Shown: one piece after another, positions 1-64,000 of the stretch
Numbering within the stretch: position 1 is the stretch's first letter
Layout of the letters: every line of letters starts with the position of its first letter
Origin: a virus
Direction: 5' to 3' (one strand)
IMG/VR virus record: IMGVR_UViG_3300021168_000001
Coordinates: 1 to 64,000 of that record
DNA: 64,000 bases
Notes under the pieces: generated by a model
What the model was told of the DNA's origin: nothing
Databases searched by the model: none
What the model saw: the letters and a program-made list of their open reading frames with translations, nothing else
Translations under genes and position numbers: made by a program

Positions 1-2
1 CC

Positions 3-488
3 CTATACACAGGTCGCAAGCAGTGGTTCGCGACGGAAAGCTGGTATTCGATGGAACACCTTGAAATGGTGACGAAGTGTATTGATCAACTAAAGCGTAA
101 GACCGAAGGCGAGCCGCGAGCACTGGCCGATATCATTGACAACAATTTGCAGGCTGCCCTTTCGGAAACTAGAGCGGAGGCAGGGAAAGACACAGGCAAA
201 TATAAAAGAGCAGCCGACGATCTTCTCTCTGCCCTTGTCGCGATCGAAGAGTTGTTCACCAAAGAACCTTTAATGCTCGTTCGTCCCTTCAATCACAAAT
301 ACCGGATCACCAATGGCGATCAGGAGCGCATTGACGCTGCCTTCGACAAGTCGAAGCGGGCCATACACGACTACCGCACGATTCTGGCGCCCCAGCCAAT
401 ATTGCAGCAACTAGAAGCTGAACGCGATCCCGCTGCCACCTCCGCCTCAATCGATGCCCCTCTTGAATCCCGAGAAAGGCGCTGGTGA
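3..488 (+). CDS. Hypothetical protein, truncated by window edge
   Basis: The frame is open from the first bases of the window (reading L-Y-T-G-R-K-Q-W before the first in-frame ATG at 51), so the gene very likely begins upstream. From 51 it gives 145 residues, charged and mostly helical, with no recognised domain. The C-terminal end is rich in Arg, Glu and Ser. It lies 50 bases before the Rad50-like ATPase on the same strand and is probably part of the same early operon. Function unknown. Confidence 0.7.
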   Translation, partial: LYTGRKQWFATESWYSMEHLEMVTKCIDQLKRKTEGEPRALADIIDNNLQAALSETRAEAGKDTGKYKRAADDLLSALVAIEELFTKEPLMLVRPFNHKYRITNGDQERIDAAFDKSKRAIHDYRTILAPQPILQQLEAERDPAATSASIDAPLESRERRW

Positions 489-538
489 TACACTTCTGTT
501 TTTCCAATCCTTCCAGCCAAACTTGAAAGGCCTTCCAA

Positions 539-2488
539 ATGCGTTTGCCATATCTCAGGATTGTCAATTTTCGGAATATCGCAGAGGCCACTCTCGACAT
601 CGGAGACAATAAACTCGTTGTCGTCCTGGGCCTCAATCATTCTGGCAAATCAGGAATCCGCCAGGCCATCTCCGTCCTCTTCACAGATAGCACCGAAGGT
701 CTCGATCCACTCGGCCGCGGATTTGTGAAGAAGATCCGCCGAGGCACTCCCAAGTCAGAGATTACCGGCGACATCCAGGGTGACGTTCACAAGCTTCGCC
801 GGCGTGTAACACTCAACACGACAGCCACCGGCCGCGAGAGCAAGACCACCTGCATCGACGATCCCGATTGGCATCCATTGCCTTTCGAACGGCTGCTCGA
901 GCTCCACCGCCCCGCCCTATCCGTTATCCTCAACACCGACAACTTTCTGCTGAGTCTAGATGAAGCCAAACAAAAGACATTGCTATCGTCGCTGGTCCTT
1001 CCCGCTGAATATGAGTTTCCGGCTGACAAGATCGCCGAGGTGGAACGTCTTCTTGGCAAGGGCGCGGTTAACTTCACAGGCGAACCATTGCTTGCGATCG
1101 ATACGGCCTACAAGAAGCTGTACAAGGAACGCGAGACGGCCAACCGGAGGGTGAGGGAATTCTCCATCCCGGATCCGCTGCCGCTGCCGAACCTCATACT
1201 GGTGAGCAGCGATACTCCAGCATCCGAATCCCGGTCCACCGATTCGAAAAGACTGCAGGAGGAACTAGAGAGCCTGCGCTCGAAACGGCGGACCATCGCG
1301 CAGGAACGCGATGCAGAACAGAGCAAGGTAGCCAATGCAAACCTCGAAGCGAACAAACTCGACCAGCGTCTCAAAAGTATTGACGACAAAATCGGCGACG
1401 AAGACAAGCGCCTCAAGGAAATCAACACCAAGATCATCGATGACGATAGATTGCAAGGCCTCAGGACCATCATTTCCCAAAAGCCGAAGCGAGAAGCTAT
1501 TCGCGCACAGCGGGCACAGAATGCTGCAACCATCGGCGTATGCGATCCGCAGCTCGTCAAGCTGCAAAACCTACGTGAAGCCGGCAATACAACCTGCCCG
1601 GTATGCGATCAGGCCATCGATCTCGCAAAGCTTGATTCGATCATCGCAGAGCTTCAGAGAGACTTGAACAATCTGAAGCGCAAAGACTCCGAGTTTGTCG
1701 GTGAAGAAGCTATGATCGGCAATATCGAACAGGCCGAGTCGACAGTTCGGGCGCATGAAGAAGCGGCCAGCGACAAGAAGGCCATCCAGAGCAAAATTGC
1801 TGAACTCAACAAACAGCGCACTAAAGCCAAAAAGGATGTGGAGACTAAGCAGGTCCTCACGCTGTCTTCAGACTTTGCGAATCAGATTGCCGGGCTCGAT
1901 GACAGTATCCAGAAGCTAGAAGCTGACATCCGGCCGATCATCGTTGCCGAGAGCCGAGCCATTGAGATCAAGCAGAAGACAGAGGAACTCGAGGTCCTGC
2001 GCACCAAGGCCAAGGATCTCGACAGTATGGTTGAATACTTCGGCAAGGACGGCGTGAAGGCCGAGCTTCTTGGCAAGCACATCGGCAGCTTCACCGAACA
2101 GGTAAACCATGTTCTGGCTGCCTGGGGCTACAAAGGATCGTTCACCATCGAACCGTACGAATTCAGCGTTACCAATTCTCTCGGGGTCACCAGCCCGGTC
2201 GAGGAGCTCTCTGACTCGGAGAAGCTGATTTTCTCGATCGCGATGCAGTGCGCCGTCAGTAAGCAATCCCAGATCGGCCTGGTAGTCTGCGACCGCATGG
2301 ATACGTTTCTTCCCGAGGAGCGAGCCAAGGTCAACGCCTGCCTCTATACGATGCTGGTCGAGGGGTACCTCGATCAAGTATGGCTCATTGCCTCCAATGA
2401 AACATTCGATGTCCCAGAGTGGGCGCGGAAGCCAGAAGCACGCGCAATCTTCTATGTAGTAGAGAACGGAGTCGTTGCGAAACTATGA
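539..2488 (+). CDS. Rad50/SbcC-like AAA ATPase with zinc hook
   Basis: 649 residues with the architecture of SMC-type recombination ATPases. The N-terminal lobe carries a Walker A motif (GLNHSGKS, residues 31-38). Long charged coiled coils (about 240-350 and 365-500) flank a Rad50-type zinc hook CPVC (353-356). The C-terminal lobe has an ELSDSEK signature-like segment (from 556) and a Walker B-like LVVCDRMD (about 582-588). Members of the family tether and process DNA ends, normally with an Mre11/SbcD nuclease. No SbcD-like gene was recognised in the window, but a DnaQ-type exonuclease is encoded 1.7 kb downstream. Likely role is phage DNA replication, recombination or end protection. The stop overlaps the next start as ATGA, indicating translational coupling. 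Confidence 0.88.
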   Translation: MRLPYLRIVNFRNIAEATLDIGDNKLVVVLGLNHSGKSGIRQAISVLFTDSTEGLDPLGRGFVKKIRRGTPKSEITGDIQGDVHKLRRRVTLNTTATGRESKTTCIDDPDWHPLPFERLLELHRPALSVILNTDNFLLSLDEAKQKTLLSSLVLPAEYEFPADKIAEVERLLGKGAVNFTGEPLLAIDTAYKKLYKERETANRRVREFSIPDPLPLPNLILVSSDTPASESRSTDSKRLQEELESLRSKRRTIAQERDAEQSKVANANLEANKLDQRLKSIDDKIGDEDKRLKEINTKIIDDDRLQGLRTIISQKPKREAIRAQRAQNAATIGVCDPQLVKLQNLREAGNTTCPVCDQAIDLAKLDSIIAELQRDLNNLKRKDSEFVGEEAMIGNIEQAESTVRAHEEAASDKKAIQSKIAELNKQRTKAKKDVETKQVLTLSSDFANQIAGLDDSIQKLEADIRPIIVAESRAIEIKQKTEELEVLRTKAKDLDSMVEYFGKDGVKAELLGKHIGSFTEQVNHVLAAWGYKGSFTIEPYEFSVTNSLGVTSPVEELSDSEKLIFSIAMQCAVSKQSQIGLVVCDRMDTFLPEERAKVNACLYTMLVEGYLDQVWLIASNETFDVPEWARKPEARAIFYVVENGVVAKL

Positions 2489-2964
2489 TACGCAGAGCCG
2501 CTCCACTTTCACTGGACACGCGACAAAAGATGTTCGCTGTCATGTTCATTCCACGCTCTGGCCTCTTCTATTCCGGAGGCGGCCGGTTTGTAGACGGCGA
2601 TGATAATCCGGTGGCGTGGAATCAAAGCATTTTGGTGAGACGTACATTCGAAGCGGCCGATCAATCTCGCAAAGATCGGCAGGCTAAGTTTGCTGGCCAA
2701 GGCGATCAGATTGTCATAACCGCTTTCATCGAATGTCTCCCAGAGGAGGACGATCCAGTTCCTTCGGATGCGGAATATCAGCGGGCCATCGAAGTGGCCA
2801 AAGACATTCTGAATCGTCCCAGGGCCACAGACTTTATGGAGTGCGACACATGCCGGGCCAAACCCGGGTCGCCTCCGCTCTGCATAGGATGCCTCCACAA
2901 CCGGTCAATGATGAACAACCTGGCTCTGCTAAGCCGGCAACTCCTACGCAGGTCGCCCAAATGA
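2485..2964 (+). CDS. Hypothetical protein with C-terminal Cys cluster
   Basis: 159 residues from an ATG that overlaps the stop of the ATPase gene (ATGA). An in-frame upstream start at 2419 would overlap that gene by about 70 bases and was not chosen. The C-terminal part has paired cysteines (CDTC, then CIGC, residues about 117-136) that could form a zinc-binding knuckle. No family recognised. Its own stop overlaps the next start in the same ATGA way, placing it firmly in the early operon. Confidence 0.75.
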   Translation: MIRRAAPLSLDTRQKMFAVMFIPRSGLFYSGGGRFVDGDDNPVAWNQSILVRRTFEAADQSRKDRQAKFAGQGDQIVITAFIECLPEEDDPVPSDAEYQRAIEVAKDILNRPRATDFMECDTCRAKPGSPPLCIGCLHNRSMMNNLALLSRQLLRRSPK

Positions 2965-3641
2965 TCGAACAGCCAATCACGATGACCGACGAATCCGTAT
3001 CCGCCATCTTCGCCGGCCGCAAGACGCAGACTAGGCGCGCCATCGAACCGCAGCCAGACTGGGACAAAGAAGATGTAACAACTGCGCGGATCACCGGCAT
3101 TTTGGCATTCCCAATTGGCAAAGTCTACGGCCAGCAAAACGGGCCACCGATATTCGTGAACGGATTCAAAGACGGCATCTATGGCATTGTCAACAATTAC
3201 CCGGTCAGCTCTCATGCCTGGGTAAAAGAGACCTTTGCTCTAATTGAGTGCGGCGGGAAGCGCGGAATCGCTTATCGCACTGACGGCATCATTGATCTTG
3301 ATCGCGGAGAGCGGTGGCTCTCGCCGCTGTTTATGGCTCGATATCATTCGCGGCTTACGCTCGAGATTACCGACGTGCGCGTGGAGCGCGTTCAGGCCAT
3401 CAGCGAGGCGGACTGCATCGCCGAAGGTGTTGAACGGGATCGGAGCGGCTTCAAATGCTACCGTCGAATCCTCGAAGGTCCGCACACCGGCCATGCCCAT
3501 CCATACAACGTCATCCCCAACAAATCGGCGATCATCAGCTACCAAGAGATGTGGGATGCGATCAACGGCAAACGCAAAGGCGGCGCCTACGCGTGGGCTA
3601 AGGATCCATGGGTCTTCGCCTACACGTTTAGGAGGCTCTAG
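2961..3641 (+). CDS. ASCH-like phage protein
   Basis: 226 residues. The N-terminus (AIFAGRKTQTRRAIEPQP) is the hallmark of a widespread phage family with an ASCH (PUA-like) fold, usually annotated as ASCH-domain or morphogenesis-related and thought to bind RNA or modified bases. The segments HAWVKETFALIECGG and LEITDVRVERVQAISEADC fit the rest of the family, as does the C-terminal WAKDPWVFAYTFRRL. ATG at 2961 overlaps the upstream stop and is preferred over an in-frame start at 2733 buried in the previous gene. A second, shorter ASCH-like protein lies at 3826. Confidence 0.8.
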   Translation: MIEQPITMTDESVSAIFAGRKTQTRRAIEPQPDWDKEDVTTARITGILAFPIGKVYGQQNGPPIFVNGFKDGIYGIVNNYPVSSHAWVKETFALIECGGKRGIAYRTDGIIDLDRGERWLSPLFMARYHSRLTLEITDVRVERVQAISEADCIAEGVERDRSGFKCYRRILEGPHTGHAHPYNVIPNKSAIISYQEMWDAINGKRKGGAYAWAKDPWVFAYTFRRL

Positions 3642-3823
3642 TGATCGCCAAAATCTTCCATGGACTGGCTGGGTTGTTTGTAATGCTTCTTTCCGCCATT
3701 GGGTTTGCGGACATAGTTACTCTCATCATTCCTTGGCGGAAAATCTCAACTCATCAGAGAATCGTACTTGCGGTCATCTTTGTTTTGATCTGGGCAGCAT
3801 TTCTGCTCACGGATAGAAGGTAG
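3641..3823 (+). CDS. Small two-helix membrane protein
   Basis: 60 residues from a GTG whose first base is the last base of the upstream stop. Two hydrophobic helices are evident (about 8-28 and 39-55) separated by a short basic loop (PWRKISTHQR). No family recognised. It is an inner-membrane miniprotein in the early operon between two ASCH-like genes. Early expression argues against a lysis role. Confidence 0.65.
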   Translation: MIAKIFHGLAGLFVMLLSAIGFADIVTLIIPWRKISTHQRIVLAVIFVLIWAAFLLTDRR

Positions 3824-3825
3824 CC

Positions 3826-4224
3826 ATGCCGCTTCTGAACTTCAAACCACAGTTCGTCGAACCCATTAGAGCGACACGGAAGCGTCACACAATCCGCGGT
3901 GATCGCAAGATACCGATAAAAGTCGGCGACAAACTGTACCTCTATTGTGGTGCCAGGACAAAGAGATGCTTCCGCATCCTTCCGAATCCGGTGATATGCA
4001 CTAAGGTCCAGCGCATCACAATCCTGGAAGACCGGAGTCTTCGTCGATACATCGCGATCGAGGGAATACGACTCGACAAAGATGAGCGCGAAGCGCTTGC
4101 TCGCGCAGATGGATTTGATGACTTTACGACAATGATGCGCTTTTGGGACGGCCGGCTTCCGTTCGAAGGCCAGATTATTCACTGGAAAACGCCAACGAGC
4201 ACAATCAGCACCGAAAGTATGTGA
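3826..4224 (+). CDS. ASCH-like domain protein
   Basis: 132 residues covering a compact PUA/ASCH-type domain. It has KRHTIRGDRK near the N-terminus, a KVGDKLYLYCGARTK strand-turn, and a late segment around FWDGRLPFEGQIIHW. This pattern is typical of short phage ASCH proteins, whose molecular role is not established (RNA or nucleobase binding is the usual inference). The start follows the previous stop by two bases. It is distinct from the longer ASCH-like protein at 2961. Confidence 0.75.
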   Translation: MPLLNFKPQFVEPIRATRKRHTIRGDRKIPIKVGDKLYLYCGARTKRCFRILPNPVICTKVQRITILEDRSLRRYIAIEGIRLDKDEREALARADGFDDFTTMMRFWDGRLPFEGQIIHWKTPTSTISTESM

Positions 4225-4233
4225 GGACCGCAA

Positions 4234-4956
4234 ATGTTGATACTCGGTCTGGATTTTGAAACTAGTGGCTTAGATCCGGCGAAAGATCGGATTATTGAAG
4301 CCGGCGCAGTGTTGTGGCATTGGGAAACAAAGACACCATTGCAGCTGCTTTCTGCCTTGATCCTTCCACCAAATCCAATCTCCGAGGAGATCACAAAAAT
4401 CACCGGAATTACTAACGAGATGCTGTCGCGCTATGGTCACAATGAGACCGACGTCATGCGCAGGTTCGACGAGTTTCTCGGCTGGGCTAACTGCGCCATG
4501 GCCCATTCGGCTACTTCAGACTTTGATAAGGTATTTTACGATCACTCATGCGCAAGGACTGCGATCCCAACGCGAGACATTATCTGGGTAAATACGGCGG
4601 TCGACATCGTCTACGATGAGCGAATCACGACGCGCAACCTTCAATATCTCGCGGCGGACCACTCATTCGTGAATCCATGGAGGCACAGAGCGGTATTCGA
4701 CGTTCTGACCATGCTTCGAATTGCGAGTGACTACGACCTTGAGAAGATGATAGCCAGAGCGCGCGAGCCGATGGTATATGTCCAGGCTCTCGTGAGCTAC
4801 GATCAGCGAGAACTCGCCAAGGCCCGCGGCTATTGGTGGCACCCACAACTGAAGATCTGGTGGAAGCCATTGAAACTGTCAGACTCTGTGATCGAGCGAG
4901 AGACCTGCGGGTTCAGGACCTCAATGCTGCTCAACAAACCGGAGGATACGAAATGA
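4234..4956 (+). CDS. DnaQ-like 3'-5' exonuclease (DEDD family)
   Basis: 240 residues. Exo I is GLDFETSGLD with catalytic D and E at residues 6 and 8. Exo II is the stretch MAHSATSDFDKVF. Exo III is WRHRAVFDVLTML, with His and Asp five residues apart as in DEDDh enzymes. These belong to proofreading or processing exonucleases acting on 3' DNA ends. The C-terminal 60 residues (LAKARGYWWHPQLKIWWKPL) resemble a small Trp-rich appendage found on some epsilon-like proteins. With no polymerase recognised in the window, it may act with the host replisome or with the Rad50-like ATPase. Its stop overlaps the next ATG. Confidence 0.85.
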   Translation: MLILGLDFETSGLDPAKDRIIEAGAVLWHWETKTPLQLLSALILPPNPISEEITKITGITNEMLSRYGHNETDVMRRFDEFLGWANCAMAHSATSDFDKVFYDHSCARTAIPTRDIIWVNTAVDIVYDERITTRNLQYLAADHSFVNPWRHRAVFDVLTMLRIASDYDLEKMIARAREPMVYVQALVSYDQRELAKARGYWWHPQLKIWWKPLKLSDSVIERETCGFRTSMLLNKPEDTK

Positions 4957-5225
4957 TGCAGATCGATATCCAGGACTGGAAGATAAACCGCGAGGTACGT
5001 CTCATTGAAGAACTGGAAGGATCGAGTCTCGACGCAGGAGAATTTTACACCACGGCCACCGAAGCCGAGATTCGAGAAGCCGCCGGCCTGATCCCTAACG
5101 ACCCACATGAGGCGCGAAGAGGATTTAAAGCGCTCGAAGCAAAATTGCCTCCGCCAAGGATCGGCGGCAACTTGGCCCACATCCATCCCTATTGGGAAGA
5201 GCACGGCTGGAAAGTAGACAAATAA
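4953..5225 (+). CDS. Hypothetical protein
   Basis: 90 residues from the ATG at 4953, which overlaps the exonuclease stop and is preceded by GGAGG at 4941-4945. Acidic and helical N-terminal half, with a C-terminal end rich in Pro, His and Trp (IHPYWEEHGW). An in-frame start at 4833 lies inside the exonuclease gene and was rejected. No domain recognised. Part of the coupled early operon. Confidence 0.7.
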   Translation: MMQIDIQDWKINREVRLIEELEGSSLDAGEFYTTATEAEIREAAGLIPNDPHEARRGFKALEAKLPPPRIGGNLAHIHPYWEEHGWKVDK

Positions 5226-5411
5226 ATGAGACCCCGCTCTTTTGTTTTCTGCCTCGAGTGCGCATATCGCGGTTATACGAACGGTGATGCTTCCGAAGCT
5301 CTGGCCAAGCACAAGCGTAATGACTGTCCGTTTCGCTGCAAACACGAACGGCTAAACGAAGAGGGCGTGTGCCGCAGCTGCGGCGAAGATTGCAGAGGCA
5401 TCCATTCATGA
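5226..5411 (+). CDS. Small zinc-ribbon-like protein
   Basis: 61 residues starting immediately after the previous stop. Seven cysteines are arranged as C-x2-C (residues 9-12), C-x3-C (34-38) and C-x2-C then C (49-56), with a His at 39, suggesting one or two small zinc-binding folds. The type is common among early phage proteins of unknown role. The stop overlaps the following ATG as ATGA. Confidence 0.65.
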   Translation: MRPRSFVFCLECAYRGYTNGDASEALAKHKRNDCPFRCKHERLNEEGVCRSCGEDCRGIHS

Positions 5412-6016
5412 CGCCACACGACTACATCAAAGCCGCGCGCGTTCCTGAATCTCTGGAGCCTCAGTCCTTCCGCCTCTGGACGATCAGGCGACAGAACTGC
5501 GCAAATGTACTTCCGGTTTTCAAGCGTTGGATAGGATTCGAGTCGATGACGCTTCTCTACCGCTTCACCGATGGCACGATGCACACTGAGTTCGGCGAAG
5601 TGGTGATGGAAGATTCCCTTCGCGAGCTCCGGCGCCATCTTCCAATCTGGCTATGCGCCAAGGGCAAAGTCCTAGTCAGTGGGCTCGGCCTCGGCTGCGT
5701 TGTTCGCGGTTTGCTGGCATCTCCTAGCGTTGAAAACATCACCGTGGTTGAGATTGATCCAGACATCCTTCGTGTGGTTGGTCCGGAGTTCCATGCAAAT
5801 GATCGCGTCACACTTATCGAGGGAGACGCGCTGAAAGTGAAACTTGGCGGCGACTTCGACTACGCGTGGCACGATATCTGTACGAACGGTGACATACATC
5901 TTCAGGTCCTGCACGCCAGACTGATACACCGGTTCCATCCTCGATGCCGCATCCAGGGAGCCTGGCAGCTACCGCGGCCGTTCAAGCGCAAGGCTCCAGA
6001 TTGGGTACTGAGATGA
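5408..6016 (+). CDS. SAM-dependent methyltransferase-like (spermidine-synthase fold)
   Basis: 202 residues. A Rossmann-type methyltransferase core is visible: glycine-rich motif I VLVSGLGLGCVVRG (about 92-105), the acidic strand end VVEIDPDIL, then LIEGDAL and a DFDYAWHDI segment. This order matches the spermidine synthase/methyltransferase superfamily. The C-terminal end is short and basic, so the lid or substrate region may be incomplete. Substrate unknown. The ATG overlaps the stop of the zinc-ribbon gene. Confidence 0.7.
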   Translation: MTPHDYIKAARVPESLEPQSFRLWTIRRQNCANVLPVFKRWIGFESMTLLYRFTDGTMHTEFGEVVMEDSLRELRRHLPIWLCAKGKVLVSGLGLGCVVRGLLASPSVENITVVEIDPDILRVVGPEFHANDRVTLIEGDALKVKLGGDFDYAWHDICTNGDIHLQVLHARLIHRFHPRCRIQGAWQLPRPFKRKAPDWVLR

Positions 6017-6363
6017 GCGATCAGAAGACTACCGCCGAGATGGTTGAAGAGATTATGGCTCTCGATTGCGCGCGCTATCCCGAGTGGACTCTGGCAGACA
6101 AATTTGCGCAGCGACAATGGGTAACAAATATCATCGACCGAACAGTGGTGGCATCAATCGATTTGTCTTTTTGCAGCGCCAATCGCGGTGACGACTGGGG
6201 CTGCTTTACATCTGCCCGAATCGCGGCCAACTACGCTTTCATGATCAGGCCTGACCTCCGGGAACCGCGCTCCTGGTCAGCTCCAGAAGCAATGCAGTGG
6301 CGAGGCAGGATCGGCGGAAGATGGTTCCCCGGTTACGAGTGGCCTTCGCGGGAAGTGCAGTGA
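6013..6363 (+). CDS. Hypothetical protein
   Basis: 116 residues, beginning at an ATG overlapping the previous stop. Soluble, with several Trp and Arg residues toward the C-terminus (WRGRIGGRWFPGYEW). No domain recognised. It closes the first coupled run of the early operon. About 110 bases separate it from the next well-supported start. Confidence 0.65.
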   Translation: MSDQKTTAEMVEEIMALDCARYPEWTLADKFAQRQWVTNIIDRTVVASIDLSFCSANRGDDWGCFTSARIAANYAFMIRPDLREPRSWSAPEAMQWRGRIGGRWFPGYEWPSREVQ

Positions 6364-6474
6364 ATTTCGTTTTCGCAGACTGAATGCTTGACGCGACAAG
6401 GTGCATGGAATAATATTGCCCCAATCTTTGAAGTTGGATTCGGCGACTTTTCCGCAGCCAAGGTGTGTTCCCCG

Positions 6475-7017
6475 ATGTTCTCCTCCGACGATGTTCGTAC
6501 GCGCTGCCGCACTGTGTACGACAGTCAGGTAAAGCGCCACCGCGACAAACTCAACAAGGCAGCTGGTGTCCAACTCGACATTCCTTCAAATCAGGTACTC
6601 CCCTACGAATTTCAGGAATTCTTCGATTGGGTCTGGAACCGCTATCACGCCGACGTTCACAAGTGCCCTTGGTGTGAAGCCCCGATGGATTTTCGTTCCA
6701 TGCAATTCGATCACCCGATCCCGATCGACAGCGGCGGATCGATGGGTCTCGACAACCTTAACGGGATATGCAAAGGATGCAATGAACTTAAAGGCTCGCA
6801 GAATCCTGAGCAGTTCACAAAGCTACTCACTTTCCTGGGCACACTGCATCCTTCTCATCGCACCTATCTCGAGCAGCGCATCCGTGCCGGCGCCGTTGCC
6901 AACCGGATGCGCTGGTTTGATCACAAGAAGAAGGAGGGCGGCAAGGGGAAAACGCCGAAGCCGCTCGCGATCCAGCAACGCATGAACCTGGGCAGCGATG
7001 ATAAGCGCCCATTCTAA
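6475..7017 (+). CDS. HNH endonuclease
   Basis: 180 residues from ATG 6475, preceded by AAGG at 6461-6464. A TTG at 6388 would add 29 residues but lacks a ribosome-binding site. The HNH core is clear: CPWC knuckle, then FDHPIPIDSGGSM with the catalytic His, LDNLNGICKGCNELKG with the Asn and second Cys pair, and a basic C-terminal tail. Such enzymes nick or cut DNA, either as homing elements or in phage DNA processing. One of eight HNH-like genes in this window. Confidence 0.8.
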   Translation: MFSSDDVRTRCRTVYDSQVKRHRDKLNKAAGVQLDIPSNQVLPYEFQEFFDWVWNRYHADVHKCPWCEAPMDFRSMQFDHPIPIDSGGSMGLDNLNGICKGCNELKGSQNPEQFTKLLTFLGTLHPSHRTYLEQRIRAGAVANRMRWFDHKKKEGGKGKTPKPLAIQQRMNLGSDDKRPF

Positions 7018-7029
7018 GAAAGGATTCCG

Positions 7030-7674
7030 ATGGCAAAACAATTGAAAAAGCTGCCCGACTTCTTCAACGGTCACCGCAAAGAATGCCGGCTCATTAACTA
7101 CCAGGCTCTGGTCTCAAAGGGCGACGAGAAGCGCATCAAGCTCAGCGTCGAGATTATATTGTCAAATAAGAACGTCAAGCATTTGGCCGACCGATTCGTG
7201 CCGCTCTTCGGCCTCATGGAGAAGGAAGACAGCACCACCAACCTGGCCAAGGAAGCCGTCACCTGTGAAGAGATGACAGTCGATATTTTCGCTACCCCGG
7301 ACAGTTCGCGTGCCAGCAAAACGATCACGGCCTGCACGTTTCTCGACTTCAAACTGGTGGGAGCCGGTGAAAAGGACAAGCGTGAGGTGGCGCTCGAGTT
7401 CATCATCTACATGCCGGCCGACGCGGTTCTCAACGAGTGGGCTTTCAAGCACCTTCACAAGACATTCTTCATCGAGTCAGTTCCGGCTCAGAGGGAGCTG
7501 CCATTGACCACGTCGAAGCAGACCTCTCTTGCTGTCGTTCCAGCTAACGGAGCTGCGAAGGCCAACGGCAAGCCAGAGCCTGCTAAGAGCGGGCCGAAGG
7601 ATCTCGAGAAGCATCACCAGGCAGAAGTCGCCAAGGGCAATAAATCCAAGCCATCGCCAGCTGCAGTTCAGTAA
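7030..7674 (+). CDS. Hypothetical early phage protein
   Basis: 214 residues with an AAAGGA site at 7019-7024. Residues 1-155 form a mixed alpha/beta domain. The last 45 are a disordered Lys/Pro/Ala-rich tail (residues about 170-214). A folded core with a low-complexity tail, just upstream of the helicase, recalls single-stranded DNA-binding or other replication accessory proteins, but the tail is basic rather than acidic and no OB-fold signature was recognised. Function unassigned. Confidence 0.7.
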   Translation: MAKQLKKLPDFFNGHRKECRLINYQALVSKGDEKRIKLSVEIILSNKNVKHLADRFVPLFGLMEKEDSTTNLAKEAVTCEEMTVDIFATPDSSRASKTITACTFLDFKLVGAGEKDKREVALEFIIYMPADAVLNEWAFKHLHKTFFIESVPAQRELPLTTSKQTSLAVVPANGAAKANGKPEPAKSGPKDLEKHHQAEVAKGNKSKPSPAAVQ

Positions 7675-7682
7675 GGGTCTCA

Positions 7683-7883
7683 ATGCCAACCAAAGAAGTG
7701 ATGGACATCCGGGAAGCTGCCGAGTATCTCGGGATCAGTGCGGATACGCTCTACAAGTATCTCAAAGAGCGTATCCTCCCGGCCTTCAGGATGGGCAACC
7801 GCTGGAAGCTAAAGCGTTCTCTTCTCGATCAATGGATGGCGGAGCAATGCGATAAATATCAGGTAAGGAACGATGGCAAATGA
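7683..7883 (+). CDS. Excisionase/MerR-type helix-turn-helix protein
   Basis: 66 residues matching the HTH_17 type: IREAAEYLGISADTLYKYL is the helix-turn-helix, followed by the wing FRMGNRWKLKRSLLDQWM. Members bind DNA as small regulators or excisionases. With no integrase in the window, a regulatory role is more likely than excision. The gene overlaps the following HNH gene by 11 bases. Confidence 0.8.
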   Translation: MPTKEVMDIREAAEYLGISADTLYKYLKERILPAFRMGNRWKLKRSLLDQWMAEQCDKYQVRNDGK

Positions 7884-8595
7884 CTACACAGCCGTGCCAG
7901 AACGATTGTGTCCGCATTGCGGGCAATCGTCATTGCGCGCACCTTTCTACGTCCGCAAGAATGGTAGGCTCTCGACATATTGCATTGAATGCGAGAAAGA
8001 TAAGGCGGCGGAACGATACACGGATCGAAAGAACAATCTAGCTCATAAAGTAGGGATTCTCTGTCTTTGCGGATGTGGACAGATAACACGAGTCTCAACC
8101 TCATCAGACCGCAATAGAGCAATCAAGGTTGGCGATCCATTGCCATACATCTATGGTCATTCGCGGCGCCTCTCATCCGTCGAATATGTCATTGAAGATC
8201 GTGGTTACAAGACGCCATGCTGGATTTGGCAACTTTCCAAGGACGACGAAGGCTATGGATTCATAACAGTCCCACCAAGGGAAAGCGGGTCTAGGTCTGG
8301 CCGCGCTCATGCTGTTTATTACGAAAGGCGATTTGGTCCCATCCCTGAAGGAATGATCCCGGACCATCTCTGCCGCGTCCATTCTTGCGTAAATCCAGAT
8401 CATATAGAGCCGGTCACTCCTGCGGTTAATACGAGACGCGGACTCTCAGCCAAACTAGATGAACAGGCGGTTGCAGAAATCAGACGCGCATTGCGGCTCG
8501 GTGAAAAGCAATATTCTCTGGCTGAGCGGTTTGGGGTTACCCAAACGATGGTGAGTCGGATAAAACTCAACAAAGCATGGGTTGGTGTGGAGTGA
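7873..8595 (+). CDS. HNH endonuclease with zinc ribbon and C-terminal HTH
   Basis: 240 residues in three parts. An N-terminal zinc ribbon has CPHC then CIEC. A central HNH_3-type domain runs HAVYYERRFGPIPEGMIPDH, then C-x5-C and an NPDHIEPVT segment. A C-terminal segment (AEIRRALRLGEKQYSLAERF, then VTQTMVSRIKLNKAW) reads as a helix-turn-helix. This combination is typical of free-standing homing endonucleases, with the HTH giving target recognition. The last four bases overlap the helicase start as GTGA. Confidence 0.8.
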   Translation: MANDYTAVPERLCPHCGQSSLRAPFYVRKNGRLSTYCIECEKDKAAERYTDRKNNLAHKVGILCLCGCGQITRVSTSSDRNRAIKVGDPLPYIYGHSRRLSSVEYVIEDRGYKTPCWIWQLSKDDEGYGFITVPPRESGSRSGRAHAVYYERRFGPIPEGMIPDHLCRVHSCVNPDHIEPVTPAVNTRRGLSAKLDEQAVAEIRRALRLGEKQYSLAERFGVTQTMVSRIKLNKAWVGVE

Positions 8596-9980
8596 GCGAC
8601 TACGAATATTCACTTCCAGCAGCGATCGATTCTGAGCGCGCAGTGCTTGGTGCTATTCTCCTGGACGATACATGCATTATCGAAGTCCAGGACAAGCTAG
8701 ATCCAGAAGATCTATATGTTAATTCCCATCAGCGTATCTTGCGACGGATGTATGAGCTTAACCAAGAGAAGATTGCAATCGATATTGTCACACTTTCAAA
8801 TAAACTCTCACAACACAAAGAAGTGGAATCTATAGGGGGTGTTGCTTTCCTCGCTTCACTCACCGAAAATCTCCCACGTCGTCCCGTGATTTCTGACTAT
8901 CTAAAAATAATCAAGGATAAGGCGCAGTTGCGGCGACTGATGTCCATTTGTTCAGCCGCCATCGCGCAAGCCGAGGACCAGAGCGACCCGGCACTGGACG
9001 TGTTGAGTGCTCTCTCCACTAAGATCGAAAACCAACTCACGAATGCCATCTCCGCAACATTTGAGCGTGCCGGCGATTTTCTTCACATCGAATTTCCCAC
9101 GCCGGAAAAGATGGTCGAGAAGAACGCTAGACAGACCGGCGTGGAAACTGGCTTTCGGCGCTTCGATGAAATGACATGCGGACTACAGCGCAAGGAACTC
9201 ATCATCATCGCCGCCAGACCCTCTATGGGAAAGACGTCACTCATGGGGGCGATCGCGGAACACGTGGGCCTGACCTGCGAGTCAATTGTGGGCATCAAGT
9301 CGCTCGAAATGTCGAAAGAGGCTCTGCTTCGCAGAATGATCTGCTCTCGGGCACGCGTCCCATCCCAGGACCACCGTAGCGGAGAAATGATCAATCACCC
9401 ACGCATGATGACCGACTTCGGCGAAGCCTACGAAGAGATCGCGCGTGCGTCGACCATCTACATCGATGACTCGCGCGACACCGCCAAAGGCATCGTTGTC
9501 AAGGCGCGGTCGATGAAGAAGAAACTCGGCCTGGACATTCTGATGATCGACTACCTTGGCCTGTTCCAGCACGATGACCGGAGAGGCGGCCATAACCAGA
9601 CGGCCGAAGTTGGGCTCGACTGCTTGATGATGAAGTGGCTGGCTCAGGAACTCGATATCCCCATAGTGCTCCTCTGCCAGCTCTCCCGTGCTCTTACTAA
9701 GCGTGAAGACAAACGGCCGGTCCTCGCCGATCTGCGCGACAGTGGCAACATCGAAGAGCACGCTGACATGGTGTCGTTCATTCACCGCGAAGGATACTAC
9801 GAACCGAAGGAAGAAAAGCTCAAGAATCAGGCCGAGTGGATCATCGCAAAACAAAGGAATGGCCCGGTGGGAACAATTGATCTTCACTGGGATGCGGAGT
9901 ACACCCGTCTTTCCGATCCGATCACGGCGGAGGACCTCAACACCCAAACTCAATACGACATGTGGAGTGCGATTCGATGA
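8592..9980 (+). CDS. dnaB: DnaB-type replicative DNA helicase
   Basis: 462 residues from GTG 8592, chosen because it overlaps the upstream stop like its neighbours (an ATG five codons earlier is possible). The N-terminal DnaB domain (AAIDSERAVLGAIL) and a linker precede a RecA-like motor with Walker A ARPSMGKTS (208-216). Walker B is the ILMIDYLGL segment and the DnaB-conserved LCQLSR and LADLRDSGNIEEHAD follow, then HREGYYEP. It unwinds DNA 5'-3' at the replication fork. No primase was recognised, so priming may depend on the host. Confidence 0.92.
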   Translation: MSDYEYSLPAAIDSERAVLGAILLDDTCIIEVQDKLDPEDLYVNSHQRILRRMYELNQEKIAIDIVTLSNKLSQHKEVESIGGVAFLASLTENLPRRPVISDYLKIIKDKAQLRRLMSICSAAIAQAEDQSDPALDVLSALSTKIENQLTNAISATFERAGDFLHIEFPTPEKMVEKNARQTGVETGFRRFDEMTCGLQRKELIIIAARPSMGKTSLMGAIAEHVGLTCESIVGIKSLEMSKEALLRRMICSRARVPSQDHRSGEMINHPRMMTDFGEAYEEIARASTIYIDDSRDTAKGIVVKARSMKKKLGLDILMIDYLGLFQHDDRRGGHNQTAEVGLDCLMMKWLAQELDIPIVLLCQLSRALTKREDKRPVLADLRDSGNIEEHADMVSFIHREGYYEPKEEKLKNQAEWIIAKQRNGPVGTIDLHWDAEYTRLSDPITAEDLNTQTQYDMWSAIR

Positions 9981-10129
9981 TCTCTGATGTAACGGAGCAG
10001 GAAGTGGCGGACCTGATAGCCGCCTACAAACTCGAACTCAAAAAGGAGACCATGGCCAGTCCATCAGTGCGTCGCATGTGGCAGATTGTAGTGCTGGCTT
10101 TGGAGAAACTTAAGAAGGATATGCGATGA
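9977..10129 (+). CDS. Small hypothetical protein
   Basis: 50 residues (begins MISDVTEQEVADLIAAYKLE). ATG overlaps the helicase stop as ATGA and its own TGA overlaps the next ATG, so coupling on both sides supports translation. Amphipathic helical, ending in a Lys-rich stretch. No family recognised. Confidence 0.65.
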   Translation: MISDVTEQEVADLIAAYKLELKKETMASPSVRRMWQIVVLALEKLKKDMR

Positions 10130-10482
10130 GTGACAAGCCGATTGTCAGCGATTTGCAGGCGAGGTATTCGACGCTTATGTCTTGGCTGGATGATGTTACA
10201 CTTCGCCCAAGAATGTCTCCAGTATTGAAGGGTTTAACTGAGGATGGCGTCCGTCTAATCGAGCGCACTTCCGCCGCCGAAGCCAAACTCGCCGCTCTCC
10301 AGGCCATCGTCGACGAGCAGGCTGAAGACCACTCGTTATGGTTCACTCTTGACAACCCGCTAGAAAGCCCTCAATTGCAGCGGGCGCTCCGGCGCCTGCA
10401 CGCGGCCATCGAAGGCAAGACTCCAGACCAATGCGCTCTGGAGGCTCTGGACAGAATCGCGAAACACAGAGGTTCCCAATGA
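10126..10482 (+). CDS. Hypothetical protein
   Basis: 118 residues, start overlapping the previous stop. Helical throughout, with an Ala-rich segment at about 45-70 (TSAAEAKLAALQAIVDEQAE) that could be a short coiled coil. No domain recognised. Coupled at its 3' end to the following HNH-like gene. Confidence 0.65.
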   Translation: MSDKPIVSDLQARYSTLMSWLDDVTLRPRMSPVLKGLTEDGVRLIERTSAAEAKLAALQAIVDEQAEDHSLWFTLDNPLESPQLQRALRRLHAAIEGKTPDQCALEALDRIAKHRGSQ

Positions 10483-10799
10483 AGCGCTCCCCACTCAAGA
10501 GGTTCACTCCGCTGCGCCATCGGCGCTCCAAACCACGCCGAGGCGAGCCGACGCCCGAACATAAGGGCTCGGTTCGCCGGCGCGTCTACGCTCGTTCCGG
10601 AGGCCGCTGCGAGTTGAGATTCAAGGGCATTTGCCTCGGCGACGTCATACTGCCATTCGACGGTGGTCTATACGAACGCGGCCACCTCGCCCATCTCAAA
10701 TCACGCGGCGCCGGAGGCGAATTCACTGAAGCCAACACACGCTGGTCGTGCTGGAGATGCCACCTCATTGGTATGCACCAGAAAGGATTGAAGCCATGA
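10479..10799 (+). CDS. HNH-type nuclease, small
   Basis: 106 residues from ATG 10479, overlapping the upstream stop. A very basic N-terminus (KRSPLKRFTPLRHRRSKPRR) leads into an HNH-like fold: RCELRFKGICLG, then RGHLAHLKSRGAGGEF with the His motif, and ANTRWSCWRCHLIGMH with the second Cys pair and terminal His. It resembles small recombination or NinG-type nucleases as well as HNH enzymes. It is part of the coupled operon rather than an obvious insertion. Confidence 0.7.
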   Translation: MKRSPLKRFTPLRHRRSKPRRGEPTPEHKGSVRRRVYARSGGRCELRFKGICLGDVILPFDGGLYERGHLAHLKSRGAGGEFTEANTRWSCWRCHLIGMHQKGLKP

Positions 10800-11449
10800 A
10801 GCACAAATGGAAAGGCCAGCAATTAGGCGGCAGCCCGGTCGAAGAAACCTCGACGGAGTGGATCTGCTACTGCGATAACTGCGGAACCGAAAGGAACGAC
10901 GACAACAAAGACGAGGTGTGCATCCCGGTTAGCTGGTCTGATTTCAGGCGCGCGGTTCAACTCCAGGATCCTGCACAAGTACAGCGCGCCGCCACTCTTC
11001 TCAGATCAAACAAGACCATGTTCCTTCATGCATACCGCGAAGAACCGATTGTTTATAGATCGATTCAGGTAGCTCTCGATAATGGCCTGCGCGAAGAGGA
11101 TGCGTGGCTTCTGGCTGTGATCGGGTTGCTAGAAGAAAATCGAAAACTGTTTCAAAACGCGCAAACTCTAACAATGTTGGCGCCTCCGCCAATCTACGCA
11201 CCAGAGCGACGTCCTATTCAATGGAACGAAGAGGCGGCATCCATCCCGTTGCTTACGGAAGAGCACTATTTAACCGATGATGCTATCCTTCCGTCCCTTA
11301 CTCTGCCCAATCCATGCGAGATCCGTATAGCGATCACAGCTAGCCATGTGAGCCTGGCCATCGGACAGCGCGACTTTAGTTGGAAGCGCGGCTGCCCCGA
11401 TCTCTCAGGCGCAGGAACATTTCTCGATTCTGCGGAGCCAGATAGATGA
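10796..11449 (+). CDS. Hypothetical protein with Cys pair
   Basis: 217 residues from ATG 10796, overlapping the previous stop. A CDNC knuckle sits near residue 26, followed by helical segments and a Pro-rich middle (APPPIYAPERRPIQW). No family recognised. Its TGA overlaps the ATG of the DNA methyltransferase, so the two are probably co-translated, but a functional link is only inferred. Confidence 0.65.
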   Translation: MKHKWKGQQLGGSPVEETSTEWICYCDNCGTERNDDNKDEVCIPVSWSDFRRAVQLQDPAQVQRAATLLRSNKTMFLHAYREEPIVYRSIQVALDNGLREEDAWLLAVIGLLEENRKLFQNAQTLTMLAPPPIYAPERRPIQWNEEAASIPLLTEEHYLTDDAILPSLTLPNPCEIRIAITASHVSLAIGQRDFSWKRGCPDLSGAGTFLDSAEPDR

Positions 11450-13770
11450 GCTGCGACGTTATCATCGGTGACGCTATCGAGAAGCTGCGCACGCTGCCGC
11501 CCGAGTCCGTTCACTGCGTCGTTACGTCTCCTCCCTATTTTGGTTTGAGGGACTACGACATAGACGGACAGATCGGACTCGAGCCGACTATCGCGGAATA
11601 CCTTCGCAAACTGGTCGACGTGTTCCGCGAGATCCGCCGTGTGCTGCGCAGCGACGGAGTCCTTTTTGTTAACATGGGCGATACTTACAACGGTCAGAAC
11701 GAACGGGCCCCAAGCGTCCTGCCAAACGGCCAGTACAGCTTCCGGTCAGGAAGCGGACCCAAGGTACGCGTGGCCGGCCTAAAAGCCAAGGACCTCATCG
11801 GCATGCCCTGGCGCCTCGCGCTAGCCTTGCAGGACGATGGCTGGTACCTCCGCCAAGACATCATATGGTGTCTTTCAGGAGGGACATACGTCTACGCTCG
11901 CACGCAAAATGGCGATATGCCCATAATGGTCCGTGATCTAGCTCGGCTCAAGCCGAGCACGGTCCAGCTGTGGAACGGCCAGAAGTGGACTCGCTTACTC
12001 GGAACTTCCAAGTCGAAGCGTCGCGGTACGGAGTTGGAAATAGTCCTCCGTTCAGGCGAACGCATCTCCTGCACTCCGACTCACAGATTCCCGACTACGC
12101 GCGGGCTTTTGGAGGCACAAGAAATCCGAGCAGGCGACTGTCTAACCTCGTGTCGACTGCCACAACCCAATAATCCCAAAACCAGTGTGATCGATGAGGA
12201 TGCTGCATGGCTTGCAGGTCTCTACGTGGCCGAGGGTTCAATGTCCGGAGACACGATCCAGATAGCAGGACACGCTAGGGAGATTTCGCGGTGGATACGT
12301 CTCGGCTCGATCGCGGCTAAATATGGCGGCGCATGCACTCATTCGATCAAGGGCAACACAATGAACATTCGCCTCTACGGTAAAGTCTTGGTTGCCATCA
12401 TTCGGGAGTTAGTCACCGGGCGCACGGCGCGGGACAAGGGCTTTGCTCCTGTCGTATGGAGGCACTCCGATTCTTTTGTCAGTTCGATGTTGAATGGATA
12501 TTTGTCGGGCGATGGTGCCTATAGCGAAGAGAGGTGGCGTCTCGGATTCACGAGGAATTACAACCTGGAACGGGATCTCCGCACTGCCTGCGCTCGACTC
12601 GGCTACACCATCACTCTCAATCCATCCTCAGTCCTCTACAAAGGGAAGAAGCGTCCCACGTTCAGAGGAGAAATTCGATTCGAGCGAAGCGGCCATCACA
12701 ACGAAAAGGATCGCAACGAAGTAATCGAAGTTCGGAAGGCGCGGTGTCGAGAAGTCTACGACCTCGAGGTAGAGGATGAACCGCATGTCTTCGCGCTCGC
12801 GTCTGGCGTGCTCACTCATAACTCAAAGAAAAATCCGATGCCTGAGAGCGTTCGCGACCGCTGCACCAAGTCCCACGAATATATCTTTCTGCTCTCAAAG
12901 TCGGAGGAGTACTTCTTCGACATCGAAGCCATTAAAGAGAAGGCTAGCGGCACGGCTCACACGCGCGGCGGCGGCGTGAACCCAAAGGCCACCAAACATG
13001 GCCAGAACTCACGCATGCGCGTCGACCGCGATCCGCGGCACGCAAAGAAAGACACCGGAGTTGGCTGGGGCCGACTTTCGAAGCTGGATCCAGATAACAA
13101 TCAGAGAGACCGCAATCGCATCATCGGCCGAAGCAGCAAACAAAACCCATCATTTTCTGCTGCCGTGAATGAGCTCGTTACACACCGCAATAAGCGGAGC
13201 GTCTGGACCTTCGCCACATCGCCCTATCGAGAGGCACATTACTCGACCTTTCCTGTCACTCTTCCCGACATCTGCATTCGCGCCGGCACTAGCGAACATG
13301 GGTGCTGCGCTGTCTGCGGACGGCCGTTCGCGCGGCTCATCGAGGCATTCGACACCGGCTTAACTCAGAAGACTGCCAACGGCTGGGATATCGAGGAAAG
13401 ATCGCACGGATCGTCCCATCGCGATGGAAGAGACGGAAGAACAACAGAACGTCCGATCATTGCAACTCGCACTATCGGATGGGAATCGGACTGCTGCCCT
13501 CTCTTCGGTGGAACTGTGATCCCTTGCGTCGTCCTCGATCCTTTTGGCGGATCAGGAACCACTGGCCTGGCCGCCACGAAGCTGGGACGCAACTGCATTC
13601 TCATCGACTTAGACCCTAAGAACATTCCTTTGATCGAGAAACGACTTCGCTCTGCCGTCCCTGGAACACCCAAGCCTCGCCAGAGGAAGCTTGGCGCAAA
13701 AGAGCCAGTCGACTCTACATCATTGGTAACCAAATGCGGTGACCGTGGACACACCGTCGCGCGGATTTGA
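11446..13770 (+). CDS. DNA methyltransferase precursor (beta class) split by an intein
   Basis: 774-residue precursor. The N-extein (1-141) has catalytic motif IV TSPPYFGLRDY (27-37). The C-extein (460-774) has motif I DPFGGSGTTGLAA starting at 698, and ILIDLDPKNI after it. Motif IV before motif I is the beta-class order of N4-cytosine or N6-adenine methyltransferases. Removing the 318-residue intein (142-459) leaves a 456-residue enzyme of normal size. The insertion splits the conserved segment IIW / SKKNPMPES, next to the active-site face. A Cys pair (CCAVC, precursor about 621-625) lies in the C-extein. Likely role is modifying phage DNA against host restriction. No matching restriction gene was seen. 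Confidence 0.92.
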   Translation: MSCDVIIGDAIEKLRTLPPESVHCVVTSPPYFGLRDYDIDGQIGLEPTIAEYLRKLVDVFREIRRVLRSDGVLFVNMGDTYNGQNERAPSVLPNGQYSFRSGSGPKVRVAGLKAKDLIGMPWRLALALQDDGWYLRQDIIWCLSGGTYVYARTQNGDMPIMVRDLARLKPSTVQLWNGQKWTRLLGTSKSKRRGTELEIVLRSGERISCTPTHRFPTTRGLLEAQEIRAGDCLTSCRLPQPNNPKTSVIDEDAAWLAGLYVAEGSMSGDTIQIAGHAREISRWIRLGSIAAKYGGACTHSIKGNTMNIRLYGKVLVAIIRELVTGRTARDKGFAPVVWRHSDSFVSSMLNGYLSGDGAYSEERWRLGFTRNYNLERDLRTACARLGYTITLNPSSVLYKGKKRPTFRGEIRFERSGHHNEKDRNEVIEVRKARCREVYDLEVEDEPHVFALASGVLTHNSKKNPMPESVRDRCTKSHEYIFLLSKSEEYFFDIEAIKEKASGTAHTRGGGVNPKATKHGQNSRMRVDRDPRHAKKDTGVGWGRLSKLDPDNNQRDRNRIIGRSSKQNPSFSAAVNELVTHRNKRSVWTFATSPYREAHYSTFPVTLPDICIRAGTSEHGCCAVCGRPFARLIEAFDTGLTQKTANGWDIEERSHGSSHRDGRDGRTTERPIIATRTIGWESDCCPLFGGTVIPCVVLDPFGGSGTTGLAATKLGRNCILIDLDPKNIPLIEKRLRSAVPGTPKPRQRKLGAKEPVDSTSLVTKCGDRGHTVARI
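11869..12822 (+). mobile_element. LAGLIDADG-type intein inside the methyltransferase
   Basis: Residues 142-459 of the precursor (318 aa). Splicing motifs are complete. Block A begins with Cys (CLSGGTYVYA), block B has the TxxH motif (ISCTPTHRF), block F is REVYDLEVEDEPHVFA, and block G ends GVLTHN followed by Ser as the +1 nucleophile. Two LAGLIDADG-like helices are present, LAGLYVAEG and LNGYLSGDG, each with an acidic residue near the end, indicating a resident homing endonuclease. Cys1, terminal His-Asn and Ser+1 are the residues needed for standard class 1 splicing. Confidence 0.92.
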
Positions 13771-13816
13771 TGTCACAATAAAGCAAGACTTCACAATATC
13801 TAAAGGGGCCCCCACT

Positions 13817-14035
13817 ATGGAAATTCCTATTCATGATCCGTGGTTTTGCGTTTTCGTTGCTTGGGATATTTTTGGCGCGATCGTTTCTGGCATGCCTGAA
13901 CCAGAACCAGAATCAAGCTTCGGATATATTTGGCTTTACAGGACTTGTCACATTTTGAGTTCTAAAGGAACTGCGTATTTCATTCACCGGAACAAGTGGA
14001 AGCACATCAGCGGCGCTTCTGCATGCGAACCCTAA
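13817..14035 (+). CDS. Small hypothetical protein
   Basis: 72 residues from ATG 13817, preceded by AAAGGGG at 13802-13808. An in-frame start at 13739 overlaps the methyltransferase and was rejected. A hydrophobic stretch (residues 9-25, WFCVFVAWDIFGAIVSG) could insert in a membrane. No family recognised. Last gene of the rightward operon, followed directly by a terminator. Confidence 0.55.
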   Translation: MEIPIHDPWFCVFVAWDIFGAIVSGMPEPEPESSFGYIWLYRTCHILSSKGTAYFIHRNKWKHISGASACEP

Positions 14036-14042
14036 AAACTCG

Positions 14043-14083
14043 AAAGAGCCCGGCCAGCATTTTCGCTGAACCGGGCTCTTTTC
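14043..14083. terminator. Rho-independent terminator between converging operons
   Basis: Perfect 11-bp inverted repeat (AAAGAGCCCGG at 14043-14053, CCGGGCTCTTT at 14071-14081) with a 17-base loop and TTTTCTT on the plus strand. It sits between the last rightward gene and the end of the leftward late genes, so it best fits rightward termination. The opposite strand has only a short T run. Confidence 0.85.
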
Positions 14084-14124
14084 TTGTACACTGCCTGCTT
14101 TTGAGGAGTATATCCTCTTTGCGT

Positions 14125-14961
14125 TTACTTCGCGATCGCAGTCACGTTGAGGTGAACTTTGAACTGCCCAAGGTCCGCTTCCAGCTGCGCGAGATCAAGG
14201 AGCGATGGAGACAGCCCATTGGCCTCGATCCAGTCCTGAGAAAGAACCACGAAAGCTTCATCAACGTAATCGGCGAAGAAGTTGTGGCTCGCCTTCAAGA
14301 CACTTCCCCAGGTGAGGCAGGTTTTCGTTATCGGGCTGCTTGCCACGAACGGGATACAATGCCCTCCCCAGCCCCCTGGTTGCCCGGCGCTTCCATAGAT
14401 CCCGCCATCTGGAACCGTCCAATCGTTGGCGCCCTGGCAACTGACCGGAAGGGCCACACCGGTATACAGGTTGCCGAAGATGTCGATCGCATCTTGCACT
14501 TCATCGGCATTGGTCCAGTCCACCGCCATGTACGCAAGGATTTTATGTCCTCCGACTCCGGTCGACTGCCAGTAGTTGAGGAACTGCAGCATGTCCGTGC
14601 CGTTGTCGGTGTTCGGATCTCCAGGAACGTATCCGCCTACGTCCTCATAGGCCTTCAGGATGTCGGCGTCGGCTGGCAGGACTGGCTTGCCAGCATAGAA
14701 ACTCCATTGCTGGATCATATGACCTGCCGCGGCCTCAACACAGCAGCCCAGTTGATCGTTCAAATACATTGGCAGCGCCTGTGCTTCAGCTAATTTCGTG
14801 ATCCACGAAACCTCTGCCGGTGGCGACGTTGGCAGGTTGGGTATCGGCTTACCAAGAGGGCGCAGCCTGTACTTGCCAAATTGAAGGATGGTGGAGTCTT
14901 GCCGGCGATCGAGAACCACCGGCTTTTTCCCCAACTTTGCTAGCGTGCCATTCACAAACAT
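14125..14961 (-). CDS. Papain-like cysteine peptidase-fold protein
   Basis: 278 residues. A papain-like triad can be traced: Gln70 and the nucleophile region NDQLGCCVEAA (Cys73 or Cys74), a late His in GGWGGHCIPF (His201), and LTWG (Trp218) in place of the usual Asn-Ser-Trp-Gly. The Asn of the triad is not obvious, so activity is uncertain. Such proteins occur in tailed phages near the end of the structural block. A role in virion maturation, host wall or protein processing is inference. It is the last leftward gene before the terminator. Start overlaps the upstream HNH gene by 10 bases. Confidence 0.65.
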   Translation of the reverse strand: MFVNGTLAKLGKKPVVLDRRQDSTILQFGKYRLRPLGKPIPNLPTSPPAEVSWITKLAEAQALPMYLNDQLGCCVEAAAGHMIQQWSFYAGKPVLPADADILKAYEDVGGYVPGDPNTDNGTDMLQFLNYWQSTGVGGHKILAYMAVDWTNADEVQDAIDIFGNLYTGVALPVSCQGANDWTVPDGGIYGSAGQPGGWGGHCIPFVASSPITKTCLTWGSVLKASHNFFADYVDEAFVVLSQDWIEANGLSPSLLDLAQLEADLGQFKVHLNVTAIAK

Positions 14962-15740
14962 TGTCCTTGTTCTCCTCTGTCCTGGTGATTAGTCGCGCCT
15001 TTTCGCATGTTGTCGAGCGCCCACAGCGGTTGAAGGTTACTGTAGTGAAAGCACTGCCTCTGCTGCTGAGCGTCAAGTATGTCGAAAAACGCGCATGGTT
15101 TCTTGTGGTCGACATGCCACTGCCCGTAATTAGACCATGACATTCCTGGCTTAAACTGACTTTCTAGATGAGCTACCAAATCAGCCGTCGTGCAACCGGC
15201 AATCCTCTTGATCGCAAGACTATGGATTGATCTATGCATTAAAGCCTGATGCAATCTGGTACGAAGAATCGTTAACATTCTAAATCTTTCGTCTGTATGG
15301 TAATTCCTCCGATTTCGAGTCGCTGTCTTTTCCTTTCCCCGTTCGCGTGATCTATTCTTTCGATCTTTCGCTGCTCGAACATATGCGCATGACGCGCAGA
15401 TGGCATTAGGTTTGGACGTCATTTTAACTTTACACACGCAGCATGCTATGCGAATCCGATGACGAGTCGAATATGTGCAGTTCCAGCAAATCTTTGTAAC
15501 TCTATTTTTGGTTTCCTTACTGCACTTTATGCAGTGCGGTCTCTTAACCCCAAAACCCTCTTTGTTATATGTCGCCTTATCAATCAATCCCTTTTCTTTT
15601 AAATAGTATGAGGCGCGGTAGGCCTTTACGGCAGCGCGATTAGCGGCCTTCCATTGTTTGGAAACCGCTAATCTGTGATCGCGCTGCTCGGGCGTTTCTC
15701 GCTCAGCTCGCCATTTTCTCGTTTCTCCCGCCGTATTCAT
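14952..15740 (-). CDS. HNH homing-type endonuclease
   Basis: 262 residues. The N-terminal half is basic with repeated CxxC pairs (CIKC, CWNC, CCVC, CASC) forming two zinc ribbons. The C-terminal half carries the HNH core WHVDHKKPCAFFD followed by NLQPLWALDNMRKG, a signature of phage homing endonucleases. The region is AT-richer than its neighbours, suggesting acquisition. The ATG overlaps the stop of the glycosyltransferase gene (ATGA). Confidence 0.85.
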   Translation of the reverse strand: MNTAGETRKWRAERETPEQRDHRLAVSKQWKAANRAAVKAYRASYYLKEKGLIDKATYNKEGFGVKRPHCIKCSKETKNRVTKICWNCTYSTRHRIRIACCVCKVKMTSKPNAICASCAYVRAAKDRKNRSRERGKEKTATRNRRNYHTDERFRMLTILRTRLHQALMHRSIHSLAIKRIAGCTTADLVAHLESQFKPGMSWSNYGQWHVDHKKPCAFFDILDAQQQRQCFHYSNLQPLWALDNMRKGATNHQDRGEQGQCL

Positions 15741-16864
15741 ATCATTAGCTTCTCATGCGGCGCTACGATATTGGGGTCGTCCTCTCCGCGGGAAATAAAG
15801 TACCGACGTAGATCGTCGCGCAACTCCCATTTCTCGGGATCGAACTGCCAGATGCCCTGATAGTCAGGATGCAGATCGCGATAAGGATCGAACTTATTCT
15901 TGGCTAGGATTACGTCGCGGGAGCTGTAGCCACGACGAGTCTTCGATCCGTGAAACATGTGCATGGCCATCGCGTCGACATATCCCACGTTCCGCTTGAT
16001 CCGCTTTGCCTTTTCGCCCCACGCCAGAACATAGTCTTTATAGGCCGGAGCATATTTCTGCGAGTGAATATCAGGCGGCTCCTGGCCGACAAGCTGGTAG
16101 GCCATGTACCAATCTCCATGTCCAAGGATGCAGCGGTCGAGCATGCCGCCGACAGCTTCATAAGCAGAACGCCGAAAAGCATATGCGCCTCCGGTTGCGC
16201 CGACACCCCGTAGAAACTCTCCTTCGATGTGCGAAGGCTCGCCTGGCAACATCGCTTCCTCGTAGTGATGGTGATGATGGTGATGATGGTGGTGCTTGTT
16301 GAACTTGCCATCCGGACCGACGATTCCGTTGTGGTACTCTTTCGAGACCCGGTATCCGTTGTTTATGTAATTGAACAAAAAGGAGCTATTCACCCTGTAA
16401 GGCGCGTTCGCCTGTCCATATACCCCACCAGTCACATCAAGGTAGCTTGAGAATGGCTGCAGCCAATCGTAATGCTGAAGCTGATGGATCGTTTCGAGAG
16501 CCCACCCGACCGTCACGATGTGAAAATCCGCATCGCACGTCATCCCGTATTTCCAGTTTGGCGGAAACAACCGTTGGACAATAACGGACTGGATATTTTC
16601 CTTGAAAAAGCCTTCATGCGTAGTGCGCAGCTGCAGATCAAGCGGATTGTCCGGCGAGGTCACTTCCCAGGGGCGATCACCAAAAGCCAATTCGCCGACA
16701 TACAACTGCACATTCGCCTGGTGAGCCAGGTGATCGCGCAGTTTGTTCATAGTTTCGCGGCGCGTCCTCCAGCGGAATGGGTTGGTATACGCCACAGCAA
16801 CATGCAATAGAGCGTCGTTTGACCATTGCTGCCAAGGCAGGTGGACGTCTGGATGACGATTCAT
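15737..16864 (-). CDS. Glycosyltransferase-like protein with natural His10 tract
   Basis: 375 residues from ATG 16864. The longer frame up to 17164 runs through the terminator upstream and was rejected. The N-terminal half resembles GT-A glycosyltransferases: VAVAYTNPFRWRTRRETM then LYVGELAFGDRPWEV and a DxD motif in GMTCDADFHIV (DAD at 111-113). A later segment (GATGGAYAFRRSAYEAVGG, then LGHGDWYMAYQL) matches the acceptor and catalytic region of GT2-like enzymes. Ten consecutive histidines sit at 191-200 between the two halves. It may decorate virion proteins, phage DNA or the host surface. Donor unknown. Confidence 0.7.
   Translation of the reverse strand: MNRHPDVHLPWQQWSNDALLHVAVAYTNPFRWRTRRETMNKLRDHLAHQANVQLYVGELAFGDRPWEVTSPDNPLDLQLRTTHEGFFKENIQSVIVQRLFPPNWKYGMTCDADFHIVTVGWALETIHQLQHYDWLQPFSSYLDVTGGVYGQANAPYRVNSSFLFNYINNGYRVSKEYHNGIVGPDGKFNKHHHHHHHHHHYEEAMLPGEPSHIEGEFLRGVGATGGAYAFRRSAYEAVGGMLDRCILGHGDWYMAYQLVGQEPPDIHSQKYAPAYKDYVLAWGEKAKRIKRNVGYVDAMAMHMFHGSKTRRGYSSRDVILAKNKFDPYRDLHPDYQGIWQFDPEKWELRDDLRRYFISRGEDDPNIVAPHEKLMI
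16265..16294 (-). repeat. CAY triplet run encoding ten histidines
   Basis: Thirty bases of mixed CAC and CAT codons read in frame within the glycosyltransferase gene. Mixed codons argue for selection or slow divergence rather than a very recent slippage event. Confidence 0.85.
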
Positions 16865-16943
16865 TGTTTGTCCCCGGAACCTTTCGGAAATGATGCTTGA
16901 GGAGAGTATAAGCCCAAGAATGGAATTATTCGGTTGCAGACAC

Positions 16944-16979
16944 AAAAAAACTCCCGAGCACCGCGAAGGCACCCGGGAG
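16944..16979 (-). terminator. Rho-independent terminator, leftward
   Basis: On the minus strand a 12-bp stem with G-T wobbles (CTCCCGGGTGCC paired to GGTGCTCGGGAG, loop TTCGC) is followed by seven T. It lies between the lipoprotein-like gene and the glycosyltransferase, ending the main late transcript before the final three genes. Confidence 0.85.
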
Positions 16980-17015
16980 AATCTGCACCTACAACCTGTG
17001 AAGCCAACTATACCA

Positions 17016-17693
17016 TCAGGCAGCTTCGAGCCGCGGAATACCTGCGAGGATCGCATCGGCCTTTTCGTCCCCGGTCGGTGCGCTGATAATTTCGTTGATC
17101 TTTGCGGCATAGTGCTTCGCATCGAGCGGATGCTGTTCGGTCGGGATCGCCGCCAGCATTGCACGCGCCTCGCCGGCGCCGTTCGTCTCGAGAGAAGTCA
17201 AAGCGGGCAGCACATTCGCCCAGGCCTCGAGCTGCGATAGCACAACCTGTGCGAGATTCTGGATAATGCCAGCCAAGGGAGCGGGAACGCCAATATCACC
17301 GAGCAGCTGCTGCATGGTATCGGTGGCAGCCTTGATCGCCTCTTCGATTTTTCCAAGCAATGTCGTACTCGGATTTGCCTGGTACTCGGCCACCATCGCC
17401 TGGATGTCTTTGATGGCGGCCATGCCCTTGGTAGCAATTTCGGCAATCAACTGAGCTGCCGCTGCCAATGCGGGATCGCCTCCGAGCGCAGCCGCGATAG
17501 CAGTGAGGATAGTTCCAAGGGTTGCCGAGACCAACGGAATCGTTGCCTCGATCGCGTTAAGCCAACCAGGAAGGCCGGCACACCCGGTAGCCATCATGCA
17601 CCCCGCGAAGAGCAGCAAGAGCAGGCCGGACATTTGAATGGCGCGCCGATACGGATAGGCTCGCCGTGCGAGAAGCATGAGGTACAGTTTCAT
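17016..17693 (-). CDS. Putative lipoprotein / membrane-anchored helical protein
   Basis: 225 residues. A basic N-terminus (ARRAYPYRR) precedes a hydrophobic run with lipobox-like sites (LLLFAGC and MATGC, Cys near 32 and 38). The rest is Ala-rich and helical with long amphipathic stretches. It could be an outer-membrane lipoprotein of the lysis system (o-spanin-like) or a superinfection-exclusion protein. Length and composition are not diagnostic. It lies directly after the holin-like gene and before a terminator. Confidence 0.6.
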   Translation of the reverse strand: MKLYLMLLARRAYPYRRAIQMSGLLLLLFAGCMMATGCAGLPGWLNAIEATIPLVSATLGTILTAIAAALGGDPALAAAAQLIAEIATKGMAAIKDIQAMVAEYQANPSTTLLGKIEEAIKAATDTMQQLLGDIGVPAPLAGIIQNLAQVVLSQLEAWANVLPALTSLETNGAGEARAMLAAIPTEQHPLDAKHYAAKINEIISAPTGDEKADAILAGIPRLEAA

Positions 17694-17746
17694 TGTTCCA
17701 ATCTCCTTCGGGATGATTCTACTTCGGATTCGGCGGTGGCGCCTGA

Positions 17747-18073
17747 TTATTTTGCTCCCGGTGCCGGACTCCCGCCAGATTTAGACATCGTGCTAACAGT
17801 GCCATGGATACCGGCCGCCGATAGACTGACCGTAATCAATGTGATCAGGGTGTTCGCCGTGTAAAGCTGATCGGCCGGAATTGTAACCAACAACCCGCAG
17901 GCGCTGAAGATTATATTCACCGCCACCGCAACCCATCCAGACAAGATGTTGGAAAGTCCAGGAACCTTCTTCAGTCCCTGAAGAATCACGTAAACGGCTC
18001 CGACAACCGCCAGCACTTTGGCTGCGGGCGGGATTGTCACGGCAAAGAACAACAGCAGCAACGCGAAAATCAT
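17747..18073 (-). CDS. Holin-like membrane protein
   Basis: 108 residues from ATG 18073, chosen because AGAGGAGGAAG sits just upstream. The longer frame has an implausible acidic leader. Three hydrophobic segments (about 2-32, 46-65, 70-93) are connected by short loops (LKKVPGLSN), with a short C-terminal tail. This is the size and layout of phage holins, which permeabilise the inner membrane to release endolysin. However, the M15 endolysin is 35 kb away on the map, so the assignment rests on topology alone. Confidence 0.55.
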   Translation of the reverse strand: MIFALLLLFFAVTIPPAAKVLAVVGAVYVILQGLKKVPGLSNILSGWVAVAVNIIFSACGLLVTIPADQLYTANTLITLITVSLSAAGIHGTVSTMSKSGGSPAPGAK

Positions 18074-18119
18074 TTCTTCCTCCTCTTTCGATTCTTCTGG
18101 TTTCCTGGACCCTCTTCCA

Positions 18120-18359
18120 TCAGGCCAGGTATCGTACGAAAAGCGCGCTCCCATTTGGAGGAGCGACGATGAAGACAATCGTTCTTCCAGTCCGGTTATA
18201 GTCGATGCCAGGAGTCTGAAATACACCATTTAGGTATACGACAACACTTCCTGGAATCGGTCCTTTAGAGATAGAGAATGATTGCTGAACCCCGTCGACA
18301 CCTGTTGGTGTTTCTTCCCTGCAAAAAATTGGGGCATACCAATTACCGGTTAGCGACAT
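18120..18359 (-). CDS. Small structural protein with PG-x-DY beta module
   Basis: 79 residues, nearly all of it one copy of a module also present in three larger structural proteins of this phage: VVVYLNGVFQTPGIDYN then GRTIVFIVAPP. The likely fold is a small beta sandwich of the kind found in tail or neck proteins. It follows the fibre-like genes, so it may be a fibre-associated or decoration protein. Confidence 0.65.
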   Translation of the reverse strand: MSLTGNWYAPIFCREETPTGVDGVQQSFSISKGPIPGSVVVYLNGVFQTPGIDYNRTGRTIVFIVAPPNGSALFVRYLA

Positions 18360-18430
18360 GGTTTGTACCTCTCTCTCATTTGATAGATTGCAGGAATATA
18401 CAGCAGGGCGAAGGCAATGACCGTTAACAT
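18350..18430 (-). CDS. Possible 26-residue membrane peptide
   Basis: Begins MLTVIAFALLYIPAIYQM and ends with a basic tail. The stop overlaps the start of the 79-residue gene. One hydrophobic helix. The ribosome-binding site is weak, so this is tentative. Confidence 0.3.
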   Translation of the reverse strand: MLTVIAFALLYIPAIYQMRERYKPCR

Positions 18431-18439
18431 CTCAATTGC

Positions 18440-21109
18440 TCAAAATGCAACCGCTTGCCACGTGATTATGTCGCCGCTCACCGTAGTGCCAGCGATCGCG
18501 CAGGCCGTCGTGCTCGTGGTGGTCTGCACCATGTTGTTCGCGTCGGCTGCGGTAGTAAGGTCGGTTGCCGAGCACCGCCAACCATTCGGGGCGGTAAGAC
18601 CCGGTGTGATGGTCACAGTGCAGGTACCCGTCGTTCCGCTGGCGAACGATCCACCGGATGATCCTCCGACCGCCGCCGTCAGAGAGCACCCCGAGACGTT
18701 CTGCGACCCGCCCGCCACGATGTAGTTCGGCGTGACTTTGGTGGCTGTGACTTGGGGAGTGACGACCGCAGGCGTAAGCGCTTGCGTCGCTGGAAGAGTA
18801 GGGGCGCCAGTCAGCCCGTTGCCGGATGGATTGCTGCTGCGGTAGGTGTCGATGAACGCTGTCACGGCCGCAGGAGACGGAAAGACCGTGGACCCAAGGT
18901 GCGTGCCACCGGCAATCGTGGTAGCGGTGCAGGTCGGCCCTACCGCCGTGCAGAAGTTGGTCGTATCCGTAGGCGGGATAACGGTGTCGGAGCTGCCAAC
19001 GTACATCGAAATGGGGACCTTGGACGCGGTAAATACGGCTGTGTTCAGCGTCGGGTCATATGGCGCGAAGGCCGATGCGGGTCCAGCATATGCGGCTTGC
19101 ACTACCTTGTTCGGCGTGTAGGCGGTTCCAGCGGCGTAGGCTCCCGGCCAGATGTAGAGCGGGTCGTAATAGCCTAGCGCGGGCGCATTGAAGTAGCCAT
19201 TGATGGGTTGCCACGTGGTCGGGCTCGATGCTGGCGTCTGGCCTGTGCCGGGGAAGATGTTCACATAGGAAGGCCCGTAGGCCGCGTTGATGACCGTCGT
19301 CAGGCCAGCCTGATAACCTGCGCCGTCCGTCCATGCGCCGGTGAGGTTAACAGCGCCAGAAATGCACATAATCCCCGCAGATCCCTTATTGGCCATTTCA
19401 TAGCCCAAAGCGTTGAGGCATCCCATGGACATGCCAAAGTGGTACAGTTGCCACGTCGCGGGCAGCAATCTCCTGATCGTTCCAATCTGGTTATCTCTAT
19501 AGACCATTCCCGCAGGGTTGTTCCAGTTGCTTGAGGTCGGCCCTGAGTAATTATTCGCCCCCGACCCATCTCCGGTCATGACAGCCAGCAAGCAATTATC
19601 GGCCAAGACTGCAGAGTAGATCGTGTTGGCATTCACATATCCGAGCGCGGCCGGCGTCGCGTTCGCGTGCCAGATATTGAACAGGCATGTCTTGTTGCTC
19701 GATCCGTAGGTTCCCGGCACGGCGATTGCCGCTTCTTGAGACTGTGCGCTCGGCCCAGGCGTGTCGTTCAGGATCTTGGGCGCGAGCGACATAGGCGGGA
19801 GGAATAAGCCGTCAGTCGGTCCGTGCAACGCTCCGACCGAAGCGTATACGCCGATTACCTTGTTGGTTGCCGAGGTGACCTGGATCCTAACCTTTGAGAG
19901 ATTAGTGAACAGCGGAACCCCGCCGTTGGTGAACGTGGCTGGCTCCTCAAAGGTGTATACGAGGTTGTCGAATGCGGCCTGAAATGCAGGCCCGCTGCCA
20001 AACGTAGGGCCGAAACCTAAAACGTTGGCCGCTACCGGGAATCCGGAGGTCCACACATACTGCCCGTCGCTCTGGATGGTAAACCAGTAGCTCATGGGGT
20101 TGGTGATCCCGCCGCCAAACCCGTATTGGTTGTATTGCGACCCGCTGAACTGCCACCCGCCGCCGATCAGCGCCCCGTTGATGTTGTACTTGATCCCCTT
20201 GTGGAAGTCGTTCCCGGAATCGCTCACGATGACAGTGGCGTTGTTCGTGGTGTCGCCATTCACTTGCGTGAGGAAAGCTACGCGCCAAGGCTGAGCCGGG
20301 TTGATCACCTGCGGGAGATTGATGTCGCATGTCCCCTGCACGCCGTTGGTCGTTGCGACCAGGCCCCCGCCAGAAGCGTTGCTCAGATTCGAAACGGTAT
20401 TACAACTCGCCGTGGTGAGAGACGCGATATACAGGTCGTTCGTCGGCATCACGTAGTGCGTGGCGGGAGTGAGGGAATTATTGGTGATCCCCGAAGCAAT
20501 AGAGGCTATTGCCGCGAAATAATTTGTTCCATCAGACAACACCGTCATCGAAGTTGGAAGCGTAGCCGATCCTGCTGGAAGCGTGAGCGAACCGGATGCG
20601 CCATTGATATTTTGCCCACTCGGCGCAACGGTGACCACCCCGGACCCGTAATTTATGATGTTTATCTGCTGCTTTGCAGCCGGCTGCGATCCACTCGCCA
20701 CCAGCGTGATCGTGAAAGTCCCTGATCCTACCGTTATCGTCTTACACTGGGAAAAATCAGCGGCGACGACTTGGTAAGTCCCGGTCTGCGGATTAATAGC
20801 AGATCCAGCACTGAGTAAGATCGCACCGCTGGACCCGCCTCCAGTTAGGCATGCCCCAGCGGTGACGCCAGTTATCGTTCCGGCATTGCCATCCAATACC
20901 CATCCACCGGGAGTGCACGTATATGGCTTGTTGTTCGTGATGTCAGTGTAAGGCGCGCCATAATTCAGAGCCGTGCAACTCCCACCGCTCGGAGCGCCGG
21001 CGCCGGTACTCCTCGGCCAGTTTATCTGCACCGTTGGGTCGATCTTCGTTTGTCCATGGAGCATCACTGCAAACGCAATCAGACACAACACGCTGACAAT
21101 TCTTTTCAT
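18440..21109 (-). CDS. Secreted fibre-like protein with alpha/beta-hydrolase domain
   Basis: 889 residues. It starts with a Sec-type signal peptide (MKRIVSVLCLIAFAVMLHGQ, cleavage expected near residue 19). Residues 20-75 form a module shared with the giant spike at 54421 (NYGAPYTDITNNKPYTC). A repetitive Gly/Thr/Ser-rich beta region follows to about 450. Residues about 460-757 look like an esterase-type alpha/beta hydrolase: nucleophile elbow GMSMG (Ser561), Asp708 in VGSSDTVIPP and His737 in GGTHLGS. The C-terminal tail is again beta-rich. It could be a receptor-directed deacetylase or depolymerase. The signal peptide is unexpected for a virion fibre assembled in the cytoplasm. Confidence 0.75.
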   Translation of the reverse strand: MKRIVSVLCLIAFAVMLHGQTKIDPTVQINWPRSTGAGAPSGGSCTALNYGAPYTDITNNKPYTCTPGGWVLDGNAGTITGVTAGACLTGGGSSGAILLSAGSAINPQTGTYQVVAADFSQCKTITVGSGTFTITLVASGSQPAAKQQINIINYGSGVVTVAPSGQNINGASGSLTLPAGSATLPTSMTVLSDGTNYFAAIASIASGITNNSLTPATHYVMPTNDLYIASLTTASCNTVSNLSNASGGGLVATTNGVQGTCDINLPQVINPAQPWRVAFLTQVNGDTTNNATVIVSDSGNDFHKGIKYNINGALIGGGWQFSGSQYNQYGFGGGITNPMSYWFTIQSDGQYVWTSGFPVAANVLGFGPTFGSGPAFQAAFDNLVYTFEEPATFTNGGVPLFTNLSKVRIQVTSATNKVIGVYASVGALHGPTDGLFLPPMSLAPKILNDTPGPSAQSQEAAIAVPGTYGSSNKTCLFNIWHANATPAALGYVNANTIYSAVLADNCLLAVMTGDGSGANNYSGPTSSNWNNPAGMVYRDNQIGTIRRLLPATWQLYHFGMSMGCLNALGYEMANKGSAGIMCISGAVNLTGAWTDGAGYQAGLTTVINAAYGPSYVNIFPGTGQTPASSPTTWQPINGYFNAPALGYYDPLYIWPGAYAAGTAYTPNKVVQAAYAGPASAFAPYDPTLNTAVFTASKVPISMYVGSSDTVIPPTDTTNFCTAVGPTCTATTIAGGTHLGSTVFPSPAAVTAFIDTYRSSNPSGNGLTGAPTLPATQALTPAVVTPQVTATKVTPNYIVAGGSQNVSGCSLTAAVGGSSGGSFASGTTGTCTVTITPGLTAPNGWRCSATDLTTAADANNMVQTTTSTTACAIAGTTVSGDIITWQAVAF

Positions 21110-21121
21110 TTTCCAAATCTC

Positions 21122-21517
21122 CTAGGAATGCAGGTAAACAGCAAAGACGGCTGCATCGGTCGCCACCGATGGTGAGAACGTTATAGTCTGTCCAGATATC
21201 GTGAAGTCTATTCCCGGTCTCTGAACGATTCCATTTACGGAAAGTATGAACATCAAAGCATTGGATTGAGATAGCGTATACGTAGTTCCAGGCACCGTCG
21301 CAGTCGGTTGCTCTGACACAGTCCCCGCTATGAGCGCTGCATTTATCAAGGACGAGGCATTTCCAGCGGTAAGCAGCGTTACGCTCAACGCAGGCACTGT
21401 AATGCTGCCTCCGAAAATCAGGTCCAACAGTCCCAGATCGAAATTCAGCGGAACCTGCCAGTTAGCCTGATTGAAGTCGGGGATCTGCAACCCGATATTG
21501 GGAGTCTGTGTTGGCAT
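21122..21517 (-). CDS. Tail fibre/baseplate-associated protein with PG-x-DF module
   Basis: 131 residues. The N-terminus (IGLQIPDFNQANWQVPLNFD) is of the type that anchors small fibre proteins to the baseplate. The C-terminal 50 residues are a copy of the recurring module (SVNGIVQRPGIDFTISGQTI). It sits between two fibre genes in the leftward late operon. Probably an adaptor or short fibre. Confidence 0.65.
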   Translation of the reverse strand: MPTQTPNIGLQIPDFNQANWQVPLNFDLGLLDLIFGGSITVPALSVTLLTAGNASSLINAALIAGTVSEQPTATVPGTTYTLSQSNALMFILSVNGIVQRPGIDFTISGQTITFSPSVATDAAVFAVYLHS

Positions 21518-21519
21518 CT

Positions 21520-22092
21520 TTAGCTCACCGTCATGGGCCCGAGGGGATGAAGTTTAAGGTCGGCCAGAGCCTTGAACTTTTGCATACTCGTGGCATTTGG
21601 AGTTGGATCTACCGTTCCGGGACTCAACACATACGATGGGAAGGCTACAGTCCTTCCACCCGTACCGTCCTGCGTGAACGCCAGTGTGATCTCCTGTCCA
21701 AAAGAAAAGCCAAAGATCCCGATCGCCGTTATATTTCCAGTCATCGATGGCACATGAAATCCATCGGCCACGGTCGCACTGAAAGATATGGATGGAGTGA
21801 ACGCGATGTTCTGCATGGGAGTGCGAAGGTCGGCTTGCGTAAGGATGTTGTTCAAAACGCTCGCGAGCGTACCCACGTTCACATCTGAAGTGCTGTATCC
21901 CTTGTTCTTCAGCATCAATGCGAATGCCGTTACAAACGCGTTCGCCTGCCTATATATTTTATTGAGCCACGCTGATGGAAGGATGTTGTTTGTCTGTATT
22001 CCTCCCGTTGTCAACGCATTCGAATCGTAAGTAGCATCGCTCTGCTGATTCGATTGAGTCGGGTTGAACTCCACAAAATTTGTTGTCGGCAT
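21520..22092 (-). CDS. Tail fibre-type protein
   Basis: 190 residues. The opening (MPTTNFVEFNPTQSNQQSD) resembles the N-terminal attachment segment of many phage fibre or collar proteins, followed by a helix (WLNKIYRQANAFVTAFALML) and a beta-rich C-terminal half. Placed immediately after the DUF2612 baseplate protein, where the fibre genes of related contractile phages lie. Confidence 0.65.
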   Translation of the reverse strand: MPTTNFVEFNPTQSNQQSDATYDSNALTTGGIQTNNILPSAWLNKIYRQANAFVTAFALMLKNKGYSTSDVNVGTLASVLNNILTQADLRTPMQNIAFTPSISFSATVADGFHVPSMTGNITAIGIFGFSFGQEITLAFTQDGTGGRTVAFPSYVLSPGTVDPTPNATSMQKFKALADLKLHPLGPMTVS

Positions 22093-22105
22093 TTTCTTTC
22101 CTCAC

Positions 22106-22744
22106 CTATGCTGCGTGGCCCAGATCGGCGCCAGCGATGAAAGCGTTGTCGAGGTCAGCACCAAATATCGGCAGCACTGGATACAGGTAGGTGTAGAGAA
22201 CACCCTCTGGACGTGGAACGATCATGTCGTTGTTAATCATGTCTTGGATTATTGATGTGAAACTTCCGCTCAAAATGATGATCGCGGTCATGTCCTGCTG
22301 GTCAGCAATGATGATCTGACCGCCAGGGAATAGCGTCTGCCATATTCCATACAGGCTATCGATTGTTCCATCCCATTGGTTCTGAGCGATCTTGGACTTT
22401 ATGTAAATCCGGTACGTCGCATCATTCAGCACCGGGCTAACGCCCCCACTCGGCTGAAATGGAACTGTTCTCGAGGCTCCGGCGATCGCACCGAGCTGAT
22501 CGAGTTGCGCCCCGACAGCATCGTCGATGTCGATCGCCGTATCCAATTTGACAAGCACGCGACTGACATCGTCCAACTTAACGAGGATCGCATAGAGCAA
22601 TGCATTCAGCTTTGGCGATCTGCGGTATTGAGATGTGAGAAGCGCGATGTAGTAACCGAGGGGAAGATTCTCGATCGGCTGATTGCCATATCGCCCCAGC
22701 CCATATCCGCTTGTTCCATAGTGTGGATTTGGAATTGAGCTCAA
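22106..22744 (-). CDS. Baseplate protein, DUF2612 family
   Basis: 212 residues. The family pattern is evident: IALLTSQYRRSPKLNALLYA, an acidic stretch AIDIDDAVGAQLDQLGAIAG, and YRIYIKSKIAQNQWDGTIDS. DUF2612 proteins follow the baseplate J gene in many contractile phages and form part of the wedge-fibre interface. The start overlaps the stop of the J gene. Confidence 0.85.
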   Translation of the reverse strand: MSSIPNPHYGTSGYGLGRYGNQPIENLPLGYYIALLTSQYRRSPKLNALLYAILVKLDDVSRVLVKLDTAIDIDDAVGAQLDQLGAIAGASRTVPFQPSGGVSPVLNDATYRIYIKSKIAQNQWDGTIDSLYGIWQTLFPGGQIIIADQQDMTAIIILSGSFTSIIQDMINNDMIVPRPEGVLYTYLYPVLPIFGADLDNAFIAGADLGHAA

Positions 22745-24213
22745 AATTGCACCACCACCACATCCGCAGTTAGACCCTGTGCGGCGGAATAGAAATGAGG
22801 CATTGCAACGTCGTTTATCGGCGGTGTCGTCCCCGTGAAGAACACGGCATCATTTACGCCGGTGTTCTGATTGGCGACATTCGACATTGTGAGTGTGCTT
22901 CCTGAAATGCCAATTATCGTCGTACCTGGTGGGAACGGTGAAATGCCGTTGCCACCGTTAGACGGTGGCTGAGAACCGTAAAACGTCTGTCCTATCGATG
23001 GTGACGGTCCAAATTCCAGTGGCCCAAATACAGCCAAGTTGGATCCATTCGTGGCCGATAGTCCTCCGACCGTAAATTGCACCGTGCTTACAAACAAGAA
23101 TTGCACGCCGAATCTCGGCGCGGTCTGCTGCGCATTCAGCGCCATGATCGCGTAAATCAGAGCTCCGACAGATACCAGTTCTCCGATTTGCAAACTGTTC
23201 AAATAGGCCACAATCGCAGCCTGGATCGCAGTCAAAGTGGCAGTCGGAAGATTACTCGTATATCCAGTCACCACTGCATACACGAAGATAGGCGTATACG
23301 TCGGCCGATAGAAGCTCATGGTCTCGATGTTCCCTGTCACCGGGTCCGTTACAGATACGCTCGTTGTTCCATGCGTCAGGCATCCTATCGTCTTCTTCAA
23401 GTAGATTGCCAAACCAACGGCTGCATCGGCCCCGCCATCGGCGACGATCGAAATAGAATGAGCCGGATTCCCCCACGAGTCCGTCGCTCCTGTGGGATTC
23501 TCGATCGACGATCCAGGACCTCCGGGAGTCGGCAGAGGAGGAGCTACCCTGACTACTCCCGGCACTGCCAGAACAGCAGCTACCGTCGACGCAAGCGGCG
23601 TCAGCGCGGGCAGGGCAACCGAAATAGCCTGACGTCCACGCAATTCAGAATCGGTTTCAACCGGGTTACCAGCCCTAGCCGCCGCCGCATTGGTCACTGA
23701 AGTCCACCCAAGAACAGTCGACGATATGATCGCAATTTGCCCAGCCGAAGCAGGAACGGATCCTGGAGTCGTGCAGGTCGCGGTCACGTTGATAGTCCCG
23801 CCGCCCGGGATCACAGTCGGCGACGGAAGGGCCCACAGATTTCCGTTCGTGTCCTGCGCGAATCCATTTGTGATGGTTGTGCCAGCGACGCCGCCCACCG
23901 TCAGAACCGCAGTCGAAAATGTGTACGCCATCCTCGCCAAACCGTTCATCTTCACTACGCGGTCGAGGCCGGCACCAACAGCCGTCTGCGGCGAGCTCTG
24001 GTTGTAAGCAAATTGGACGGCCAGGTTCACATCCGAAATCTTCAGCGCGAAAATTGACAGCAATTGATAGATTGCCGAATCCGGAGCGACATACTGATTT
24101 TGCCCATAGATGTTCAAGAAAGAACTGAGTAGATCCTGGAAAATCGACTGGTACGTAGGAATTGTCAGCCCAGCGGGACCGATTGAAGGAGGTGCATAGG
24201 GCGGCGCGCTCAT
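22741..24213 (-). CDS. Baseplate J / gp47-like wedge protein
   Basis: 490 residues. The N-terminus (IPTYQSIFQDLLSSFLNIYG, SAIYQLLSIFALKISD) and the central VETDSELRGRQAISVALPAL are characteristic of the baseplate J/gp47 family, which forms the wedge ring of contractile tails. Residues about 270-340 continue the family pattern (DGGADAAVGLAIYLKKTIGC). The C-terminal 120 residues are longer than in compact J proteins and beta-rich. Confidence 0.9.
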   Translation of the reverse strand: MSAPPYAPPSIGPAGLTIPTYQSIFQDLLSSFLNIYGQNQYVAPDSAIYQLLSIFALKISDVNLAVQFAYNQSSPQTAVGAGLDRVVKMNGLARMAYTFSTAVLTVGGVAGTTITNGFAQDTNGNLWALPSPTVIPGGGTINVTATCTTPGSVPASAGQIAIISSTVLGWTSVTNAAAARAGNPVETDSELRGRQAISVALPALTPLASTVAAVLAVPGVVRVAPPLPTPGGPGSSIENPTGATDSWGNPAHSISIVADGGADAAVGLAIYLKKTIGCLTHGTTSVSVTDPVTGNIETMSFYRPTYTPIFVYAVVTGYTSNLPTATLTAIQAAIVAYLNSLQIGELVSVGALIYAIMALNAQQTAPRFGVQFLFVSTVQFTVGGLSATNGSNLAVFGPLEFGPSPSIGQTFYGSQPPSNGGNGISPFPPGTTIIGISGSTLTMSNVANQNTGVNDAVFFTGTTPPINDVAMPHFYSAAQGLTADVVVVQF

Positions 24214-24228
24214 TGTTCTATGATCTCC

Positions 24229-24618
24229 TTATCCCAACGAAGCATTGATGCCGGGAACATTTGATACTGTCACCTGTCCGAATACTGTCTGCACAGTGCA
24301 TGTGAAAGTGAAAGCTCCTCCATTGAACGACGCATTCAGATCGACAATCGCTGTCACAAGCGGAGCCAGGCTTTCTATCTGTTGCTGCACCAACAGCTGC
24401 ATCGCCTGCAGCGATCGCTGTGTTTCCAACTGCCCGAGCATCGATTGAAAAACTGGCAAACCCAACGTCAGGTTTTCCCACCATTCGCCATAGAACAGAT
24501 TCAATCTTGTGAGGATCGCTTGCGCTACAGCATAGGTGTCGACAAGTGAGGACTGCGAATCGAATATCGGATCATAGCTCAAATCGAGAGCAATATAAGA
24601 AATCGTGGGGCTCGCCAT
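24229..24618 (-). CDS. Baseplate wedge protein, gp25/W-like candidate
   Basis: 129 residues. The gene order (spike, this gene, J) and the sequence (AQAILTRLNLFYGEWWENLTLG followed by a beta-rich C-terminus) fit the small wedge protein that bridges tube and sheath initiator in contractile tails. Motif evidence alone is modest. The context is strong. Confidence 0.7.
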   Translation of the reverse strand: MASPTISYIALDLSYDPIFDSQSSLVDTYAVAQAILTRLNLFYGEWWENLTLGLPVFQSMLGQLETQRSLQAMQLLVQQQIESLAPLVTAIVDLNASFNGGAFTFTCTVQTVFGQVTVSNVPGINASLG

Positions 24619-24622
24619 CGGC

Positions 24623-25357
24623 TCATTGCCCTTTCAAAACGGAGGTTTCTGATCCTGTCGGAATTCCGGGCCCAGCGTATCCCTTGGAAACAAGAAAGGG
24701 CTGGATATTAGCTACGTACCACTGGTAAAACGTATCGTTCATCAAAGCCAGCGGCGTGCCTCCGGAGCTCTCGACATTTACGTGCGCGGCAGTCACTGTC
24801 ACTGCTGTCTCAGCGACGTCGATTATCGTGTTGCCATCATCACTTCGTATCTGCAACGAGGTCGTTGAATAGTTCGACAGTTTGTTGGGCTGGCTGAACA
24901 TTCCAGGGATGAATCCGCAGTCCCAGAAGTCGTGGCGAACAACCCCACACTGGATTTGCGATCCACTCGGCAACGATTGGCCAGGATCGAGGTTCTGCGC
25001 TCGTGGAGCATCGTTCTTTCCATTCAGCCACCAGAAATCAAAGCACGCATCACAAAACACCAGGAGGCCTTCATCTCCCTTCTTCAGCGGCAGGGTGACA
25101 CTGAATCCACCACCTCGAGGAATGACGATCGGCACTTTCTGGATCGGCGGAAGATCCCACCACTGAGCTCCGGCCGGGGTGCGGACTCGCTCTTGAATTG
25201 CGATCTGAACAGTGACCGTCTGATCAGCGGCTAGGTCTTCGGCAAGGAATGCAGGGATTGACACACGTAGCTCCGCGCCGTGCTGTCGCACGATCTGGCG
25301 GAACTGTTCTGCCTCTGAGTAATTGAGTTGAAATGGTGTGAGGCCGGCGGCCATCAT
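24623..25357 (-). CDS. Membrane-puncturing spike, Gp138-like
   Basis: 244 residues. An N-terminal OB-type domain includes the family segments VPIVIPRGGGFSVTLPLKKG and DEGLLVFCDACFDFWW, then a beta-rich C-terminal part with an IRSDDGNTIIDVAETAVTVT repeat-like stretch. Gp138/gpV-type proteins are trimeric central spikes that pierce the outer membrane. The start overlaps the hub gene stop. Confidence 0.85.
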   Translation of the reverse strand: MMAAGLTPFQLNYSEAEQFRQIVRQHGAELRVSIPAFLAEDLAADQTVTVQIAIQERVRTPAGAQWWDLPPIQKVPIVIPRGGGFSVTLPLKKGDEGLLVFCDACFDFWWLNGKNDAPRAQNLDPGQSLPSGSQIQCGVVRHDFWDCGFIPGMFSQPNKLSNYSTTSLQIRSDDGNTIIDVAETAVTVTAAHVNVESSGGTPLALMNDTFYQWYVANIQPFLVSKGYAGPGIPTGSETSVLKGQ

Positions 25358-26415
25358 CCCCCCGATTTAGCTGCAAAAATTCCATTGAGAAGCGAATCGG
25401 CATAGGTCGTAGACCAGCCTGTCACTTCTGTCTGCCAGTCGTTTCCTCGAGTGTCGCCAACATGCCGCACCTGTCCGACCAGAAAACTCAGGTTGTTTGA
25501 GAACGGAGTGAACATACCTGAGTTGGGATTAGGAAACACCGGCAGTTGCGATATCACTGTTTGCGTCAACTGCACCACCAGCGGCGGAAGCTGCACCTTC
25601 AACCGCGGATCGAGCAGCACCGTGAAGATGACTCCAGTCGGCGTCTGCCGAGGTGTCCCGATAATGCTTGCTGTTACTCCGTTCGGCACTGGGCTCCCAT
25701 CAACGGGCGGCGGCGAATAGATCAAGTCCGGAGTGTAGTCCGTCTTGGTCATCTCAGAAATGTAGGCCTTCGATCCATCCATGAAAGTGTTCATGAAATG
25801 CTCGTCGGCTATCTGTTGAAGGTATTTGGCCACACTTCCGAATGCTCCGCGTCCTCGCGGATATTGCGTCGAAGTGAGTGCGTCTTCAGCTTTAGGTCCG
25901 AGGTTTCCTCCGGCAGATTGAGTGAACTGCGGAAGGTTCACCTGTTTGGCCATGCGATTTACAAATTGCAACTGACTAGAATATGGTCCCATTCCAAAAC
26001 TTACGATCTCCGCGTTCAACAGTGGATTCGCGATGCAGCGTAGCACCACCCTCTGATCGACCACGCGGTCACGGTCATAAAGGACCTGGAACACAGGGCC
26101 ATCCCAGATTATCGAGTAGAAGTTTGGGCCCGTCTGGAAACCGGCCTTCAGCGTCGCCCACGTCGCGTTGAAGAGGATATTTTGGATCGAATCGTCATTG
26201 AGATTAAATATCGTGATGTCAGCCGACCAGTAGGGACTCCTCACCGTCCTCTGCCACACGTCGAATGTCATGCGCAGAGATTCAGGCTCCCATTTATCTC
26301 GAGTGATCGTATAGATTTGCGCATCGCCGTTGGAGGCAACATATTTTATTTCTAATTCCCACGCCTGCCCCCACAGGTTGATCGTCGACGAACTCACGGT
26401 GCGGTGTCTCCCCAA
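25354..26415 (-). CDS. Baseplate hub protein
   Basis: 353 residues. The position between plug and spike, and segments such as VWQRTVRSPYWSADITIFNL and YLQQIADEHFMNTFMDG, identify it as the trimeric hub (gp27/gp44-like) that links tail tube to spike. No lysozyme domain is visible within it. Starts within the last 22 bases of the upstream plug gene. Confidence 0.8.
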   Translation of the reverse strand: MGRHRTVSSSTINLWGQAWELEIKYVASNGDAQIYTITRDKWEPESLRMTFDVWQRTVRSPYWSADITIFNLNDDSIQNILFNATWATLKAGFQTGPNFYSIIWDGPVFQVLYDRDRVVDQRVVLRCIANPLLNAEIVSFGMGPYSSQLQFVNRMAKQVNLPQFTQSAGGNLGPKAEDALTSTQYPRGRGAFGSVAKYLQQIADEHFMNTFMDGSKAYISEMTKTDYTPDLIYSPPPVDGSPVPNGVTASIIGTPRQTPTGVIFTVLLDPRLKVQLPPLVVQLTQTVISQLPVFPNPNSGMFTPFSNNLSFLVGQVRHVGDTRGNDWQTEVTGWSTTYADSLLNGIFAAKSGG

Positions 26416-26732
26416 AGCAACGAAAACTGTGGCAAATTGTCGGGTCCAGGATAGTCAGTTTCCGCATTAGCTGTGTTCAGCAGGTAGGCGCTTCCGATTT
26501 TCAAATAACCATACTGGCTGAGCATATTTGCTGCAGGATACCAACCCGTGACCAGAGGTACGGAGGCGATCAAAAGGTTGGTGATCGCGTCGAATATCGC
26601 CATCTGCCAATAGCCAGCCATTTCCGAAAAACTCAGATCCAGATTCAACGTCAGCGCATTCCCGTCAACAATCAATTGCACCGAGAACGATTGATTTGGA
26701 GCCGAGGTCAACGGGATTATCTGGTTGCTCAT
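26394..26732 (-). CDS. Baseplate plug-type protein
   Basis: 112 residues. Beta-rich, with the segment SFSEMAGYWQMAIFDAIT followed by GYLKIGSAYLLN, the pattern of small plug proteins (DUF6983 type) located between Dit-like and hub genes in contractile phages. Overlaps both neighbours by a few bases. Confidence 0.75.
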   Translation of the reverse strand: MSNQIIPLTSAPNQSFSVQLIVDGNALTLNLDLSFSEMAGYWQMAIFDAITNLLIASVPLVTGWYPAANMLSQYGYLKIGSAYLLNTANAETDYPGPDNLPQFSLLWGDTAP

Positions 26733-27556
26733 GGCAGGATCTTTTGCAGGCTGTTCACATTGATGCTTGACCAGGTTCCGGCGCCGGGTACCTGCACTGT
26801 CGACGGGGTATCCAAAAGCGAAGGCGGCTGCAAGGTATTCGACACGTTGAATTGCGAGGTGGTCGCCGAATTTGGCGCCTGAGTGTTAACGCCACCAAGC
26901 CCGGTGGCTCCGGTATCTTGTGGCCTCGCGCTGGCCGAGGTAGTAGAAATCGAAGCCGTGAATATCTGTTCGAACTCGACTCTCATTTTCAGCCCGGCGA
27001 TCGTCCGGCTGTCCTCACGCGGCGATACGCTGGTCACAATCATGTTCCGGTAGGTCCGCAGCCTCGTTCCTATTGTCAGTGGCTGACGAGACGCCTGCAG
27101 AGCGATCATCTGCTGGTATGCTGACACACTCTTCGACGGGTTGCCGGAGAATGGCGTGATGTAAGGCGGTTTAGTGGGATTCGATCCACTCGAGAACGCA
27201 GCCATGCAATCGGACATTCCCACATAGAGCACCAAACGGGCCGGCATCAAGTACGCGTGACTCGATATGTTGGCTCCGTTCTGAATTGGATGTTGCGTCT
27301 TCTCGAGCCGCTGATCGTGTTCAAGCGACAGAACCGTATCGAACACATAGGTGGTTTGCCCTATGTTGTTTGACCGGAGAATGAATCCGCCATCAGCATC
27401 ATTGCTCGATTGGGTGTTGCTCTGCTGATTGGGAACGGTGATCGTGACCATCGGCGGCTTGTTCCATTGCGGCGGCCGATACGGTCCCAGGCGCAGGTTC
27501 TCGAGAGCATCGAAAGTTGCTGGCAGCCCAAGCACCGTATTGATGATCGTTCCCAT
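26729..27556 (-). CDS. Dit-like/DUF6046 baseplate protein
   Basis: 275 residues. The central block TYVFDTVLSLEHDQRLEKT, then HAYLMPARLVLYVGMSD and RTYRNMIVTSVSPRED, matches DUF6046-type Dit-like N-terminal domains that cap the tail tube. The last 70 residues are disordered, rich in Ser, Thr, Ala and Gln. Located between tape measure and plug. Confidence 0.8.
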   Translation of the reverse strand: MGTIINTVLGLPATFDALENLRLGPYRPPQWNKPPMVTITVPNQQSNTQSSNDADGGFILRSNNIGQTTYVFDTVLSLEHDQRLEKTQHPIQNGANISSHAYLMPARLVLYVGMSDCMAAFSSGSNPTKPPYITPFSGNPSKSVSAYQQMIALQASRQPLTIGTRLRTYRNMIVTSVSPREDSRTIAGLKMRVEFEQIFTASISTTSASARPQDTGATGLGGVNTQAPNSATTSQFNVSNTLQPPSLLDTPSTVQVPGAGTWSSINVNSLQKILP

Positions 27557-27563
27557 AGCTCCC

Positions 27564-29207
27564 TCAGTAGCTGTAGCTCAGGCTCTGAAACTCGGATAGA
27601 TTACGCTGTACCTTGGAATCTGCGGCGTCCTTGATGGCGTCCTTCACAGCAGAGTGAATATCCTCTGGCTGGGCATTGGTTTTGCCGATGTTTATCGTCA
27701 CGCTGCCAATTTGCAGCGGACCGGATTTACCCATCGAAGACATCACCCGCGCGATCTCGTTGCGCGTTTCATTTGGCAGCGTAGCTTTTCCGGAAAGGAC
27801 CTTTTCCATCCCGCCAGGCCCCATGTTGTAAGCACCAACGGCGCCGGCATCACTTCCAAATTGAGATTGCAGATCGCGAAGGTAAAGCGCTCCGCCCATC
27901 AGATTGCTCATTGGATCGCGCGGATTCACCATGTACTTGGCGGCGATATCGGGGCTCAGCTGCATCAGTCCCATGTGCGGCACGCCCTTCGCCCACTGAT
28001 CAGGAACATTCTGATTGCCACTCGATTCCGCCATCATGACGCCGCGCAGGAGCTGCGGGCTGATGCCGGCAAGTCTGGCGACCTGTTCCACCATATCGCC
28101 GCCAGGACCGCCCGATCCACCGACGCCTGCGACCATTGCGCCGAATCCGCGCGCGACATTGTTAGGCCCTCCGATTTTTTGAAGGTTAGACGCGATCGAC
28201 ATTCCGCCCGCGGACCCTACTAACGCTCCACCGGGACCGCCGAATACCCCACCAACTATTCCACCGGCGATCATCCCAATCGACTGCGCTGTTACATCGT
28301 GCCAGGCGGAAGACAGTTCAGCGCCGGCCTCTTTGAATTTGCCACTCATCGCAAGGTCGAGAGCATTCAAAAGATGGCCGAGGAGCTTCTCGACATTTGC
28401 AATTGATTCCGCCCAGGTCGCGAATCCTTGTGCGACGTGATGTACAGCAGTCAGCATCTTGTCCAGGCTTAGGCTCGTCCCCTCGATCGATTCGTCGCCA
28501 CTGAGCAAGCCAACTACATTCGTAAATAGGATGGCGAACTGCCTTAGCGCATCGCCAGTCGCATAGGCGATGTCCTTGATGTCTTTCCAAATCGGCATGA
28601 ACTCGGTGACGATCCGGTGCGCTATCGCCGGCATGTCGCTTATCACCCAGTCGTTGAACTTTCGCAGCTTCTCAAGCAGTTCGTCCGGTCCCGTACCAAG
28701 CGCATGCAGGAAGTCCAACACTGTGTGCATGGCTAGATATTGCAATTCAACTTCCATGCGCGTGAATTCGAAACGGATGTCCCTCACCTTGCGCATCTGC
28801 AAATCGAAGTCGCCGCCAGGAGCCATCCGGCGCTGGTCCTCGATCAACCGCCTCGTACGGTCGCGCAGCTCCGCATCCCATGTGAGGTTCTCGAGCGGCT
28901 GCCCTAATGCGTCCATCGCTATCTTCAGCGAGCGCGCAGCGTCCTTTCCCATATACATGTGAAGAGCAAACAGCCGAAAATCTTGATCGGCCATGGCCAC
29001 CTTGTCGACCATTCCCAAGGCAGCAGCTCCGATTGAGGCGAAGCCTCCAACGATTGCCGTTTGCACTCCCAGAAATGATCCGGCCATCGATCCAGAGCGC
29101 TGCTCAACCATCCGTTCGGCATCGCGAAGAATCGCGGCAAAGCGGTGGTAAGAGGCGTTGTCCACGCCGAATCCTAAACGAACCAAATACTCATCGATGA
29201 ATGGCAT
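27564..29207 (-). CDS. Tape measure protein with lytic transglycosylase domain
   Basis: 547 residues. Helical N-terminal part, a Gly/Ala-rich hydrophobic stretch (about 315-375, GMIAGGIVGGVFGGPGG), then an SLT-type transglycosylase domain (about 375-480): catalytic Glu394 in MMAESSGN, GLMQLSP and GAYNMGPGGM. It sets tail length and locally cuts peptidoglycan during DNA entry. Short for a tape measure, implying a comparatively short tail. A homing-type gene lies on the opposite strand only 29 bases upstream of its start. Confidence 0.9.
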   Translation of the reverse strand: MPFIDEYLVRLGFGVDNASYHRFAAILRDAERMVEQRSGSMAGSFLGVQTAIVGGFASIGAAALGMVDKVAMADQDFRLFALHMYMGKDAARSLKIAMDALGQPLENLTWDAELRDRTRRLIEDQRRMAPGGDFDLQMRKVRDIRFEFTRMEVELQYLAMHTVLDFLHALGTGPDELLEKLRKFNDWVISDMPAIAHRIVTEFMPIWKDIKDIAYATGDALRQFAILFTNVVGLLSGDESIEGTSLSLDKMLTAVHHVAQGFATWAESIANVEKLLGHLLNALDLAMSGKFKEAGAELSSAWHDVTAQSIGMIAGGIVGGVFGGPGGALVGSAGGMSIASNLQKIGGPNNVARGFGAMVAGVGGSGGPGGDMVEQVARLAGISPQLLRGVMMAESSGNQNVPDQWAKGVPHMGLMQLSPDIAAKYMVNPRDPMSNLMGGALYLRDLQSQFGSDAGAVGAYNMGPGGMEKVLSGKATLPNETRNEIARVMSSMGKSGPLQIGSVTINIGKTNAQPEDIHSAVKDAIKDAADSKVQRNLSEFQSLSYSY

Positions 29208-29236
29208 ATCGGTCTGGGTTGTGCTATCGTCCTCTC

Positions 29237-29899
29237 ATGCGGTTAATCGATCTTTCTGGCCGTCGATTCGGTCGTCTTACGGTTCTGTCTCAAGACCGAA
29301 CAAATCTCATTCTTCGCTGGCTCTGTCAGTGCGACTGTGGCAACACGAAGATTGTCTCACCCGATGTTCTCAGAAGTGGGCGTGTTGTAAGTTGCGGTTG
29401 CCGAATGCGAGAAACAATTGCGGATCGAATTCGCGCAAATACAACACATGGTCACGCTGCGAATGGCGGCACTCGGACGCACCATATATGGAACGGCATG
29501 AGGGCCCGATGTAGCAACCCGAACGCGCAATATTACAAAGACTATGGAGGCCGGGGAATCATAGTCTGTCAACGATGGATAGACAGCTTTGAAAACTTCC
29601 TCGCTGACATGGGAGAGTGCCCTCCAGGCAAGAGCATTGATCGCTATCCTAACAAGGATGGCAACTACGAGCCCGGCAACTGCCGCTGGGCCAACGCCAA
29701 AGAGCAAGCCGAGAATCGCCGACCGCGTTCGGTTCAGAACCGCAACGCCTTTCAGATCACTCACAACGGTAAAACGATGACCATAAAAGACTGGTCTAAA
29801 GAGATTGGAATCAAACCGCAAACAATTCATGCTCGCCTTGCTGCAGGCTACACCATTGCTCAAGCCTTAGATATGCCAGCTAACGCGAAGCGCCACTAA
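29237..29899 (+). CDS. HNH-like homing endonuclease, antisense to late genes
   Basis: 220 residues from ATG 29237. An N-terminal zinc ribbon (CQCDCGN, then CGC) is followed by HIWNGMRARCSNPNAQYY, YGGRGIIVCQRWIDSFENFL and SIDRYPNKDGNYEPGNCRWA, the signature of a large phage HNH/AP2-associated family. The C-terminal segment (MTIKDWSKEIGIKPQTIHA) is a helix-turn-helix. It is the only rightward gene between 14.1 and 50.6 kb, wedged between chaperone and tape measure, its stop overlapping the chaperone's, so it is most likely a mobile insertion. Confidence 0.8.
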   Translation: MRLIDLSGRRFGRLTVLSQDRTNLILRWLCQCDCGNTKIVSPDVLRSGRVVSCGCRMRETIADRIRANTTHGHAANGGTRTHHIWNGMRARCSNPNAQYYKDYGGRGIIVCQRWIDSFENFLADMGECPPGKSIDRYPNKDGNYEPGNCRWANAKEQAENRRPRSVQNRNAFQITHNGKTMTIKDWSKEIGIKPQTIHARLAAGYTIAQALDMPANAKRH

Positions 29900-30153
29900 C
29901 GTTTCCTCATTGCCTCTTCCCACTCGGCTTTGCGTTTCTGGTTTTCTTCGCGTACATCTAGGAACTCGTGAGCGTCGATCAGATCGGCAACGGTGTAGGT
30001 TCCATCGTGCATTTCATGTTGTCTCCACAGGCCGGCGCCGACCGGCCGCCACAGGAAAGGATCAATCGTAGGAAACGGAACTGGATCGAATCCTAAGGAA
30101 TCGGTTCCCCAGTTCCGGTCTCGGAAAAAAAACTCGCGAAGTTGAATACACAC
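29896..30153 (-). CDS. Tail assembly chaperone extension, reached by -1 frameshift
   Basis: The -1 frame downstream of the shorter chaperone. Only the part after 30126 is expected in the product: 76 residues (starting FRDRNWGTDSLGF, ending in a charged EENQKRKAEWEEAMRKR helix) fused to the first 137 residues of the zero-frame gene, giving a 213-residue protein. No convincing independent start or ribosome-binding site. This is the G/GT arrangement known from lambda-like and many other tailed phages. Confidence 0.8.
   Translation of the reverse strand: MCIQLREFFFRDRNWGTDSLGFDPVPFPTIDPFLWRPVGAGLWRQHEMHDGTYTVADLIDAHEFLDVREENQKRKAEWEEAMRKR
30077..30132 (-). promoter_or_regulatory. Programmed -1 ribosomal frameshift site
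   Basis: On the minus strand eight T (30132-30125) contain a canonical T-TTT-TTT heptamer in the correct phase. After an 8-base spacer comes a perfect 8-bp stem, GGAACTGG (30116-30109) with CCAGTTCC (30084-30077), loop 24 bases. Both halves of the coding region flank it, and the position between tail tube and tape measure is where tail chaperones shift frame. Confidence 0.85.
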
Positions 30154-30536
30154 ACCTCGATCATCAACTTTACGATCAACGAATGATTTGCGGCGATCTG
30201 CCTATCTGCCCACCGCCCATCATCGCTCATGAACGGCATTGGCAACTCATTCTCCATCTTCCGGGTCACCATCATGCAGTGCCGCTGAATGAACTGGAAG
30301 AGATCGAAAGTCATCGTTCCGGAAAAGACGACGAAGCACAAAGCCCGGATACGGTCTTCTGGCGTAATCTCCTTTTTCGGTTCCTTCGGCTCCTCCGATA
30401 TCTGAGGCGCGTTCTGCGCGGCCTTCGCGGCCTCGCCCATCAAACGCATAAGAATAAAGCTGCCCACGTCAGCGGGCAGCCTGTTGATCTGGAAATTGTG
30501 GCCATTTAGCGGCACGACTTTCGATTGTTCGATCAT
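30093..30536 (-). CDS. Tail assembly chaperone, short (zero-frame) form
   Basis: 147 residues. An N-terminal strand-helix part (VVPLNGHNFQINRLPADVG) precedes a Lys/Glu-rich linker (APQISEEPKEPKKEITPEDR) and a helical C-terminus (LIVKLMIEVCVFNFASFF). The short form ends ten residues after the slip site. The extended form bridges tape measure and tube subunits during tail assembly. Placement directly after the tube gene supports the call. Confidence 0.85.
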   Translation of the reverse strand: MIEQSKVVPLNGHNFQINRLPADVGSFILMRLMGEAAKAAQNAPQISEEPKEPKKEITPEDRIRALCFVVFSGTMTFDLFQFIQRHCMMVTRKMENELPMPFMSDDGRWADRQIAANHSLIVKLMIEVCVFNFASFFSETGTGEPIP

Positions 30537-30549
30537 TGAATCCTCGGGT

Positions 30550-31005
30550 TTAGCTGTTGTCGACGTCGGCGGCCATGAGGGACCACGTTACGCGTTGGCC
30601 CTGCGCCTGGTAGGGCTTATCAGGAACCTTCGTGAAACTGACCCCAGCGAGAATGTGGGTTGACCCATCGAGGAGGGTGCGGAAAGAGATGATGGTCGCA
30701 GCCCATCCAGAAATGTCATCGGCATTGGCCGCAGTCTCGAGCAGATTATAGAGCGCCAGCATCTCGTGATGCAGCAACGATGTTTGCTGTATCTCTATTG
30801 ACACTGCTCCGTTGCGCCCGGCGATGTAGGACGGCATCACCGTTCCATCTGAACCCACGTCATGAGAGGTGCGTTCAGTCGCCATCGTTATCGTGATCGA
30901 ACCATTGCCGATGTTTCCGCCAGTGAGCGGAATTGTCGTTCCGGCAACGGTGTTTACGAGAACGCCGACCAGGTCTTTGAACGAATAGGTTGTGCTGATT
31001 CCCAT
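30550..31005 (-). CDS. Tail tube protein (DUF3277-like)
   Basis: 151 residues. TYSFKDLVGVLVNTVAGTT at the N-terminus, a GNGSITITMATERTSHDVG strand pair and the late QGQRVTWSLMAADVD segment are typical of DUF3277 tube proteins, which polymerise into the inner tail tube. Immediately follows the sheath gene, as in related contractile phages. Confidence 0.85.
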   Translation of the reverse strand: MGISTTYSFKDLVGVLVNTVAGTTIPLTGGNIGNGSITITMATERTSHDVGSDGTVMPSYIAGRNGAVSIEIQQTSLLHHEMLALYNLLETAANADDISGWAATIISFRTLLDGSTHILAGVSFTKVPDKPYQAQGQRVTWSLMAADVDNS

Positions 31006-31021
31006 TGTGTCCTCTCAAAAG

Positions 31022-32422
31022 TTACAGCTGGGTGTAGACACCAATCACCAGGCTCAAGGTCGCCCCTGAGGTGATGATGAAAACGTAGAGTGGCATCGCT
31101 CTTCCGGCCGCGCGATCGGAATCCAGTTGCTGCGAATAAGGCTGCGCAAGAACCAGATATCCAAGCGGAATGGCTTGCCCGTTCGTGACCTGCACTCCAG
31201 GAATATTGAAGGACAGACCCTCCCAGGTACCTCCCGACAAGAACCCAATCGTCGCCAACAGCGCACAGGCCTGCTGCGCAGCCTGAATGAGAAGATGCTC
31301 ACCGGCATTGGTTTGCGGAACAGCCGGCGTGCTTTGCAACACATTCATCTCGTTGATCTGCATGTTGTTGACGAGGATTGCCAGATAGAGCCAGAGATAG
31401 GACGGAGCTCCATTTGACATGATGCCCGGTTCGTAAAGTTTGAACGGCGCGAAATTGCAGTACACATTCCCACCGGCAGACTTGATGTTCGTGAATTGCG
31501 TCTCGGTCAACTGCTCCGGCGCGACTCCCGGCAACACCTTGTGCGCGCTGGTGAAGAAGCTGTTTGCCAGACCGGTCTGGAGTCCCATCTCTACACCCAT
31601 GACCGCGGCGGCAGCATAGACGTTGTTTGGGAACAAACCTCCCTGATTCGTCGCGTAAGTCATCAGCACGCGCAGCGCGAGGGTCTGGATTTGGAGGAAT
31701 AGATTGTTCGCCGTGCCTGCCGGGATCGCGGCATCGTTCGACCACCCGTAGTAGCGGGTACTCATCCAAAGTGGATCGGCCCATTCAGCGAGCGCGAGAT
31801 TATCGGCATCGACCGGGTTGCACACCATGACACCGTAAAATGCATTGCTCGCAATCCGGCATGCTTCCGTGGCTTGCAGCAGGCTCTCACCGATCGCAGT
31901 GATGTCAACTTGCAGCCCGGTTCCCGTGCCGCCAGTAGTGCTCAGGCTGGCCGCAACCGAATAGCCGGTTCCTTGACCGCCAATGATATTGGCCACCAGT
32001 GCTGTGACAGCTCCTCCTGTAACGGCCGTCACCGTCGCCTGTCCGTGCGAGGCGCCACCCTGGACAATATTCACGATGTCGCCGACGACATATCCAGTGC
32101 CACCAGCTCCTGAATGCGGGATCAGCGATTGGATGGCGGTCAGGTCCTGACGACCGATCCATACAAAGGCAGCAGCCGGCGTCGGCGAGAAATATAGTTG
32201 CGCGGAAATTAATTCCGGATCGGTATTCAGAAACCCATCGCTCTGCATCGCCGTCGTGCTGGCATACTTGCGCAGCCGCGCGTTGGCTCCATAGGAAGGG
32301 ATGTGCGTGCTCGACCCGACAATGAGCCCCTGATTGAACGAATTAGCCGAGGCCGCGCTGGGAGCCACTTGAACAGTGAGATCGACAATGTCTTGAAGCG
32401 ATAGAGGAGGCGTAGTGCTCAT
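31022..32422 (-). CDS. Contractile tail sheath protein (DUF3383-like)
   Basis: 466 residues. It has DIVDLTVQVAPSAASANSFN near the N-terminus, YYGWSNDAAIPAGTANNLF in the middle and QQLDSDRAAGRAMPLYVFI near the C-terminus, all characteristic of DUF3383 sheath proteins. Residues about 101-178 form a Gly/Thr-rich insertion with GTGYVVGD and GTGYSVAAS repeats that looks like an extra beta domain on the sheath surface. The sheath contracts to drive the tube into the host. Confidence 0.87.
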   Translation of the reverse strand: MSTTPPLSLQDIVDLTVQVAPSAASANSFNQGLIVGSSTHIPSYGANARLRKYASTTAMQSDGFLNTDPELISAQLYFSPTPAAAFVWIGRQDLTAIQSLIPHSGAGGTGYVVGDIVNIVQGGASHGQATVTAVTGGAVTALVANIIGGQGTGYSVAASLSTTGGTGTGLQVDITAIGESLLQATEACRIASNAFYGVMVCNPVDADNLALAEWADPLWMSTRYYGWSNDAAIPAGTANNLFLQIQTLALRVLMTYATNQGGLFPNNVYAAAAVMGVEMGLQTGLANSFFTSAHKVLPGVAPEQLTETQFTNIKSAGGNVYCNFAPFKLYEPGIMSNGAPSYLWLYLAILVNNMQINEMNVLQSTPAVPQTNAGEHLLIQAAQQACALLATIGFLSGGTWEGLSFNIPGVQVTNGQAIPLGYLVLAQPYSQQLDSDRAAGRAMPLYVFIITSGATLSLVIGVYTQL

Positions 32423-32436
32423 AGATTCGTTTGCTC

Positions 32437-33060
32437 CTAGCTTGAAATGGTTACGTCGGCTTGTTCGCCGTCCTTGTCGTACACCTTCACCTCGACGCTG
32501 GTAACGATGCCATCGTTGATGGTTTCGGCAATCTGTTCATACATCTCAACGTGGAAGTCGGCACGGTCCCACCACTGGGCATTGCGCTCCTCTTTCATCC
32601 TGGTCGGCTCCGGAGCGTCGGGTACTGGAAACAGATTCTGCAGCGCCAGTTGATCGCTAAAGTAGTCGACGAATAAAACAGCAGTATTTACCATCCGCGC
32701 GCGATCGATGCAGTTCGGCCCATAAAACGTCCAAGCGATCTCCCAGGCTCTGGTGTACAACCAGTTCTCAGTGAGGATCTTGACAGGAGGAGATCCGGAT
32801 GTGCTCTGCGTCAACTGTCTATCGCGTACCTGCGAATATGGATTGTGATGAGTCGTGCACTTCAAATAACAGATGTCGGCCTCGATGTCCTGAAATGGCT
32901 GCCCCTCTTCAGGCCAATCTAGTCGCACCATGAATGGATTATCTGGAACAATTCCCAGCATTCCGCACGTCAACGACTGCATCAATTTATCGATTGCATT
33001 TTGCGTCAGCGCCGAACTTATCAGTTGCTGCCCACTCGGGTATTTAGCTGTCGTTGTCAT
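32437..33060 (-). CDS. Neck/tail terminator protein (LIC_12616-like)
   Basis: 207 residues. FMVRLDWPEEGQPFQDIEAD, WLYTRAWEIAWTFYGPNCID and the MYEQIAETINDGIVTSVEVK ending match gp12-like neck terminators preceding DUF3383 sheath genes. These cap the tail and join it to the head. The start overlaps the upstream gene as ATGA. Confidence 0.8.
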   Translation of the reverse strand: MTTTAKYPSGQQLISSALTQNAIDKLMQSLTCGMLGIVPDNPFMVRLDWPEEGQPFQDIEADICYLKCTTHHNPYSQVRDRQLTQSTSGSPPVKILTENWLYTRAWEIAWTFYGPNCIDRARMVNTAVLFVDYFSDQLALQNLFPVPDAPEPTRMKEERNAQWWDRADFHVEMYEQIAETINDGIVTSVEVKVYDKDGEQADVTISS

Positions 33061-33647
33061 GTCGCATTCATCCGCGTGCCGATAGCTTTGAAGTATCCAC
33101 TTCCCGGATAGTGCTTTACTGCCAGCACGCGATACTGTTCGCCCTTCGGTGGGTACACAATGATGTCAGCTGCATTGATTCCAACTTGCTGAATCGCCGG
33201 CCACGTCACATATAAGGGATCTTTGGCCGTAAACATCAAAGTTACCGTCTGACCGCTGATCGTGTAATCAACTCCTGGCTCTTGTAGAAGACCGTCGTAA
33301 AACAAATTGATATTTCCATTCGGAGGAAGCGACGAAAGGACAAACACACTACCGGGTAGCGTTCCTTCCGGAACCTCTCCATGCGTCGTCAGCACCGGTG
33401 CTTTGCCACGTGTCGTGAATATCGGTTGCGTAGCCCAGAATGCAAACAGTTGCGACAGGCGGTCGGCTTCAGGAACCATTTGCGCGTCGAGATCCGTCGC
33501 CGGCTGCACTGGCCCCACATCTGGAATCTCTATCTTCTGATCCGTGAAACCTCCAGCCACAAATTCAGCCTGGATCGATCGAAGAATAGTGAATGGCTGC
33601 GGCGCCTGTAAGTCTACGTCCGCTACGACTTCAGATACGTCGATCAT
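33057..33647 (-). CDS. Neck-region protein containing PG-x-DY module
   Basis: 196 residues. Residues about 97-152 carry the recurring beta module (NLFYDGLLQEPGVDYTISGQ). The flanking parts (ILRSIQAEFVAGGFTDQKIE and the C-terminal EQYRVLAVKHYPGSGYFKA) resemble small neck proteins. Removing the module leaves a domain of about 140 residues, a common size for neck proteins, so the module looks inserted. Confidence 0.65.
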   Translation of the reverse strand: MIDVSEVVADVDLQAPQPFTILRSIQAEFVAGGFTDQKIEIPDVGPVQPATDLDAQMVPEADRLSQLFAFWATQPIFTTRGKAPVLTTHGEVPEGTLPGSVFVLSSLPPNGNINLFYDGLLQEPGVDYTISGQTVTLMFTAKDPLYVTWPAIQQVGINAADIIVYPPKGEQYRVLAVKHYPGSGYFKAIGTRMNAT

Positions 33648-33648
33648 T

Positions 33649-34146
33649 CTAATTCCCCAGCGCGATAAAGAATGCGGACGCTCCCGCTCCGTTCGCCAGG
33701 ATCGTGCATTGACTTCTGCTCACAACCGTCGTTCCCATGGTGCGAGGGTTACCGGAGGTCGCAAAAGAGCTGTTGTCATTCGCGACGACACCAAAACACT
33801 GGGTCGGGAAAGCGGGCGAAAAGTTTACGGTGGTTGGTGTGTTATTCCCAAGCCCAGAAGCAGTTCCCCATTGGATCATGAATCCGCCAAGCCATTGCGG
33901 AAGCTGGAAATATCCGTTCGCTCCAAAGGAAAAGGCGAGCCCGAACTTGGCCCAGAAAGTATTGACGATGGCCGTGCTACTGTCTCCTTGCGACACGGAC
34001 GGGCCATTCATGCTACTGGTGGCTGTGAATTCAGCGCACTGCAAATTCGAAATGTTGCCCGTCGCTGGCGGCGTTGTCCCGCCTATCGTCACACCATCAA
34101 AAGAAGAATCACCGACGATCGCAACGCTCCGCAATTTGGTGGTCAT
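33649..34146 (-). CDS. Fibre-type protein with gp53-like C-terminal domain
   Basis: 165 residues from ATG 34146, preceded by GAAAGGA. The C-terminal 90 residues (GYFQLPQWLGGFMIQWGTAS, VNFSPAFPTQCFGVVAN, then ASAFFIALGN) fit the gp53-like tail-fibre C-terminal domain that forms receptor-binding tips. Finding it in the neck gene cluster rather than with the fibres is unusual. It could be a neck whisker or head-fibre tip. Confidence 0.7.
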   Translation of the reverse strand: MTTKLRSVAIVGDSSFDGVTIGGTTPPATGNISNLQCAEFTATSSMNGPSVSQGDSSTAIVNTFWAKFGLAFSFGANGYFQLPQWLGGFMIQWGTASGLGNNTPTTVNFSPAFPTQCFGVVANDNSSFATSGNPRTMGTTVVSRSQCTILANGAGASAFFIALGN

Positions 34147-34189
34147 TTCAGTCCTTTCGAGATGCCAACGATCGCGTTGCGAACACAAG

Positions 34190-34840
34190 TCACATCACGA
34201 ATAGCATCCCTATTCTTCGTGCCCACTCTGTCTCATCACGATCATACTTTTCAAGGTTGTGACGCCGACAAAGTAACTGCAAGTTCCAGATTCCGTCTGA
34301 CCCGCCCTTGGATAAGGGCGTTACATGGTCGATGTGGTACTTGTTCTTTCCCTTTGAAGCTATTTTGTAGATACATCCAGGAACCGCGCACTTATGCTTC
34401 TGTCGCTCCCACAACGCCTCGACCTCGGCAACGGTATGGTGCTCATCCGACCCAGCTTTACGTGCACGCCTGATCCGCGCATTGAGCTTGTGCTGCTCTC
34501 TATTCTCATTTCTCCATCGACGTTGCTTATCGAGCCGGGCCTGATGGTCTCGTTCGTAGCGATGCTTGGCGTTTTCAGATAGCCTCTCGCGGTTGGCTTG
34601 GTTCCAGGCACTCTGGCGGCGAGTAATCGATTCCCTGTTTCTCTTTGCTCGATCTTTCGCTTGTGCAGCAATCGTCGCGGCGTTCCTACGGCGATATTCC
34701 TTGTCACTTTCTGACTTGCGCGCTTTGTTCTCTTTTCTCCACGCGCGCTGATATTCGAGATTCTTCTCGCGATTAAGCACGTACCAGTCATGGTACTTTT
34801 CGGCACGCGTTCTCTTGTCGGATAGAATTCGCTCAGGCAT
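34190..34840 (-). CDS. HNH homing-type endonuclease
   Basis: 216 residues. A long, highly charged helical N-terminal half (repeating NREKNLEYQRAWRKENK-type segments) precedes an HNH domain: CAVPGC, then YHIDHVTPLSKGGSDGIWNL and LCRRHNLEK. The charged helices are common in phage HNH genes and probably contact DNA along the groove. Inserted between neck genes. A strong hairpin lies upstream of its start. Confidence 0.85.
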   Translation of the reverse strand: MPERILSDKRTRAEKYHDWYVLNREKNLEYQRAWRKENKARKSESDKEYRRRNAATIAAQAKDRAKRNRESITRRQSAWNQANRERLSENAKHRYERDHQARLDKQRRWRNENREQHKLNARIRRARKAGSDEHHTVAEVEALWERQKHKCAVPGCIYKIASKGKNKYHIDHVTPLSKGGSDGIWNLQLLCRRHNLEKYDRDETEWARRIGMLFVM

Positions 34841-34870
34841 CCTCGATCTCCAATCCAGATCGGATGTTCA

Positions 34871-34904
34871 GGCTCGCTGGGATGTATCAGCATCCCAGTG
34901 AGCC
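34871..34904. repeat. 14-bp inverted repeat (hairpin)
   Basis: GGCTCGCTGGGATG and CATCCCAGTGAGCC flank a 6-base loop, with one G-T wobble in the RNA. It lies in the short gap upstream of the HNH gene and downstream of the next neck gene. No T run follows on either strand, so it is not a standard terminator. It may affect expression or mRNA processing. Confidence 0.75.
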
Positions 34905-34917
34905 GCTGAAACCAAGT

Positions 34918-35487
34918 TTAATCCTTGCTCACGATACCCACAATCGCAGATCTCAAGATTCCCATATCGATTAGCGGGCGGTCCGATCCTTTCCTTTTGA
35001 TGGTCTCCGGCTTGTTAGCTGGCCATCCGTTCCGAGGGTCAACGAACCAGCGCCTGGCAGCATTCTGCCCGGCCAGGGCTGCACGTTGCAGCCGCCTTTC
35101 CGCTCCCGCCTGGTCTCCGGCCAATGCTAGCTTTCCAGTCTCGGCAAGCTCGTGAGCGATCGCCTGACGATTTCCATCGGCCATCACAGCGGGTTCCACA
35201 ATCGGACGCGCTGGCAATCTTCTGATCGGCGATCCCTTCGAATGGAGGAACAGCAATTCAGCATTGTTGACGCCTCTTTTTGACTGACTGATCGCCCGTT
35301 CCCGCTTCGACTTAGCTTTTGCGGAGCTTCCCGCGGTGGCTCCGGCGATTGCCAGCAGCGAAGACTGCCGGGAACTCTTATCGGCCGGCACGCCAACATA
35401 GGCCGCCATCTTCTGCATGTTCACGACGGCTTTATAGAAGGACTTTTGATTGCTTTTGCGCGCAACCGTGATCTTGGGTCCCATCAT
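34918..35487 (-). CDS. Neck/tail-completion protein candidate
   Basis: 189 residues. VGVPADKSSRQSSLLA, NNAELLFLHSKGSPIRRLPA and RPIVEPAV form the pattern seen in phage morphogenesis proteins related to tail completion (G/P22 gp-S or HK97 gp10-like). The C-terminal part includes KPETIKRKGSDRPLIDMGIL, also typical (asserting a tested substrate end). Position among neck genes supports the call. Confidence 0.75.
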   Translation of the reverse strand: MMGPKITVARKSNQKSFYKAVVNMQKMAAYVGVPADKSSRQSSLLAIAGATAGSSAKAKSKRERAISQSKRGVNNAELLFLHSKGSPIRRLPARPIVEPAVMADGNRQAIAHELAETGKLALAGDQAGAERRLQRAALAGQNAARRWFVDPRNGWPANKPETIKRKGSDRPLIDMGILRSAIVGIVSKD

Positions 35488-35490
35488 GAT

Positions 35491-35655
35491 TCAATCCAGT
35501 CGCGCTGCCTGTTGATAGTGGGTCTTCAGGTTGTTCAGCTTATCTTGAATTGCTGCGCCTTGCGTTCCCTGAGTGTGCAGTTCCTGAAGACATCCAATCA
35601 CCTCGCCCAACAATTCGAAGATGTCTTCGAGGTGCTCTTTCAACCTTGGATCCAT
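35491..35655 (-). CDS. Small helical protein
   Basis: 54 residues (MDPRLKEHLEDIFELLGEVI at the start), with a GAAAGGA site upstream. Almost entirely amphipathic helix, likely a coiled-coil dimer. Lies between the DUF6527-like gene and the neck protein in the same direction. Function unknown. Confidence 0.65.
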   Translation of the reverse strand: MDPRLKEHLEDIFELLGEVIGCLQELHTQGTQGAAIQDKLNNLKTHYQQAARLD

Positions 35656-35667
35656 CGTGGTTTCCTT

Positions 35668-35961
35668 TCAAACTCTCACCCATTTTCCGTTCTGAACAAA
35701 CCCATGGTCTGCGCAGTGACAAAGGAACGACGGCACCAGCGTCGGCGCTTCTGGTGTTCCGCTCAACTGCCACACATGGTGCATAGTTCCACAGGCTTCG
35801 TTATAGCGATTATCCGTCCAGAAACTTCCGGCGCATAATCCCGTTTCACTCGTTGATCTCGTGTGGTGAATGATGCCGCCGCATCGCTGACCCTGGAACT
35901 CAGTCCATCGAATCCAGTGACCATCTCCGAGATCGACATCGAAACGTTCCGGAATCACCAT
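35668..35961 (-). CDS. DUF6527-like phage protein
   Basis: 97 residues. TPEAPTLVPSFLCHCADHGF and VQNGKWVRV at the C-terminus are the signature of DUF6527 proteins, small beta proteins found in phage structural clusters. Several His and Cys (IIHHT, CGTMHHVW, CHCADH) may bind a metal. Role unknown. Starts seven bases inside the end of the connector gene. Confidence 0.7.
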   Translation of the reverse strand: MVIPERFDVDLGDGHWIRWTEFQGQRCGGIIHHTRSTSETGLCAGSFWTDNRYNEACGTMHHVWQLSGTPEAPTLVPSFLCHCADHGFVQNGKWVRV

Positions 35962-36938
35962 ATGAGCGCGGGCCCCGATCCGATCACTCGCGCCATGTCC
36001 GCCAACTGCTGGCCATAGATAGTCAAATTGAACTGGCCCCAGTCCTCTAATGCGACAAGAGGCGTGAAGCTCTCACTGACATCACCGACGCTCTTCGAAA
36101 CCTGAATACCATTGGCGATGCCCTGTGCGGCGAGCTGCGCGGCATTCGGATATCCAGTGCTCTGCACTGCGATCTGCGTTGTCCAGGTAGCGCGTAACTT
36201 GTCGCCTGTTTGAACAGTGGTCGCCATCGTTATGGTGGCGCCGTTTAGCACATAGTCTGCGCCGACACCGGGCGTCTGGAATGCGCCATTCCAAAACAGG
36301 TCAATGATTCCTCCAGGTGGAATCATACTCAGCATGAAGACTGTTGCCGGCAGGCCTCCTGTCGGAACCGGTACCTCACCATGCAGCGCGGCCTGAAGGA
36401 TCGTCGTTACTTTTGAGGCTGACTTCGCGAACAGCGTGCAATAGTGCGCCACAAACCATGAGATCGCGATAAACCAGGCATCCTGCCATCGTGCCTGCAC
36501 CAGCGAAGCAACCGCGAGGTTGATGTAGATCTGGATCACTGTCGTTGGTATCGGCGGCGTCTCGTAGACCGTCAGCGGAATGTTCGACTGCGTGGCTGTG
36601 GCCTGATTTGAAACGGTTATCTGGTTATTGCCGATTGCCGTGATCACTGTGCCCTTCGGCAGCCCAGCAGCCTGCAAAAACTGATTGATGGATAGGCCTG
36701 ATGTGCTCGGCACGGTGACCGTCTGCGATCCGTTCGTGGTCCCGGCTCCTGGAACCAGCGTAGGAGCTCCGAAAAAGTTCGGATATATGCTCAGAAAGTC
36801 ATCGAGGTAGTAAGGCGGATTCTGTCCGAATACGAAGTTTATTGCGACTGGGAACCCTGGCGTCCCGCCCACTTCCCAACTCCATCCCCAACACTCATTG
36901 ACGAATTGGTTGAAGTCGGGCCATCGCATAGTTCCCAT
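35955..36938 (-). CDS. Head-tail connector (DUF4054-like) with two inserted beta modules
   Basis: 327 residues, about twice the usual connector length. The connector parts are the N-terminal segment, the middle helices (VIQIYINLAVASLVQARWQD, ISWFVAHYCTLF) and the C-terminal LTIYGQQLADMARVIGSGPA. Two extra modules interrupt it: a Thr/Val-rich Ig-like segment at about 61-126 (SQTVTVPSTSGLSINQF) and the PG-x-DY module at about 197-254 (LFWNGAFQTPGVGADYVLNG). Both recur elsewhere in this genome. Likely surface decorations on the neck. Confidence 0.72.
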   Translation of the reverse strand: MGTMRWPDFNQFVNECWGWSWEVGGTPGFPVAINFVFGQNPPYYLDDFLSIYPNFFGAPTLVPGAGTTNGSQTVTVPSTSGLSINQFLQAAGLPKGTVITAIGNNQITVSNQATATQSNIPLTVYETPPIPTTVIQIYINLAVASLVQARWQDAWFIAISWFVAHYCTLFAKSASKVTTILQAALHGEVPVPTGGLPATVFMLSMIPPGGIIDLFWNGAFQTPGVGADYVLNGATITMATTVQTGDKLRATWTTQIAVQSTGYPNAAQLAAQGIANGIQVSKSVGDVSESFTPLVALEDWGQFNLTIYGQQLADMARVIGSGPALIW

Positions 36939-36968
36939 CGCAATTATTCCTCGATTCGTTCCCTTTTT

Positions 36969-37367
36969 CTACTTTGTGCCCTGATCGGCAGGCGGCTTTC
37001 CCTGTCCTGGATCCGCAGGCTTGCCACCATCCGGAGCCTTGTTACCCTGGCCTTGTGTTAGACCCTCTGGCGGCTTCGGTCCCTGAGGCTTTTTGCCTTT
37101 GTCGTCATCGCCAGCGGCCAGAGATGCTGCCGCAACAGGTATTGCCGGCGTCATGTCGACGATGCTTTTATCACGGATGCCAACCTTGTAAGTTAGCGTG
37201 TTGGTGATCCAGTCAGGCACCTCAATGACTCTGGGGGGATTTTCGGCCGCGGCGTAGAAACGAAGCTCCTTCTCTACCGATACCTTCTCGCCAGTTGCAA
37301 GCTCGTGTTCCTCGACGACTTCGGATGCCATGAAAATCTTCGAGCGCGTTACATAGATCATCTTCAT
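36969..37367 (-). CDS. Head/neck-region hypothetical protein with disordered tail
   Basis: 132 residues from ATG 37367, preceded by GAGAAAGGA. An upstream TTG at 37394 lies in the spacer and was not used. The first 70 residues fold around IEVPDWITNTLTYKVGIRDK, a pattern seen in small phage head proteins. Residues 75-132 are a Gly/Pro/Gln/Lys-rich disordered tail (PQGPKPPEGLTQGQGNKAPD). No assigned function. Confidence 0.65.
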   Translation of the reverse strand: MKMIYVTRSKIFMASEVVEEHELATGEKVSVEKELRFYAAAENPPRVIEVPDWITNTLTYKVGIRDKSIVDMTPAIPVAAASLAAGDDDKGKKPQGPKPPEGLTQGQGNKAPDGGKPADPGQGKPPADQGTK

Positions 37368-37403
37368 TTGAAGAACGATCCTTTCTCCCTTCAACGGGGC
37401 GGG

Positions 37404-38066
37404 TTAGATTGTCAGCTTATTGCACTTCCGGCTGTTCTCCGACCCCGTCAATATCTGTAGGTTCCAGGGAACATGCAGGCCGCACACCACATCGCTCTTC
37501 AGCGGGACGATGTGGTCGACATGATGTTCAATGCCGGTTGCTTGCGTCCTGCTCCGGGCCTCGCGATAAAACCCGGCAATCTTTTGTTCGAGCTCTTTCG
37601 AAAGCCACGGCGGAGTCGCATTGAGCTTCGCACTTCGACGCCTGGCATTCTTAGCGTTCATAACTTCCGGGTGATCCCGGTACCACTGTCGGCTGCGTTC
37701 GGCCCATACACCTTTATTGCGCTGATATTGCTGGGACGACATTGCTGCCACTTTACTGCGATTCTTGTCGTACCACTTACGAATGGATCGTTTGTTCGGC
37801 AGCGGATTCTTGGCATAATTTCTGCGTTGCCGCGCTAGAATTTGTATCTTTTCTTCTGCGCTCAGTGAATCGTAATAAGTTTTGCAGTGCCTCCTCGCGA
37901 CCTCTGGTTTTCTCTTTTTGTACTTTCCAGCTGCGATCCGGAGGCATTCATTACAGCTATTATTTGAAACCTGACGTTCTGAAATATGGCCATATGGGCA
38001 GGGCTTGCCAGTGAAATACCGCTTCAGCCCTGCCTCTACAGCCTGTTTACGAGATACGATTTTCAC
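37404..38066 (-). CDS. HNH homing-type endonuclease
   Basis: 220 residues from GTG 38066. An N-terminal zinc knuckle (CPYGH, then CNECLR), charged helices with YDKNRSK-type repeats, and a C-terminal HNH core: HHVDHIVPLKSDVVCGLHVP then NLQILTGSENSRKCNK. This HNH type is common as a free-standing invader of phage structural clusters. Sits directly downstream of the major capsid gene. Confidence 0.87.
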   Translation of the reverse strand: MKIVSRKQAVEAGLKRYFTGKPCPYGHISERQVSNNSCNECLRIAAGKYKKRKPEVARRHCKTYYDSLSAEEKIQILARQRRNYAKNPLPNKRSIRKWYDKNRSKVAAMSSQQYQRNKGVWAERSRQWYRDHPEVMNAKNARRRSAKLNATPPWLSKELEQKIAGFYREARSRTQATGIEHHVDHIVPLKSDVVCGLHVPWNLQILTGSENSRKCNKLTI

Positions 38067-38109
38067 ACCTTAGATCATATCGCGTAAGTTGTTGAATGCA
38101 AAAGAATTT

Positions 38110-39177
38110 TCAAATACCATCCGCGTATATCATCGTTTGGTTGCGCTTGAAGATCACCTGTGAGATGCAACCAACGAAGCCGGTCTGGTAGGCGCCGCCA
38201 GCCTGCATCGTCGGGACTGTGATGGATGTCTTCTTCGGCTGCGGAATCTTGAGGTAGAGCGACTTCTTCGAATTCTTGTAGAAGACCGCGCGATCAAGAC
38301 CGCCCGCGCCCGTTCCAGAAATCCACGGGTTGGGAAGGGAGTTGATTTTGAAGTTGATGCCGTTCTTGGCCGCCACACACTCACGCTCGATGTACGCGAT
38401 TGTCGAGAGCGCCACGGCCGATCCACCGATCGCCATCGGTTCGCTGAGAGTGGCGAACTGGCTATACGGAAGCAGGAGAGAATCCGGCATCGCCTCGGTG
38501 ATGTCATATCCGGAGTTCTGTACGACCTGGTTGAGCGCATTGTTGACGTCAAACAGGATCTCGGTCGGCGATTTCTTCACCCATGTGGTCGATCCGCCAG
38601 CGCCAGCTGGCACCACGAATTCAACGACGTTCGGGTTGTTGATGAGTCCCGGGTCGCCGAGGAATCCCTTATAGGTGACATAATCGAGAGCCTTCACCCA
38701 GTTGATGTCGACAGACTCCTCATACATCTCCTGAAGGGAGATAGGAGGAGGCATGCCGCTACGCTTTGCCGTCGCCAGTCGCTCGAGGTCGATGTAGGTG
38801 ATGGTCATGGCCATCGCCCACGGGTAGGTCTTCCAGAGCGACTTCTGGATATCAGCCTGCGCCTCGGGGATATCCGTGTTGTTGGTTCCCTGCAACCCAA
38901 AGAACTGGGTTCCAGTGGTACCGTAGTTGGTTGCGAAAGCTGCGAGATACTGCGGGAACCCTCCGCCTACATCCACGGAAATATCCCGAGCATGAGTCGT
39001 TGCCTGGAGAGGCCGGACAACGTCAGTATCGATGAGTTCCAATTGGCTTTGAAGGAACGCAAATCCAGATGCGCCGGCCGCGTCGAACGCCCTGCCACGC
39101 CCTCTTGGAGTTCCATCGAAGCCACGAGCGCGTCTAATCAATTCCCGATCGCGCTGACGAGAAGCGAATGTATTCAT
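38110..39177 (-). CDS. Major capsid protein (DUF2184-like)
   Basis: 355 residues. The pattern (TYIDLERLATAKRSGMPPPI, LDYVTYKGFLGDPGLINNP, MPDSLLLPYSQFATLS, then RNQTMIYADGI at the end) matches DUF2184-type HK97-fold major capsid proteins. Neighbours are the cement protein and the protease/scaffold, the usual capsid cassette. The N-terminal 40 residues are basic and Gly-rich and may be trimmed or face inward. Confidence 0.87.
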   Translation of the reverse strand: MNTFASRQRDRELIRRARGFDGTPRGRGRAFDAAGASGFAFLQSQLELIDTDVVRPLQATTHARDISVDVGGGFPQYLAAFATNYGTTGTQFFGLQGTNNTDIPEAQADIQKSLWKTYPWAMAMTITYIDLERLATAKRSGMPPPISLQEMYEESVDINWVKALDYVTYKGFLGDPGLINNPNVVEFVVPAGAGGSTTWVKKSPTEILFDVNNALNQVVQNSGYDITEAMPDSLLLPYSQFATLSEPMAIGGSAVALSTIAYIERECVAAKNGINFKINSLPNPWISGTGAGGLDRAVFYKNSKKSLYLKIPQPKKTSITVPTMQAGGAYQTGFVGCISQVIFKRNQTMIYADGI

Positions 39178-39227
39178 GGTCTTCTTGTCTCCCTAATTGA
39201 ATTCGGGTTTCGAATTCGGGTCGTGGG

Positions 39228-40019
39228 TTAGGCTGCGTTGCGGATCTTGAGCGTAATTTCCACCTTGTTATTCGCATCGACAAAGCCGGTGCGGAACACG
39301 CAATTTGGAAGCGCCACTACGTTGGAGAAGACTACCGGAGTTGCTGACAGCGCGGCAGTGGTGGCAAGAGAAAGTGTGACCGCCGTGCCTGTAACCGCGG
39401 CGATCGATGTGCCTGGAGCGATTCCGGCGCCGGAGACCGACTGACCGGCCTTGAGGCCAGTTCCGGAAGCCACAGTGAGCGCGGTCGATCCGGAGCTGGC
39501 GGTTCCGGTGGTGGATATGGTGTCCGAAGAAGGCGGAGCCGCTTCGATGTCTCCGACCGTGCCGCCTGGAACGGCCGAGTTCAGCGCGAGGCGAGTATAA
39601 ACCTGCCCTTGCGATAGCGGCACGCCGGCTGCCAATGGCACCGTCATGCTGCCACGCTCGAGGATTTCACCCATCTCACCGGGCACATAGTAGCCGACCT
39701 GCTGGATGCCAGGAGTTACGCCAGCTGGGTAGGTCACCTGTGTCTTCACTTCGCGGACCGCGAAGCCGCCGAACTGAGCGGCCACCAAGCCAGCATTTGC
39801 GAAGGATGTTGCGATGAAATCCGCAATGGAGTCCATCGTGTCGCCGCCACCAGAACTGTTTGGGATGATCACGCAAGGTGCAGCAAAAGCCACGTTGCTC
39901 AATCCGGTGGGCAGCACTTGCCGGGCGGTAATAACGCGCTCGTCCAGCCTCGAAACGGAACCGTCAAAGCCGATATTCGGCCCGGTAACCGGAATTACCT
40001 GTCCAAAGGAAGTCCCCAT
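39228..40019 (-). CDS. Capsid cement/decoration protein with Ig-like insertion
   Basis: 263 residues. The position next to the capsid gene and the segments GYYVPGEMGEILERGSMTVP and SQGQVYTRLALN fit phage structural cement proteins that stabilise the capsid. Residues about 169-231 (STALTVASGTGLKAGQSVSG then IAPGTSIAAVTGTAVTLS) are an added beta module also found in the DUF4054-like connector. The C-terminus (FRTGFVDANNKVEITLKI) returns to the cement fold. Confidence 0.75.
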   Translation of the reverse strand: MGTSFGQVIPVTGPNIGFDGSVSRLDERVITARQVLPTGLSNVAFAAPCVIIPNSSGGGDTMDSIADFIATSFANAGLVAAQFGGFAVREVKTQVTYPAGVTPGIQQVGYYVPGEMGEILERGSMTVPLAAGVPLSQGQVYTRLALNSAVPGGTVGDIEAAPPSSDTISTTGTASSGSTALTVASGTGLKAGQSVSGAGIAPGTSIAAVTGTAVTLSLATTAALSATPVVFSNVVALPNCVFRTGFVDANNKVEITLKIRNAA

Positions 40020-40023
40020 GGCT

Positions 40024-41733
40024 TTACTTCACCTCCGCTGTGATCTTTTTACCGTGGCGATTGTTGTAAAACTCCTGGAGCTTCGTGATGTCGTCGCCGC
40101 CAGTCGCTCCACCACCGGCATCGGCTGCCCTCGCACGGCTCGCACCCGCGAAGCGCGCATATCCATTGCCGCTTGTTGAGAATGAATTCCCACTCACGCG
40201 GCGCATCTGCGCGTTGAACGCCTTGATGAGCGCCGAATCACCGCTACGCGCGATCAGCGGCTTGATGGCGCGCAATGCTTCTCGGGCCGCGGCGTCGGCT
40301 GCCCTCGCGAACTCTGCCGTATCCCGCGCGCGCTTCTTGCGTGGATCACCACCCTTGGTTCGCTTATAGCCTTCAGAGCCGCGAATCGGATGGAAGTTTC
40401 CACCTTCCGAATAGCCCTCGACGTCATCGGCGCGCTTGCGATCGCCAGCGTGGACGACTTCAGGCTCATCCTCTTCGTCGTACTCATCCTCATCGTCAGG
40501 ATCGGCGTCGTCGCCCTCTGCGCCCTCTTCGGGAATCAGGTCAGGATTGTCGGCATCGCCGCTTTCTCCGCCTCCCTCACCTTCGTGCATCGGCTCGTGC
40601 TGTTCTTCCTGAAGGTAGTTGTCCATCAATTTGCGGAGCTCGGCGATATCGGCATCTTCGGACCGGCGAGACTTGGCGTCCATCATCTTGTCAAGTGCCG
40701 AATGCAGCCTTTCACGCTCTTCGTCAGGTTCACCATCGCCAGCCTTACGATCATCTGCGCGGCGGTCATCGGAACGGCGACTATCGTCCGCTTTCCTGTC
40801 GTCGCTGCGGTGGCTATCGTCAGCGCGACGGTCATCGCTCTTTCGATCAGCGGCCTGCACAATTTTCGGCTCGGGTGGAATGTCCATCTGCGCTCCCTCA
40901 TCGTTGGCTCGCGCGGTTCCGGTTCTGGTGACTTTGCTCAGCTCCAGAGCGGCATCGGCCAACGATTCAGGATCCACACTCTCATCTTTGGCCGCATGCT
41001 GCAGCCCGTGGCCAAAGATACTCTTAAGCGTGAGTTTCATCAGCTTTTTCTCCTGTGGTGGATCGTTCTTTGTTGACGTTGAGGTTGAGTTACTGGCTGG
41101 GGTTTGTGGCTCAGGCTCAACCGCAGCCTGTTCCTCAACCGTGGCCACTTCTGGAGCGGCATCCATAATGCGTGCTTCGGGGCCCGCCCTACCCTTTGTA
41201 ACCACGGCCACATGATTGCCGACCATGGAGACTTGGAGAACGACATCGCCATCGCGATCAATGCTGTAGTCGTAGCCGCACGATACTTCGCGTTTGCGAT
41301 TCTTGAGAATCTCGGATATCAGGGGCTCCGCGGTAACAACCAGATCTCCGATGAGCGGCCACTCGCCATCATCCAAAACGTCTTTACCTTTGCGAACGTT
41401 TTGCACATGGCCACGCGCCAGATCATTGAAGTTTTCTGGCGTCACGAATTCCATGTTTGGCGGGTGATTGTCGGTGACAGTGGCGGCTTCGAAGCTATGG
41501 ATTGTGTCCGGATGAAATACCTCCTCCGGCGACCGATATAGACGCACCATCGCATTAGGATTTGAAGTGTCTATGCCGAGATCGTTGGCTCGCTCCTCGG
41601 GAAGCTCCGATACTTTGTAATCCTGAAATCCAGTTCTAGCTATTGTTACATCGTGGCAGACAATAGATCCGTTAGGCATCTGCGTGATGTTGTCGCTGAG
41701 CCGGCTTCCGAAGTACCCGATTCCTGTTTTCAT
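40024..41733 (-). CDS. DUF2213-type capsid maturation protease and scaffold
   Basis: 569 residues. The N-terminal domain (about 1-195) is DUF2213-like: ITQMPNGSIVCHDVTIARTG, HSFEAATVTDNHPP and REVSCGYDYSIDRDGD. The remainder is scaffold-like: an RDD-rich repeat tract, a very acidic stretch, a conserved ERLHSALDKMMDAK helix and a basic C-terminal tail (ARFAGASRARAADAGG). Such protease-scaffold fusions direct HK97-type capsid assembly and are later degraded. Confidence 0.8.
   Translation of the reverse strand: MKTGIGYFGSRLSDNITQMPNGSIVCHDVTIARTGFQDYKVSELPEERANDLGIDTSNPNAMVRLYRSPEEVFHPDTIHSFEAATVTDNHPPNMEFVTPENFNDLARGHVQNVRKGKDVLDDGEWPLIGDLVVTAEPLISEILKNRKREVSCGYDYSIDRDGDVVLQVSMVGNHVAVVTKGRAGPEARIMDAAPEVATVEEQAAVEPEPQTPASNSTSTSTKNDPPQEKKLMKLTLKSIFGHGLQHAAKDESVDPESLADAALELSKVTRTGTARANDEGAQMDIPPEPKIVQAADRKSDDRRADDSHRSDDRKADDSRRSDDRRADDRKAGDGEPDEERERLHSALDKMMDAKSRRSEDADIAELRKLMDNYLQEEQHEPMHEGEGGGESGDADNPDLIPEEGAEGDDADPDDEDEYDEEDEPEVVHAGDRKRADDVEGYSEGGNFHPIRGSEGYKRTKGGDPRKKRARDTAEFARAADAAAREALRAIKPLIARSGDSALIKAFNAQMRRVSGNSFSTSGNGYARFAGASRARAADAGGGATGGDDITKLQEFYNNRHGKKITAEVK
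40739..40856 (-). repeat. RADD/RSDD tandem repeat in the scaffold
   Basis: The encoded segment repeats a six-residue unit of the form R-A/S-D-D-x-R/K about eight times (RRADDSHRSDDRKADDSRRS is a sample). Alternating Arg and Asp pairs suggest a polyampholyte helix or disordered linker. Confidence 0.7.
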
Positions 41734-42528
41734 TTACCGAGTATCTCTTTCCCGTGGATCACGTTTCACGCCCATCTTGACTGCGCACGTTTCGCAGACT
41801 CGGCCCTGAGGGGTCGATATCATCCGCGAGGTTTCCTTTCCGCATCGTGCGCATTCGCTTTTCGCGTCGCCAGCCTTGCGCCCACGCACCGCATCGATAC
41901 AGCGATCGAGCGTGGCATGCAGGCGAGCGCGGATCGCGGCACGTCCGGTCTTTGATTGCGCTGGGTCGTACATCTCGGCTGGCGCGTCCTTGCTACGCAC
42001 GTCATCGTATGGCTGTAGCGGACGCGAGCGATGCTCAGAATGCTCGAAACCGCCTTCGCCTTCGAAGTCGTCCTTCATTCGCCGTTTGCGGTCCATCACC
42101 CGATCGAGCGCAGAGTGCATCCGTGCGCGGTGGTCCATGCAGTCGTTCGCCCTCACCATCTCATAGCTCCCTTCACCGCTCGGACTGCCGCGCGTGATCA
42201 CATCGTCTTCTTCGAATTCGGGGAGATTCTCTTCTACTTCAAATCGATCCGCACCATCGCCATCGATCGAGAATCCGCAGGTTGTCGAATGCCCCACTCC
42301 AGCACACCACTGCACCAAAGCGAGGAACCTTTCGAAGCGCTCGAGCACCTCGGCTGGCGCCGTGATTGTATAGGTCCGCGTTTCACCGGGATCCGCATCG
42401 GCGGTCATGCCTCTCGCATTCGCGGTCGCATAAAATACGGATTTCGCCTTTTTGGGGTCGGAGTAGGTTTTGCGCATTGCTCGCATCACCTTGTTGCCCT
42501 CGCCTTTGAAGTACGCTCCTATTGGCAT
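41734..42528 (-). CDS. Head-region protein with two H-x-x-LD motifs and zinc ribbon
   Basis: 264 residues from ATG 42528 (a TTG seven codons earlier is possible). The N-terminal domain (GAYFKGEGNKVMRAMRKTY, ANARGMTADADPG) is followed by an acidic region. Two copies of a helix motif come next (ARMHSALDRVMDRKRRM and RARLHATLDRCIDAVRG), then a C-terminal zinc ribbon (CARCGKET, then CETC). The same helix motif occurs in the scaffold and in the 48032 protein. Possibly a capsid assembly partner. Confidence 0.6.
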   Translation of the reverse strand: MPIGAYFKGEGNKVMRAMRKTYSDPKKAKSVFYATANARGMTADADPGETRTYTITAPAEVLERFERFLALVQWCAGVGHSTTCGFSIDGDGADRFEVEENLPEFEEDDVITRGSPSGEGSYEMVRANDCMDHRARMHSALDRVMDRKRRMKDDFEGEGGFEHSEHRSRPLQPYDDVRSKDAPAEMYDPAQSKTGRAAIRARLHATLDRCIDAVRGRKAGDAKSECARCGKETSRMISTPQGRVCETCAVKMGVKRDPRERDTR

Positions 42529-42533
42529 CGCAA

Positions 42534-42836
42534 TTAGTTCCCTGTGCAAATATTCAGGATTGCCTTCTTGCCGATTGAAATGGCCGCAATGTAAGTAGCG
42601 GCCCCAAGCACCAGGTATTGCGTGTCGCCGGCATTCACCATGAGGCTCGTGTTATTTACCGCAACCACAGTGACATCGCCCAACTGGACGGCGGCCGGGT
42701 CCGGACCAATATTCACCACGCGCACGACGGTATCGCCGCCGAGCGTTCCAGGCAATGCGACTCTGGATGATGTGGAACCGGCGCCCATCCCGATACAGGC
42801 GTCTGGGGCGAATGCAGATTGCGGCGTGGCTGGCAT
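42534..42836 (-). CDS. Small beta-rich structural protein
   Basis: 100 residues, beta-rich (TVVRVVNIGPDPAAVQLGD), probably a small jelly-roll or decoration-type protein. No family recognised. Lies between the GNAT gene and head genes, same direction. Confidence 0.6.
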   Translation of the reverse strand: MPATPQSAFAPDACIGMGAGSTSSRVALPGTLGGDTVVRVVNIGPDPAAVQLGDVTVVAVNNTSLMVNAGDTQYLVLGAATYIAAISIGKKAILNICTGN

Positions 42837-43271
42837 CTACTCAAGTCCTTTCCGGAAGTTCACGATCCACGGTGCACCTAGCAGCTCCATGTGCGCCTTC
42901 ATTGATACTTCGTTGTGTCCATGCACAGCTGCCGAAATGTGCTTCAGGCCGCGTGCCCGACATTCCTGTTCAAGCCGCTCGATCAATTTCCCATATAGAC
43001 CGCGGCGCCGGTGGCGGAGGTCGGTCCATGCAAGGCCGATGAATGCACCATCACACCACTCCTGCCAAATGATCATCGATATCGGCTCACCATCCTCATT
43101 GCGCATGAGGATCAGCGAATTGTCTTTTACGGGAAGATAGGAACCTCCGACATTTCCCATTTCGATCTTCAGGTCATGCGCTATGCCGTGGGCGATGCTG
43201 ACACAGAATTCGAGGATGTTGGTATCCTCGATCGTTCCCATTACTTCGATCGTTTCGGTCACCGCGCGCAT
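42837..43271 (-). CDS. GNAT-type N-acetyltransferase
   Basis: 144 residues from ATG 43271 (a TTG at 43286 is possible). The acetyl-CoA-binding motif A is clear: LAWTDLRHRRRGLYGKLIER with R-R-R-G-L-Y-G matching the R/Q-x-x-G-x-G/A loop, then a CRARGLKHISAAVHGHN strand. Phage GNATs in structural clusters may modify host or virion proteins. Substrate unknown. Overlaps the upstream gene by 13 bases. Confidence 0.8.
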   Translation of the reverse strand: MRAVTETIEVMGTIEDTNILEFCVSIAHGIAHDLKIEMGNVGGSYLPVKDNSLILMRNEDGEPISMIIWQEWCDGAFIGLAWTDLRHRRRGLYGKLIERLEQECRARGLKHISAAVHGHNEVSMKAHMELLGAPWIVNFRKGLE

Positions 43272-43630
43272 AGGATTCCGAAGCAATCGACGCGCACCAG
43301 GCCGCGTCCGGTTCCATCCTGCGGGTGCGGATCCCAGGCCATCTGTCCGTTCAATCCGACTACCGCATGCAAGTGCCCGCGTGGGCTCTTGCCCTCGATC
43401 GTGTGATACACGGGCCCATTCTTGAATGCCTGTTTCAACCCAGGCGAATCGATGTCAACCTGAATGTAATAGAGGTTGAATTGCTTTAAAAAATCCTGAG
43501 TTTGACTTAGAAACAAATCGTCGGTAGCGAATTCAGGGACATCGGCTTCTTTTATTTCGAGGATCGATGCCAGACATGCCTGAAAACAGCGGCCATTTTT
43601 CCCGGTGCGGCTTTGCGTCTGTGGGATCAC
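43259..43630 (-). CDS. Papain-like/C39-like cysteine peptidase-fold protein
   Basis: 123 residues. GRCFQACLASILEI carries the candidate nucleophile Cys (residue 15), and GHLHAVVGLNGQMAWDPHP the His and Asp of a C39-like triad. A known family of small phage proteins has this pattern. Activity unproven. The ATG overlaps the portal gene's stop, so it is coupled to the portal fusion. Confidence 0.7.
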   Translation of the reverse strand: MIPQTQSRTGKNGRCFQACLASILEIKEADVPEFATDDLFLSQTQDFLKQFNLYYIQVDIDSPGLKQAFKNGPVYHTIEGKSPRGHLHAVVGLNGQMAWDPHPQDGTGRGLVRVDCFGILCAR

Positions 43631-46600
43631 GCTTTCACCGCTCCGGCTGGTCTGTTGAGGTTTGCCGTCGCGAGCCAGTACTTGAAGTCATCGATTTGCA
43701 TCGGCGAGATGTCCATCATCACTTCATCGGCACGGTGATGAGCTTTAGGATAGGCTCGTTTCACCTCGCCAAGCGTATCGAATCCCAGGAACACCTTGTG
43801 CTCATCGAATCCCTTAGAAGTATGCAGATGGCGCTGGTCAACGATATAAACCCAATCGCTCTCAGGGTCCGGCCCGATGTAACAATCGAGCGAATCACCA
43901 TCGGCTCCGGTGAACCCTTCGATATATCCATAGTGTGCCGGCATCCGGACCGACCATCCTTTGCCCGATCGAATATGGCCCTTGGGTGTCTCGACCACAC
44001 ACGTAAGACCATGAATGTTGAACTCCATCACGCCCGGGTCATCGGCGTCGGCGGCGCGCCCTGGCTCGTCCATTTCAAGCGGATCGAAGCCAAGCATGTC
44101 GATCACCGACCGCGGCGTGCGCTCGAGCTCTGCATCATCATCGACGTCGTCGAAGTCGCCTTCGTATTGGCGCCAGTCGTCATCGGTCCGCTGCGCCGAT
44201 CCATAGTGCACTTCGGGCAATTCCACACCAAATGCCTTATCGAAGGCCTCTTTGAAGAAATTGAGTTTGGTATCTCCGGCCCTCGCCGGCTCGGCGCTGC
44301 CCTCGCTCGCAGATTTCCATCCCGAGAAGATCTGCGGAGGAATATAGGACTGCAACGCGACGATTGGTGTGTTGCCGAGTTTCTCGGAAACAGCCTTCGC
44401 AACCTCCATTACCGCTTTCTTGTACTCCTTCGGATTGGTCGGGGCTTTCACTTTCTCGACAAGGCCGTTCGCGGTCTCGGCCGCCAGCGCGGTGCGAAAG
44501 TCCTTTGTCTTGAAGCCGCCGTGATCGAGGTTGTCCTTCGTGAAGTCGCGCAGGCTCGCATCGCTCACGGACGGAAAGAGATTGCCTTTCTCACCGGCCT
44601 TGGCACGCAGCTCTTTCAGCATCGATCCAAGCTGTGCGTCCTCGACCGGCAACGATATAGTCACGCCCTTCTTCCCAACGAAGCGCAGTCGCACGCTGTT
44701 GCCAAGCTGCCATACATGATGCCCCTGCAAGGTCGACGCACCATAGGCCTTTACCGCGCCTCCCGTGTCCGAATCGCTGCCGGGCCGGATCCCAGTCTTG
44801 CGCACCAGGTACATGCAGTCGGCATGATCCCGTACCTTGGCGTCCTTACTCTTGCGGAAGCCGTCCAGCTGCTTGTCGATCAGGCTCATGTTCTTTTGCA
44901 GTGCCTGGACGCGCTGGAACTTCAGGTCCGCCTGGCTGTTCTTGAACGTAGGCGAGTAGACATATTGCTTGCGACCTTTCGAATCGAGACCGGTTGCCAA
45001 CAGGTCGGCCTTTGGCATCGGCGAGATTCGAACATCCTTCCACGCTGGCGGGATCTTCAGCGACTTGGCATGCTCCGGCCAGTCCTCGCGACTGGAGTAG
45101 GACTGAAGGTGCGCGGTCTTTGTCGATTCCTCGCCCCCCGAACCGCCAGTGCTTTCTTTATCGGGATCGCTGGACCCTTCGCCACCACCGGGCTCCTCAC
45201 GCGGTCCCATGCCCTTCCGCCGACGCTCCCAGGCCTTCTTTGAAGCTTTTGAATCATCGGTCGCCCTAGCCACCGCAGATAGCGCTCGCTTCTCGGCGCG
45301 CTGCGGCCCGAACAGCTTCTGCATCGTCGCAAGGCGCTTGTCGTCCTGCTCCCCTTCAGGATCGCCGCCCGGCTCTTTGCCGCTCTCGCCCTTGCTCCCT
45401 TGTCCCTCTTCTTCTCCACCCTCGCCTGTAAGCGATTCAAGACCACCCTCGCCGCCGCCCTGCTCGCCCATGCTCATGACGTCATCGGACAGAGCCGCGA
45501 TCCGCTCATCGGTAAGATTCGTTCCGAAGCCAGTTGCGTCGGAGGCCTGCTTCACCTCTTCGGCGCCAGCCCGCGGCGACATGATGCCGAGGTTGATGGC
45601 GACCGCCACCGTATCAAGAGTGGCCTTGGCAAGCTCCGACTTTTCCTTTTCATCCAATACGCGGACGGATGGGAAGTTGAGGTCCAGATCGTCGGGGATC
45701 TCACCGAGCTCCGACATGCAAAGCACCGGGTACAGTTTCTCGAGCTGTGGCCGCAGTTCAACGTCCTGGTCGGTGGCGATCTTCTCCTCGTAGATTCGCT
45801 CATCGGCATCGTTCGATTGCCCAAGTCCGCTGATCGTGCGCCCCCAAAGACGCGTGACCGGGATTTGTGTCGCACCTGAGATGTCCAACTGAAACTGCTG
45901 ATAAACATCGCTGAGGCCGGTGAAGGTATAGTTCACGGCCTCGATCCCGCCATCGGCCGGAAGCGGCACCAGGCTCTGGTTTGACAGCAAGTGGTTCAGG
46001 GTTGTCATGCGCTGCTGAAACTGTATCGCGGCTTGCTGGTTCATGCCGACGCCAGAAAGAACCTTTGCCAGTTCCGGAAACTTCATACCAAGAATGCAGG
46101 CGCGGAACGTGAGCGATAGTATGTTCCAACTCATGTTGTCGCGCTTGCGAATCTCTTCATAGGCCGGCTCGATCACCGATATGCCCCAGTAAGTCTGCGC
46201 CTCATACTCCGGCGTCGGCACCTCTGGCCCGCTGAAGCGCAGTATTCGCGACGAGTGCACTAGAAAACTCTCGGCATCCGGCGCAGTGACCCGGTACATC
46301 TCCGGCTTGTTGAAGTCGGTCGGCCGATTGATGTCCGTGCAGATATCGCCGTGCGGCTGAATGCCTGTCCAGCGATCGAACGGGATCAGGCCTTTGTAAT
46401 CGCCGACGCCGATCGTGTCAGGATCCAGCGGCTCCTCGAGATTATCCTCTTGACCATCGATCACCATGAGTGCGCCGCCGCCCCCGAAAAGCCTCGCCCA
46501 CTTCAGCGCACGGAGAAGCGTCGATTTGGTCTGCGTGCGGCGAATCTTGCGATCGATCTTTGTCAGATCTTCGGGAGGGATATCGCTCGTCAGCTTCGGC

Positions 46601-46893
46601 CAGGCCCTCACCATATCCTGCGCTGGCGTATCAACGATGCGCCGAGAAATCCAGTGGTTCCGATAGAGAGTTATCAGGAGCCAGTAGTTGAAGCTCAGCC
46701 TATCGAGTTCATACGTCGCTGCCTCGGCAAGATTTGGTGTGCCGTATCCCATGCGAGCCGGCACATTTGAAAAATAGTCGAATGCCTGCGCATCGAATCC
46801 TTGTCCGAAACCCATCCTCTGGAGCTGCGCCTGCCGCTCCATATCCGGATTGGTCCCAGCCCTGATCCTACGGCGCTGCTGCAATTCAGGCAT
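43627..46893 (-). CDS. Portal protein fused to type IB topoisomerase and InPase-like domain
   Basis: One uninterrupted 1088-residue frame. Residues about 50-470 are a DUF1073-type portal (LLITLYRNHWISRRIVDTPA, IYEEKIATDQDVELRPQLEK). A long acidic Gly/Glu linker (475-600) follows. Residues about 605-860 are a type IB topoisomerase: PPAWKDVRISPMPKADLLAT, GRKQYVYSPTF, catalytic Arg703 (TGIRPGS), Lys741 or 742 (VGKKGV), Arg800 (KTKDFRTALAAE), Asn841 (LGNTP, where viral enzymes often have His) and nucleophile Tyr850 (QSYIPP). Residues about 956-1078 match the InPase domain of polyvalent proteins: DGDSLDCYIGPDP, YIVDQRHLHTSKGFDEHK. The portal gates DNA packaging. The appended enzymes could be packaged or relax DNA at the portal. 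Confidence 0.88.
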   Translation of the reverse strand: MPELQQRRRIRAGTNPDMERQAQLQRMGFGQGFDAQAFDYFSNVPARMGYGTPNLAEAATYELDRLSFNYWLLITLYRNHWISRRIVDTPAQDMVRAWPKLTSDIPPEDLTKIDRKIRRTQTKSTLLRALKWARLFGGGGALMVIDGQEDNLEEPLDPDTIGVGDYKGLIPFDRWTGIQPHGDICTDINRPTDFNKPEMYRVTAPDAESFLVHSSRILRFSGPEVPTPEYEAQTYWGISVIEPAYEEIRKRDNMSWNILSLTFRACILGMKFPELAKVLSGVGMNQQAAIQFQQRMTTLNHLLSNQSLVPLPADGGIEAVNYTFTGLSDVYQQFQLDISGATQIPVTRLWGRTISGLGQSNDADERIYEEKIATDQDVELRPQLEKLYPVLCMSELGEIPDDLDLNFPSVRVLDEKEKSELAKATLDTVAVAINLGIMSPRAGAEEVKQASDATGFGTNLTDERIAALSDDVMSMGEQGGGEGGLESLTGEGGEEEGQGSKGESGKEPGGDPEGEQDDKRLATMQKLFGPQRAEKRALSAVARATDDSKASKKAWERRRKGMGPREEPGGGEGSSDPDKESTGGSGGEESTKTAHLQSYSSREDWPEHAKSLKIPPAWKDVRISPMPKADLLATGLDSKGRKQYVYSPTFKNSQADLKFQRVQALQKNMSLIDKQLDGFRKSKDAKVRDHADCMYLVRKTGIRPGSDSDTGGAVKAYGASTLQGHHVWQLGNSVRLRFVGKKGVTISLPVEDAQLGSMLKELRAKAGEKGNLFPSVSDASLRDFTKDNLDHGGFKTKDFRTALAAETANGLVEKVKAPTNPKEYKKAVMEVAKAVSEKLGNTPIVALQSYIPPQIFSGWKSASEGSAEPARAGDTKLNFFKEAFDKAFGVELPEVHYGSAQRTDDDWRQYEGDFDDVDDDAELERTPRSVIDMLGFDPLEMDEPGRAADADDPGVMEFNIHGLTCVVETPKGHIRSGKGWSVRMPAHYGYIEGFTGADGDSLDCYIGPDPESDWVYIVDQRHLHTSKGFDEHKVFLGFDTLGEVKRAYPKAHHRADEVMMDISPMQIDDFKYWLATANLNRPAGAVKA

Positions 46894-46909
46894 TTATGCT
46901 CGACTCCGT

Positions 46910-47155
46910 TCATTCAGGCTTGTCCAGCCAGATCACTTTGCTTTCGTCGTAAGGCAGCGCTTGAATTCGTTTTCCATTTCGAATGAAAGCCCAGAGTACA
47001 CGGCTGTCTGGATTCACAATGGCCAAAAGAACTGCGAGATCGATCTCGAATCCGTTGACTTTCATCACACATCGATCCTGATCGACGAGGACCTTCGTGA
47101 GTTTTCGCACGGCGATCACCGCCTTTGTATTTACCCCAAAAAGAAGGGCGCGCAT
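46910..47155 (-). CDS. Small hypothetical protein
   Basis: 81 residues from ATG 47155. An upstream TTG (47185) has AGGAG directly adjacent, too close to serve. Alpha/beta, with a hydrophobic middle (EIDLAVLLAIVNPDSRVLW). Its first codons lie inside a terminator-like hairpin, which may couple its expression to readthrough. No family recognised. Confidence 0.55.
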   Translation of the reverse strand: MRALLFGVNTKAVIAVRKLTKVLVDQDRCVMKVNGFEIDLAVLLAIVNPDSRVLWAFIRNGKRIQALPYDESKVIWLDKPE

Positions 47156-47168
47156 TGGGTACGCGCCC
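47137..47168 (-). terminator. Terminator-like hairpin downstream of a secreted-protein gene
   Basis: Minus strand: GGGCGCG (47168-47162), 9-base loop, CGCGCCC (47152-47146), then TTCTTTTT. It lies 33 bases after the stop of the secreted-protein gene, but also covers the start of the next small gene. Confidence 0.65.
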
Positions 47169-47200
47169 TGGCCTAAGTGATGCAACTCCTCTTTGGGAGC

Positions 47201-48001
47201 TTACTGTTGAACAAAAGTTAGAACGCCGTTGATGCCGCCTGTTCCGGTCGACAGCACGCAGAGTGCATTTCCAGCTGGAGTCGCGAACCTGCTTCCCTCG
47301 CCGCTCAGTCCCAGCACTGCGCCCGTCGCCGGTGCGAATGCGCCTGTCAATACCGTTGTCCCTGTCCCGCAGGTGGTGCCAGTTCCATATTCGAATTGGG
47401 CGGTCGTTGTAGCACCAACGCTGGCAGTAAATCCGCAGGCATAGACTACTTTGCCGGCGCTCAGTGCCACTAGCTGTGTGGTCGTAGCCGTGCTGATCGC
47501 GACTGACACACTGGACTTTGTTACCGATGGATTCTCGCATGGATCACCAATATTGGCCAGAATCATTGACGCCGATGGACTGAACGTTATGTTCAACAAT
47601 CCGGCAGTCGGGTAGGTGCTCGAGCAAGCATAGGTGGCCACATACTGATCGCCCGTGCTGACCCCGGGAAACACCTGAAAGCTCTGTACACCGGTCGACG
47701 GCGTAAAGCTCACGGTCGCTACAGTTGATCCTGCCGTATTCACATTGTTTGACTGATAAGCTAGCGTGACGGTGCAGCCGCTCGGCGATCCGGTGATTCC
47801 AGATTCAACAATCGTCAGCGTGCCCACGCCAGAAAAGTTCGGCAACCGCGATGCAGGGCTGGTCTGCGTGGCCGTGGCGGATACTGCCGTAAACAGGCTC
47901 ACCCCGGACTGAGATGTATAGGTGGTCTGGGCGATTGACGGAATGACAGCTGCCGCAAGCAGAGCCAGGATCGAAGTAATAACCGAAAACTTGAGTTTCA
48001 T
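47201..48001 (-). CDS. Secreted protein, beta-rich, unknown
   Basis: 266 residues with a clear Sec signal peptide (MKLKFSVITSILALLAAAVI, cleavage after SIA near 24). The mature part is Ser/Thr/Gly-rich and beta-stranded, with six cysteines that could form disulfides (TYACSS, GDPCENP, VYACGF, TTCGTG, ALCVLS). No family recognised. Followed by a terminator-like hairpin. Exported protein inside a phage head cluster, role unknown. Confidence 0.7.
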   Translation of the reverse strand: MKLKFSVITSILALLAAAVIPSIAQTTYTSQSGVSLFTAVSATATQTSPASRLPNFSGVGTLTIVESGITGSPSGCTVTLAYQSNNVNTAGSTVATVSFTPSTGVQSFQVFPGVSTGDQYVATYACSSTYPTAGLLNITFSPSASMILANIGDPCENPSVTKSSVSVAISTATTTQLVALSAGKVVYACGFTASVGATTTAQFEYGTGTTCGTGTTVLTGAFAPATGAVLGLSGEGSRFATPAGNALCVLSTGTGGINGVLTFVQQ

Positions 48002-48031
48002 GTGCTTTTCCCTTCTGCCTTGCGGCGTTGG

Positions 48032-48679
48032 TTAGGTTGTGGTTCGTACTGCATCGATTACTCGATCGAGCGCGATGTGCATCCGTTGCCGATAAACGGA
48101 ATCGCTATCCGTAGCCTTGGCCGCGGCACGCTTCGCACGCATCGTCTCCCAGGCTTTCTTGGCCGCCGCGCTGCGTCCACCACCGCTTCCAGCTGCTGGC
48201 TTCTCCGCAGTCTTCGGCCGTTCGCTGCTTGAAGACGATGGCTGCTTTCGAGCTTCGCGCTTCTGTTGTTGCTCCTGCTCCCGTTTTCCGGCCCGCTGCC
48301 GAGACCGTTCGTGCGCTTGGCGCATAAAGTCTTCCCACGCGGATCGCGCAGCCGGTCGCGGCGAATGCTGGGATCCTTGCTGCTGATGCTGGCCGCGTTG
48401 CCGTGCAGCATTCGGGCCTAGCGTTTCGTAATTGTGAGACCCGGCCTGGTAGGAAGGCTCGTACTGATGGACCTTCTCGAGAAAGGCATTGGCCTCGGCA
48501 GTGTTACCAACCTTGCGGCTCGACGTCTCCATCGCCTTGAGTTTATTCAAGATCTCGGGAGATACATCTTTGCCGATCGCGTCCATCGCGCGAAAGATCT
48601 TCTGGATGTCGTTGGCACGGCGCACATTAGGTCTGCGTTCGTACAAATGTTCCATCCTTGTCTTCGCTCGGTCGCTCAT
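48032..48679 (-). CDS. Head-region protein with C-terminal H-x-x-LD motif
   Basis: 215 residues. Helical N-terminal half (VRRANDIQKIFRAMDAIGKD), a Gln/Arg/Ser-rich low-complexity middle, an AAAKKAWETMRAKRA segment similar to the portal linker (SKKAWERRRKG), and a C-terminal RQRMHIALDRVIDAVR motif. The same motif is found in the scaffold and in the 41734 protein. Likely an internal head or scaffold-associated protein (inference). Confidence 0.6.
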   Translation of the reverse strand: MSDRAKTRMEHLYERRPNVRRANDIQKIFRAMDAIGKDVSPEILNKLKAMETSSRKVGNTAEANAFLEKVHQYEPSYQAGSHNYETLGPNAARQRGQHQQQGSQHSPRPAARSAWEDFMRQAHERSRQRAGKREQEQQQKREARKQPSSSSSERPKTAEKPAAGSGGGRSAAAKKAWETMRAKRAAAKATDSDSVYRQRMHIALDRVIDAVRTTT

Positions 48680-49047
48680 TGCGGCCTTGTCACGGCTGGC
48701 GCGTCAGCTGGATATTGTGCGTTCTCAAGCCTCTGCACTTTCGGAATTACATAGGAGTCCTGAGTCTGCGATACCTGCTGCAATTGAGACCGCATCGAGA
48801 GCACCTGTTCAACAAGATCACGCTGCCTCTGCGAGTCGTTCATTACCGATGCACGCACGGCCAACTCGAGGCGCCCCAGACGCTGGTCGATCTCTTCATC
48901 ATGCCTCTCGTGCTCGAGAATCTGCCTGAGCGCCTGTGTCTGCCGGTCATCGGCATATTTATTTATCTTCGCCAGACCGCCAAAGATCGATCCGACAATC
49001 GTTAGAGCCGTGGCCACCGTCGCGAGAGTGATGTGTTTCGGCGTCAT
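48676..49047 (-). CDS. Membrane-anchored coiled-coil protein
   Basis: 123 residues from ATG 49047, chosen because it overlaps the MuF stop as ATGA. The longer frame would begin inside that gene. One transmembrane helix near the N-terminus (ATVATALTIVGSIFGGLA), then a long coiled coil rich in Glu, Arg and Gln. The layout resembles i-spanin or holin-associated proteins but the location beside head genes is unusual. Confidence 0.6.
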   Translation of the reverse strand: MTPKHITLATVATALTIVGSIFGGLAKINKYADDRQTQALRQILEHERHDEEIDQRLGRLELAVRASVMNDSQRQRDLVEQVLSMRSQLQQVSQTQDSYVIPKVQRLENAQYPADAPAVTRPQ

Positions 49048-49892
49048 GCCGCTGTGCGCTCCTTCATCCCGCTCAGGTTCCTGAAAGCGATTCGAGTCAT
49101 GCTCATGATCCGGCCGTTCCGATGAACGCGGTGTGGCCATTTCACATCATCGAGTGTGAGCAGCGGAGATTGAGGACAACGACAATTTGGAAAAGTTCCT
49201 CCGTGCCCACGTCCCAATGTGCTTTTCTCTCCAATTAAAGCCTCTGGCGATGGCGGGTCATCATAGAACACGATCACACCTTCCATATTTTTATGACTCG
49301 GCCTCACCCTCGTATCTTCCGACGTCAACCATTCGTAGCACGGTAGCCCGAGATGCTCGGCGCGCGCCTGCGTGAGAGCCGCGCTTGCCTTCATCGTTTC
49401 GGTCCGCGCGATCAGATTAATCCTGGTTCGCGTGAGTTGCGGAAACCGGTGTCGCATCATCTTGGCGATCGCTTCCGGCCGGGCCCCTGCCTGCTGCGCC
49501 TCCGCGATCTCGCCCGTCAACTGCTGAGCGACCTTTCGCGGAATACTCGAGATATAGGCCGCATTCTCATCAACTATCCTGCGAAGTGCAATCCCGACCG
49601 GCCCGGCCATTTCCCGCTGCAGGAGCCGATGTAACATTGAGCTCCGTTGCGCCCGCGTCGCCGCTTCACGCCAGGTTCTCGCGTTCAGCACGTTGACCCA
49701 CCGGCCCATCTCGCCGGCGACATAGGCTGCGGCATCAGCAACGTCTCGCCGCTCGCTCACCGCCGCCAGTTCTGCAATCCACTGCTCGAAGCTTACATCC
49801 GGCTTGCGTTGGGGGATGCTCGACAACATGAGTCTGCGGATCAGCCGCTGATACTCGAGTTCGATCCGTCGCGTAACCGTAAAGTCACTCAT
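49044..49892 (-). CDS. Minor head protein, SPP1 gp7/MuF type
   Basis: 282 residues. The MuF domain is clear at about 155-260: RINLIARTETMKASAALTQA, YEWLTSEDTRVRPSHKNMEG and GGTFPNCRCPQSPL. MuF proteins sit on the portal inside the head and help DNA delivery. Some carry toxin domains, but none is visible here. Adjacent to the head-region genes upstream of the portal fusion. Confidence 0.87.
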   Translation of the reverse strand: MSDFTVTRRIELEYQRLIRRLMLSSIPQRKPDVSFEQWIAELAAVSERRDVADAAAYVAGEMGRWVNVLNARTWREAATRAQRSSMLHRLLQREMAGPVGIALRRIVDENAAYISSIPRKVAQQLTGEIAEAQQAGARPEAIAKMMRHRFPQLTRTRINLIARTETMKASAALTQARAEHLGLPCYEWLTSEDTRVRPSHKNMEGVIVFYDDPPSPEALIGEKSTLGRGHGGTFPNCRCPQSPLLTLDDVKWPHRVHRNGRIMSMTRIAFRNLSGMKERTAA

Positions 49893-50047
49893 TCGATCGT
49901 TGTGCCATGCGATTCTTTGAACTTGCGCAGCATTTCGTCTAGCTCTCGCTGCTCTTTTTCCGTCAATGGCTTGTAATTTGGCGGCAGCTTCGGCGGCAGC
50001 TTCGGTTGCGGTGGTTCGGTCTGCGGCTTCTTAGTCGGCTTCTTCAT
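49889..50047 (-). CDS. Small basic Pro/Lys-rich protein
   Basis: 52 residues beginning MKKPTKKPQTEPPQPKLPPK. ATGA overlaps at both ends (with 50044 and 49892), so it is very likely translated. A disordered Lys/Pro half is followed by an acidic/basic helix. Function unknown. Confidence 0.65.
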   Translation of the reverse strand: MKKPTKKPQTEPPQPKLPPKLPPNYKPLTEKEQRELDEMLRKFKESHGTTIE

Positions 50048-50562
50048 TTTTTCATCAGAGCTACGGCTGTGATGATCAGCGACAAGATCGCGATGATTGC
50101 AAAAATAATCTGAAAAACATTAGCGCCGCTTTTTTCTTTACCTGAACCTTGGCCCTCGATCAAGGCTATGCGCGATTTCAAATCTCCTATCTGCACATCG
50201 AAGCCTGAGGCCCTGGTGCTCAAAAGCGCTCCCAACTGGTCAATCTGCTTGCTGGTTGCCGTCTCACTCTTGGCAATGGCGAGGTCGGAAGACTTGTTCT
50301 GCTCCCCAACCGCTTCCTTGGCCGCCTGCAATGCCGCCTGCACAGCCTTGTCGCTGTCACGGAATTGCGTCTGTACGCCTATAAACTTCTCGCCGTGAAG
50401 CTCTCGCAGGCCGTTCATCTCCGCTTTCAGCAATTCTTTGAGCGCCGCGAGTTCTCCTTTGAACTGCGTCTCGAGTCGCTGGCCCATCTCGGTTGTAAGC
50501 GTGGTTGGGTCAGGCCTGGGAAACGTGTCTTCGTTGCTTCTACGCCCCGCTACTCTATCCAT
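50044..50562 (-). CDS. Coiled-coil protein with C-terminal membrane helix
   Basis: 172 residues. A long coiled coil (about 20-145, GQRLETQFKGELAALKELLK) ends in one hydrophobic C-terminal helix (FQIIFAIIAILSLIITAVAL). This tail-anchored topology is known from phage lysis or haemolysin-like accessory proteins and from DUF proteins of unknown role. First gene of the leftward run after the rightward island. Confidence 0.65.
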   Translation of the reverse strand: MDRVAGRRSNEDTFPRPDPTTLTTEMGQRLETQFKGELAALKELLKAEMNGLRELHGEKFIGVQTQFRDSDKAVQAALQAAKEAVGEQNKSSDLAIAKSETATSKQIDQLGALLSTRASGFDVQIGDLKSRIALIEGQGSGKEKSGANVFQIIFAIIAILSLIITAVALMKK

Positions 50563-50585
50563 TCCTCAAATCCGTCCCAATGGGA

Positions 50586-50591
50586 TATAAT
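50586..50591 (+). promoter_or_regulatory. Promoter-like -10 for the rightward island
   Basis: A TATAAT hexamer matches the consensus exactly, 33 bases before the first island start. The -35 (TTCCTC at 17 bases spacing) is weak. It lies in the only divergent intergenic gap of the late region (50563-50624). Confidence 0.45.
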
Positions 50592-50624
50592 TCCAATCAT
50601 TCGCTTACCACTGAAAGGAAAGCA

Positions 50625-50816
50625 ATGCAATCCCTCTTTACCAACGCTGAAGCAATCCGCCGAGCTCGATCTGCCTTTGAGATTCTGTCGAAGGCTGGCA
50701 TCCGCAAGAATGTGGCCGTGGCCATGCTTGTGATGCGGAATAATCTCACCTACGACCAGGCTCGCGATCGAATCGCGTCCCTCGAAACGGCCACAGGAAG
50801 GATGCTTACGGAATGA
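50625..50816 (+). CDS. Island gene 1, small helical protein
   Basis: 63 residues from ATG 50625 with GAAAGGAA upstream. The helices FTNAEAIRRARSAFEILSKA and NLTYDQARDRIASLE suggest a compact three-helix fold. No family recognised. Its TGA overlaps the next ATG. First of six tiny rightward genes between late genes transcribed the other way. Confidence 0.65.
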   Translation: MQSLFTNAEAIRRARSAFEILSKAGIRKNVAVAMLVMRNNLTYDQARDRIASLETATGRMLTE

Positions 50817-51031
50817 CTACCGATATCGAAGTTTGTTGCTGCGATGCAATGCTTCGTCGCCAACGCGATAACAACAATATGCTTGGCGGTTCTCTTTTCA
50901 GTTGGACCTGCCCGGTTCACAAAAAGGTTTCGATGGATACGCGTCCGTTGCCGCCATCGACTATCCATCATCACCCAGCGGCACCATTTCCGAGACCGTT
51001 CCCGCAAAGGAAGATGGTCGACGGTTTCTAA
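50813..51031 (+). CDS. Island gene 2, small Cys-rich protein
   Basis: 72 residues. Cysteines at the start (EVCCCDAM) and CPVH after residue 32 could bind a metal. The C-terminal third is Pro/His-rich. No family recognised. ATGA overlap with gene 1. Confidence 0.55.
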   Translation: MTTDIEVCCCDAMLRRQRDNNNMLGGSLFSWTCPVHKKVSMDTRPLPPSTIHHHPAAPFPRPFPQRKMVDGF

Positions 51032-51066
51032 TCCGGCGCATACTGTTGAAAAGGAGGTCTAAACCA

Positions 51067-51255
51067 ATGAAGCCATCAACGAATGCCTTGTTCATGGCCC
51101 TCATTCGCCATGAGAACTCAACGAAGGAAGAGAAACAGGCTGAATGCCAACGGATTTGCCGAGAGGCCGCGCTCCGCGGTTTGCATTCAGTCCTGTGCCC
51201 AGTCCTTCACGACCAGTGGAAGCAGACGCCACAAAGAATCCGAAAGGCCGCATGA
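51067..51255 (+). CDS. Island gene 3, small protein
   Basis: 62 residues from ATG 51067, with a strong AAAAGGAGGT site upstream (51048-51058). Helical, with Cys at 27, 31 and 44. No family recognised. Its TGA overlaps the next ATG. Confidence 0.65.
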   Translation: MKPSTNALFMALIRHENSTKEEKQAECQRICREAALRGLHSVLCPVLHDQWKQTPQRIRKAA

Positions 51256-51458
51256 CCGGAGACGATATGGTTCGTGAAGTCTTTTCGGTGGTTAGCGGCT
51301 GCAACCTCGATGTCCTGCATGCCACCTTCGGCGCTGATTTCCTGTTTTGTAATCGACCTTTCGTGCTCATCGTCGAATGTCCTGCGAACCTGCGCGACGT
51401 GATCCGCCAGCACATCGCGCAGTCTCTTCCGAAGCACTGGACCCTTGAGTTCCGATAG
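51252..51458 (+). CDS. Island gene 4, small protein
   Basis: 68 residues. Alternating strands and helices (VREVFSVVSGCNLDVLHATF) with a short C-terminal helix (ANLRDVIRQHIAQSL). No family recognised. ATGA overlap with gene 3. Confidence 0.6.
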   Translation: MTGDDMVREVFSVVSGCNLDVLHATFGADFLFCNRPFVLIVECPANLRDVIRQHIAQSLPKHWTLEFR

Positions 51459-51475
51459 CCGGAGTTTGATGCCTG

Positions 51476-51676
51476 ATGCGTACGCCAGTTCACAACAGCG
51501 AAGCTTTGAGGTTACTCGCCCGGTTGAAATACCGCATGGAAGGCTTTGTTCTTCAAATTAGCCATAGCCCAACCGGATCGTCTCTTTGCCTGCCGCCACG
51601 ATCAGCCGATTCATTAACGATTAGCCGCTGGCTCGACGAATTGGACAAGATCGAAGCCGAGCTCAAAAAGGACTGA
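51476..51676 (+). CDS. Island gene 5, small protein
   Basis: 66 residues from ATG 51476 with GGAG at 51461-51464. Helical ends and a Ser/Pro-rich middle (SHSPTGSSLCLPPRSADS). No family recognised. Confidence 0.55.
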   Translation: MRTPVHNSEALRLLARLKYRMEGFVLQISHSPTGSSLCLPPRSADSLTISRWLDELDKIEAELKKD

Positions 51677-51677
51677 A

Positions 51678-51914
51678 ATGAAAGCCGAAGAGATCCAAGA
51701 GATAATCAGCCGCTGCGCCGAGATCTGCAAGGCAGCCAACCCGATCGTTGCGGCCGGTACCATGCAAATCACCAACATCATGATCCAGGGCGAGATTGCC
51801 ATCCGTCTTGGCGAGATAGCAGAACACCTCGGCGATATTTCCAATCGCCTGGACAACATATGTAATCCGAACAATGGCGATTCGCTGAATGTTACGACAT
51901 TTTCCCCGATCTAG
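51678..51914 (+). CDS. Island gene 6, small helical protein
   Basis: 78 residues starting just after gene 5. A single long amphipathic region (EIIQ-type repeats, then EIAIRLGEIAEHLGDISNRL), probably a coiled coil or helical bundle. Converges with the next leftward gene, their ends overlapping by four bases. Confidence 0.6.
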   Translation: MKAEEIQEIISRCAEICKAANPIVAAGTMQITNIMIQGEIAIRLGEIAEHLGDISNRLDNICNPNNGDSLNVTTFSPI

Positions 51915-52528
51915 GGCAAGCTCTTGTAGCCGATCCCGCTGAACTCCACACTATAGGCGCCGGCAACCGATGCAATGCACAGCTGCAGCTGCGTCACAAT
52001 TGTGTTCGGAGCCCATCCGTGATTCTGTGCCGGGATCGCCGGCATCGCGATAGGCTTGCCATTCGCGCTGGCGAACCTGATGTTTTTGTTCACATAATCG
52101 AATCCATACCGAATTGCTACACCGTTCTCGATGTCAATCTCCAGCGGAATCGGTACGCCTGTGTTGACCCAAGGATTGTTGATCTGCGTCATCCACCCGT
52201 TGGCAACATTGAACTGAAAACTTCCATCGTAGGTGAATCCAGATGCGTCGGTGAACTTGCTGTCCATCTCGATGACCTGCGCATACTGGATGTCGTCGCC
52301 GAACTTTACCGTACAGCCGAACTCGACACTCGCCGAAGGGTTGAGCCACTGGCTCGTGCATTTCCCCAATGCGCCTGAATCGGGCTGACCATCGCAAACG
52401 ATCACCAGGCCGCTTGCAGTTTTCTCTACCGCAAAGCCGGTCGGCTGCTTCGGGTTGATTGTCGGGTCCCACTCTGGCGTCCACAGTCCATCACGTTCCA
52501 GATTAGTAATCTGCCAGGAATAACTCAC
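51911..52528 (-). CDS. Hypothetical beta-sandwich protein
   Basis: 205 residues. Strand-rich throughout (GLVIVCDGQPDSGALGKCTS, YAQVIEMDSKFTDASGFTYD), consistent with a jelly-roll or lectin-like domain. No family recognised. Could be a virion-associated carbohydrate-binding protein. Coupled to the upstream HNH gene by ATGA. Confidence 0.6.
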   Translation of the reverse strand: MSYSWQITNLERDGLWTPEWDPTINPKQPTGFAVEKTASGLVIVCDGQPDSGALGKCTSQWLNPSASVEFGCTVKFGDDIQYAQVIEMDSKFTDASGFTYDGSFQFNVANGWMTQINNPWVNTGVPIPLEIDIENGVAIRYGFDYVNKNIRFASANGKPIAMPAIPAQNHGWAPNTIVTQLQLCIASVAGAYSVEFSGIGYKSLP

Positions 52529-53199
52529 TCCATCCTCCGATAAAGAACGCCTCGTTCAATCTCCCAATACCGGTTTCCCTTGCGAGAATTGCACGGTTTA
52601 CACGCGCCGACGACGTTCGCCCTTGTATGCTGTCCTTCCTTGGAAAGAGGCACAACATGGTCCATGGTCAATTCACACTCAATTCCGCACCACCAACAGC
52701 AACTACGCTGTTCAGCGATAATCGCAATCCACTGGCAGGGAGTTAAATCCCCTCTCCGTGAAGCAGCCCTCCTTTTGTGTCCACGGCTTCTGTTGATTGC
52801 CTTGTAAAGATCAGGCTTTTTCGCCATCGATCGCCTGACATAAACCTTGCATTTTTCCTTATTGTCCCTCGCCCACCTTACGGCGCGGGCGATTGCGATA
52901 GCGGCCTCTTTACGATAGCTCAATTTTTTGCTGCATCTTGTCGAGCAAGTCCGAGCTTCAGGATGGAAAGTGGAAGGTACGAATACATTGCCGCAAATCT
53001 CGCAATTCTTGGCAGAATGCTCTTGGTAGCCTATTTTCTTTCGATTCCATGATCTTTTCAGGCAATTTTTGCTGCAATATGTTTTTCTTGGACATTTCTG
53101 CGGTACCTCGAAATTGACATCGCAGGCCGCGCATTTACGCGTTCTGGATTTGGTCCCAGATCTTTTCAATTCCTCCGCTTGCAAGCTGCCGGACTTCAT
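52525..53199 (-). CDS. HNH homing-type endonuclease
   Basis: 224 residues from ATG 53199, with GGAG seven bases upstream. The N-terminal half has zinc knuckles (CAACDVNF, CSKNC, CEICG, CSTRCS). The C-terminal HNH core is CCWWCGIECELTMDHVVPLS, then RANVVGACKPCNSRKGNR. It begins inside the 3' end of the endolysin gene (65-base overlap), as if inserted at or fused onto the end of that gene. Confidence 0.83.
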   Translation of the reverse strand: MKSGSLQAEELKRSGTKSRTRKCAACDVNFEVPQKCPRKTYCSKNCLKRSWNRKKIGYQEHSAKNCEICGNVFVPSTFHPEARTCSTRCSKKLSYRKEAAIAIARAVRWARDNKEKCKVYVRRSMAKKPDLYKAINRSRGHKRRAASRRGDLTPCQWIAIIAEQRSCCWWCGIECELTMDHVVPLSKEGQHTRANVVGACKPCNSRKGNRYWEIERGVLYRRME

Positions 53200-53641
53200 C
53201 GTTAGGCTCCGCCACCGGGAACTGACCATTCATCTGAAAATGATCATAATCCTTGAAGTGTTCCCATAGGGCACCGCATTGCAATCCAAGCGAAGAAGCT
53301 ACAGTAACCATCCGAATGTAGGAACTGGTTAGACTCTTTCCACCGTTACTTTCTACTGCTTTCCAGTCTGGCTGCCATGGATCTAATCCGATCACACCTG
53401 GTACTAAATCCACGGCGAGGCCGAAATTGTGCCAAGAAAATCCGCCACGTACATTTGTGACGATGGACCCTGGTGCGGTCCGGCCCTTCGCGTAGAGCTC
53501 ATCCTGTTCGGCCACCGTGCGAAGGCCAGCAGTCACACGAATGTAGATGTCCTCGGCAGCAAGCATCGAGGCCATCTGACGAACCTTGTCCGCGAGGCCC
53601 GGGTAGAGATCCGCGAGCCTCGCTTCGGAAACTTCATCCAT
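53135..53641 (-). CDS. M15-family endolysin (L-Ala-D-Glu peptidase type)
   Basis: 168 residues. The zinc site is clear: SWHNFGLAVD (His71, Asp78) and HFKDYDHFQM (His134). VTAGLRTVAEQDELYAKGR is also typical. It cuts peptidoglycan stem peptides at lysis. No signal peptide, so it needs a holin. The start shares one base with the stop of the upstream gene. Confidence 0.88.
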   Translation of the reverse strand: MDEVSEARLADLYPGLADKVRQMASMLAAEDIYIRVTAGLRTVAEQDELYAKGRTAPGSIVTNVRGGFSWHNFGLAVDLVPGVIGLDPWQPDWKAVESNGGKSLTSSYIRMVTVASSLGLQCGALWEHFKDYDHFQMNGQFPVAEPNDEVRQLASGGIEKIWDQIQNA

Positions 53642-53988
53642 TACCGCCTCTTCCCTGGAATTCTTCCCACCGGCGATTCGTGAATCAGGCGCTTGCCTTG
53701 CGGCGGTGAGACGTTTCCTTCTATGCCCATGAAGTTCGGCAGCTTCCTTGCTGGACTATCAGGAGCCTTGTCGCCAATTGACGACTTAAATTCCGAATGC
53801 CGCTCCACGAGTTCTGGATCACAAACGTGCGGATGCCATTCGGTATTTGGATAAATGGGCCCCTCGGGATAGCTGAATGCTGTGCCTCCCCATTCGTTCC
53901 CCATTTTGCAGATGGTTGCGCCGCAATTCTCGCAGCTATGCGGACCATAGTAGACGATTCGCGAACTTCTGAATGTGATTGGTGACAT
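53641..53988 (-). CDS. Small zinc-ribbon-type protein
   Basis: 115 residues. CENCGATICKMG followed by HPHVCDPE suggests a zinc ribbon in the first 60 residues. The rest is Pro/Lys-rich. No family recognised. Directly upstream of the endolysin and overlapping it by one base. Confidence 0.6.
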   Translation of the reverse strand: MSPITFRSSRIVYYGPHSCENCGATICKMGNEWGGTAFSYPEGPIYPNTEWHPHVCDPELVERHSEFKSSIGDKAPDSPARKLPNFMGIEGNVSPPQGKRLIHESPVGRIPGKRR

Positions 53989-54017
53989 TTTGTTTTCTCC
54001 TTACGTAAGTAGGTATT

Positions 54018-54326
54018 TCATTGTCCGCTTCGCTTTCGATAGTTTTCGATCTCGGCGAGGCAGATCTTCATTCCCACCTCATCCTCGAGGCAGGAGTGGA
54101 TCCGGATATTCGGCGTCGGCCGCCCATCGAGAGACTGCTTCCATCGCAGCCATTGCTCAGCGTCCATATGCGTCTCGACGATCTCGATATCGTAAAAGTT
54201 GTTTTGGAATTTAGCCTGTTGGTGACGAATGTCTATCACTCCAACGTGGCTCAAATCCATTATGCGAATGATCGATCTTGCCGGGCACTCGCATGTCACC
54301 AGGAGCACGCGCGGCTTGGCGCTCAC
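54018..54326 (-). CDS. Hypothetical protein
   Basis: 102 residues from GTG 54326, overlapping the 27-residue gene's stop as GTGA. Alpha/beta (PRVLLVTCECPARSIIRI, then VGVIDIRHQQAKF). No family recognised. Confidence 0.6.
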   Translation of the reverse strand: MSAKPRVLLVTCECPARSIIRIMDLSHVGVIDIRHQQAKFQNNFYDIEIVETHMDAEQWLRWKQSLDGRPTPNIRIHSCLEDEVGMKICLAEIENYRKRSGQ

Positions 54327-54406
54327 AGTTGCCGCGCTCTCCTTCGCCGGATCCAGTTCTGGCCGCAGAACGGTGGATACCAGATGGTCACCATTTTCTT
54401 AATCAT
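54323..54406 (-). CDS. Possible 27-residue basic peptide
   Basis: Begins MIKKMVTIWYPPFCGQNWIR and ends with an Arg-rich tail, with GAGGGGAG upstream. Coupled by overlap to the next gene. Too short to classify. Confidence 0.4.
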   Translation of the reverse strand: MIKKMVTIWYPPFCGQNWIRRRRARQL

Positions 54407-54420
54407 CTTGCTCGCTCCCC

Positions 54421-57381
54421 TCAGTTCGGAATCCCGTAATTATAGGTGCTCGTGTCTCCCGTCGCGCATATCACAGAAAATCCCACGCCGGGATTAGGTG
54501 TGGTCTGCGCCAGCGCGCCAGGCGTTCCGCCGACCGTCTTTATGCCGAACCATACGGTAGACGTCGCTGAGAAGTTACCATTTGTAACTCCGATCGTTCC
54601 ACCGCTGGTGCAGGTAAATGTTCCCACACGAGACGATGAAAGCGGCACAGTTGTGAATGGCTGGCGCGGTGTTATCCCATTGCTAAGAATATCAAGGCAG
54701 TCGGATACCGAGCCGTTACCACACTGGATCTCTACCCCATTAGCTTGTGCATTAATGCGGCCATTTAGAAGCTGAGCTGATGTATGGTATAGGTCGATAT
54801 GCGGATCAGTACTAGAACCCGGTAGCGATAGCCCTTGCGGAAAGGGTATCTGCGCCGTAAAGGCTGGATTTTCCTGAGGCTGTGAATTTGAAGCGTTGTC
54901 CTGCAGGGCATCATGATATCGGGTGCATACAGGGTCGCCTTGATTAAAGATCGACCAAATTATTCTATTCACGGTCCCACCGCTCCAGCCGATGATATCC
55001 AGAGTGGGTACACGCGGACCACAAAATATATCGCTACTTTTCACAGCGCCTTCTAACTGCGTCGCATTTCTATAAGGATCGTTGGTCCCAGTAATCGGTG
55101 TCGCACCCTCCGCTGATAGCGTGTGCATTGTTAAAGATCCTGCAACACAGCAGAATATGTTTCTACTGATCCCTTTAGCTAGTATCGTATCTATGGTCCC
55201 GCCTCCGGTCTCGCCGGAATCACGAGCAAAGATTCCCAGACCCAAAGAGCTGACTCCGGGGTAAGTGTGAGTGTTGGCGCCCTGCGGGATATTCATGGGA
55301 TGCCCTGTTTGCCGCTGGCTTATAGTTGCAGGGAACTTAGCTATCTCAAGAAAATCTGGGCTATTCCCGGAGCAGCCGGAACACCAAAAATACTTGTCAA
55401 ACCAATCATCCAACTTCTGTGAACCGCTTCCGGGTCCTCCATACGCCGGTAAACGTGGAATGATGTTGCGAGCACTAGTCGCATCAAAGAATCCGCCGCA
55501 TCCCAGGGGTTGATCGATGCGATGGCACCACTGCCCGCCGTTGATCCAGCTACCAAGGCTATTGAATACAAGATCAGAAGCAGTAAATCCTATATCCGTA
55601 GACTGGGTCCACATCCCCAGTCCACCATTAAATGTAATGCCTCCGATGTGGGAATAATTCGCATTGTTGATTACTCCGATGTCAAGAATGGCGTTACTAG
55701 CCGTGAAATACTGAAGATCTAGACCCACCACATAGCCACCGTAAATCCACGGTTGCAAGTTATCAAAGGTCTGGCCATCCCAAGTGCCAATGTCGGAAGT
55801 GGCGTTTCCCAATGTAGAGGATTCACCAACAAAGCTAACTTCCGATCCAAGGTAAACATTGACGGGGAATTGAGTCGGTGCGAGCGGAGTCATGTTGCTG
55901 CACTGCACCCATACCGGACTACCGGCTGTGTTACTGTTGCAGGCTCCGTGGTCACCGAAGACAATGGTAGGTGCCGTTACTCCGCAACCCGTAGCGTTGG
56001 TGCCGATCGTCATCGATGTGATTTGCCCGGCAGCGTTCGATGCCGCTGTTCCTTTGGCGACGATCGGCACCCAGCCGGTGCCGATAAACCCGATGGTATT
56101 GCAAGTGCTGCTGCCTTTAACCGCATAAAAATTAATGGCTGACCCAGAGCTTGGCACGTATCCCGAGCCGCCAGCACCGACGCTTGGCGTTGTAATCGCC
56201 CCGCCTGATGTCGTCGTGGTAGCGGTCGCGCCGTCTCCTCCGACAGTTACTATGGTCGCAGTTGGCGGAGATGAGTAGTTGTATCCGCCAAAGACCACGG
56301 AGCACGACGCAATATGACCACCGCTGTCGCTCGTGGCTGTAATGTAAGCCTGATTTCCGCACTGAGCGCTGCCGTTGCATCCCCCGGTGACAATGGTGCG
56401 CATCGTTGAATTGATGGTGTAACCAGAGCCGGAAGATGTCACAGCGCAAGACGAAATTACGCCATTTGTACCTAGTGTAGTTGATAGTGTTCCTCCGGTC
56501 CCTCCTCCTGCCTGGCCATAGCCGCCATCATCAGAGGCACCAGTGAGAACGTAATAAGGAGCCGTCGCCATCAAATACTGCCCCGGTGGCTTTATGCATA
56601 TGCCACCGGTCGCCGGAGAAACAAACGTTGCCTGCGCACATGCAGCGAATGCTGGGGAGTTATCCGTGCCGTACCAGAGATTGCCAGTGAAAGAGTTGAG
56701 GGCGGTTTTGTTCAGGACGACGTGAGTAGCATCTGTGACCGACACTATTTGCGCCGTGTTGTTCGTGGTCCATCCTGAAAGCGGAGTAAATGCTATATTC
56801 GCGAATGGCTGCGCGGTTGGAGCACCGATTGTTGCGAATTTCCCGATGTCTGTTAAGCCGCTGAAGTTCGTGTTGGTGCATGTGAGCGTAGTTCCCCCCA
56901 CGGTCATAGAGCACGTGAAGTAACCCGACGCGCTCCGCTGAAGCGCGTCGCCAACCGCTCCATAGGCGGTGACCAGCTGGGTGGCCTTGCATGCGTTGGC
57001 ACTACAGGCTTGATGGACCGTAGGGAGGTCGCTCCCCAGGTTAAGTTGATGAGTCGATGGGTTGATCGTGATGCTGGGATCGCCCTGGAACGAAGTCACC
57101 GCATTGTTGGCGAAGTTCACGGCAAACGCTGGCCCGGCAGGATTAGATGCTGTACCTCCATTCGAAGTCCATCCAGAACTCGAACAGAAATAGCTCAGAT
57201 TGTTCGTAGTATCCGCATATGGCTCACCATAATTTACTGATGTGCAAGGTATCGTCGGCGCACCGCTACCACTCACCTTGACCCACTTTACCTGTGTGTG
57301 CGGATTGATGGCCTGCTGGCCTACGCCATCAATCCACGAATTCCAACACACCAACAGGATCAGTATTAACGCTCGACGCAT
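54421..57381 (-). CDS. Giant secreted beta-helix tail spike
   Basis: 986 residues. It begins with a Sec-type signal peptide (MRRALILILLVCWNSWIDGV). Residues 22-75 share the module of the 18440 protein (VNYGEPYADTTNNLSYFC). A pectate-lyase-type entry follows: TAYGAVGDALQ at about 138-148, then DNSPAFAACAQATF and GGICIKPPGQYLM. Gly/Tyr repeats (about 304-420) and a long Ser/Thr/Asn-rich right-handed beta-helix-like region come next. Such spikes usually bind and cut host polysaccharide. No catalytic site can be named. The signal peptide is unexpected for a virion protein. Confidence 0.75.
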   Translation of the reverse strand: MRRALILILLVCWNSWIDGVGQQAINPHTQVKWVKVSGSGAPTIPCTSVNYGEPYADTTNNLSYFCSSSGWTSNGGTASNPAGPAFAVNFANNAVTSFQGDPSITINPSTHQLNLGSDLPTVHQACSANACKATQLVTAYGAVGDALQRSASGYFTCSMTVGGTTLTCTNTNFSGLTDIGKFATIGAPTAQPFANIAFTPLSGWTTNNTAQIVSVTDATHVVLNKTALNSFTGNLWYGTDNSPAFAACAQATFVSPATGGICIKPPGQYLMATAPYYVLTGASDDGGYGQAGGGTGGTLSTTLGTNGVISSCAVTSSGSGYTINSTMRTIVTGGCNGSAQCGNQAYITATSDSGGHIASCSVVFGGYNYSSPPTATIVTVGGDGATATTTTSGGAITTPSVGAGGSGYVPSSGSAINFYAVKGSSTCNTIGFIGTGWVPIVAKGTAASNAAGQITSMTIGTNATGCGVTAPTIVFGDHGACNSNTAGSPVWVQCSNMTPLAPTQFPVNVYLGSEVSFVGESSTLGNATSDIGTWDGQTFDNLQPWIYGGYVVGLDLQYFTASNAILDIGVINNANYSHIGGITFNGGLGMWTQSTDIGFTASDLVFNSLGSWINGGQWCHRIDQPLGCGGFFDATSARNIIPRLPAYGGPGSGSQKLDDWFDKYFWCSGCSGNSPDFLEIAKFPATISQRQTGHPMNIPQGANTHTYPGVSSLGLGIFARDSGETGGGTIDTILAKGISRNIFCCVAGSLTMHTLSAEGATPITGTNDPYRNATQLEGAVKSSDIFCGPRVPTLDIIGWSGGTVNRIIWSIFNQGDPVCTRYHDALQDNASNSQPQENPAFTAQIPFPQGLSLPGSSTDPHIDLYHTSAQLLNGRINAQANGVEIQCGNGSVSDCLDILSNGITPRQPFTTVPLSSSRVGTFTCTSGGTIGVTNGNFSATSTVWFGIKTVGGTPGALAQTTPNPGVGFSVICATGDTSTYNYGIPN

Positions 57382-57399
57382 TCGATTCGATTCCTCGTT

Positions 57400-57945
57400 T
57401 TAGTTGTTGTATTTTATTGAGATCGTTCCGCCAGTGCAGATGAGGCGCCACCCGGCCGCTGCGCCGCCGCGGCCACCTCCGCCTGACGAATAGTAGTATG
57501 TGAAGTTCAGCGACATGGAGCCGGAATAGCTCCCGCCATCGCCATCGTTCGTGTCTCCGGAGAACGTCGTCACCACCGTCGCCGGCGCACTGATGCTTAC
57601 CGGTCGCCCATTATTGGTGCCTGTAAAAGTCGCATAGGTCTCGGAGTCTCCGGTTACATGCGCTTCGTCCAGGTCAGCGACATTGTTCCAGACGATGAAT
57701 CCGGTACCGGCGTTATAGCCAGTCAGGTATGTGTCGATCCAGAATGTTCCGCTGGGCTGCCCATTGATCGCGACCGGGATCCCATAGCAGTAGAGCGGGC
57801 TGCTGTCACGGCCGCAGTTGAAACCACCCTGTCCAACGTTGAGTGTGATTGGAAGTTGCTGCCCAGGAACCTCATCCTGCGCCAAAACTAAAGTTGGAAG
57901 CATACACAGAATTGAAGCGAGTGCTGCAAAGCGTAGCAGTTTCAT
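57400..57945 (-). CDS. Secreted protein, beta-rich
   Basis: 181 residues from ATG 57945 (GGGAGAAAG upstream). Signal peptide of the usual type ends around VLAQ (residue 23). The mature part is rich in Gly, Thr and Tyr (YYYSSGGGGRGGAAAG near the end), with two Cys pairs possible. No family recognised. Sits between the terminase and the spike. Confidence 0.65.
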   Translation of the reverse strand: MKLLRFAALASILCMLPTLVLAQDEVPGQQLPITLNVGQGGFNCGRDSSPLYCYGIPVAINGQPSGTFWIDTYLTGYNAGTGFIVWNNVADLDEAHVTGDSETYATFTGTNNGRPVSISAPATVVTTFSGDTNDGDGGSYSGSMSLNFTYYYSSGGGGRGGAAAGWRLICTGGTISIKYNN

Positions 57946-58031
57946 TTGGTTCTTTCTCCCGATTGAAATTTTGAATCCGGTTTGAATAAAGCATGCGCCA
58001 AATGCGCGATATCGCCACAAACTATGGTCAT
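57942..58031 (-). CDS. Possible 29-residue peptide
   Basis: Begins MTIVCGDIAHLAHALFKPDS. Its TGA overlaps the ATG of the secreted-protein gene. The ribosome-binding site is poor, so support is only the overlap. Confidence 0.3.
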   Translation of the reverse strand: MTIVCGDIAHLAHALFKPDSKFQSGERTK

Positions 58032-58056
58032 GATTCCAGTTAATCGATCATTCGTT

Positions 58057-59391
58057 TCACGCCGCCAAGAGTCGATAATCCGAAAACACTTCTTCAACCC
58101 CGTACCGCAGCGCATCGCACCCATGGTCGTTCGTTTTTATCGGTGCCTCTTCGCCGCGCTTAATCGCGTCCGGATCCCACATATACGACGGCAGTTCGCG
58201 AATCAGCTCTTCGCATTCGGCACTGATCCGAATCCGTCTTTGAGTAAGCACGCTCGAGGTCTTGCGGATCCCATCGAGCACATCGTTGTTGGCATCCACT
58301 ACCCAGAGATTTGCAGCTGACAACTCATTGCGAAAGCTGGCGGCCGAAGGATCGAGAACGATGCGCGGCTGGCTGCGCCGTTGCACGCGCGATACACTCA
58401 CAATGCCGGCTGTGTTCTTGTAGCCGTCTGGACTAAGCCAGCAAACGATGTCGTCTTTGTACTGCGAGTCTGTCTTTTGACGCATCTCCTTCGCGGAGTC
58501 CCACCAATACTGACGATCGATCCAAAGCGTCTTGCCGTCGTCAATTGCCTCGAGCGCCGTGCACGGGTTGGCCGTGCCATAGTCCATGAAGACGATGTGG
58601 TCGACATAACCGCCAAATCCATAGAGCCCTGGCCCGATCTCTTCAGGGTGGTAAATCAGATCGGATGACCAGGCACTGCCATAGATTGCGCCTTCGGCTG
58701 CGACCCATCGGCCGAGAATGTAACGCAGAAAGAAGACGCCGCTTTGCGAAGCTTTGATCGTTCGCTTTGAATTCGGGTCCAGGTTCGGATTGTCGTCCAG
58801 CGTGAACTCGATGTGCGTTAGGTCCGGCTTGAAGCTTTTGCCATCGATGACTTCGGTCTTCAGGTAGTGCGTCGGCGGGCCCGGGTTTGTGGTTCCGTAG
58901 AACCGCGATCCTTTTGGCGAAAGCCGCTGCATCAGAACAAAGAAGAAGGACCGCGGCCACTCGATCACCTCATCCCCGATCGCAACACCAATCGTCATTC
59001 CCAGAATGTTCGTGTATGACGCCTCATCGTTGGCGCCAATCACGAACCATTGAACTCCGGCGCCGTTCTCACCCAGAAACAGCCAGAGCTCACCGGTTGA
59101 CTGATTGTAGGAGTACTTGTCTTTACCGATGATTTCGAACAGGTCGATGAGAATGTTCTTGTGAACCTTGCCCTTCGACTTGCCGATAATGACGCGCCGG
59201 CCCTCCACCTTGTATCGGCAGAGGTGAAGAATCACCTTCGCTGTAACGGCCCAGGTCTTGGCGGACCGGACGGACCCGACAAGAATGTTGTACTTTCTGT
59301 CGAGCTCGGGCGGGTGCATGATGAACGCGTGCGCCTTGCGTCCGAACTGTTTAACTTTTTGTACAGGAGCAATCGACGTCCCGGTTGCCAA
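58057..59391 (-). CDS. terL: Terminase large subunit (PBSX-like)
   Basis: 444 residues from TTG 59391 (the first in-frame ATG would remove 24 residues before the ATPase core). ATPase: Walker A GSVRSAKT (39-46), Walker B IGVAIGDEVIEW (Asp140, Glu141), coupling motif FYGTTNPG. RNase H-like nuclease: Asp270 (DHIVFMDYGTA), VLDPSAASF and the late NDHGCDALRY. It packages DNA into the head by cutting concatemers and pumping DNA through the portal. Confidence 0.92.
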   Translation of the reverse strand: MATGTSIAPVQKVKQFGRKAHAFIMHPPELDRKYNILVGSVRSAKTWAVTAKVILHLCRYKVEGRRVIIGKSKGKVHKNILIDLFEIIGKDKYSYNQSTGELWLFLGENGAGVQWFVIGANDEASYTNILGMTIGVAIGDEVIEWPRSFFFVLMQRLSPKGSRFYGTTNPGPPTHYLKTEVIDGKSFKPDLTHIEFTLDDNPNLDPNSKRTIKASQSGVFFLRYILGRWVAAEGAIYGSAWSSDLIYHPEEIGPGLYGFGGYVDHIVFMDYGTANPCTALEAIDDGKTLWIDRQYWWDSAKEMRQKTDSQYKDDIVCWLSPDGYKNTAGIVSVSRVQRRSQPRIVLDPSAASFRNELSAANLWVVDANNDVLDGIRKTSSVLTQRRIRISAECEELIRELPSYMWDPDAIKRGEEAPIKTNDHGCDALRYGVEEVFSDYRLLAA

Positions 59392-59399
59392 CGGTCAGC

Positions 59400-59558
59400 C
59401 TACAATCCTTTGTGCCAGCGCATGCGCCGCTTGAATTCGCGATCCTCGCGAGCTTCTTTAATCCAGTTGGATATCCCTTTTGCGACTAGCCAGACAATGT
59501 ATCCAGCCGCGACCGAAGCGATCGCATAGCCAGCCAGCCGGATATCGCCGATCGACAT
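59400..59558 (-). CDS. Small membrane protein
   Basis: 52 residues (start MSIGDIRLAGYAIASVAAGY), one transmembrane helix (about 8-30) and a basic cytoplasmic tail (EFKRRMRWHKGL). Ends nine bases before the terminase start. Function unknown. Confidence 0.6.
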   Translation of the reverse strand: MSIGDIRLAGYAIASVAAGYIVWLVAKGISNWIKEAREDREFKRRMRWHKGL

Positions 59559-59576
59559 TCAGAAAATGTAAATGAT

Positions 59577-59996
59577 TTATCGTGGTTGCGTTAGTAGTTG
59601 TCCGAGCGAAGTACCTGAAGCCGGATTGATATACGGTATGCTACAGCCGAACATCGCAGGCTTTTGATTCGAGTCGACAACAGGAACGATGAAGCGGAAA
59701 TCCTCGGAGTATTGGAATCGGCCTCCATCCCATCCATCGATAAGTGGCATGAACTTTCCATTGATCATGATGGCTGAGGCTGAGCCTGTCGTTTCGGTAG
59801 CCGCAAGATGCCTCGTCCTGATGGTGTCGTTGAATTTCCTGATCTGCTCAGCTATCTCGATCTGCTGCTCATAGAGACGTTTGGCTTCGGCCGCCTCGGC
59901 TGGCGTCAATTGAATCACCTTCGCCGACTGCGCTATGACTGTGGCCACAAGCATGCACAGAAACATGAGTGCAACGATCCGACGTAGTTCTTTCAT
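59577..59996 (-). CDS. Secreted or periplasmic protein
   Basis: 139 residues. Signal peptide MKELRRIVALMFLCMLVATV, cleavage near VIAQ (residue 23). A helix follows (PAEAAEAKRLYEQQIEIAEQ), then a beta-rich end with a single Cys. No family recognised. Coupled by ATGA to the small gene upstream. Confidence 0.65.
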   Translation of the reverse strand: MKELRRIVALMFLCMLVATVIAQSAKVIQLTPAEAAEAKRLYEQQIEIAEQIRKFNDTIRTRHLAATETTGSASAIMINGKFMPLIDGWDGGRFQYSEDFRFIVPVVDSNQKPAMFGCSIPYINPASGTSLGQLLTQPR

Positions 59997-60133
59997 TGGA
60001 CAGTCCCACCTATCGCTTCAAGCGATGGCGCGCGCTCCACGTATGTTGATTGACGAGGATCGTAGCCATACGCGTTGTTGTAGGCGAGAACTTCGATGTC
60101 GCCTGAACCGTCTGAAGTTTCGCGCCACGCCAA
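59993..60133 (-). CDS. Possible 46-residue protein from TTG start
   Basis: Begins M-A-W-R-E-T-S-D after the upstream stop. Tyr-rich middle (YNNAYGYDPRQSTY). The ATGA overlap with the downstream gene supports translation, but the start is non-ATG and the ribosome-binding site weak. Confidence 0.4.
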   Translation of the reverse strand: MAWRETSDGSGDIEVLAYNNAYGYDPRQSTYVERAPSLEAIGGTVQ

Positions 60134-60136
60134 GAA

Positions 60137-60328
60137 CTATTGCCTACCGCAATTCCAAGTGATCCTGTGCCATGCATGCATTTCCTCGGCGGCCTTGGGG
60201 AACACTGGCTTAGGCAAGGCCACCGGAGCGAGTGTTACATGGATGAGGTCCTGGCACTGGTCGCACTGGTAAGTGTTCGGGTCCTCATTGTTCACGACCT
60301 TCGTCAAATTAAGATGTTCGCATTCCAT
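60137..60328 (-). CDS. Small zinc-ribbon-like protein
   Basis: 63 residues. C3 and His5 with CDQCQ (22-26) form a likely zinc ribbon. The C-terminal part is Trp/His-rich. Common small-protein type in phage genomes. Role unknown. Confidence 0.6.
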   Translation of the reverse strand: MECEHLNLTKVVNNEDPNTYQCDQCQDLIHVTLAPVALPKPVFPKAAEEMHAWHRITWNCGRQ

Positions 60329-60343
60329 CCCGGCGCGCTCCGA

Positions 60344-60550
60344 TCAGAGTCCCAATGTTTTGCCGGCGCTGTCGGCCATTGGCTTTTCATCTTCATTGTC
60401 GCTTTCGGGCCAAAAGTTCCCGAGGCAAGCGCGAGCAAGTTTAACCACCAGCGCCATGAATGCAACGAAGCCTACGATACAGCAGAGAGTAACTGGAACC
60501 ACGAAGTTGATCTCCAGGTACTCCTCCCACGTCATCGGGTGGCCGGTCAT
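60344..60550 (-). CDS. Small membrane protein
   Basis: 68 residues. One strong transmembrane helix (about 17-42, PVTLCCIVGFVAFMALVV), an acidic C-terminal tail (SDNEDEKP). Coupled to the upstream gene by ATGA. Confidence 0.6.
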   Translation of the reverse strand: MTGHPMTWEEYLEINFVVPVTLCCIVGFVAFMALVVKLARACLGNFWPESDNEDEKPMADSAGKTLGL

Positions 60551-60714
60551 TTGCGATCCAGAGCTAAAAGCTCTTTGTCAGATCCACGAAATTCGACCAG
60601 TTCACCAAGTGCAACGACCGTATCGTTGAATGCTTTGGCCGCTTCCTCACTCACGCCTATCATGAGTTTGGTATTTTCTCCATGGAGACAAATCAGTTCG
60701 CGTACCCTTTTCAT
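60547..60714 (-). CDS. Small helical protein
   Basis: 55 residues beginning MKRVRELICLHGENTKLMIG. Amphipathic helix pair. Its TGA overlaps the next ATG. Function unknown. Confidence 0.6.
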   Translation of the reverse strand: MKRVRELICLHGENTKLMIGVSEEAAKAFNDTVVALGELVEFRGSDKELLALDRK

Positions 60715-60723
60715 CGCTGATTA

Positions 60724-60915
60724 TCATTGCCTGCATCCTTCGGCGACTTCTGCTTTCTTGCTATGACAGCTGCATGTGCAGAACGGTCCAGGAACTCCAT
60801 GCCTTGCTCTGAGGTGCCCGCTGCACTTCTTGTGTTCACTGCGCTTGCAGGTTGAGCTCGGATTGCTGCCGGGTCGGAATTGCTTTCTTAATCCCGGATA
60901 CGGTCCAGGCTTCAT
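60724..60915 (-). CDS. Small Cys/His-rich protein
   Basis: 63 residues. CKRSEHKKCSGHLRARHGVP followed by FCTCSCHSKK places several Cys and His in a zinc-finger-like arrangement often seen in small phage proteins. The start overlaps the preceding gene. Function unknown. Confidence 0.6.
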   Translation of the reverse strand: MKPGPYPGLRKQFRPGSNPSSTCKRSEHKKCSGHLRARHGVPGPFCTCSCHSKKAEVAEGCRQ

Positions 60916-61460
60916 CCTGCCATTCTTTCCAGCTGCTCGATCGGATAGTTCTGCTCACACACCGTGCAGCGCATCATTGTCGGGCCCCACCGCTTCAGTT
61001 TACTGCGACACCGAGGACAGGCGTTCACTGGTTTAGCCTTCTTCGGGATCGGCGGCGGAACGAGCGGGGCAACCTTCGGCGATCGGTGGAGGTTAGGTCC
61101 GATTCGAGTCTGCTGCCCCGTGCGCTCGATCGACTGCACTCGCCGCTCGTGGCCAGCAGCAGCGCGGTCGATTTTTGGCTTCATGGGCCGGGATCCACCA
61201 CGACTCCCGGCCCGGCGTACTGCTTTTGTGCGGGATGGGCTGGTAGTCCCCAACGCGATACTGCTGCGCCCAGCCTCGAGGGATGGCTTCCGGCCGGTGG
61301 CCGGCTTTAACCTGCGCGCGATCTTCGTTACTCGCGCTTTTGAAAGAACCCCGATGCAATAGTCCCGCAACGTCAGGCCCTTCTTCGTGGCGTTGGACTT
61401 CAGCTTCTCCATCAAAGCTGGTGAGACATTGCGAATGTTCAGAGCACGATCGCCGCCCAT
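60912..61460 (-). CDS. Ribbon-helix-helix/zinc-ribbon regulator candidate
   Basis: 182 residues. N-terminal segment LNIRNVSPALMEKLKSNATK and TLRDYCIGVLSKA reads as an antitoxin-like ribbon-helix-helix domain that binds DNA operators. The middle is basic and disordered. The C-terminus holds a zinc ribbon (CPRCRSKLKR, then CTVCEQN). A palindromic GATGTTACATC lies 7 bases before its start, a possible autoregulatory site. Probably a transcription regulator of the late cluster. Confidence 0.7.
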   Translation of the reverse strand: MGGDRALNIRNVSPALMEKLKSNATKKGLTLRDYCIGVLSKARVTKIARRLKPATGRKPSLEAGRSSIALGTTSPSRTKAVRRAGSRGGSRPMKPKIDRAAAGHERRVQSIERTGQQTRIGPNLHRSPKVAPLVPPPIPKKAKPVNACPRCRSKLKRWGPTMMRCTVCEQNYPIEQLERMAG

Positions 61461-61466
61461 GCCAAA

Positions 61467-61477
61467 GATGTTACATC
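61467..61477. promoter_or_regulatory. Palindromic GATGTTACATC element
   Basis: An 11-base near-perfect palindrome directly upstream of the ribbon-helix-helix gene. The same core reappears at 63195-63205, and TGTTACATC at 62472-62480 and near 61919. Confidence 0.4.
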
Positions 61478-61486
61478 ATCACGAAC

Positions 61487-61514
61487 AAAAGGCGCTCCAG
61501 AAAAGAGCGCCTTT
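61487..61514 (-). terminator. Rho-independent terminator
   Basis: 10-bp perfect stem (AAAGGCGCTC 61488-61497, GAGCGCCTTT 61505-61514), 7-base loop. On the minus strand the stem ends in TTTT followed by GTTCG. It separates the small-terminase pair from the ribbon-helix-helix gene, so the latter may use its own promoter. Confidence 0.8.
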
Positions 61515-61612
61515 CATTCTGCCTGTTGCGTTGTAACGTACCTATCAGAGGTGTCCCGAGGCCGGATGCCTCACTCGTTTGTCTGAGTGCTGGGTCCGGC
61601 TTGCTCACGATT

Positions 61613-61873
61613 TTAGCTTATGTTGATGTTCACCGTGTTGGAGAATCGCTGCTCGCCTCCCTCACCAGTCCAGGTGTTCATTGATCCAAAGGCGCTAACA
61701 GTCACCTCGCGAACCGGGCTGTTGCCTGCGAGAGAGTCGGCGATCAGTGCGCGTGCCTTTTGCTTGATCGTCTCTTCCGGCTCCAGGAGCGTGCTCATCG
61801 ATTCGAACTGCCGCTCGATCTGCGTGGCCGCTTCGTCCGACTTCATCCCGTTACAACTTACGCTCCAACTCAT
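61613..61873 (-). CDS. Hypothetical protein
   Basis: 86 residues. Helical N-terminal half (AATQIERQFESMSTLLEPEE) and a beta-rich end. Its start overlaps the small-terminase stop. No family recognised. Precedes a terminator. Confidence 0.6.
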   Translation of the reverse strand: MSWSVSCNGMKSDEAATQIERQFESMSTLLEPEETIKQKARALIADSLAGNSPVREVTVSAFGSMNTWTGEGGEQRFSNTVNINIS

Positions 61874-62316
61874 TCCGAACCTCCCGAGCCACCGGTACCA
61901 TCGGCCGGCTCACTGGTTGTTACATCCGTTTGTGCCTCGCCAGATTCCGCTGCTGGCGCCTCTTCGTCCTTCGGCGGCTCCGCGGCCGGCCCGGCCATCA
62001 ATGCCTTGAAGAATCCCTCGAGCTGGTCTCCCAGGCCCGTCTGCTTCCGCCCACCCTCATCACTCTGCCCCAGGTGCTGCTTCCCCAACCAGATCAGCAT
62101 CGTCGGGTTCTTCTTGTTCACACCCACATCGTACTGAGCTCGCTTGATGCTGGACTTCATTGTCGACCAGCCGCGCTCAACCTGCTTTTTGTATTTTCGG
62201 TGCAGCGTGTCTGCCGAGCAATCCAGCAGTTGGCCAATTTCCTCGAGGGTCAGACCGATCGAGGCAGCGGCTTCAACTTGCTTGGGATCGATGTTTGGTG
62301 TTGGTCGGCGACCCAT
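61870..62316 (-). CDS. Terminase small subunit candidate
   Basis: 148 residues. N-terminal helix-turn-helix with AAASIGLTLEEIGQLLDCSA and DTLHRKYKKQVERG, then AQYDVGVNKKNPTMLIWLGK, a pattern shared by phage small terminases. The last 50 residues are an acidic disordered tail. It recognises phage DNA for packaging. It is 2.5 kb from the large subunit, with small genes between. Confidence 0.75.
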   Translation of the reverse strand: MGRRPTPNIDPKQVEAAASIGLTLEEIGQLLDCSADTLHRKYKKQVERGWSTMKSSIKRAQYDVGVNKKNPTMLIWLGKQHLGQSDEGGRKQTGLGDQLEGFFKALMAGPAAEPPKDEEAPAAESGEAQTDVTTSEPADGTGGSGGSE

Positions 62317-62553
62317 TCACGTAGCAACTCGTTCCTTTCCGCATTTGAATATTGGGGTTTAAGTTGAGCGGGGAAGCGAGTTTGAAAAGAAGAAATGGGG
62401 AGAGAAGAGGTGTTATGGGGCTAAATTTTCAATTGCTTATCGCTAAATCCGCTGAGGTTTTGAGAGGTGATTGTTACATCAGGAAGGAATCTAAGTTGTT
62501 GTTTTCATTGTTATTTGTTTTTTGTGAAGACGCGCGAGCGGTCTCACCGCACA
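62317..62553. other. Intergenic region upstream of the small terminase
   Basis: AT-richer than average. Contains the TGTTACATC core at 62472-62480 and a T-rich stretch (GTTGTTTTCATTGTTATTTG on plus). A rightward frame covering it (62352-62723) has no supporting features. Probably a regulatory leader. Confidence 0.4.
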
Positions 62554-62910
62554 CTACGCGTGCGCTGGCCGTCGAACGAGTAGTCCGTAACCGGACCAAC
62601 GTTCAATCTGGAAACGAGATGTCTGGGAGTCTGGGAAGTTCATTCCTGCCAGGCCCAAAGAATCGTTGCGCGTCAGAGAACACGCTGAGTCCGGCGAATT
62701 GGAAGGATCTGGATGTAGTTTAGGTAGGGCGCTGTATTGATCGCCCATGAGTTTGAAAATCAGTATGGTCTGGCCTTTGCGCGGCACCGCCGACCGTTTA
62801 ACAAGCCCTTGTTCTGCAAGCACTTCGTAGACTTCCACGTCGGCTTCAGATAGACGCATCATGAACTCGCCCGCGGCGTTACGCAGGACAGCAGAAGCTA
62901 TTTTTGGCAA
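62554..62910 (-). CDS. Hypothetical protein from TTG start
   Basis: 118 residues from TTG 62910, with GGAGAGACCCA immediately upstream giving a well-spaced GGAG. N-terminal half folds around RLSEADVEVYEVLAEQGLVK, possibly a winged-helix or small alpha/beta domain. The rest is Ser/Pro-rich. First gene downstream of a strong leftward promoter-like sequence. Function unknown. Confidence 0.55.
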   Translation of the reverse strand: MPKIASAVLRNAAGEFMMRLSEADVEVYEVLAEQGLVKRSAVPRKGQTILIFKLMGDQYSALPKLHPDPSNSPDSACSLTRNDSLGLAGMNFPDSQTSRFQIERWSGYGLLVRRPAHA

Positions 62911-62985
62911 TGGGTCTCTCCAGTTCTGGCGCGGTGGAATCGCTCCGCGAGTGCGCTATTTAGGGAAGGACGACAACTGCATGAA

Positions 62986-63013
62986 AGAATAGCGGTTTTG
63001 TTCCCTTTGTCAA
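62986..63013 (-). promoter_or_regulatory. Sigma70-type promoter, leftward
   Basis: On the minus strand a perfect TTGACA (63013-63008) is followed by a 16-base spacer and TATTCT (62991-62986). Initiation is expected near 62980, ahead of the TTG gene and small terminase. It lies in the largest non-coding stretch of the late half (62911-63217). Confidence 0.65.
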
Positions 63014-63194
63014 TGCACTGTTCGCGCGACAGGTTCTCAAGAAGGAAACTGGTTACCAGCCTCTACCGGGATTTACCGGAGATGGAAGCGGTATCTGGCA
63101 ATGGAATTAAGTGTATTTAACATCAATAGTTTGAATATAGATATCCATTAAATTTCCACAGATTTATAAACCGACATTTACCGGGGAATTCCAG

Positions 63195-63223
63195 GATGTA
63201 ACATCATGTGACGATAGTCACAT
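63195..63223. promoter_or_regulatory. Double palindrome operator-like element
   Basis: GATGTAACATC (63195-63205) is directly followed by ATGTGAC-GATA-GTCACAT (63206-63223). The second contains TGTGA-N6-TCACA, the consensus form for CRP/FNR-family sites. Three GATGTRAC-type half-sites result. It lies about 180 bases upstream of the leftward promoter and overlaps the end of the upstream gene. Confidence 0.55.
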
Positions 63224-63403
63224 CTGGCAAGAACAAGTTAGCATCACTTTACATGGCCCACCCGTGCGGAGAATGAAGGGCACGTCGATCCACTGGCGTG
63301 CCGTGCCCTTCTTCTCATCGCGGATCGTCACAAGGCTAGAGCAAGGAGTTGCAATCGCCCGGAGAGCAAGGAGCTCGCAAGCCGCTCTCGCGTTCCTGCC
63401 CAT
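63218..63403 (-). CDS. Hypothetical protein
   Basis: 61 residues from ATG 63403, with a strong GAGGAG five bases before. Basic, with three Cys near the end (KVMLTCSCQM). Stop lies inside the palindromic operator-like element. No family recognised. Confidence 0.5.
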   Translation of the reverse strand: MGRNARAACELLALRAIATPCSSLVTIRDEKKGTARQWIDVPFILRTGGPCKVMLTCSCQM

Positions 63404-63448
63404 CTTCGCTCCTCGAGTGGGCAGCATCCCTCGATCCGCGAATTCCCT

Positions 63449-63688
63449 TTATAATCCCATTTCAATGGGTACCAAAACAGAGCGGTTGTGGATCTCACCA
63501 TCTTCCACCGGTTCCAGCCTTTCCAGATTCCTGTGGTGACAGCACGACACGACTCCATCACGCAACCGCTTGACCTTGACAGAATCGCAGTAACCCAGAT
63601 TGTTATAGATCCGCAGCACCTGGACCTCGAACGGGTCTGGTCCTCCTCTGTAAATCAGGATATCGCCGACATTTGGAAAGTCGATCAT
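63449..63688 (-). CDS. Small beta-rich protein
   Basis: 79 residues from ATG 63688, with GAGGA upstream and an ATGA overlap with the previous gene's stop. Beta-rich (NVGDILIYRGGPDPFEVQVL), typical of a small SH3-like or DUF fold. No family recognised. Confidence 0.6.
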   Translation of the reverse strand: MIDFPNVGDILIYRGGPDPFEVQVLRIYNNLGYCDSVKVKRLRDGVVSCCHHRNLERLEPVEDGEIHNRSVLVPIEMGL

Positions 63689-63930
63689 GAGCCATTCCTC
63701 AGCAAGCGCGGCCGCACTTGGTTGCGAATCACCTCTCCTGCGCTTGTCAGTTGATCGGCAACGAATGAGTTCCATTCAGATACCTTGGCCGGCATCGCAG
63801 ATAGTGGAATCTCGATGGACACATCAATGCGCTGAACCCGTTGCGGATGCAGCTGCATCGCAGGACCTATATCGATCTTCGTTCCATTTGGGATGCGCGG
63901 CTTGCATCGTGTAAGAGTTCCATGCGTCAT
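63685..63930 (-). CDS. Hypothetical protein near window end
   Basis: 81 residues. Its TGA overlaps the next ATG. Beta-strand (RVQRIDVSIEIPL) then helix (KVSEWNSFVADQLTSAG). The ribosome-binding site is weak, so a start further upstream is possible. The remaining 70 bases to the window end show nothing recognisable. Confidence 0.55.
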   Translation of the reverse strand: MTHGTLTRCKPRIPNGTKIDIGPAMQLHPQRVQRIDVSIEIPLSAMPAKVSEWNSFVADQLTSAGEVIRNQVRPRLLRNGS

Positions 63931-64000
63931 TGCGAACTGTCACCAAACACCTCTGAAGGGATTTCGCTTGCCTTGTTCGTTACCAATTTTTACAGGGGAC

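What the first reader, a model, noticed from the sequence alone, without database searches (positions are those of the whole stretch)
11869..12822. Full intein with LAGLIDADG endonuclease in a phage DNA methyltransferase
All splicing blocks are present (Cys1, TxxH, terminal His-Asn, Ser+1), plus two LAGLIDADG helices. The insertion splits a conserved segment of the methyltransferase next to the catalytic face, so methylation would depend on splicing. Inteins usually occupy polymerases, helicases or terminases. A modification enzyme is a less common host.
Basis: partly seen in the sequence, partly recalled or inferred. Interest (0 to 1): 0.75.

Follow-up and report, generated by a model that had tools for sequence, protein, structure and literature searches.

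The report
Self-splicing intein in phage DNA methylase
A phage DNA-methylating enzyme is interrupted by a self-removing, self-spreading protein segment (an intein); such inteins in phage methylases were already published, but this one belongs to a widespread family, not described in the papers I could search, whose members sit at three slightly different positions within one small loop of the enzyme.

Summary
ORF 11446-13770 is an N6/N4 DNA methyltransferase (Pfam E=5.5e-35) interrupted at 11869-12822 by a canonical 318-aa class 1 intein with a double-LAGLIDADG homing endonuclease. All blocks are intact; the AlphaFold model has pLDDT 94.9 and its best PDB matches are VMA inteins. Intein-free homologues read straight through the junction.

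The interpretation needs correcting on rarity. Methylase inteins in mycobacteriophages were published in 2016 and 2023; I find they occupy the same loop, three codons further on, with a dissimilar intein.

The family occupies three registers (IIW^, IIWxK^, IIWxKxN^), always with Ser or Cys at +1, although empty sites usually have His/Ala (first register) or Pro (the others) there. A single origin of the second register is rejected. Two inteins from contigs assigned to different phyla are 960/969 nt identical while their host proteins are only 66% identical: recent lateral spread.

Splicing and DNA cleavage remain inferred. Verdict: real, a new member of a known kind, in an interesting family.

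The parts
11446..13770 (+). Precursor ORF: N6/N4 DNA methyltransferase with in-frame intein (774 aa; predicted spliced product 456 aa)
   Evidence: PF01555 E=5.5e-35; phrog_67 DNA methyltransferase E=1.2e-58
11446..11868 (+). N-extein (141 aa), with TSPPY motif IV, ending ...RQDIIW
   Evidence: matches intein-free phage methyltransferases over 95-100% of its length in most hits
11869..12822 (+). Intein, 318 aa, class 1, Cys1 ... His317-Asn318
12205..12240 (+). First LAGLIDADG helix, DAAWLAGLYVAEGS, acidic residue E122
   Evidence: helix 110-122 in model
12472..12522 (+). Second LAGLIDADG helix, SSMLNGYLSGDGAY, acidic residue D215 (invariant)
   Evidence: helix 201-215 in model
12823..13767 (+). 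C-extein (315 aa): Ser+1, conserved SKKNPMPESVRDRCTKSHEYIFLL and SAM-binding DPFGGSGTT
11857..11868 (+). Upstream half of the target segment (gacatcatatgg, DIIW); inferred homing site
12823..12849 (+). Downstream half of the target segment (SKKNPMPES); inferred homing site

Best explanation
A canonical class 1 intein carrying a bipartite LAGLIDADG homing endonuclease sits in the beta4-beta5 (Loop-45-like) segment of a phage N6/N4 DNA methyltransferase. SHOWN from sequence or model: complete intein blocks, HINT plus LAGLIDADG fold, exact in-frame junction at a conserved loop, homologues without the insert, and a family of inteins confined to this loop in methyltransferases. INFERRED: (1) the intein excises itself by N-S acyl shift at Cys1, transesterification to Ser+1 and cyclisation of Asn318, giving a 456-aa methyltransferase; (2) the unspliced precursor is inactive because the insert interrupts the loop that enters the DNA; (3) the endonuclease cuts intein-free alleles around DIIWxKxNxMP and copying from the intein-bearing allele spreads it, together with a splicing-competent +1 codon; (4) the intein is a selfish passenger rather than a regulator.
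For: Blocks and conservation. Pfam and NCBIfam hits. AlphaFold pLDDT 94.9 and Foldseek to VMA inteins, PI-SceI and I-DmoI. Intein-free homologues. Family found with intein-only queries, every member in a methyltransferase in this loop. Intein more conserved than extein (73 vs 44% to L009). L037 and L038 inteins 960/969 nt identical, 8 of 9 differences synonymous, while exteins are 66% identical and flank identity decays away from the junction. Intein presence scattered over the methyltransferase tree: 30 changes against 33.4 for shuffled labels. Purifying selection: dN/dS well below 1 in three pairs, although dS is near saturation. Loop homology to CcrM Loop-45.
Against: No splicing or cleavage data. 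The endonuclease could be inactive in this copy. Nothing excludes conditional splicing. The collections are mostly metagenomic, so host phyla come from assigned bins, and L037 may be a mis-binned contig.
Confidence: 0.93

Rival explanations
1. The intein splices conditionally and acts as a post-translational switch on methylation, for example delaying DNA modification.
For: It interrupts a segment aligned with the DNA-entering loop of CcrM, so splicing would switch activity; the intein core is conserved.
Against: Patchy presence, recent lateral transfer and an intact endonuclease are what a selfish element predicts; intein-free versions are common.
Confidence: 0.06
2. The insert is a decayed intein: the gene is a broken methyltransferase.
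For: No experiment shows splicing; relatives L070 and L071 have lost the penultimate His (TCN, TAN).
Against: All splicing and endonuclease residues are intact in the window copy, the frame is open through 774 codons, and family pairs show low dN/dS.
Confidence: 0.04
3. The segment is a normal domain of the methyltransferase, for example a target recognition domain.
For: It lies in frame, in a methyltransferase.
Against: 77 homologous sites read straight through DIIWxKxNxMP; HINT/LAGLIDADG fold; the same block sits at three different registers.
Confidence: 0.01

Closest known systems
Mycobacteriophage DNA methylase inteins (DNMT-1/DNMT-2, Kelley et al. 2016 PMC5050341; Dorothy_75/PopTart_63 family, Gosselin et al. 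2023 PMC9957025)
   Same: Full LAGLIDADG intein in a phage N6_N4 methyltransferase; inserted in the homologous loop (IAWLYG^SGFPKS against IIW^SKKNPMPES; profile alignment E=8.8e-11, ungapped in the loop); patchy and laterally spread.
   Different: Insertion three codons further downstream; intein not similar by BLASTP (E=0.25) and ending Gly-Asn, not His-Asn; hosts of Mycobacterium only in those studies, whereas this family occurs in contigs assigned to several phyla.
VMA inteins with homing endonuclease (TliVMA 7qss, PI-SceI 1vde)
   Same: HINT splicing domain with inserted two-LAGLIDADG endonuclease; best structural matches.
   Different: About 13-21% identity; host is a V-ATPase subunit; longer.
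CcrM (6PBD), as model of the host enzyme
   Same: Loop after IVW with RKSNPMPN aligns with DIIWSKKNPMPES.
   Different: CcrM has DPPY, this enzyme TSPPY; CcrM's 83-aa C-terminal domain was not looked for; no intein; the target base of the window enzyme is unknown.

Membership tests
Class 1 intein | N-terminal Cys/Ser nucleophile | tested here: met
   Cys1, 32 of 32 aligned members
Class 1 intein | Block B TxxH | tested here: met
   TPTH; H72 invariant, T69 T/S
Class 1 intein | C-terminal Asn with penultimate His, and Ser/Thr/Cys at +1 | tested here: met
   HN^S in the window; Ser or Cys at +1 in all members whose frame is intact
Class 1 intein | HINT fold | tested here: met
   pLDDT 94.9; Foldseek to inteins E down to 4.6e-19
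Class 1 intein | Autocatalytic splicing | not testable with these tools
   needs expression
LAGLIDADG homing endonuclease | Two LAGLIDADG helices with acidic residues | tested here: met
   E122 (E/D) and D215 (invariant), helices 110-122 and 201-215; matches I-DmoI
LAGLIDADG homing endonuclease | Cleaves the empty allele and homes | tested here: inconclusive
   Indirect only: 960/969 nt identical inteins in divergent exteins, scattered presence
N6_N4_Mtase (PF01555) | [D/S]PPY and FxGxG motifs in beta order | tested here: met
   TSPPY in N-extein, DPFGGSGTT in C-extein; E=5.5e-35
Published mycobacteriophage methylase intein allele | Same insertion register | tested here: not met
   Three codons apart in the homologous loop
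Published mycobacteriophage methylase intein allele | Intein sequence similarity | tested here: not met
   BLASTP E=0.25 to the Lilac precursor

The most novel reading that the evidence does not exclude
This intein family is tied to one DNA-contacting loop of phage methyltransferases but has repeatedly shifted register within it by two or four codons, each time supplying its own +1 nucleophile (Ser/Cys) where empty sites usually have His/Ala or Pro. Short-range, repeated movement of an intein to a new insertion site is thought to be very rare (Goodwin et al. 2006, PMC1635734), and carriage of the +1 residue in a conversion tract has only been speculated (PMC11855218).
Probability: 0.55. Interest if true: 0.6.

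Novelty: new member of a known kind. Interest (0 to 1): 0.42.

Why it matters
The single intein is ordinary in kind. The family is useful: it gives about 40 independent inteins in one enzyme loop at three registers, plus the published mycobacteriophage inteins at a fourth, so how inteins gain a new insertion site and obtain a usable +1 residue can be studied by comparison and tested. It also suggests that this DNA-entering loop of phage methyltransferases is an intein hot spot, and gives a compact set of inteins for splicing work.

Tried and rejected
Single-sequence queries in viral contigs gave only one locus each; alignments were needed. No relative in plasmids. In the phage collection only remote inteins (portal, ribonucleotide reductase and others). 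I first considered that the register differences were boundary errors; rejected, because Cys1 and His/Cys/Ala-Asn ends are clear and all three spliced exteins have the same length IIWxKxNxMP. Conservation of K and N in the empty sites cannot be used: the DNA pattern demanded them; only positions 1, 3 and 5 are free in it. One relative (L087) seems to carry a frameshift near its intein start and was left out of the trees. A first alignment used L002 coordinates off by three bases at each end and was redone. Literature searches for register-shifting inteins found none, but the library lacks most subscription journals and preprints.

Full report
CHECK. ORF 11446-13770 (774 codons, +) reads MSCDVIIGD...TSPPYFGLRDY...RQDIIW | CLSGGTYVYA...ASGVLTHN | SKKNPMPESVRDR...DPFGGSGTT.... 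The insert is 318 aa at 11869-12822, exactly as reported; the ligated product would be 456 aa. Pfam gives N6_N4_Mtase (5.5e-35) for the host and Intein_splicing (1.6e-9) plus LAGLIDADG_3 (1.5e-4, marginally below its cut-off) for the insert; NCBIfam intein_Cterm is above its cut-off, intein_Nterm below. An AlphaFold2 model from 16 family members has mean pLDDT 94.9 and pTM 0.92. Its best solved relatives are inteins with homing endonuclease: TliVMA 7qss (E=4.6e-19, TM 0.74), PhoVMA, PI-SceI, PI-PfuI; then I-DmoI. It is the only intein found in the 103-kb virus record, which has no second, empty copy of the target pattern.

EMPTY HOMOLOGUES. tblastn of the whole ORF against 50,697 phage records finds 229 with a match and none in which one place covers 80% of the query; the best rows join the two extein parts and leave out the insert. 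The N-extein alone matches 236 records, 218 of them over at least 80% of its length. A degenerate DNA pattern for DIIWxKxNxMP returned 80 viral loci; 77 sites fit. At the three positions that the pattern leaves free, position 1 is His 45, Ala 16, Ser 12, Asn 4; position 3 is Pro 69, Ser 1; position 5 is Pro 69, Cys 1. (The K, N and MP positions are fixed by the pattern and say nothing. The 77 were not dereplicated.)

THE FAMILY. Queries made from intein sequence only (so not selected for host gene) found 27, 41 and 38 overlapping viral contigs and 5 contigs of bacterial assemblies labelled Chloroflexi, Hydrogenedentota, Kroppenstedtia (Bacillota), Phycisphaerae and Fermentithermobacillaceae (the last carries only the first 40 residues, at the contig end). 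Every one is in an N6/N4 methyltransferase and in the same loop. Three registers occur: a, IIW^[S/C]K (the window; 33 non-redundant); b, IIWxK^[S/C]N (7); c, IIWxKxN^CMP (3). In all three the spliced extein has the same length, and the first extein residue after the intein is Ser or Cys, which is uncommon (position 1) or rare (positions 3 and 5) in empty sites.

REGISTER CHANGES. On a maximum-likelihood tree of 43 inteins the register labels need 7 changes against a minimum of 2. Holding the seven b inteins together is rejected (AU p=3.5e-78; b+c p=1.7e-6). The groups were named before the tree was built; p-values of this size should be read only as 'rejected'. A clear case is L085 (register b) with L061 (register a): sisters at 100/91 support, inteins 68% identical, exteins 48%. 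How the shift happens is not shown. The registers fall where a nucleophile replaces a variable residue (positions 1, 3, 5); Lys at position 2 is present in every intein-bearing member whose frame is intact.

MOBILITY. The inteins of L037 (MAG labelled Hydrogenedentota) and L038 (Kroppenstedtia guangzhouensis; the same element is IMG/VR L060) differ at 9 of 969 nt, 8 synonymous, while exteins are 66% identical and flank identity falls from about 11-12 of 15 nt next to the junction to background within about 120 nt. The MAG label could be a binning error, but the two host genes are clearly different. Across 113 methyltransferases (41 with intein, 72 empty) intein presence needs 30 changes against 33.4 for shuffled labels, that is, almost no phylogenetic signal; that tree is a quick one with many weak branches.

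WHERE IN THE ENZYME. phmmer aligns RQDIIWSKKNPMPESVRDR with CcrM NDIVWRKSNPMPNFKGTR (6PBD). In CcrM, Loop-45 (residues 119-133) enters between the separated strands from the minor groove and contacts bases; Met122, Pro123, Asn124 and Phe125 are named (PMC6787082; PMC13092597). By my numbering from that alignment register a lies at W116^R117, b at K118^S119, c at N120^P121: the start of this loop. A 318-aa insert there should block activity; this is inference by homology, and the SPPY motif (against DPPY in CcrM) means that the target base may differ.

PUBLISHED RELATIVES. Mycobacteriophage methylase inteins are in Kelley et al. 2016 (PMC5050341, Table 1: DNMT-1, 7; DNMT-2, 4) and Gosselin et al. 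2023 (PMC9957025: 21 inteins in the Dorothy_75/PopTart_63 family). I fetched CactusJack, TootsiePop, Lilac and the intein-free PopTart_63. The inteins sit at IAWLYG^SGFPKS; the empty sequence is IAWLYGQGMPKS. Profile alignment of the present family with PopTart_63 is significant (E=8.8e-11) and ungapped through the loop, so that intein sits three residues past register a. The inteins themselves are not similar by BLASTP and end in Gly-Asn. So at least two dissimilar inteins use four positions in one five-residue stretch.

JUDGEMENT. The element is a canonical intein and the host class is already published, so: new member of a known kind. The family-level pattern (one loop, three registers, repeated shifts, nucleophile differing from the empty-site residue) is the interesting part and bears on the view that ectopic intein movement is very rare (PMC1635734) and on the suggestion that inteins bring their own +1 residue (PMC11855218).

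Noticed in passing
window 7873-8595 (+): HNH endonuclease gene (PF13392 HNH_3 E=3.2e-10; phrog_826 E=2.2e-27) directly upstream of and overlapping a DnaB-like helicase gene at 8577-9980; possibly a free-standing homing endonuclease.
   Followed up: partly
window 10431-10799 (+): Small ORF with weak similarity to HNH endonucleases (phrog_333, E=1.5e-6).
   Followed up: no
window 14952-15740 (-): ORF with Cys-rich N-half and a WHVDHKKP-like stretch that looks like an HNH-type endonuclease by eye; only a weak match to phrog_28061 of unknown function.
   Followed up: no
window 15737-17164 (-): Predicted protein with a run of ten consecutive histidines (KHHHHHHHHHHYEE); no Pfam or PHROG match.
   Followed up: no
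L070 and L071, intein C-termini: Family members ending TCN and TAN: penultimate His replaced by Cys or Ala, with Ser at +1. Natural cases for testing splicing without that His.
   Followed up: no
L081:2501-3529: Register-b intein with an extra 22-residue segment in the splicing domain (SERKRKSQQSRSARYRSGLAKV; same contig as L033).
   Followed up: no
L132 and L145: Two empty target sites in one contig about 0.9-1.0 kb apart, perhaps tandem methyltransferase genes.
   Followed up: no

What the first reader, a model, noticed from the sequence alone, without database searches (positions are those of the whole stretch)
43627..46893. Portal protein fused to a type IB topoisomerase and a polyvalent-type InPase domain
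A single frame encodes a DUF1073-type portal, an acidic linker, then a topoisomerase IB core in which Arg703, the Gly-Lys-Lys loop, Arg800, Asn841 and the nucleophile Tyr850 are all identifiable, then an InPase-like C-terminal domain. Polyvalent proteins are known from phages and conjugative elements, where enzymatic domains are strung together and may be injected. I do not know of a portal carrying a topoisomerase. A dodecameric portal would hold 12 copies at the DNA channel, positioned to relieve supercoiling during packaging or ejection, or to act in the host after entry.
Basis: partly seen in the sequence, partly recalled or inferred. Interest (0 to 1): 0.92.

Follow-up and report, generated by a model that had tools for sequence, protein, structure and literature searches.

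The report
Phage portal carrying a topoisomerase IB
An uncultured virus of bacteria has attached a DNA-untwisting enzyme (topoisomerase IB) and a pyrophosphatase to the ring protein through which its DNA enters and leaves the capsid, and dozens of related uncultured viruses have made the same attachment repeatedly, which points to an undescribed enzyme carried inside virus particles.

Summary
It encodes a PF06381 portal, a disordered linker, a complete type IB topoisomerase (TopIB) and a polyvalent-type InPase. The topoisomerase fold is confirmed by Foldseek on an AlphaFold model, and all five catalytic residues are present.

The fusion is neither an artefact nor unique. At least 30 other non-redundant uncultured viral loci carry the same TopIB clade fused C-terminally to portals of four Pfam families (PF06381, PF05136, PF04860, PF06074). 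In 12 more it lies as a separate gene near a portal gene. The catalytic residues are invariant in 76 sequences and dN/dS is 0.06–0.17 in the pairs tested. A single origin of the portal-fused TopIBs is rejected. Portal–TopIB fusions were not found in 50,697 phage records or in the papers searched. Only the TopIB–InPase junction is peculiar to this contig.

A post hoc clue is [K/R]-A-x-D sites before each cargo domain, in the protease/scaffold tail and at the capsid-protein N-terminus. They resemble a known prohead-protease motif (A-x-E).

My leading model is cargo released inside the head and ejected with the genome. The main rival is a tethered swivel at the portal. Both are inferences. Enzyme activity, virion presence and cleavage are untested.

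The parts
43627..46893 (-). Whole portal-TopIB-InPase ORF, 1088 aa
45604..46677 (-). Portal core, PF06381 (aa 73-430)
   Evidence: Pfam E 2.6e-93; PDB 8hds, 9b41, 8fvh
45094..45483 (-). Disordered Gly/acid-rich linker (aa 471-600)
   Evidence: AlphaFold pLDDT about 30 over 474-591
45256..45267 (-). RATD (aa 543-546): putative prohead-protease site before TopIB
   Evidence: motif enrichment, post hoc; inferred, not shown
44299..45093 (-). Topoisomerase IB domain (aa 601-865)
   Evidence: Pfam, AF2 and Foldseek, catalytic residues
44344..44346 (-). Nucleophile Tyr850
   Evidence: aligned to 2f4q; invariant in all non-truncated relatives
44059..44220 (-). LPEVHYG...LGFDP segment (aa 892-945), propeptide-like; starts the separate InPase ORF in L027 and L028, a small ORF by itself in L008
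   Evidence: disordered in the model
44047..44058 (-). RAAD (aa 946-949): putative prohead-protease site before InPase
   Evidence: inferred
43672..44025 (-). Polyvalent-type inorganic pyrophosphatase (aa 957-1074)
   Evidence: Pfam E 3.8e-33; acidic residues conserved
40024..41733 (-). DUF2213 head maturation protease with C-terminal scaffold-like tail rich in RAxD
   Evidence: Pfam, PHROGs; motif
38110..39177 (-). Major capsid protein; N-terminal RGRAFDAAGAS resembles the putative site
   Evidence: Pfam, PHROGs; N-termini of relatives
49044..49892 (-). MuF head morphogenesis protein
   Evidence: Pfam PF04233, PHROGs
58057..59391 (-). Terminase large subunit
   Evidence: PHROGs

Best explanation
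An active topoisomerase IB is carried into the capsid on the C-terminus of the portal, which by homology with E217 and Pa193 exits the barrel into the capsid lumen. The head maturation protease then probably cuts at [K/R]-A-x-D sites before TopIB and before InPase, freeing both enzymes inside the head. They are ejected with the genome. TopIB, which needs no ATP or metal (established for the family, not tested here), relaxes torsional stress in the incoming genome during the first transcription and replication, while InPase removes pyrophosphate or a nucleotide signal. Shown: domain architecture, intact active site, purifying selection, recurrent fusion to portals and other head proteins, and gene position in head clusters. 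Inferred: enzyme activity, presence in virions, cleavage, ejection, and the physiological role.
For: TopIB fold and invariant catalytic residues; dN/dS 0.06-0.17. Among 69 non-redundant relatives, 30 are fused to portals, 12 are separate with a portal gene in the same locus, and others are fused to NUDIX, ADP-ribosyltransferase or MuF domains. NUDIX, InPase and MuF contexts are those described for injected polyvalent proteins (PMC5512222). The three modules occur as portal-TopIB-InPase (window), portal-TopIB followed by InPase (L027, L028), portal-InPase followed by TopIB (L033) and portal-InPase-TopIB (L038, L044, L052, L075). [K/R]AxD motifs: 24 in 16 linkers against 2.9 expected, 9.7 against 0.7 per 1000 aa background; 5-12 against about 1.1-1.5 in four relatives' protease tails, and RALD or RGFD at capsid-protein N-termini. 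SPN3US prohead protease cuts after A-x-E (PMC10052503). E217 and Pa193 portal C-termini beyond residue 528 are not built or show no density (PMC10329688, PMC11042391). Vaccinia encapsidates a type I topoisomerase that functions in early transcription (PMC12188299 and its references).
Against: No virion proteomics was found for any of these uncultured phages. The [K/R]AxD regex was chosen after seeing examples, so its statistics are optimistic, the sequences are related, and the motif is absent from the protease tails of several more distant relatives. Whether folded domains freed in a contractile-tailed phage pass down the tail is not established here. A domain could also act before assembly.
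Confidence: 0.5

Rival explanations
1. Tethered swivel: up to 12 TopIB copies stay attached to the inner mouth of the portal by the 120-aa flexible linker and relax twist in DNA as it is packaged or as it leaves, including torsion between a transcribed incoming genome and its capsid-anchored end.
For: Repeated fusion specifically to portals of four Pfam families, and a rejected single origin for the portal-fused TopIBs, suggest that being on the portal matters. The linker is long and disordered. Whether DNA rotates during packaging is debated: PMC3185743 notes that rotating DNA would introduce supercoils and cites phi29 end-supercoiling work.
Against: TopIB is also found with no portal fusion, on MuF or NUDIX proteins or alone, so tethering is not required. 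Putative cleavage sites lie between portal and TopIB. Revolution-without-rotation models of packaging need no swivel (titles and abstracts).
Confidence: 0.28
2. Counter-defence or host-takeover effector: the ejected TopIB acts on host DNA topology or counters a topology-sensing defence, as other polyvalent domains are thought to do.
For: It keeps company with InPase, NUDIX and ADP-ribosyltransferase domains in virion-linked multidomain proteins. InPase has been proposed to act on infection nucleotides (PMC5512222).
Against: No specific defence is implicated, and relaxation of the phage's own DNA explains the enzyme equally well.
Confidence: 0.14
3. Assembly artefact or inert passenger domain.
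For: The TopIB-InPase junction was seen only in this contig among the loci fetched.
Against: The portal-TopIB junction recurs in many independent contigs; the active site is invariant; dN/dS is 0.06-0.17; codon-position composition is continuous, with no stop in frame. The TopIB-InPase junction has about 30 extra residues, so it is not a one-base slip.
Confidence: 0.03
4. Pre-assembly role: the fused enzyme acts in the infected cell on replicating or concatemeric phage DNA, recruiting portals to DNA before packaging.
For: Compatible with a DNA-binding enzyme on the portal, which nucleates head assembly (general knowledge, not tested here).
Against: TopIB lies in the head gene cluster beside portal, protease and capsid genes in this and related contigs, not beside replication genes.
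Confidence: 0.05

Closest known systems
Portal-InPase fusions of E217/Pa193-like phages and BcepF1 (Iyer et al. 2017, PMC5512222; PMC10329688; PMC11042391)
   Same: A portal with a C-terminal polyvalent-type InPase, in a contractile-tailed phage; C-terminal residues beyond the barrel are unresolved in the head.
   Different: Those have no topoisomerase; here TopIB sits between portal and InPase.
Bacterial topoisomerase IB (Deinococcus radiodurans, PDB 2f4q/3m4a) and poxvirus topoisomerase (2h7f)
   Same: Same fold and catalytic residues.
   Different: Those are standalone enzymes. The phage form is a separate clade split from 28 cellular TopIBs by one fully supported branch and is fused to or encoded beside head proteins.
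Standalone TopIBs of large phages (Lu11, PaBG, Motura, Rhizobium phages, BS162P1)
   Same: TopIB encoded by a phage.
   Different: Only 27-33% identical in the tblastn matches, annotated as separate topoisomerase genes; no portal fusion was seen.
Virion-packaged vaccinia topoisomerase IB
   Same: A viral type I topoisomerase encapsidated in the virion and working in early transcription (PMC12188299 and its references).
   Different: Eukaryotic virus, standalone protein, not fused to a portal.
Polyvalent and MuF multidomain virion proteins
   Same: Enzymatic domains strung together on head proteins, with NUDIX and InPase companions.
   Different: No topoisomerase IB is mentioned in that survey's main text.

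Membership tests
Topoisomerase IB | Catalytic Arg-Lys-Arg-(His/Asn)-Tyr set | tested here: met
   R703, K741, R800, N841, Y850 align with 2f4q; invariant in 76 sequences, one truncated before Tyr
Topoisomerase IB | TopIB fold with N-terminal beta domain and helical catalytic domain | tested here: met
   AF2 pLDDT 91; the 22 PDB matches at E<=0.001 are TopIBs; Top1B_N_bact and Topoisom_I in Pfam
Topoisomerase IB | Relaxes supercoils without ATP | not testable with these tools
   needs a biochemical assay
Phage portal PF06381 | Full-length family match | tested here: met
   313 bits, profile positions 3-356 of 357
Phage portal PF06381 | Assembles as a 12-mer at one capsid vertex | not testable with these tools
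   inferred from homologues 9b41, 8hds, 8fvh
Polyvalent InPase (PF18823) | Family match and conserved metal-binding acidic residues | tested here: met
   114.6 bits; E968, D998, D1000, D1003, D1030 and K1033 invariant in 10 relatives
Polyvalent virion protein | Several enzymatic domains in one polypeptide linked to a head protein | tested here: met
Polyvalent virion protein | Packaged and injected | not testable with these tools
   no proteomics
Prohead-protease substrate | Cleaved at the protease's consensus site during maturation | tested here: inconclusive
   AxD motif enriched at the right places, but the motif was chosen post hoc and no cleavage data exist

The most novel reading that the evidence does not exclude
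Tailed phages repeatedly mount topoisomerase IB on their portals as a dedicated torsion-handling device of the virion, acting at the portal during packaging or ejection or, after proteolytic release, on the incoming genome. That would mean torsional stress during genome delivery is a real constraint that many phages solve with a packaged enzyme.
Probability: 0.6. Interest if true: 0.92.

Novelty: new variant of a known kind. Interest (0 to 1): 0.85.

Why it matters
Whether viral DNA is twisted during packaging and entry, and whether that needs relief, is still argued over. A topoisomerase fused to the portal by more than one evolutionary route makes the question directly testable with a single tyrosine mutant. 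It also adds a new enzyme class to the candidate virion-carried cargo of phages and gives a candidate cleavage signal and module tag ([DEK]HPR..GKF) for finding other such cargo.

Tried and rejected
Assembly error was rejected for portal-TopIB and is unlikely for TopIB-InPase. A cellular or prophage gene is not supported: only 3 hits, all in MAGs, in the 84,980-species genome collection, and the phage clade is distinct. A tyrosine recombinase reading was rejected: XerH and Cre come only after all TopIBs in Foldseek, at E above 1e-3. The DHPR/GKF tag and the LPEVHYG segment match no Pfam family in the pieces tested, except the start of Top1B_N_bact where TopIB residues were included; a weak DUF7211 match in L085 was not followed. 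Literature searches for portal with topoisomerase IB found nothing relevant.

Full report
Observation. The ORF is real, on the minus strand at 43627-46893, 1088 aa without stops. Pfam gives Phage_portal_3 (aa 73-430, E 2.6e-93), Top1B_N_bact (610-637), Topoisom_I (649-845, E 2.5e-19) and InPase (957-1074, E 3.8e-33). PDB sequence search finds the portal-InPase protein gp19 (9b41), Pam3 portal and Deinococcus TopIB 2f4q. PHROGs agrees on portal and InPase-bearing minor head proteins. The AlphaFold model of the topoisomerase domain has pLDDT 91, and the 22 PDB matches at E<=0.001 are all TopIBs, variola topoisomerase at TM 0.80. In the full-length model the linker 474-591 is disordered and the topoisomerase is folded; the InPase is poorly modelled with this shallow alignment.

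Context. The window is part of a 103-kb virus record of a contractile-tailed phage: tail sheath and baseplate genes, DnaB helicase, SbcC-like protein, terminase at 58057-59391, MuF protein at 49044-49892, DUF2213 head maturation protease at 40024-41733 and major capsid protein at 38110-39177. The portal lies within this head cluster.

Relatives. A first scan of viral contigs with the whole protein showed two things. Close portals (about 63% identical; L001-L007, L009) show portal and mostly InPase without topoisomerase, whereas other portals carry the topoisomerase without InPase. A scan with the topoisomerase alignment found 173 relatives, of which 80 loci were kept. Among 69 non-redundant loci, 30 are portal-fused, 12 have a separate portal gene in the same locus (in L033 the portal-InPase ORF abuts the TopIB ORF), 4 are truncated, and in 27 no portal was detected with my profiles. 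Portals bearing TopIB belong to PF06381, PF05136 (L083; L094 just below its cut-off), PF04860 (L090) and PF06074 (L082). Other partners are NUDIX, an ADP-ribosyltransferase domain, and MuF (weak Pfam match in L102; L058 by sequence only). The phage records hold only distant (27-33%) TopIBs, standalone where annotated. In 84,980 bacterial and archaeal genomes only three loci matched, all in MAGs, and one of these (L106) is of the phage type.

Evolution. All phage TopIBs separate from 28 cellular ones by one fully supported branch. Portal fusion changes at least 16 times on the tree (truncated rows excluded), and a single clade of portal-fused TopIBs is rejected (p-AU 2e-79). Deep branches of this quick tree are weakly supported, so the number of changes is approximate; starred branches alone force at least 6 for the PF06381 portals. 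The group was also labelled with the tree in view. Catalytic residues are invariant, and dN/dS is 0.06-0.17 in seven pairs. The enzyme is therefore very likely active and selected, though activity is not shown.

Junctions. In L027 and L028 the InPase is a separate ORF overlapping the end of the portal-TopIB ORF; it begins with the LPEVHYG...LGFDP-like segment, then R-A-x-D, then InPase. In the window these are joined in frame with about 30 additional residues and continuous codon-position composition. This last junction was not seen in the other fetched loci, so it rests on one contig.

Possible processing. [K/R]-A-x-D occurs 24 times in 16 portal-cargo linkers or InPase leaders against 2.9 expected from shuffles (largest shuffle 10), and at 9.7 per 1000 aa against 0.7 in other window genes. 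It is enriched in the protease tails of L001, L027, L035 and L041, and RALD, RAFD or RGFD stands at the N-terminus of the capsid proteins of the window, L027, L035, L041 and L080. It is not enriched in the protease tails of several more distant relatives. The prohead protease of SPN3US cuts after A-x-E (PMC10052503). The regex was chosen after seeing examples, so this is a lead, not proof. A tag of the form [FW]-x-E-x-[DEK]-HPR-(n)-G-[KQE]-F precedes most phage TopIBs (50 of 69 with my regex against 1.4 expected; a few of those 50 are regex matches elsewhere in the segment) and also precedes other cargo modules. A-x-D is found within 12 residues upstream of 37 of 70 such tags against 19.9 expected. 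The window protein itself lacks the tag.

Mechanism. By homology with E217 and Pa193 the portal C-terminus projects into the capsid, and residues beyond the barrel were not resolved (PMC10329688, PMC11042391). TopIB and InPase are therefore inferred to be inside the head. I favour release by the head protease and ejection with DNA (0.5), over a tethered swivel at the portal (0.28) and a counter-defence effector (0.14). The analogy with vaccinia, which encapsidates a type I topoisomerase that functions in early transcription (PMC12188299), supports a post-entry role but is only an analogy.

Verdict. Portal-InPase fusion is already known; portal-TopIB appears undescribed in the literature and phage records searched. 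That search covered open-licence papers only, so absence is not proof.

Noticed in passing
window 11446-13770 (+): DNA methyltransferase (N6_N4_Mtase) split around an intein-like domain (PF14890, 190-459, just below its cut-off).
   Followed up: no
L015, L045, L061, L070, L071 and many other loci: A recurring short tag, [FW]xEx[DEK]HPR..GKF, precedes TopIB, NUDIX and other modules in phage head-cluster proteins; it looks like a module boundary or targeting signal and matched no Pfam family in the pieces tested.
   Followed up: partly
window 41734-42549, 40024-41733, 48032-48679 (all -): Repeated motif of the form H.[AT]LD[RK][MVC][MI]DA in several head-cluster proteins; possible scaffold or core-targeting element.
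   Followed up: no
window 18440-21109 and 15737-17164 (-): Large proteins (889 and 475 aa) near the tail genes; neither has a Pfam or PHROGs match.
   Followed up: no
L060 (281-kb virus record): Carries two TopIB genes, one of the portal-type clade with no fusion (329 aa) and one of 564 aa.
   Followed up: no
L032/L064 (5335-8514): A 1060-aa ORF with TopIB, then an LPQVYYG...LGFDP segment, then the tag and a NUDIX domain; its N-terminal part resembles a ParB-like domain by eye only.
   Followed up: no
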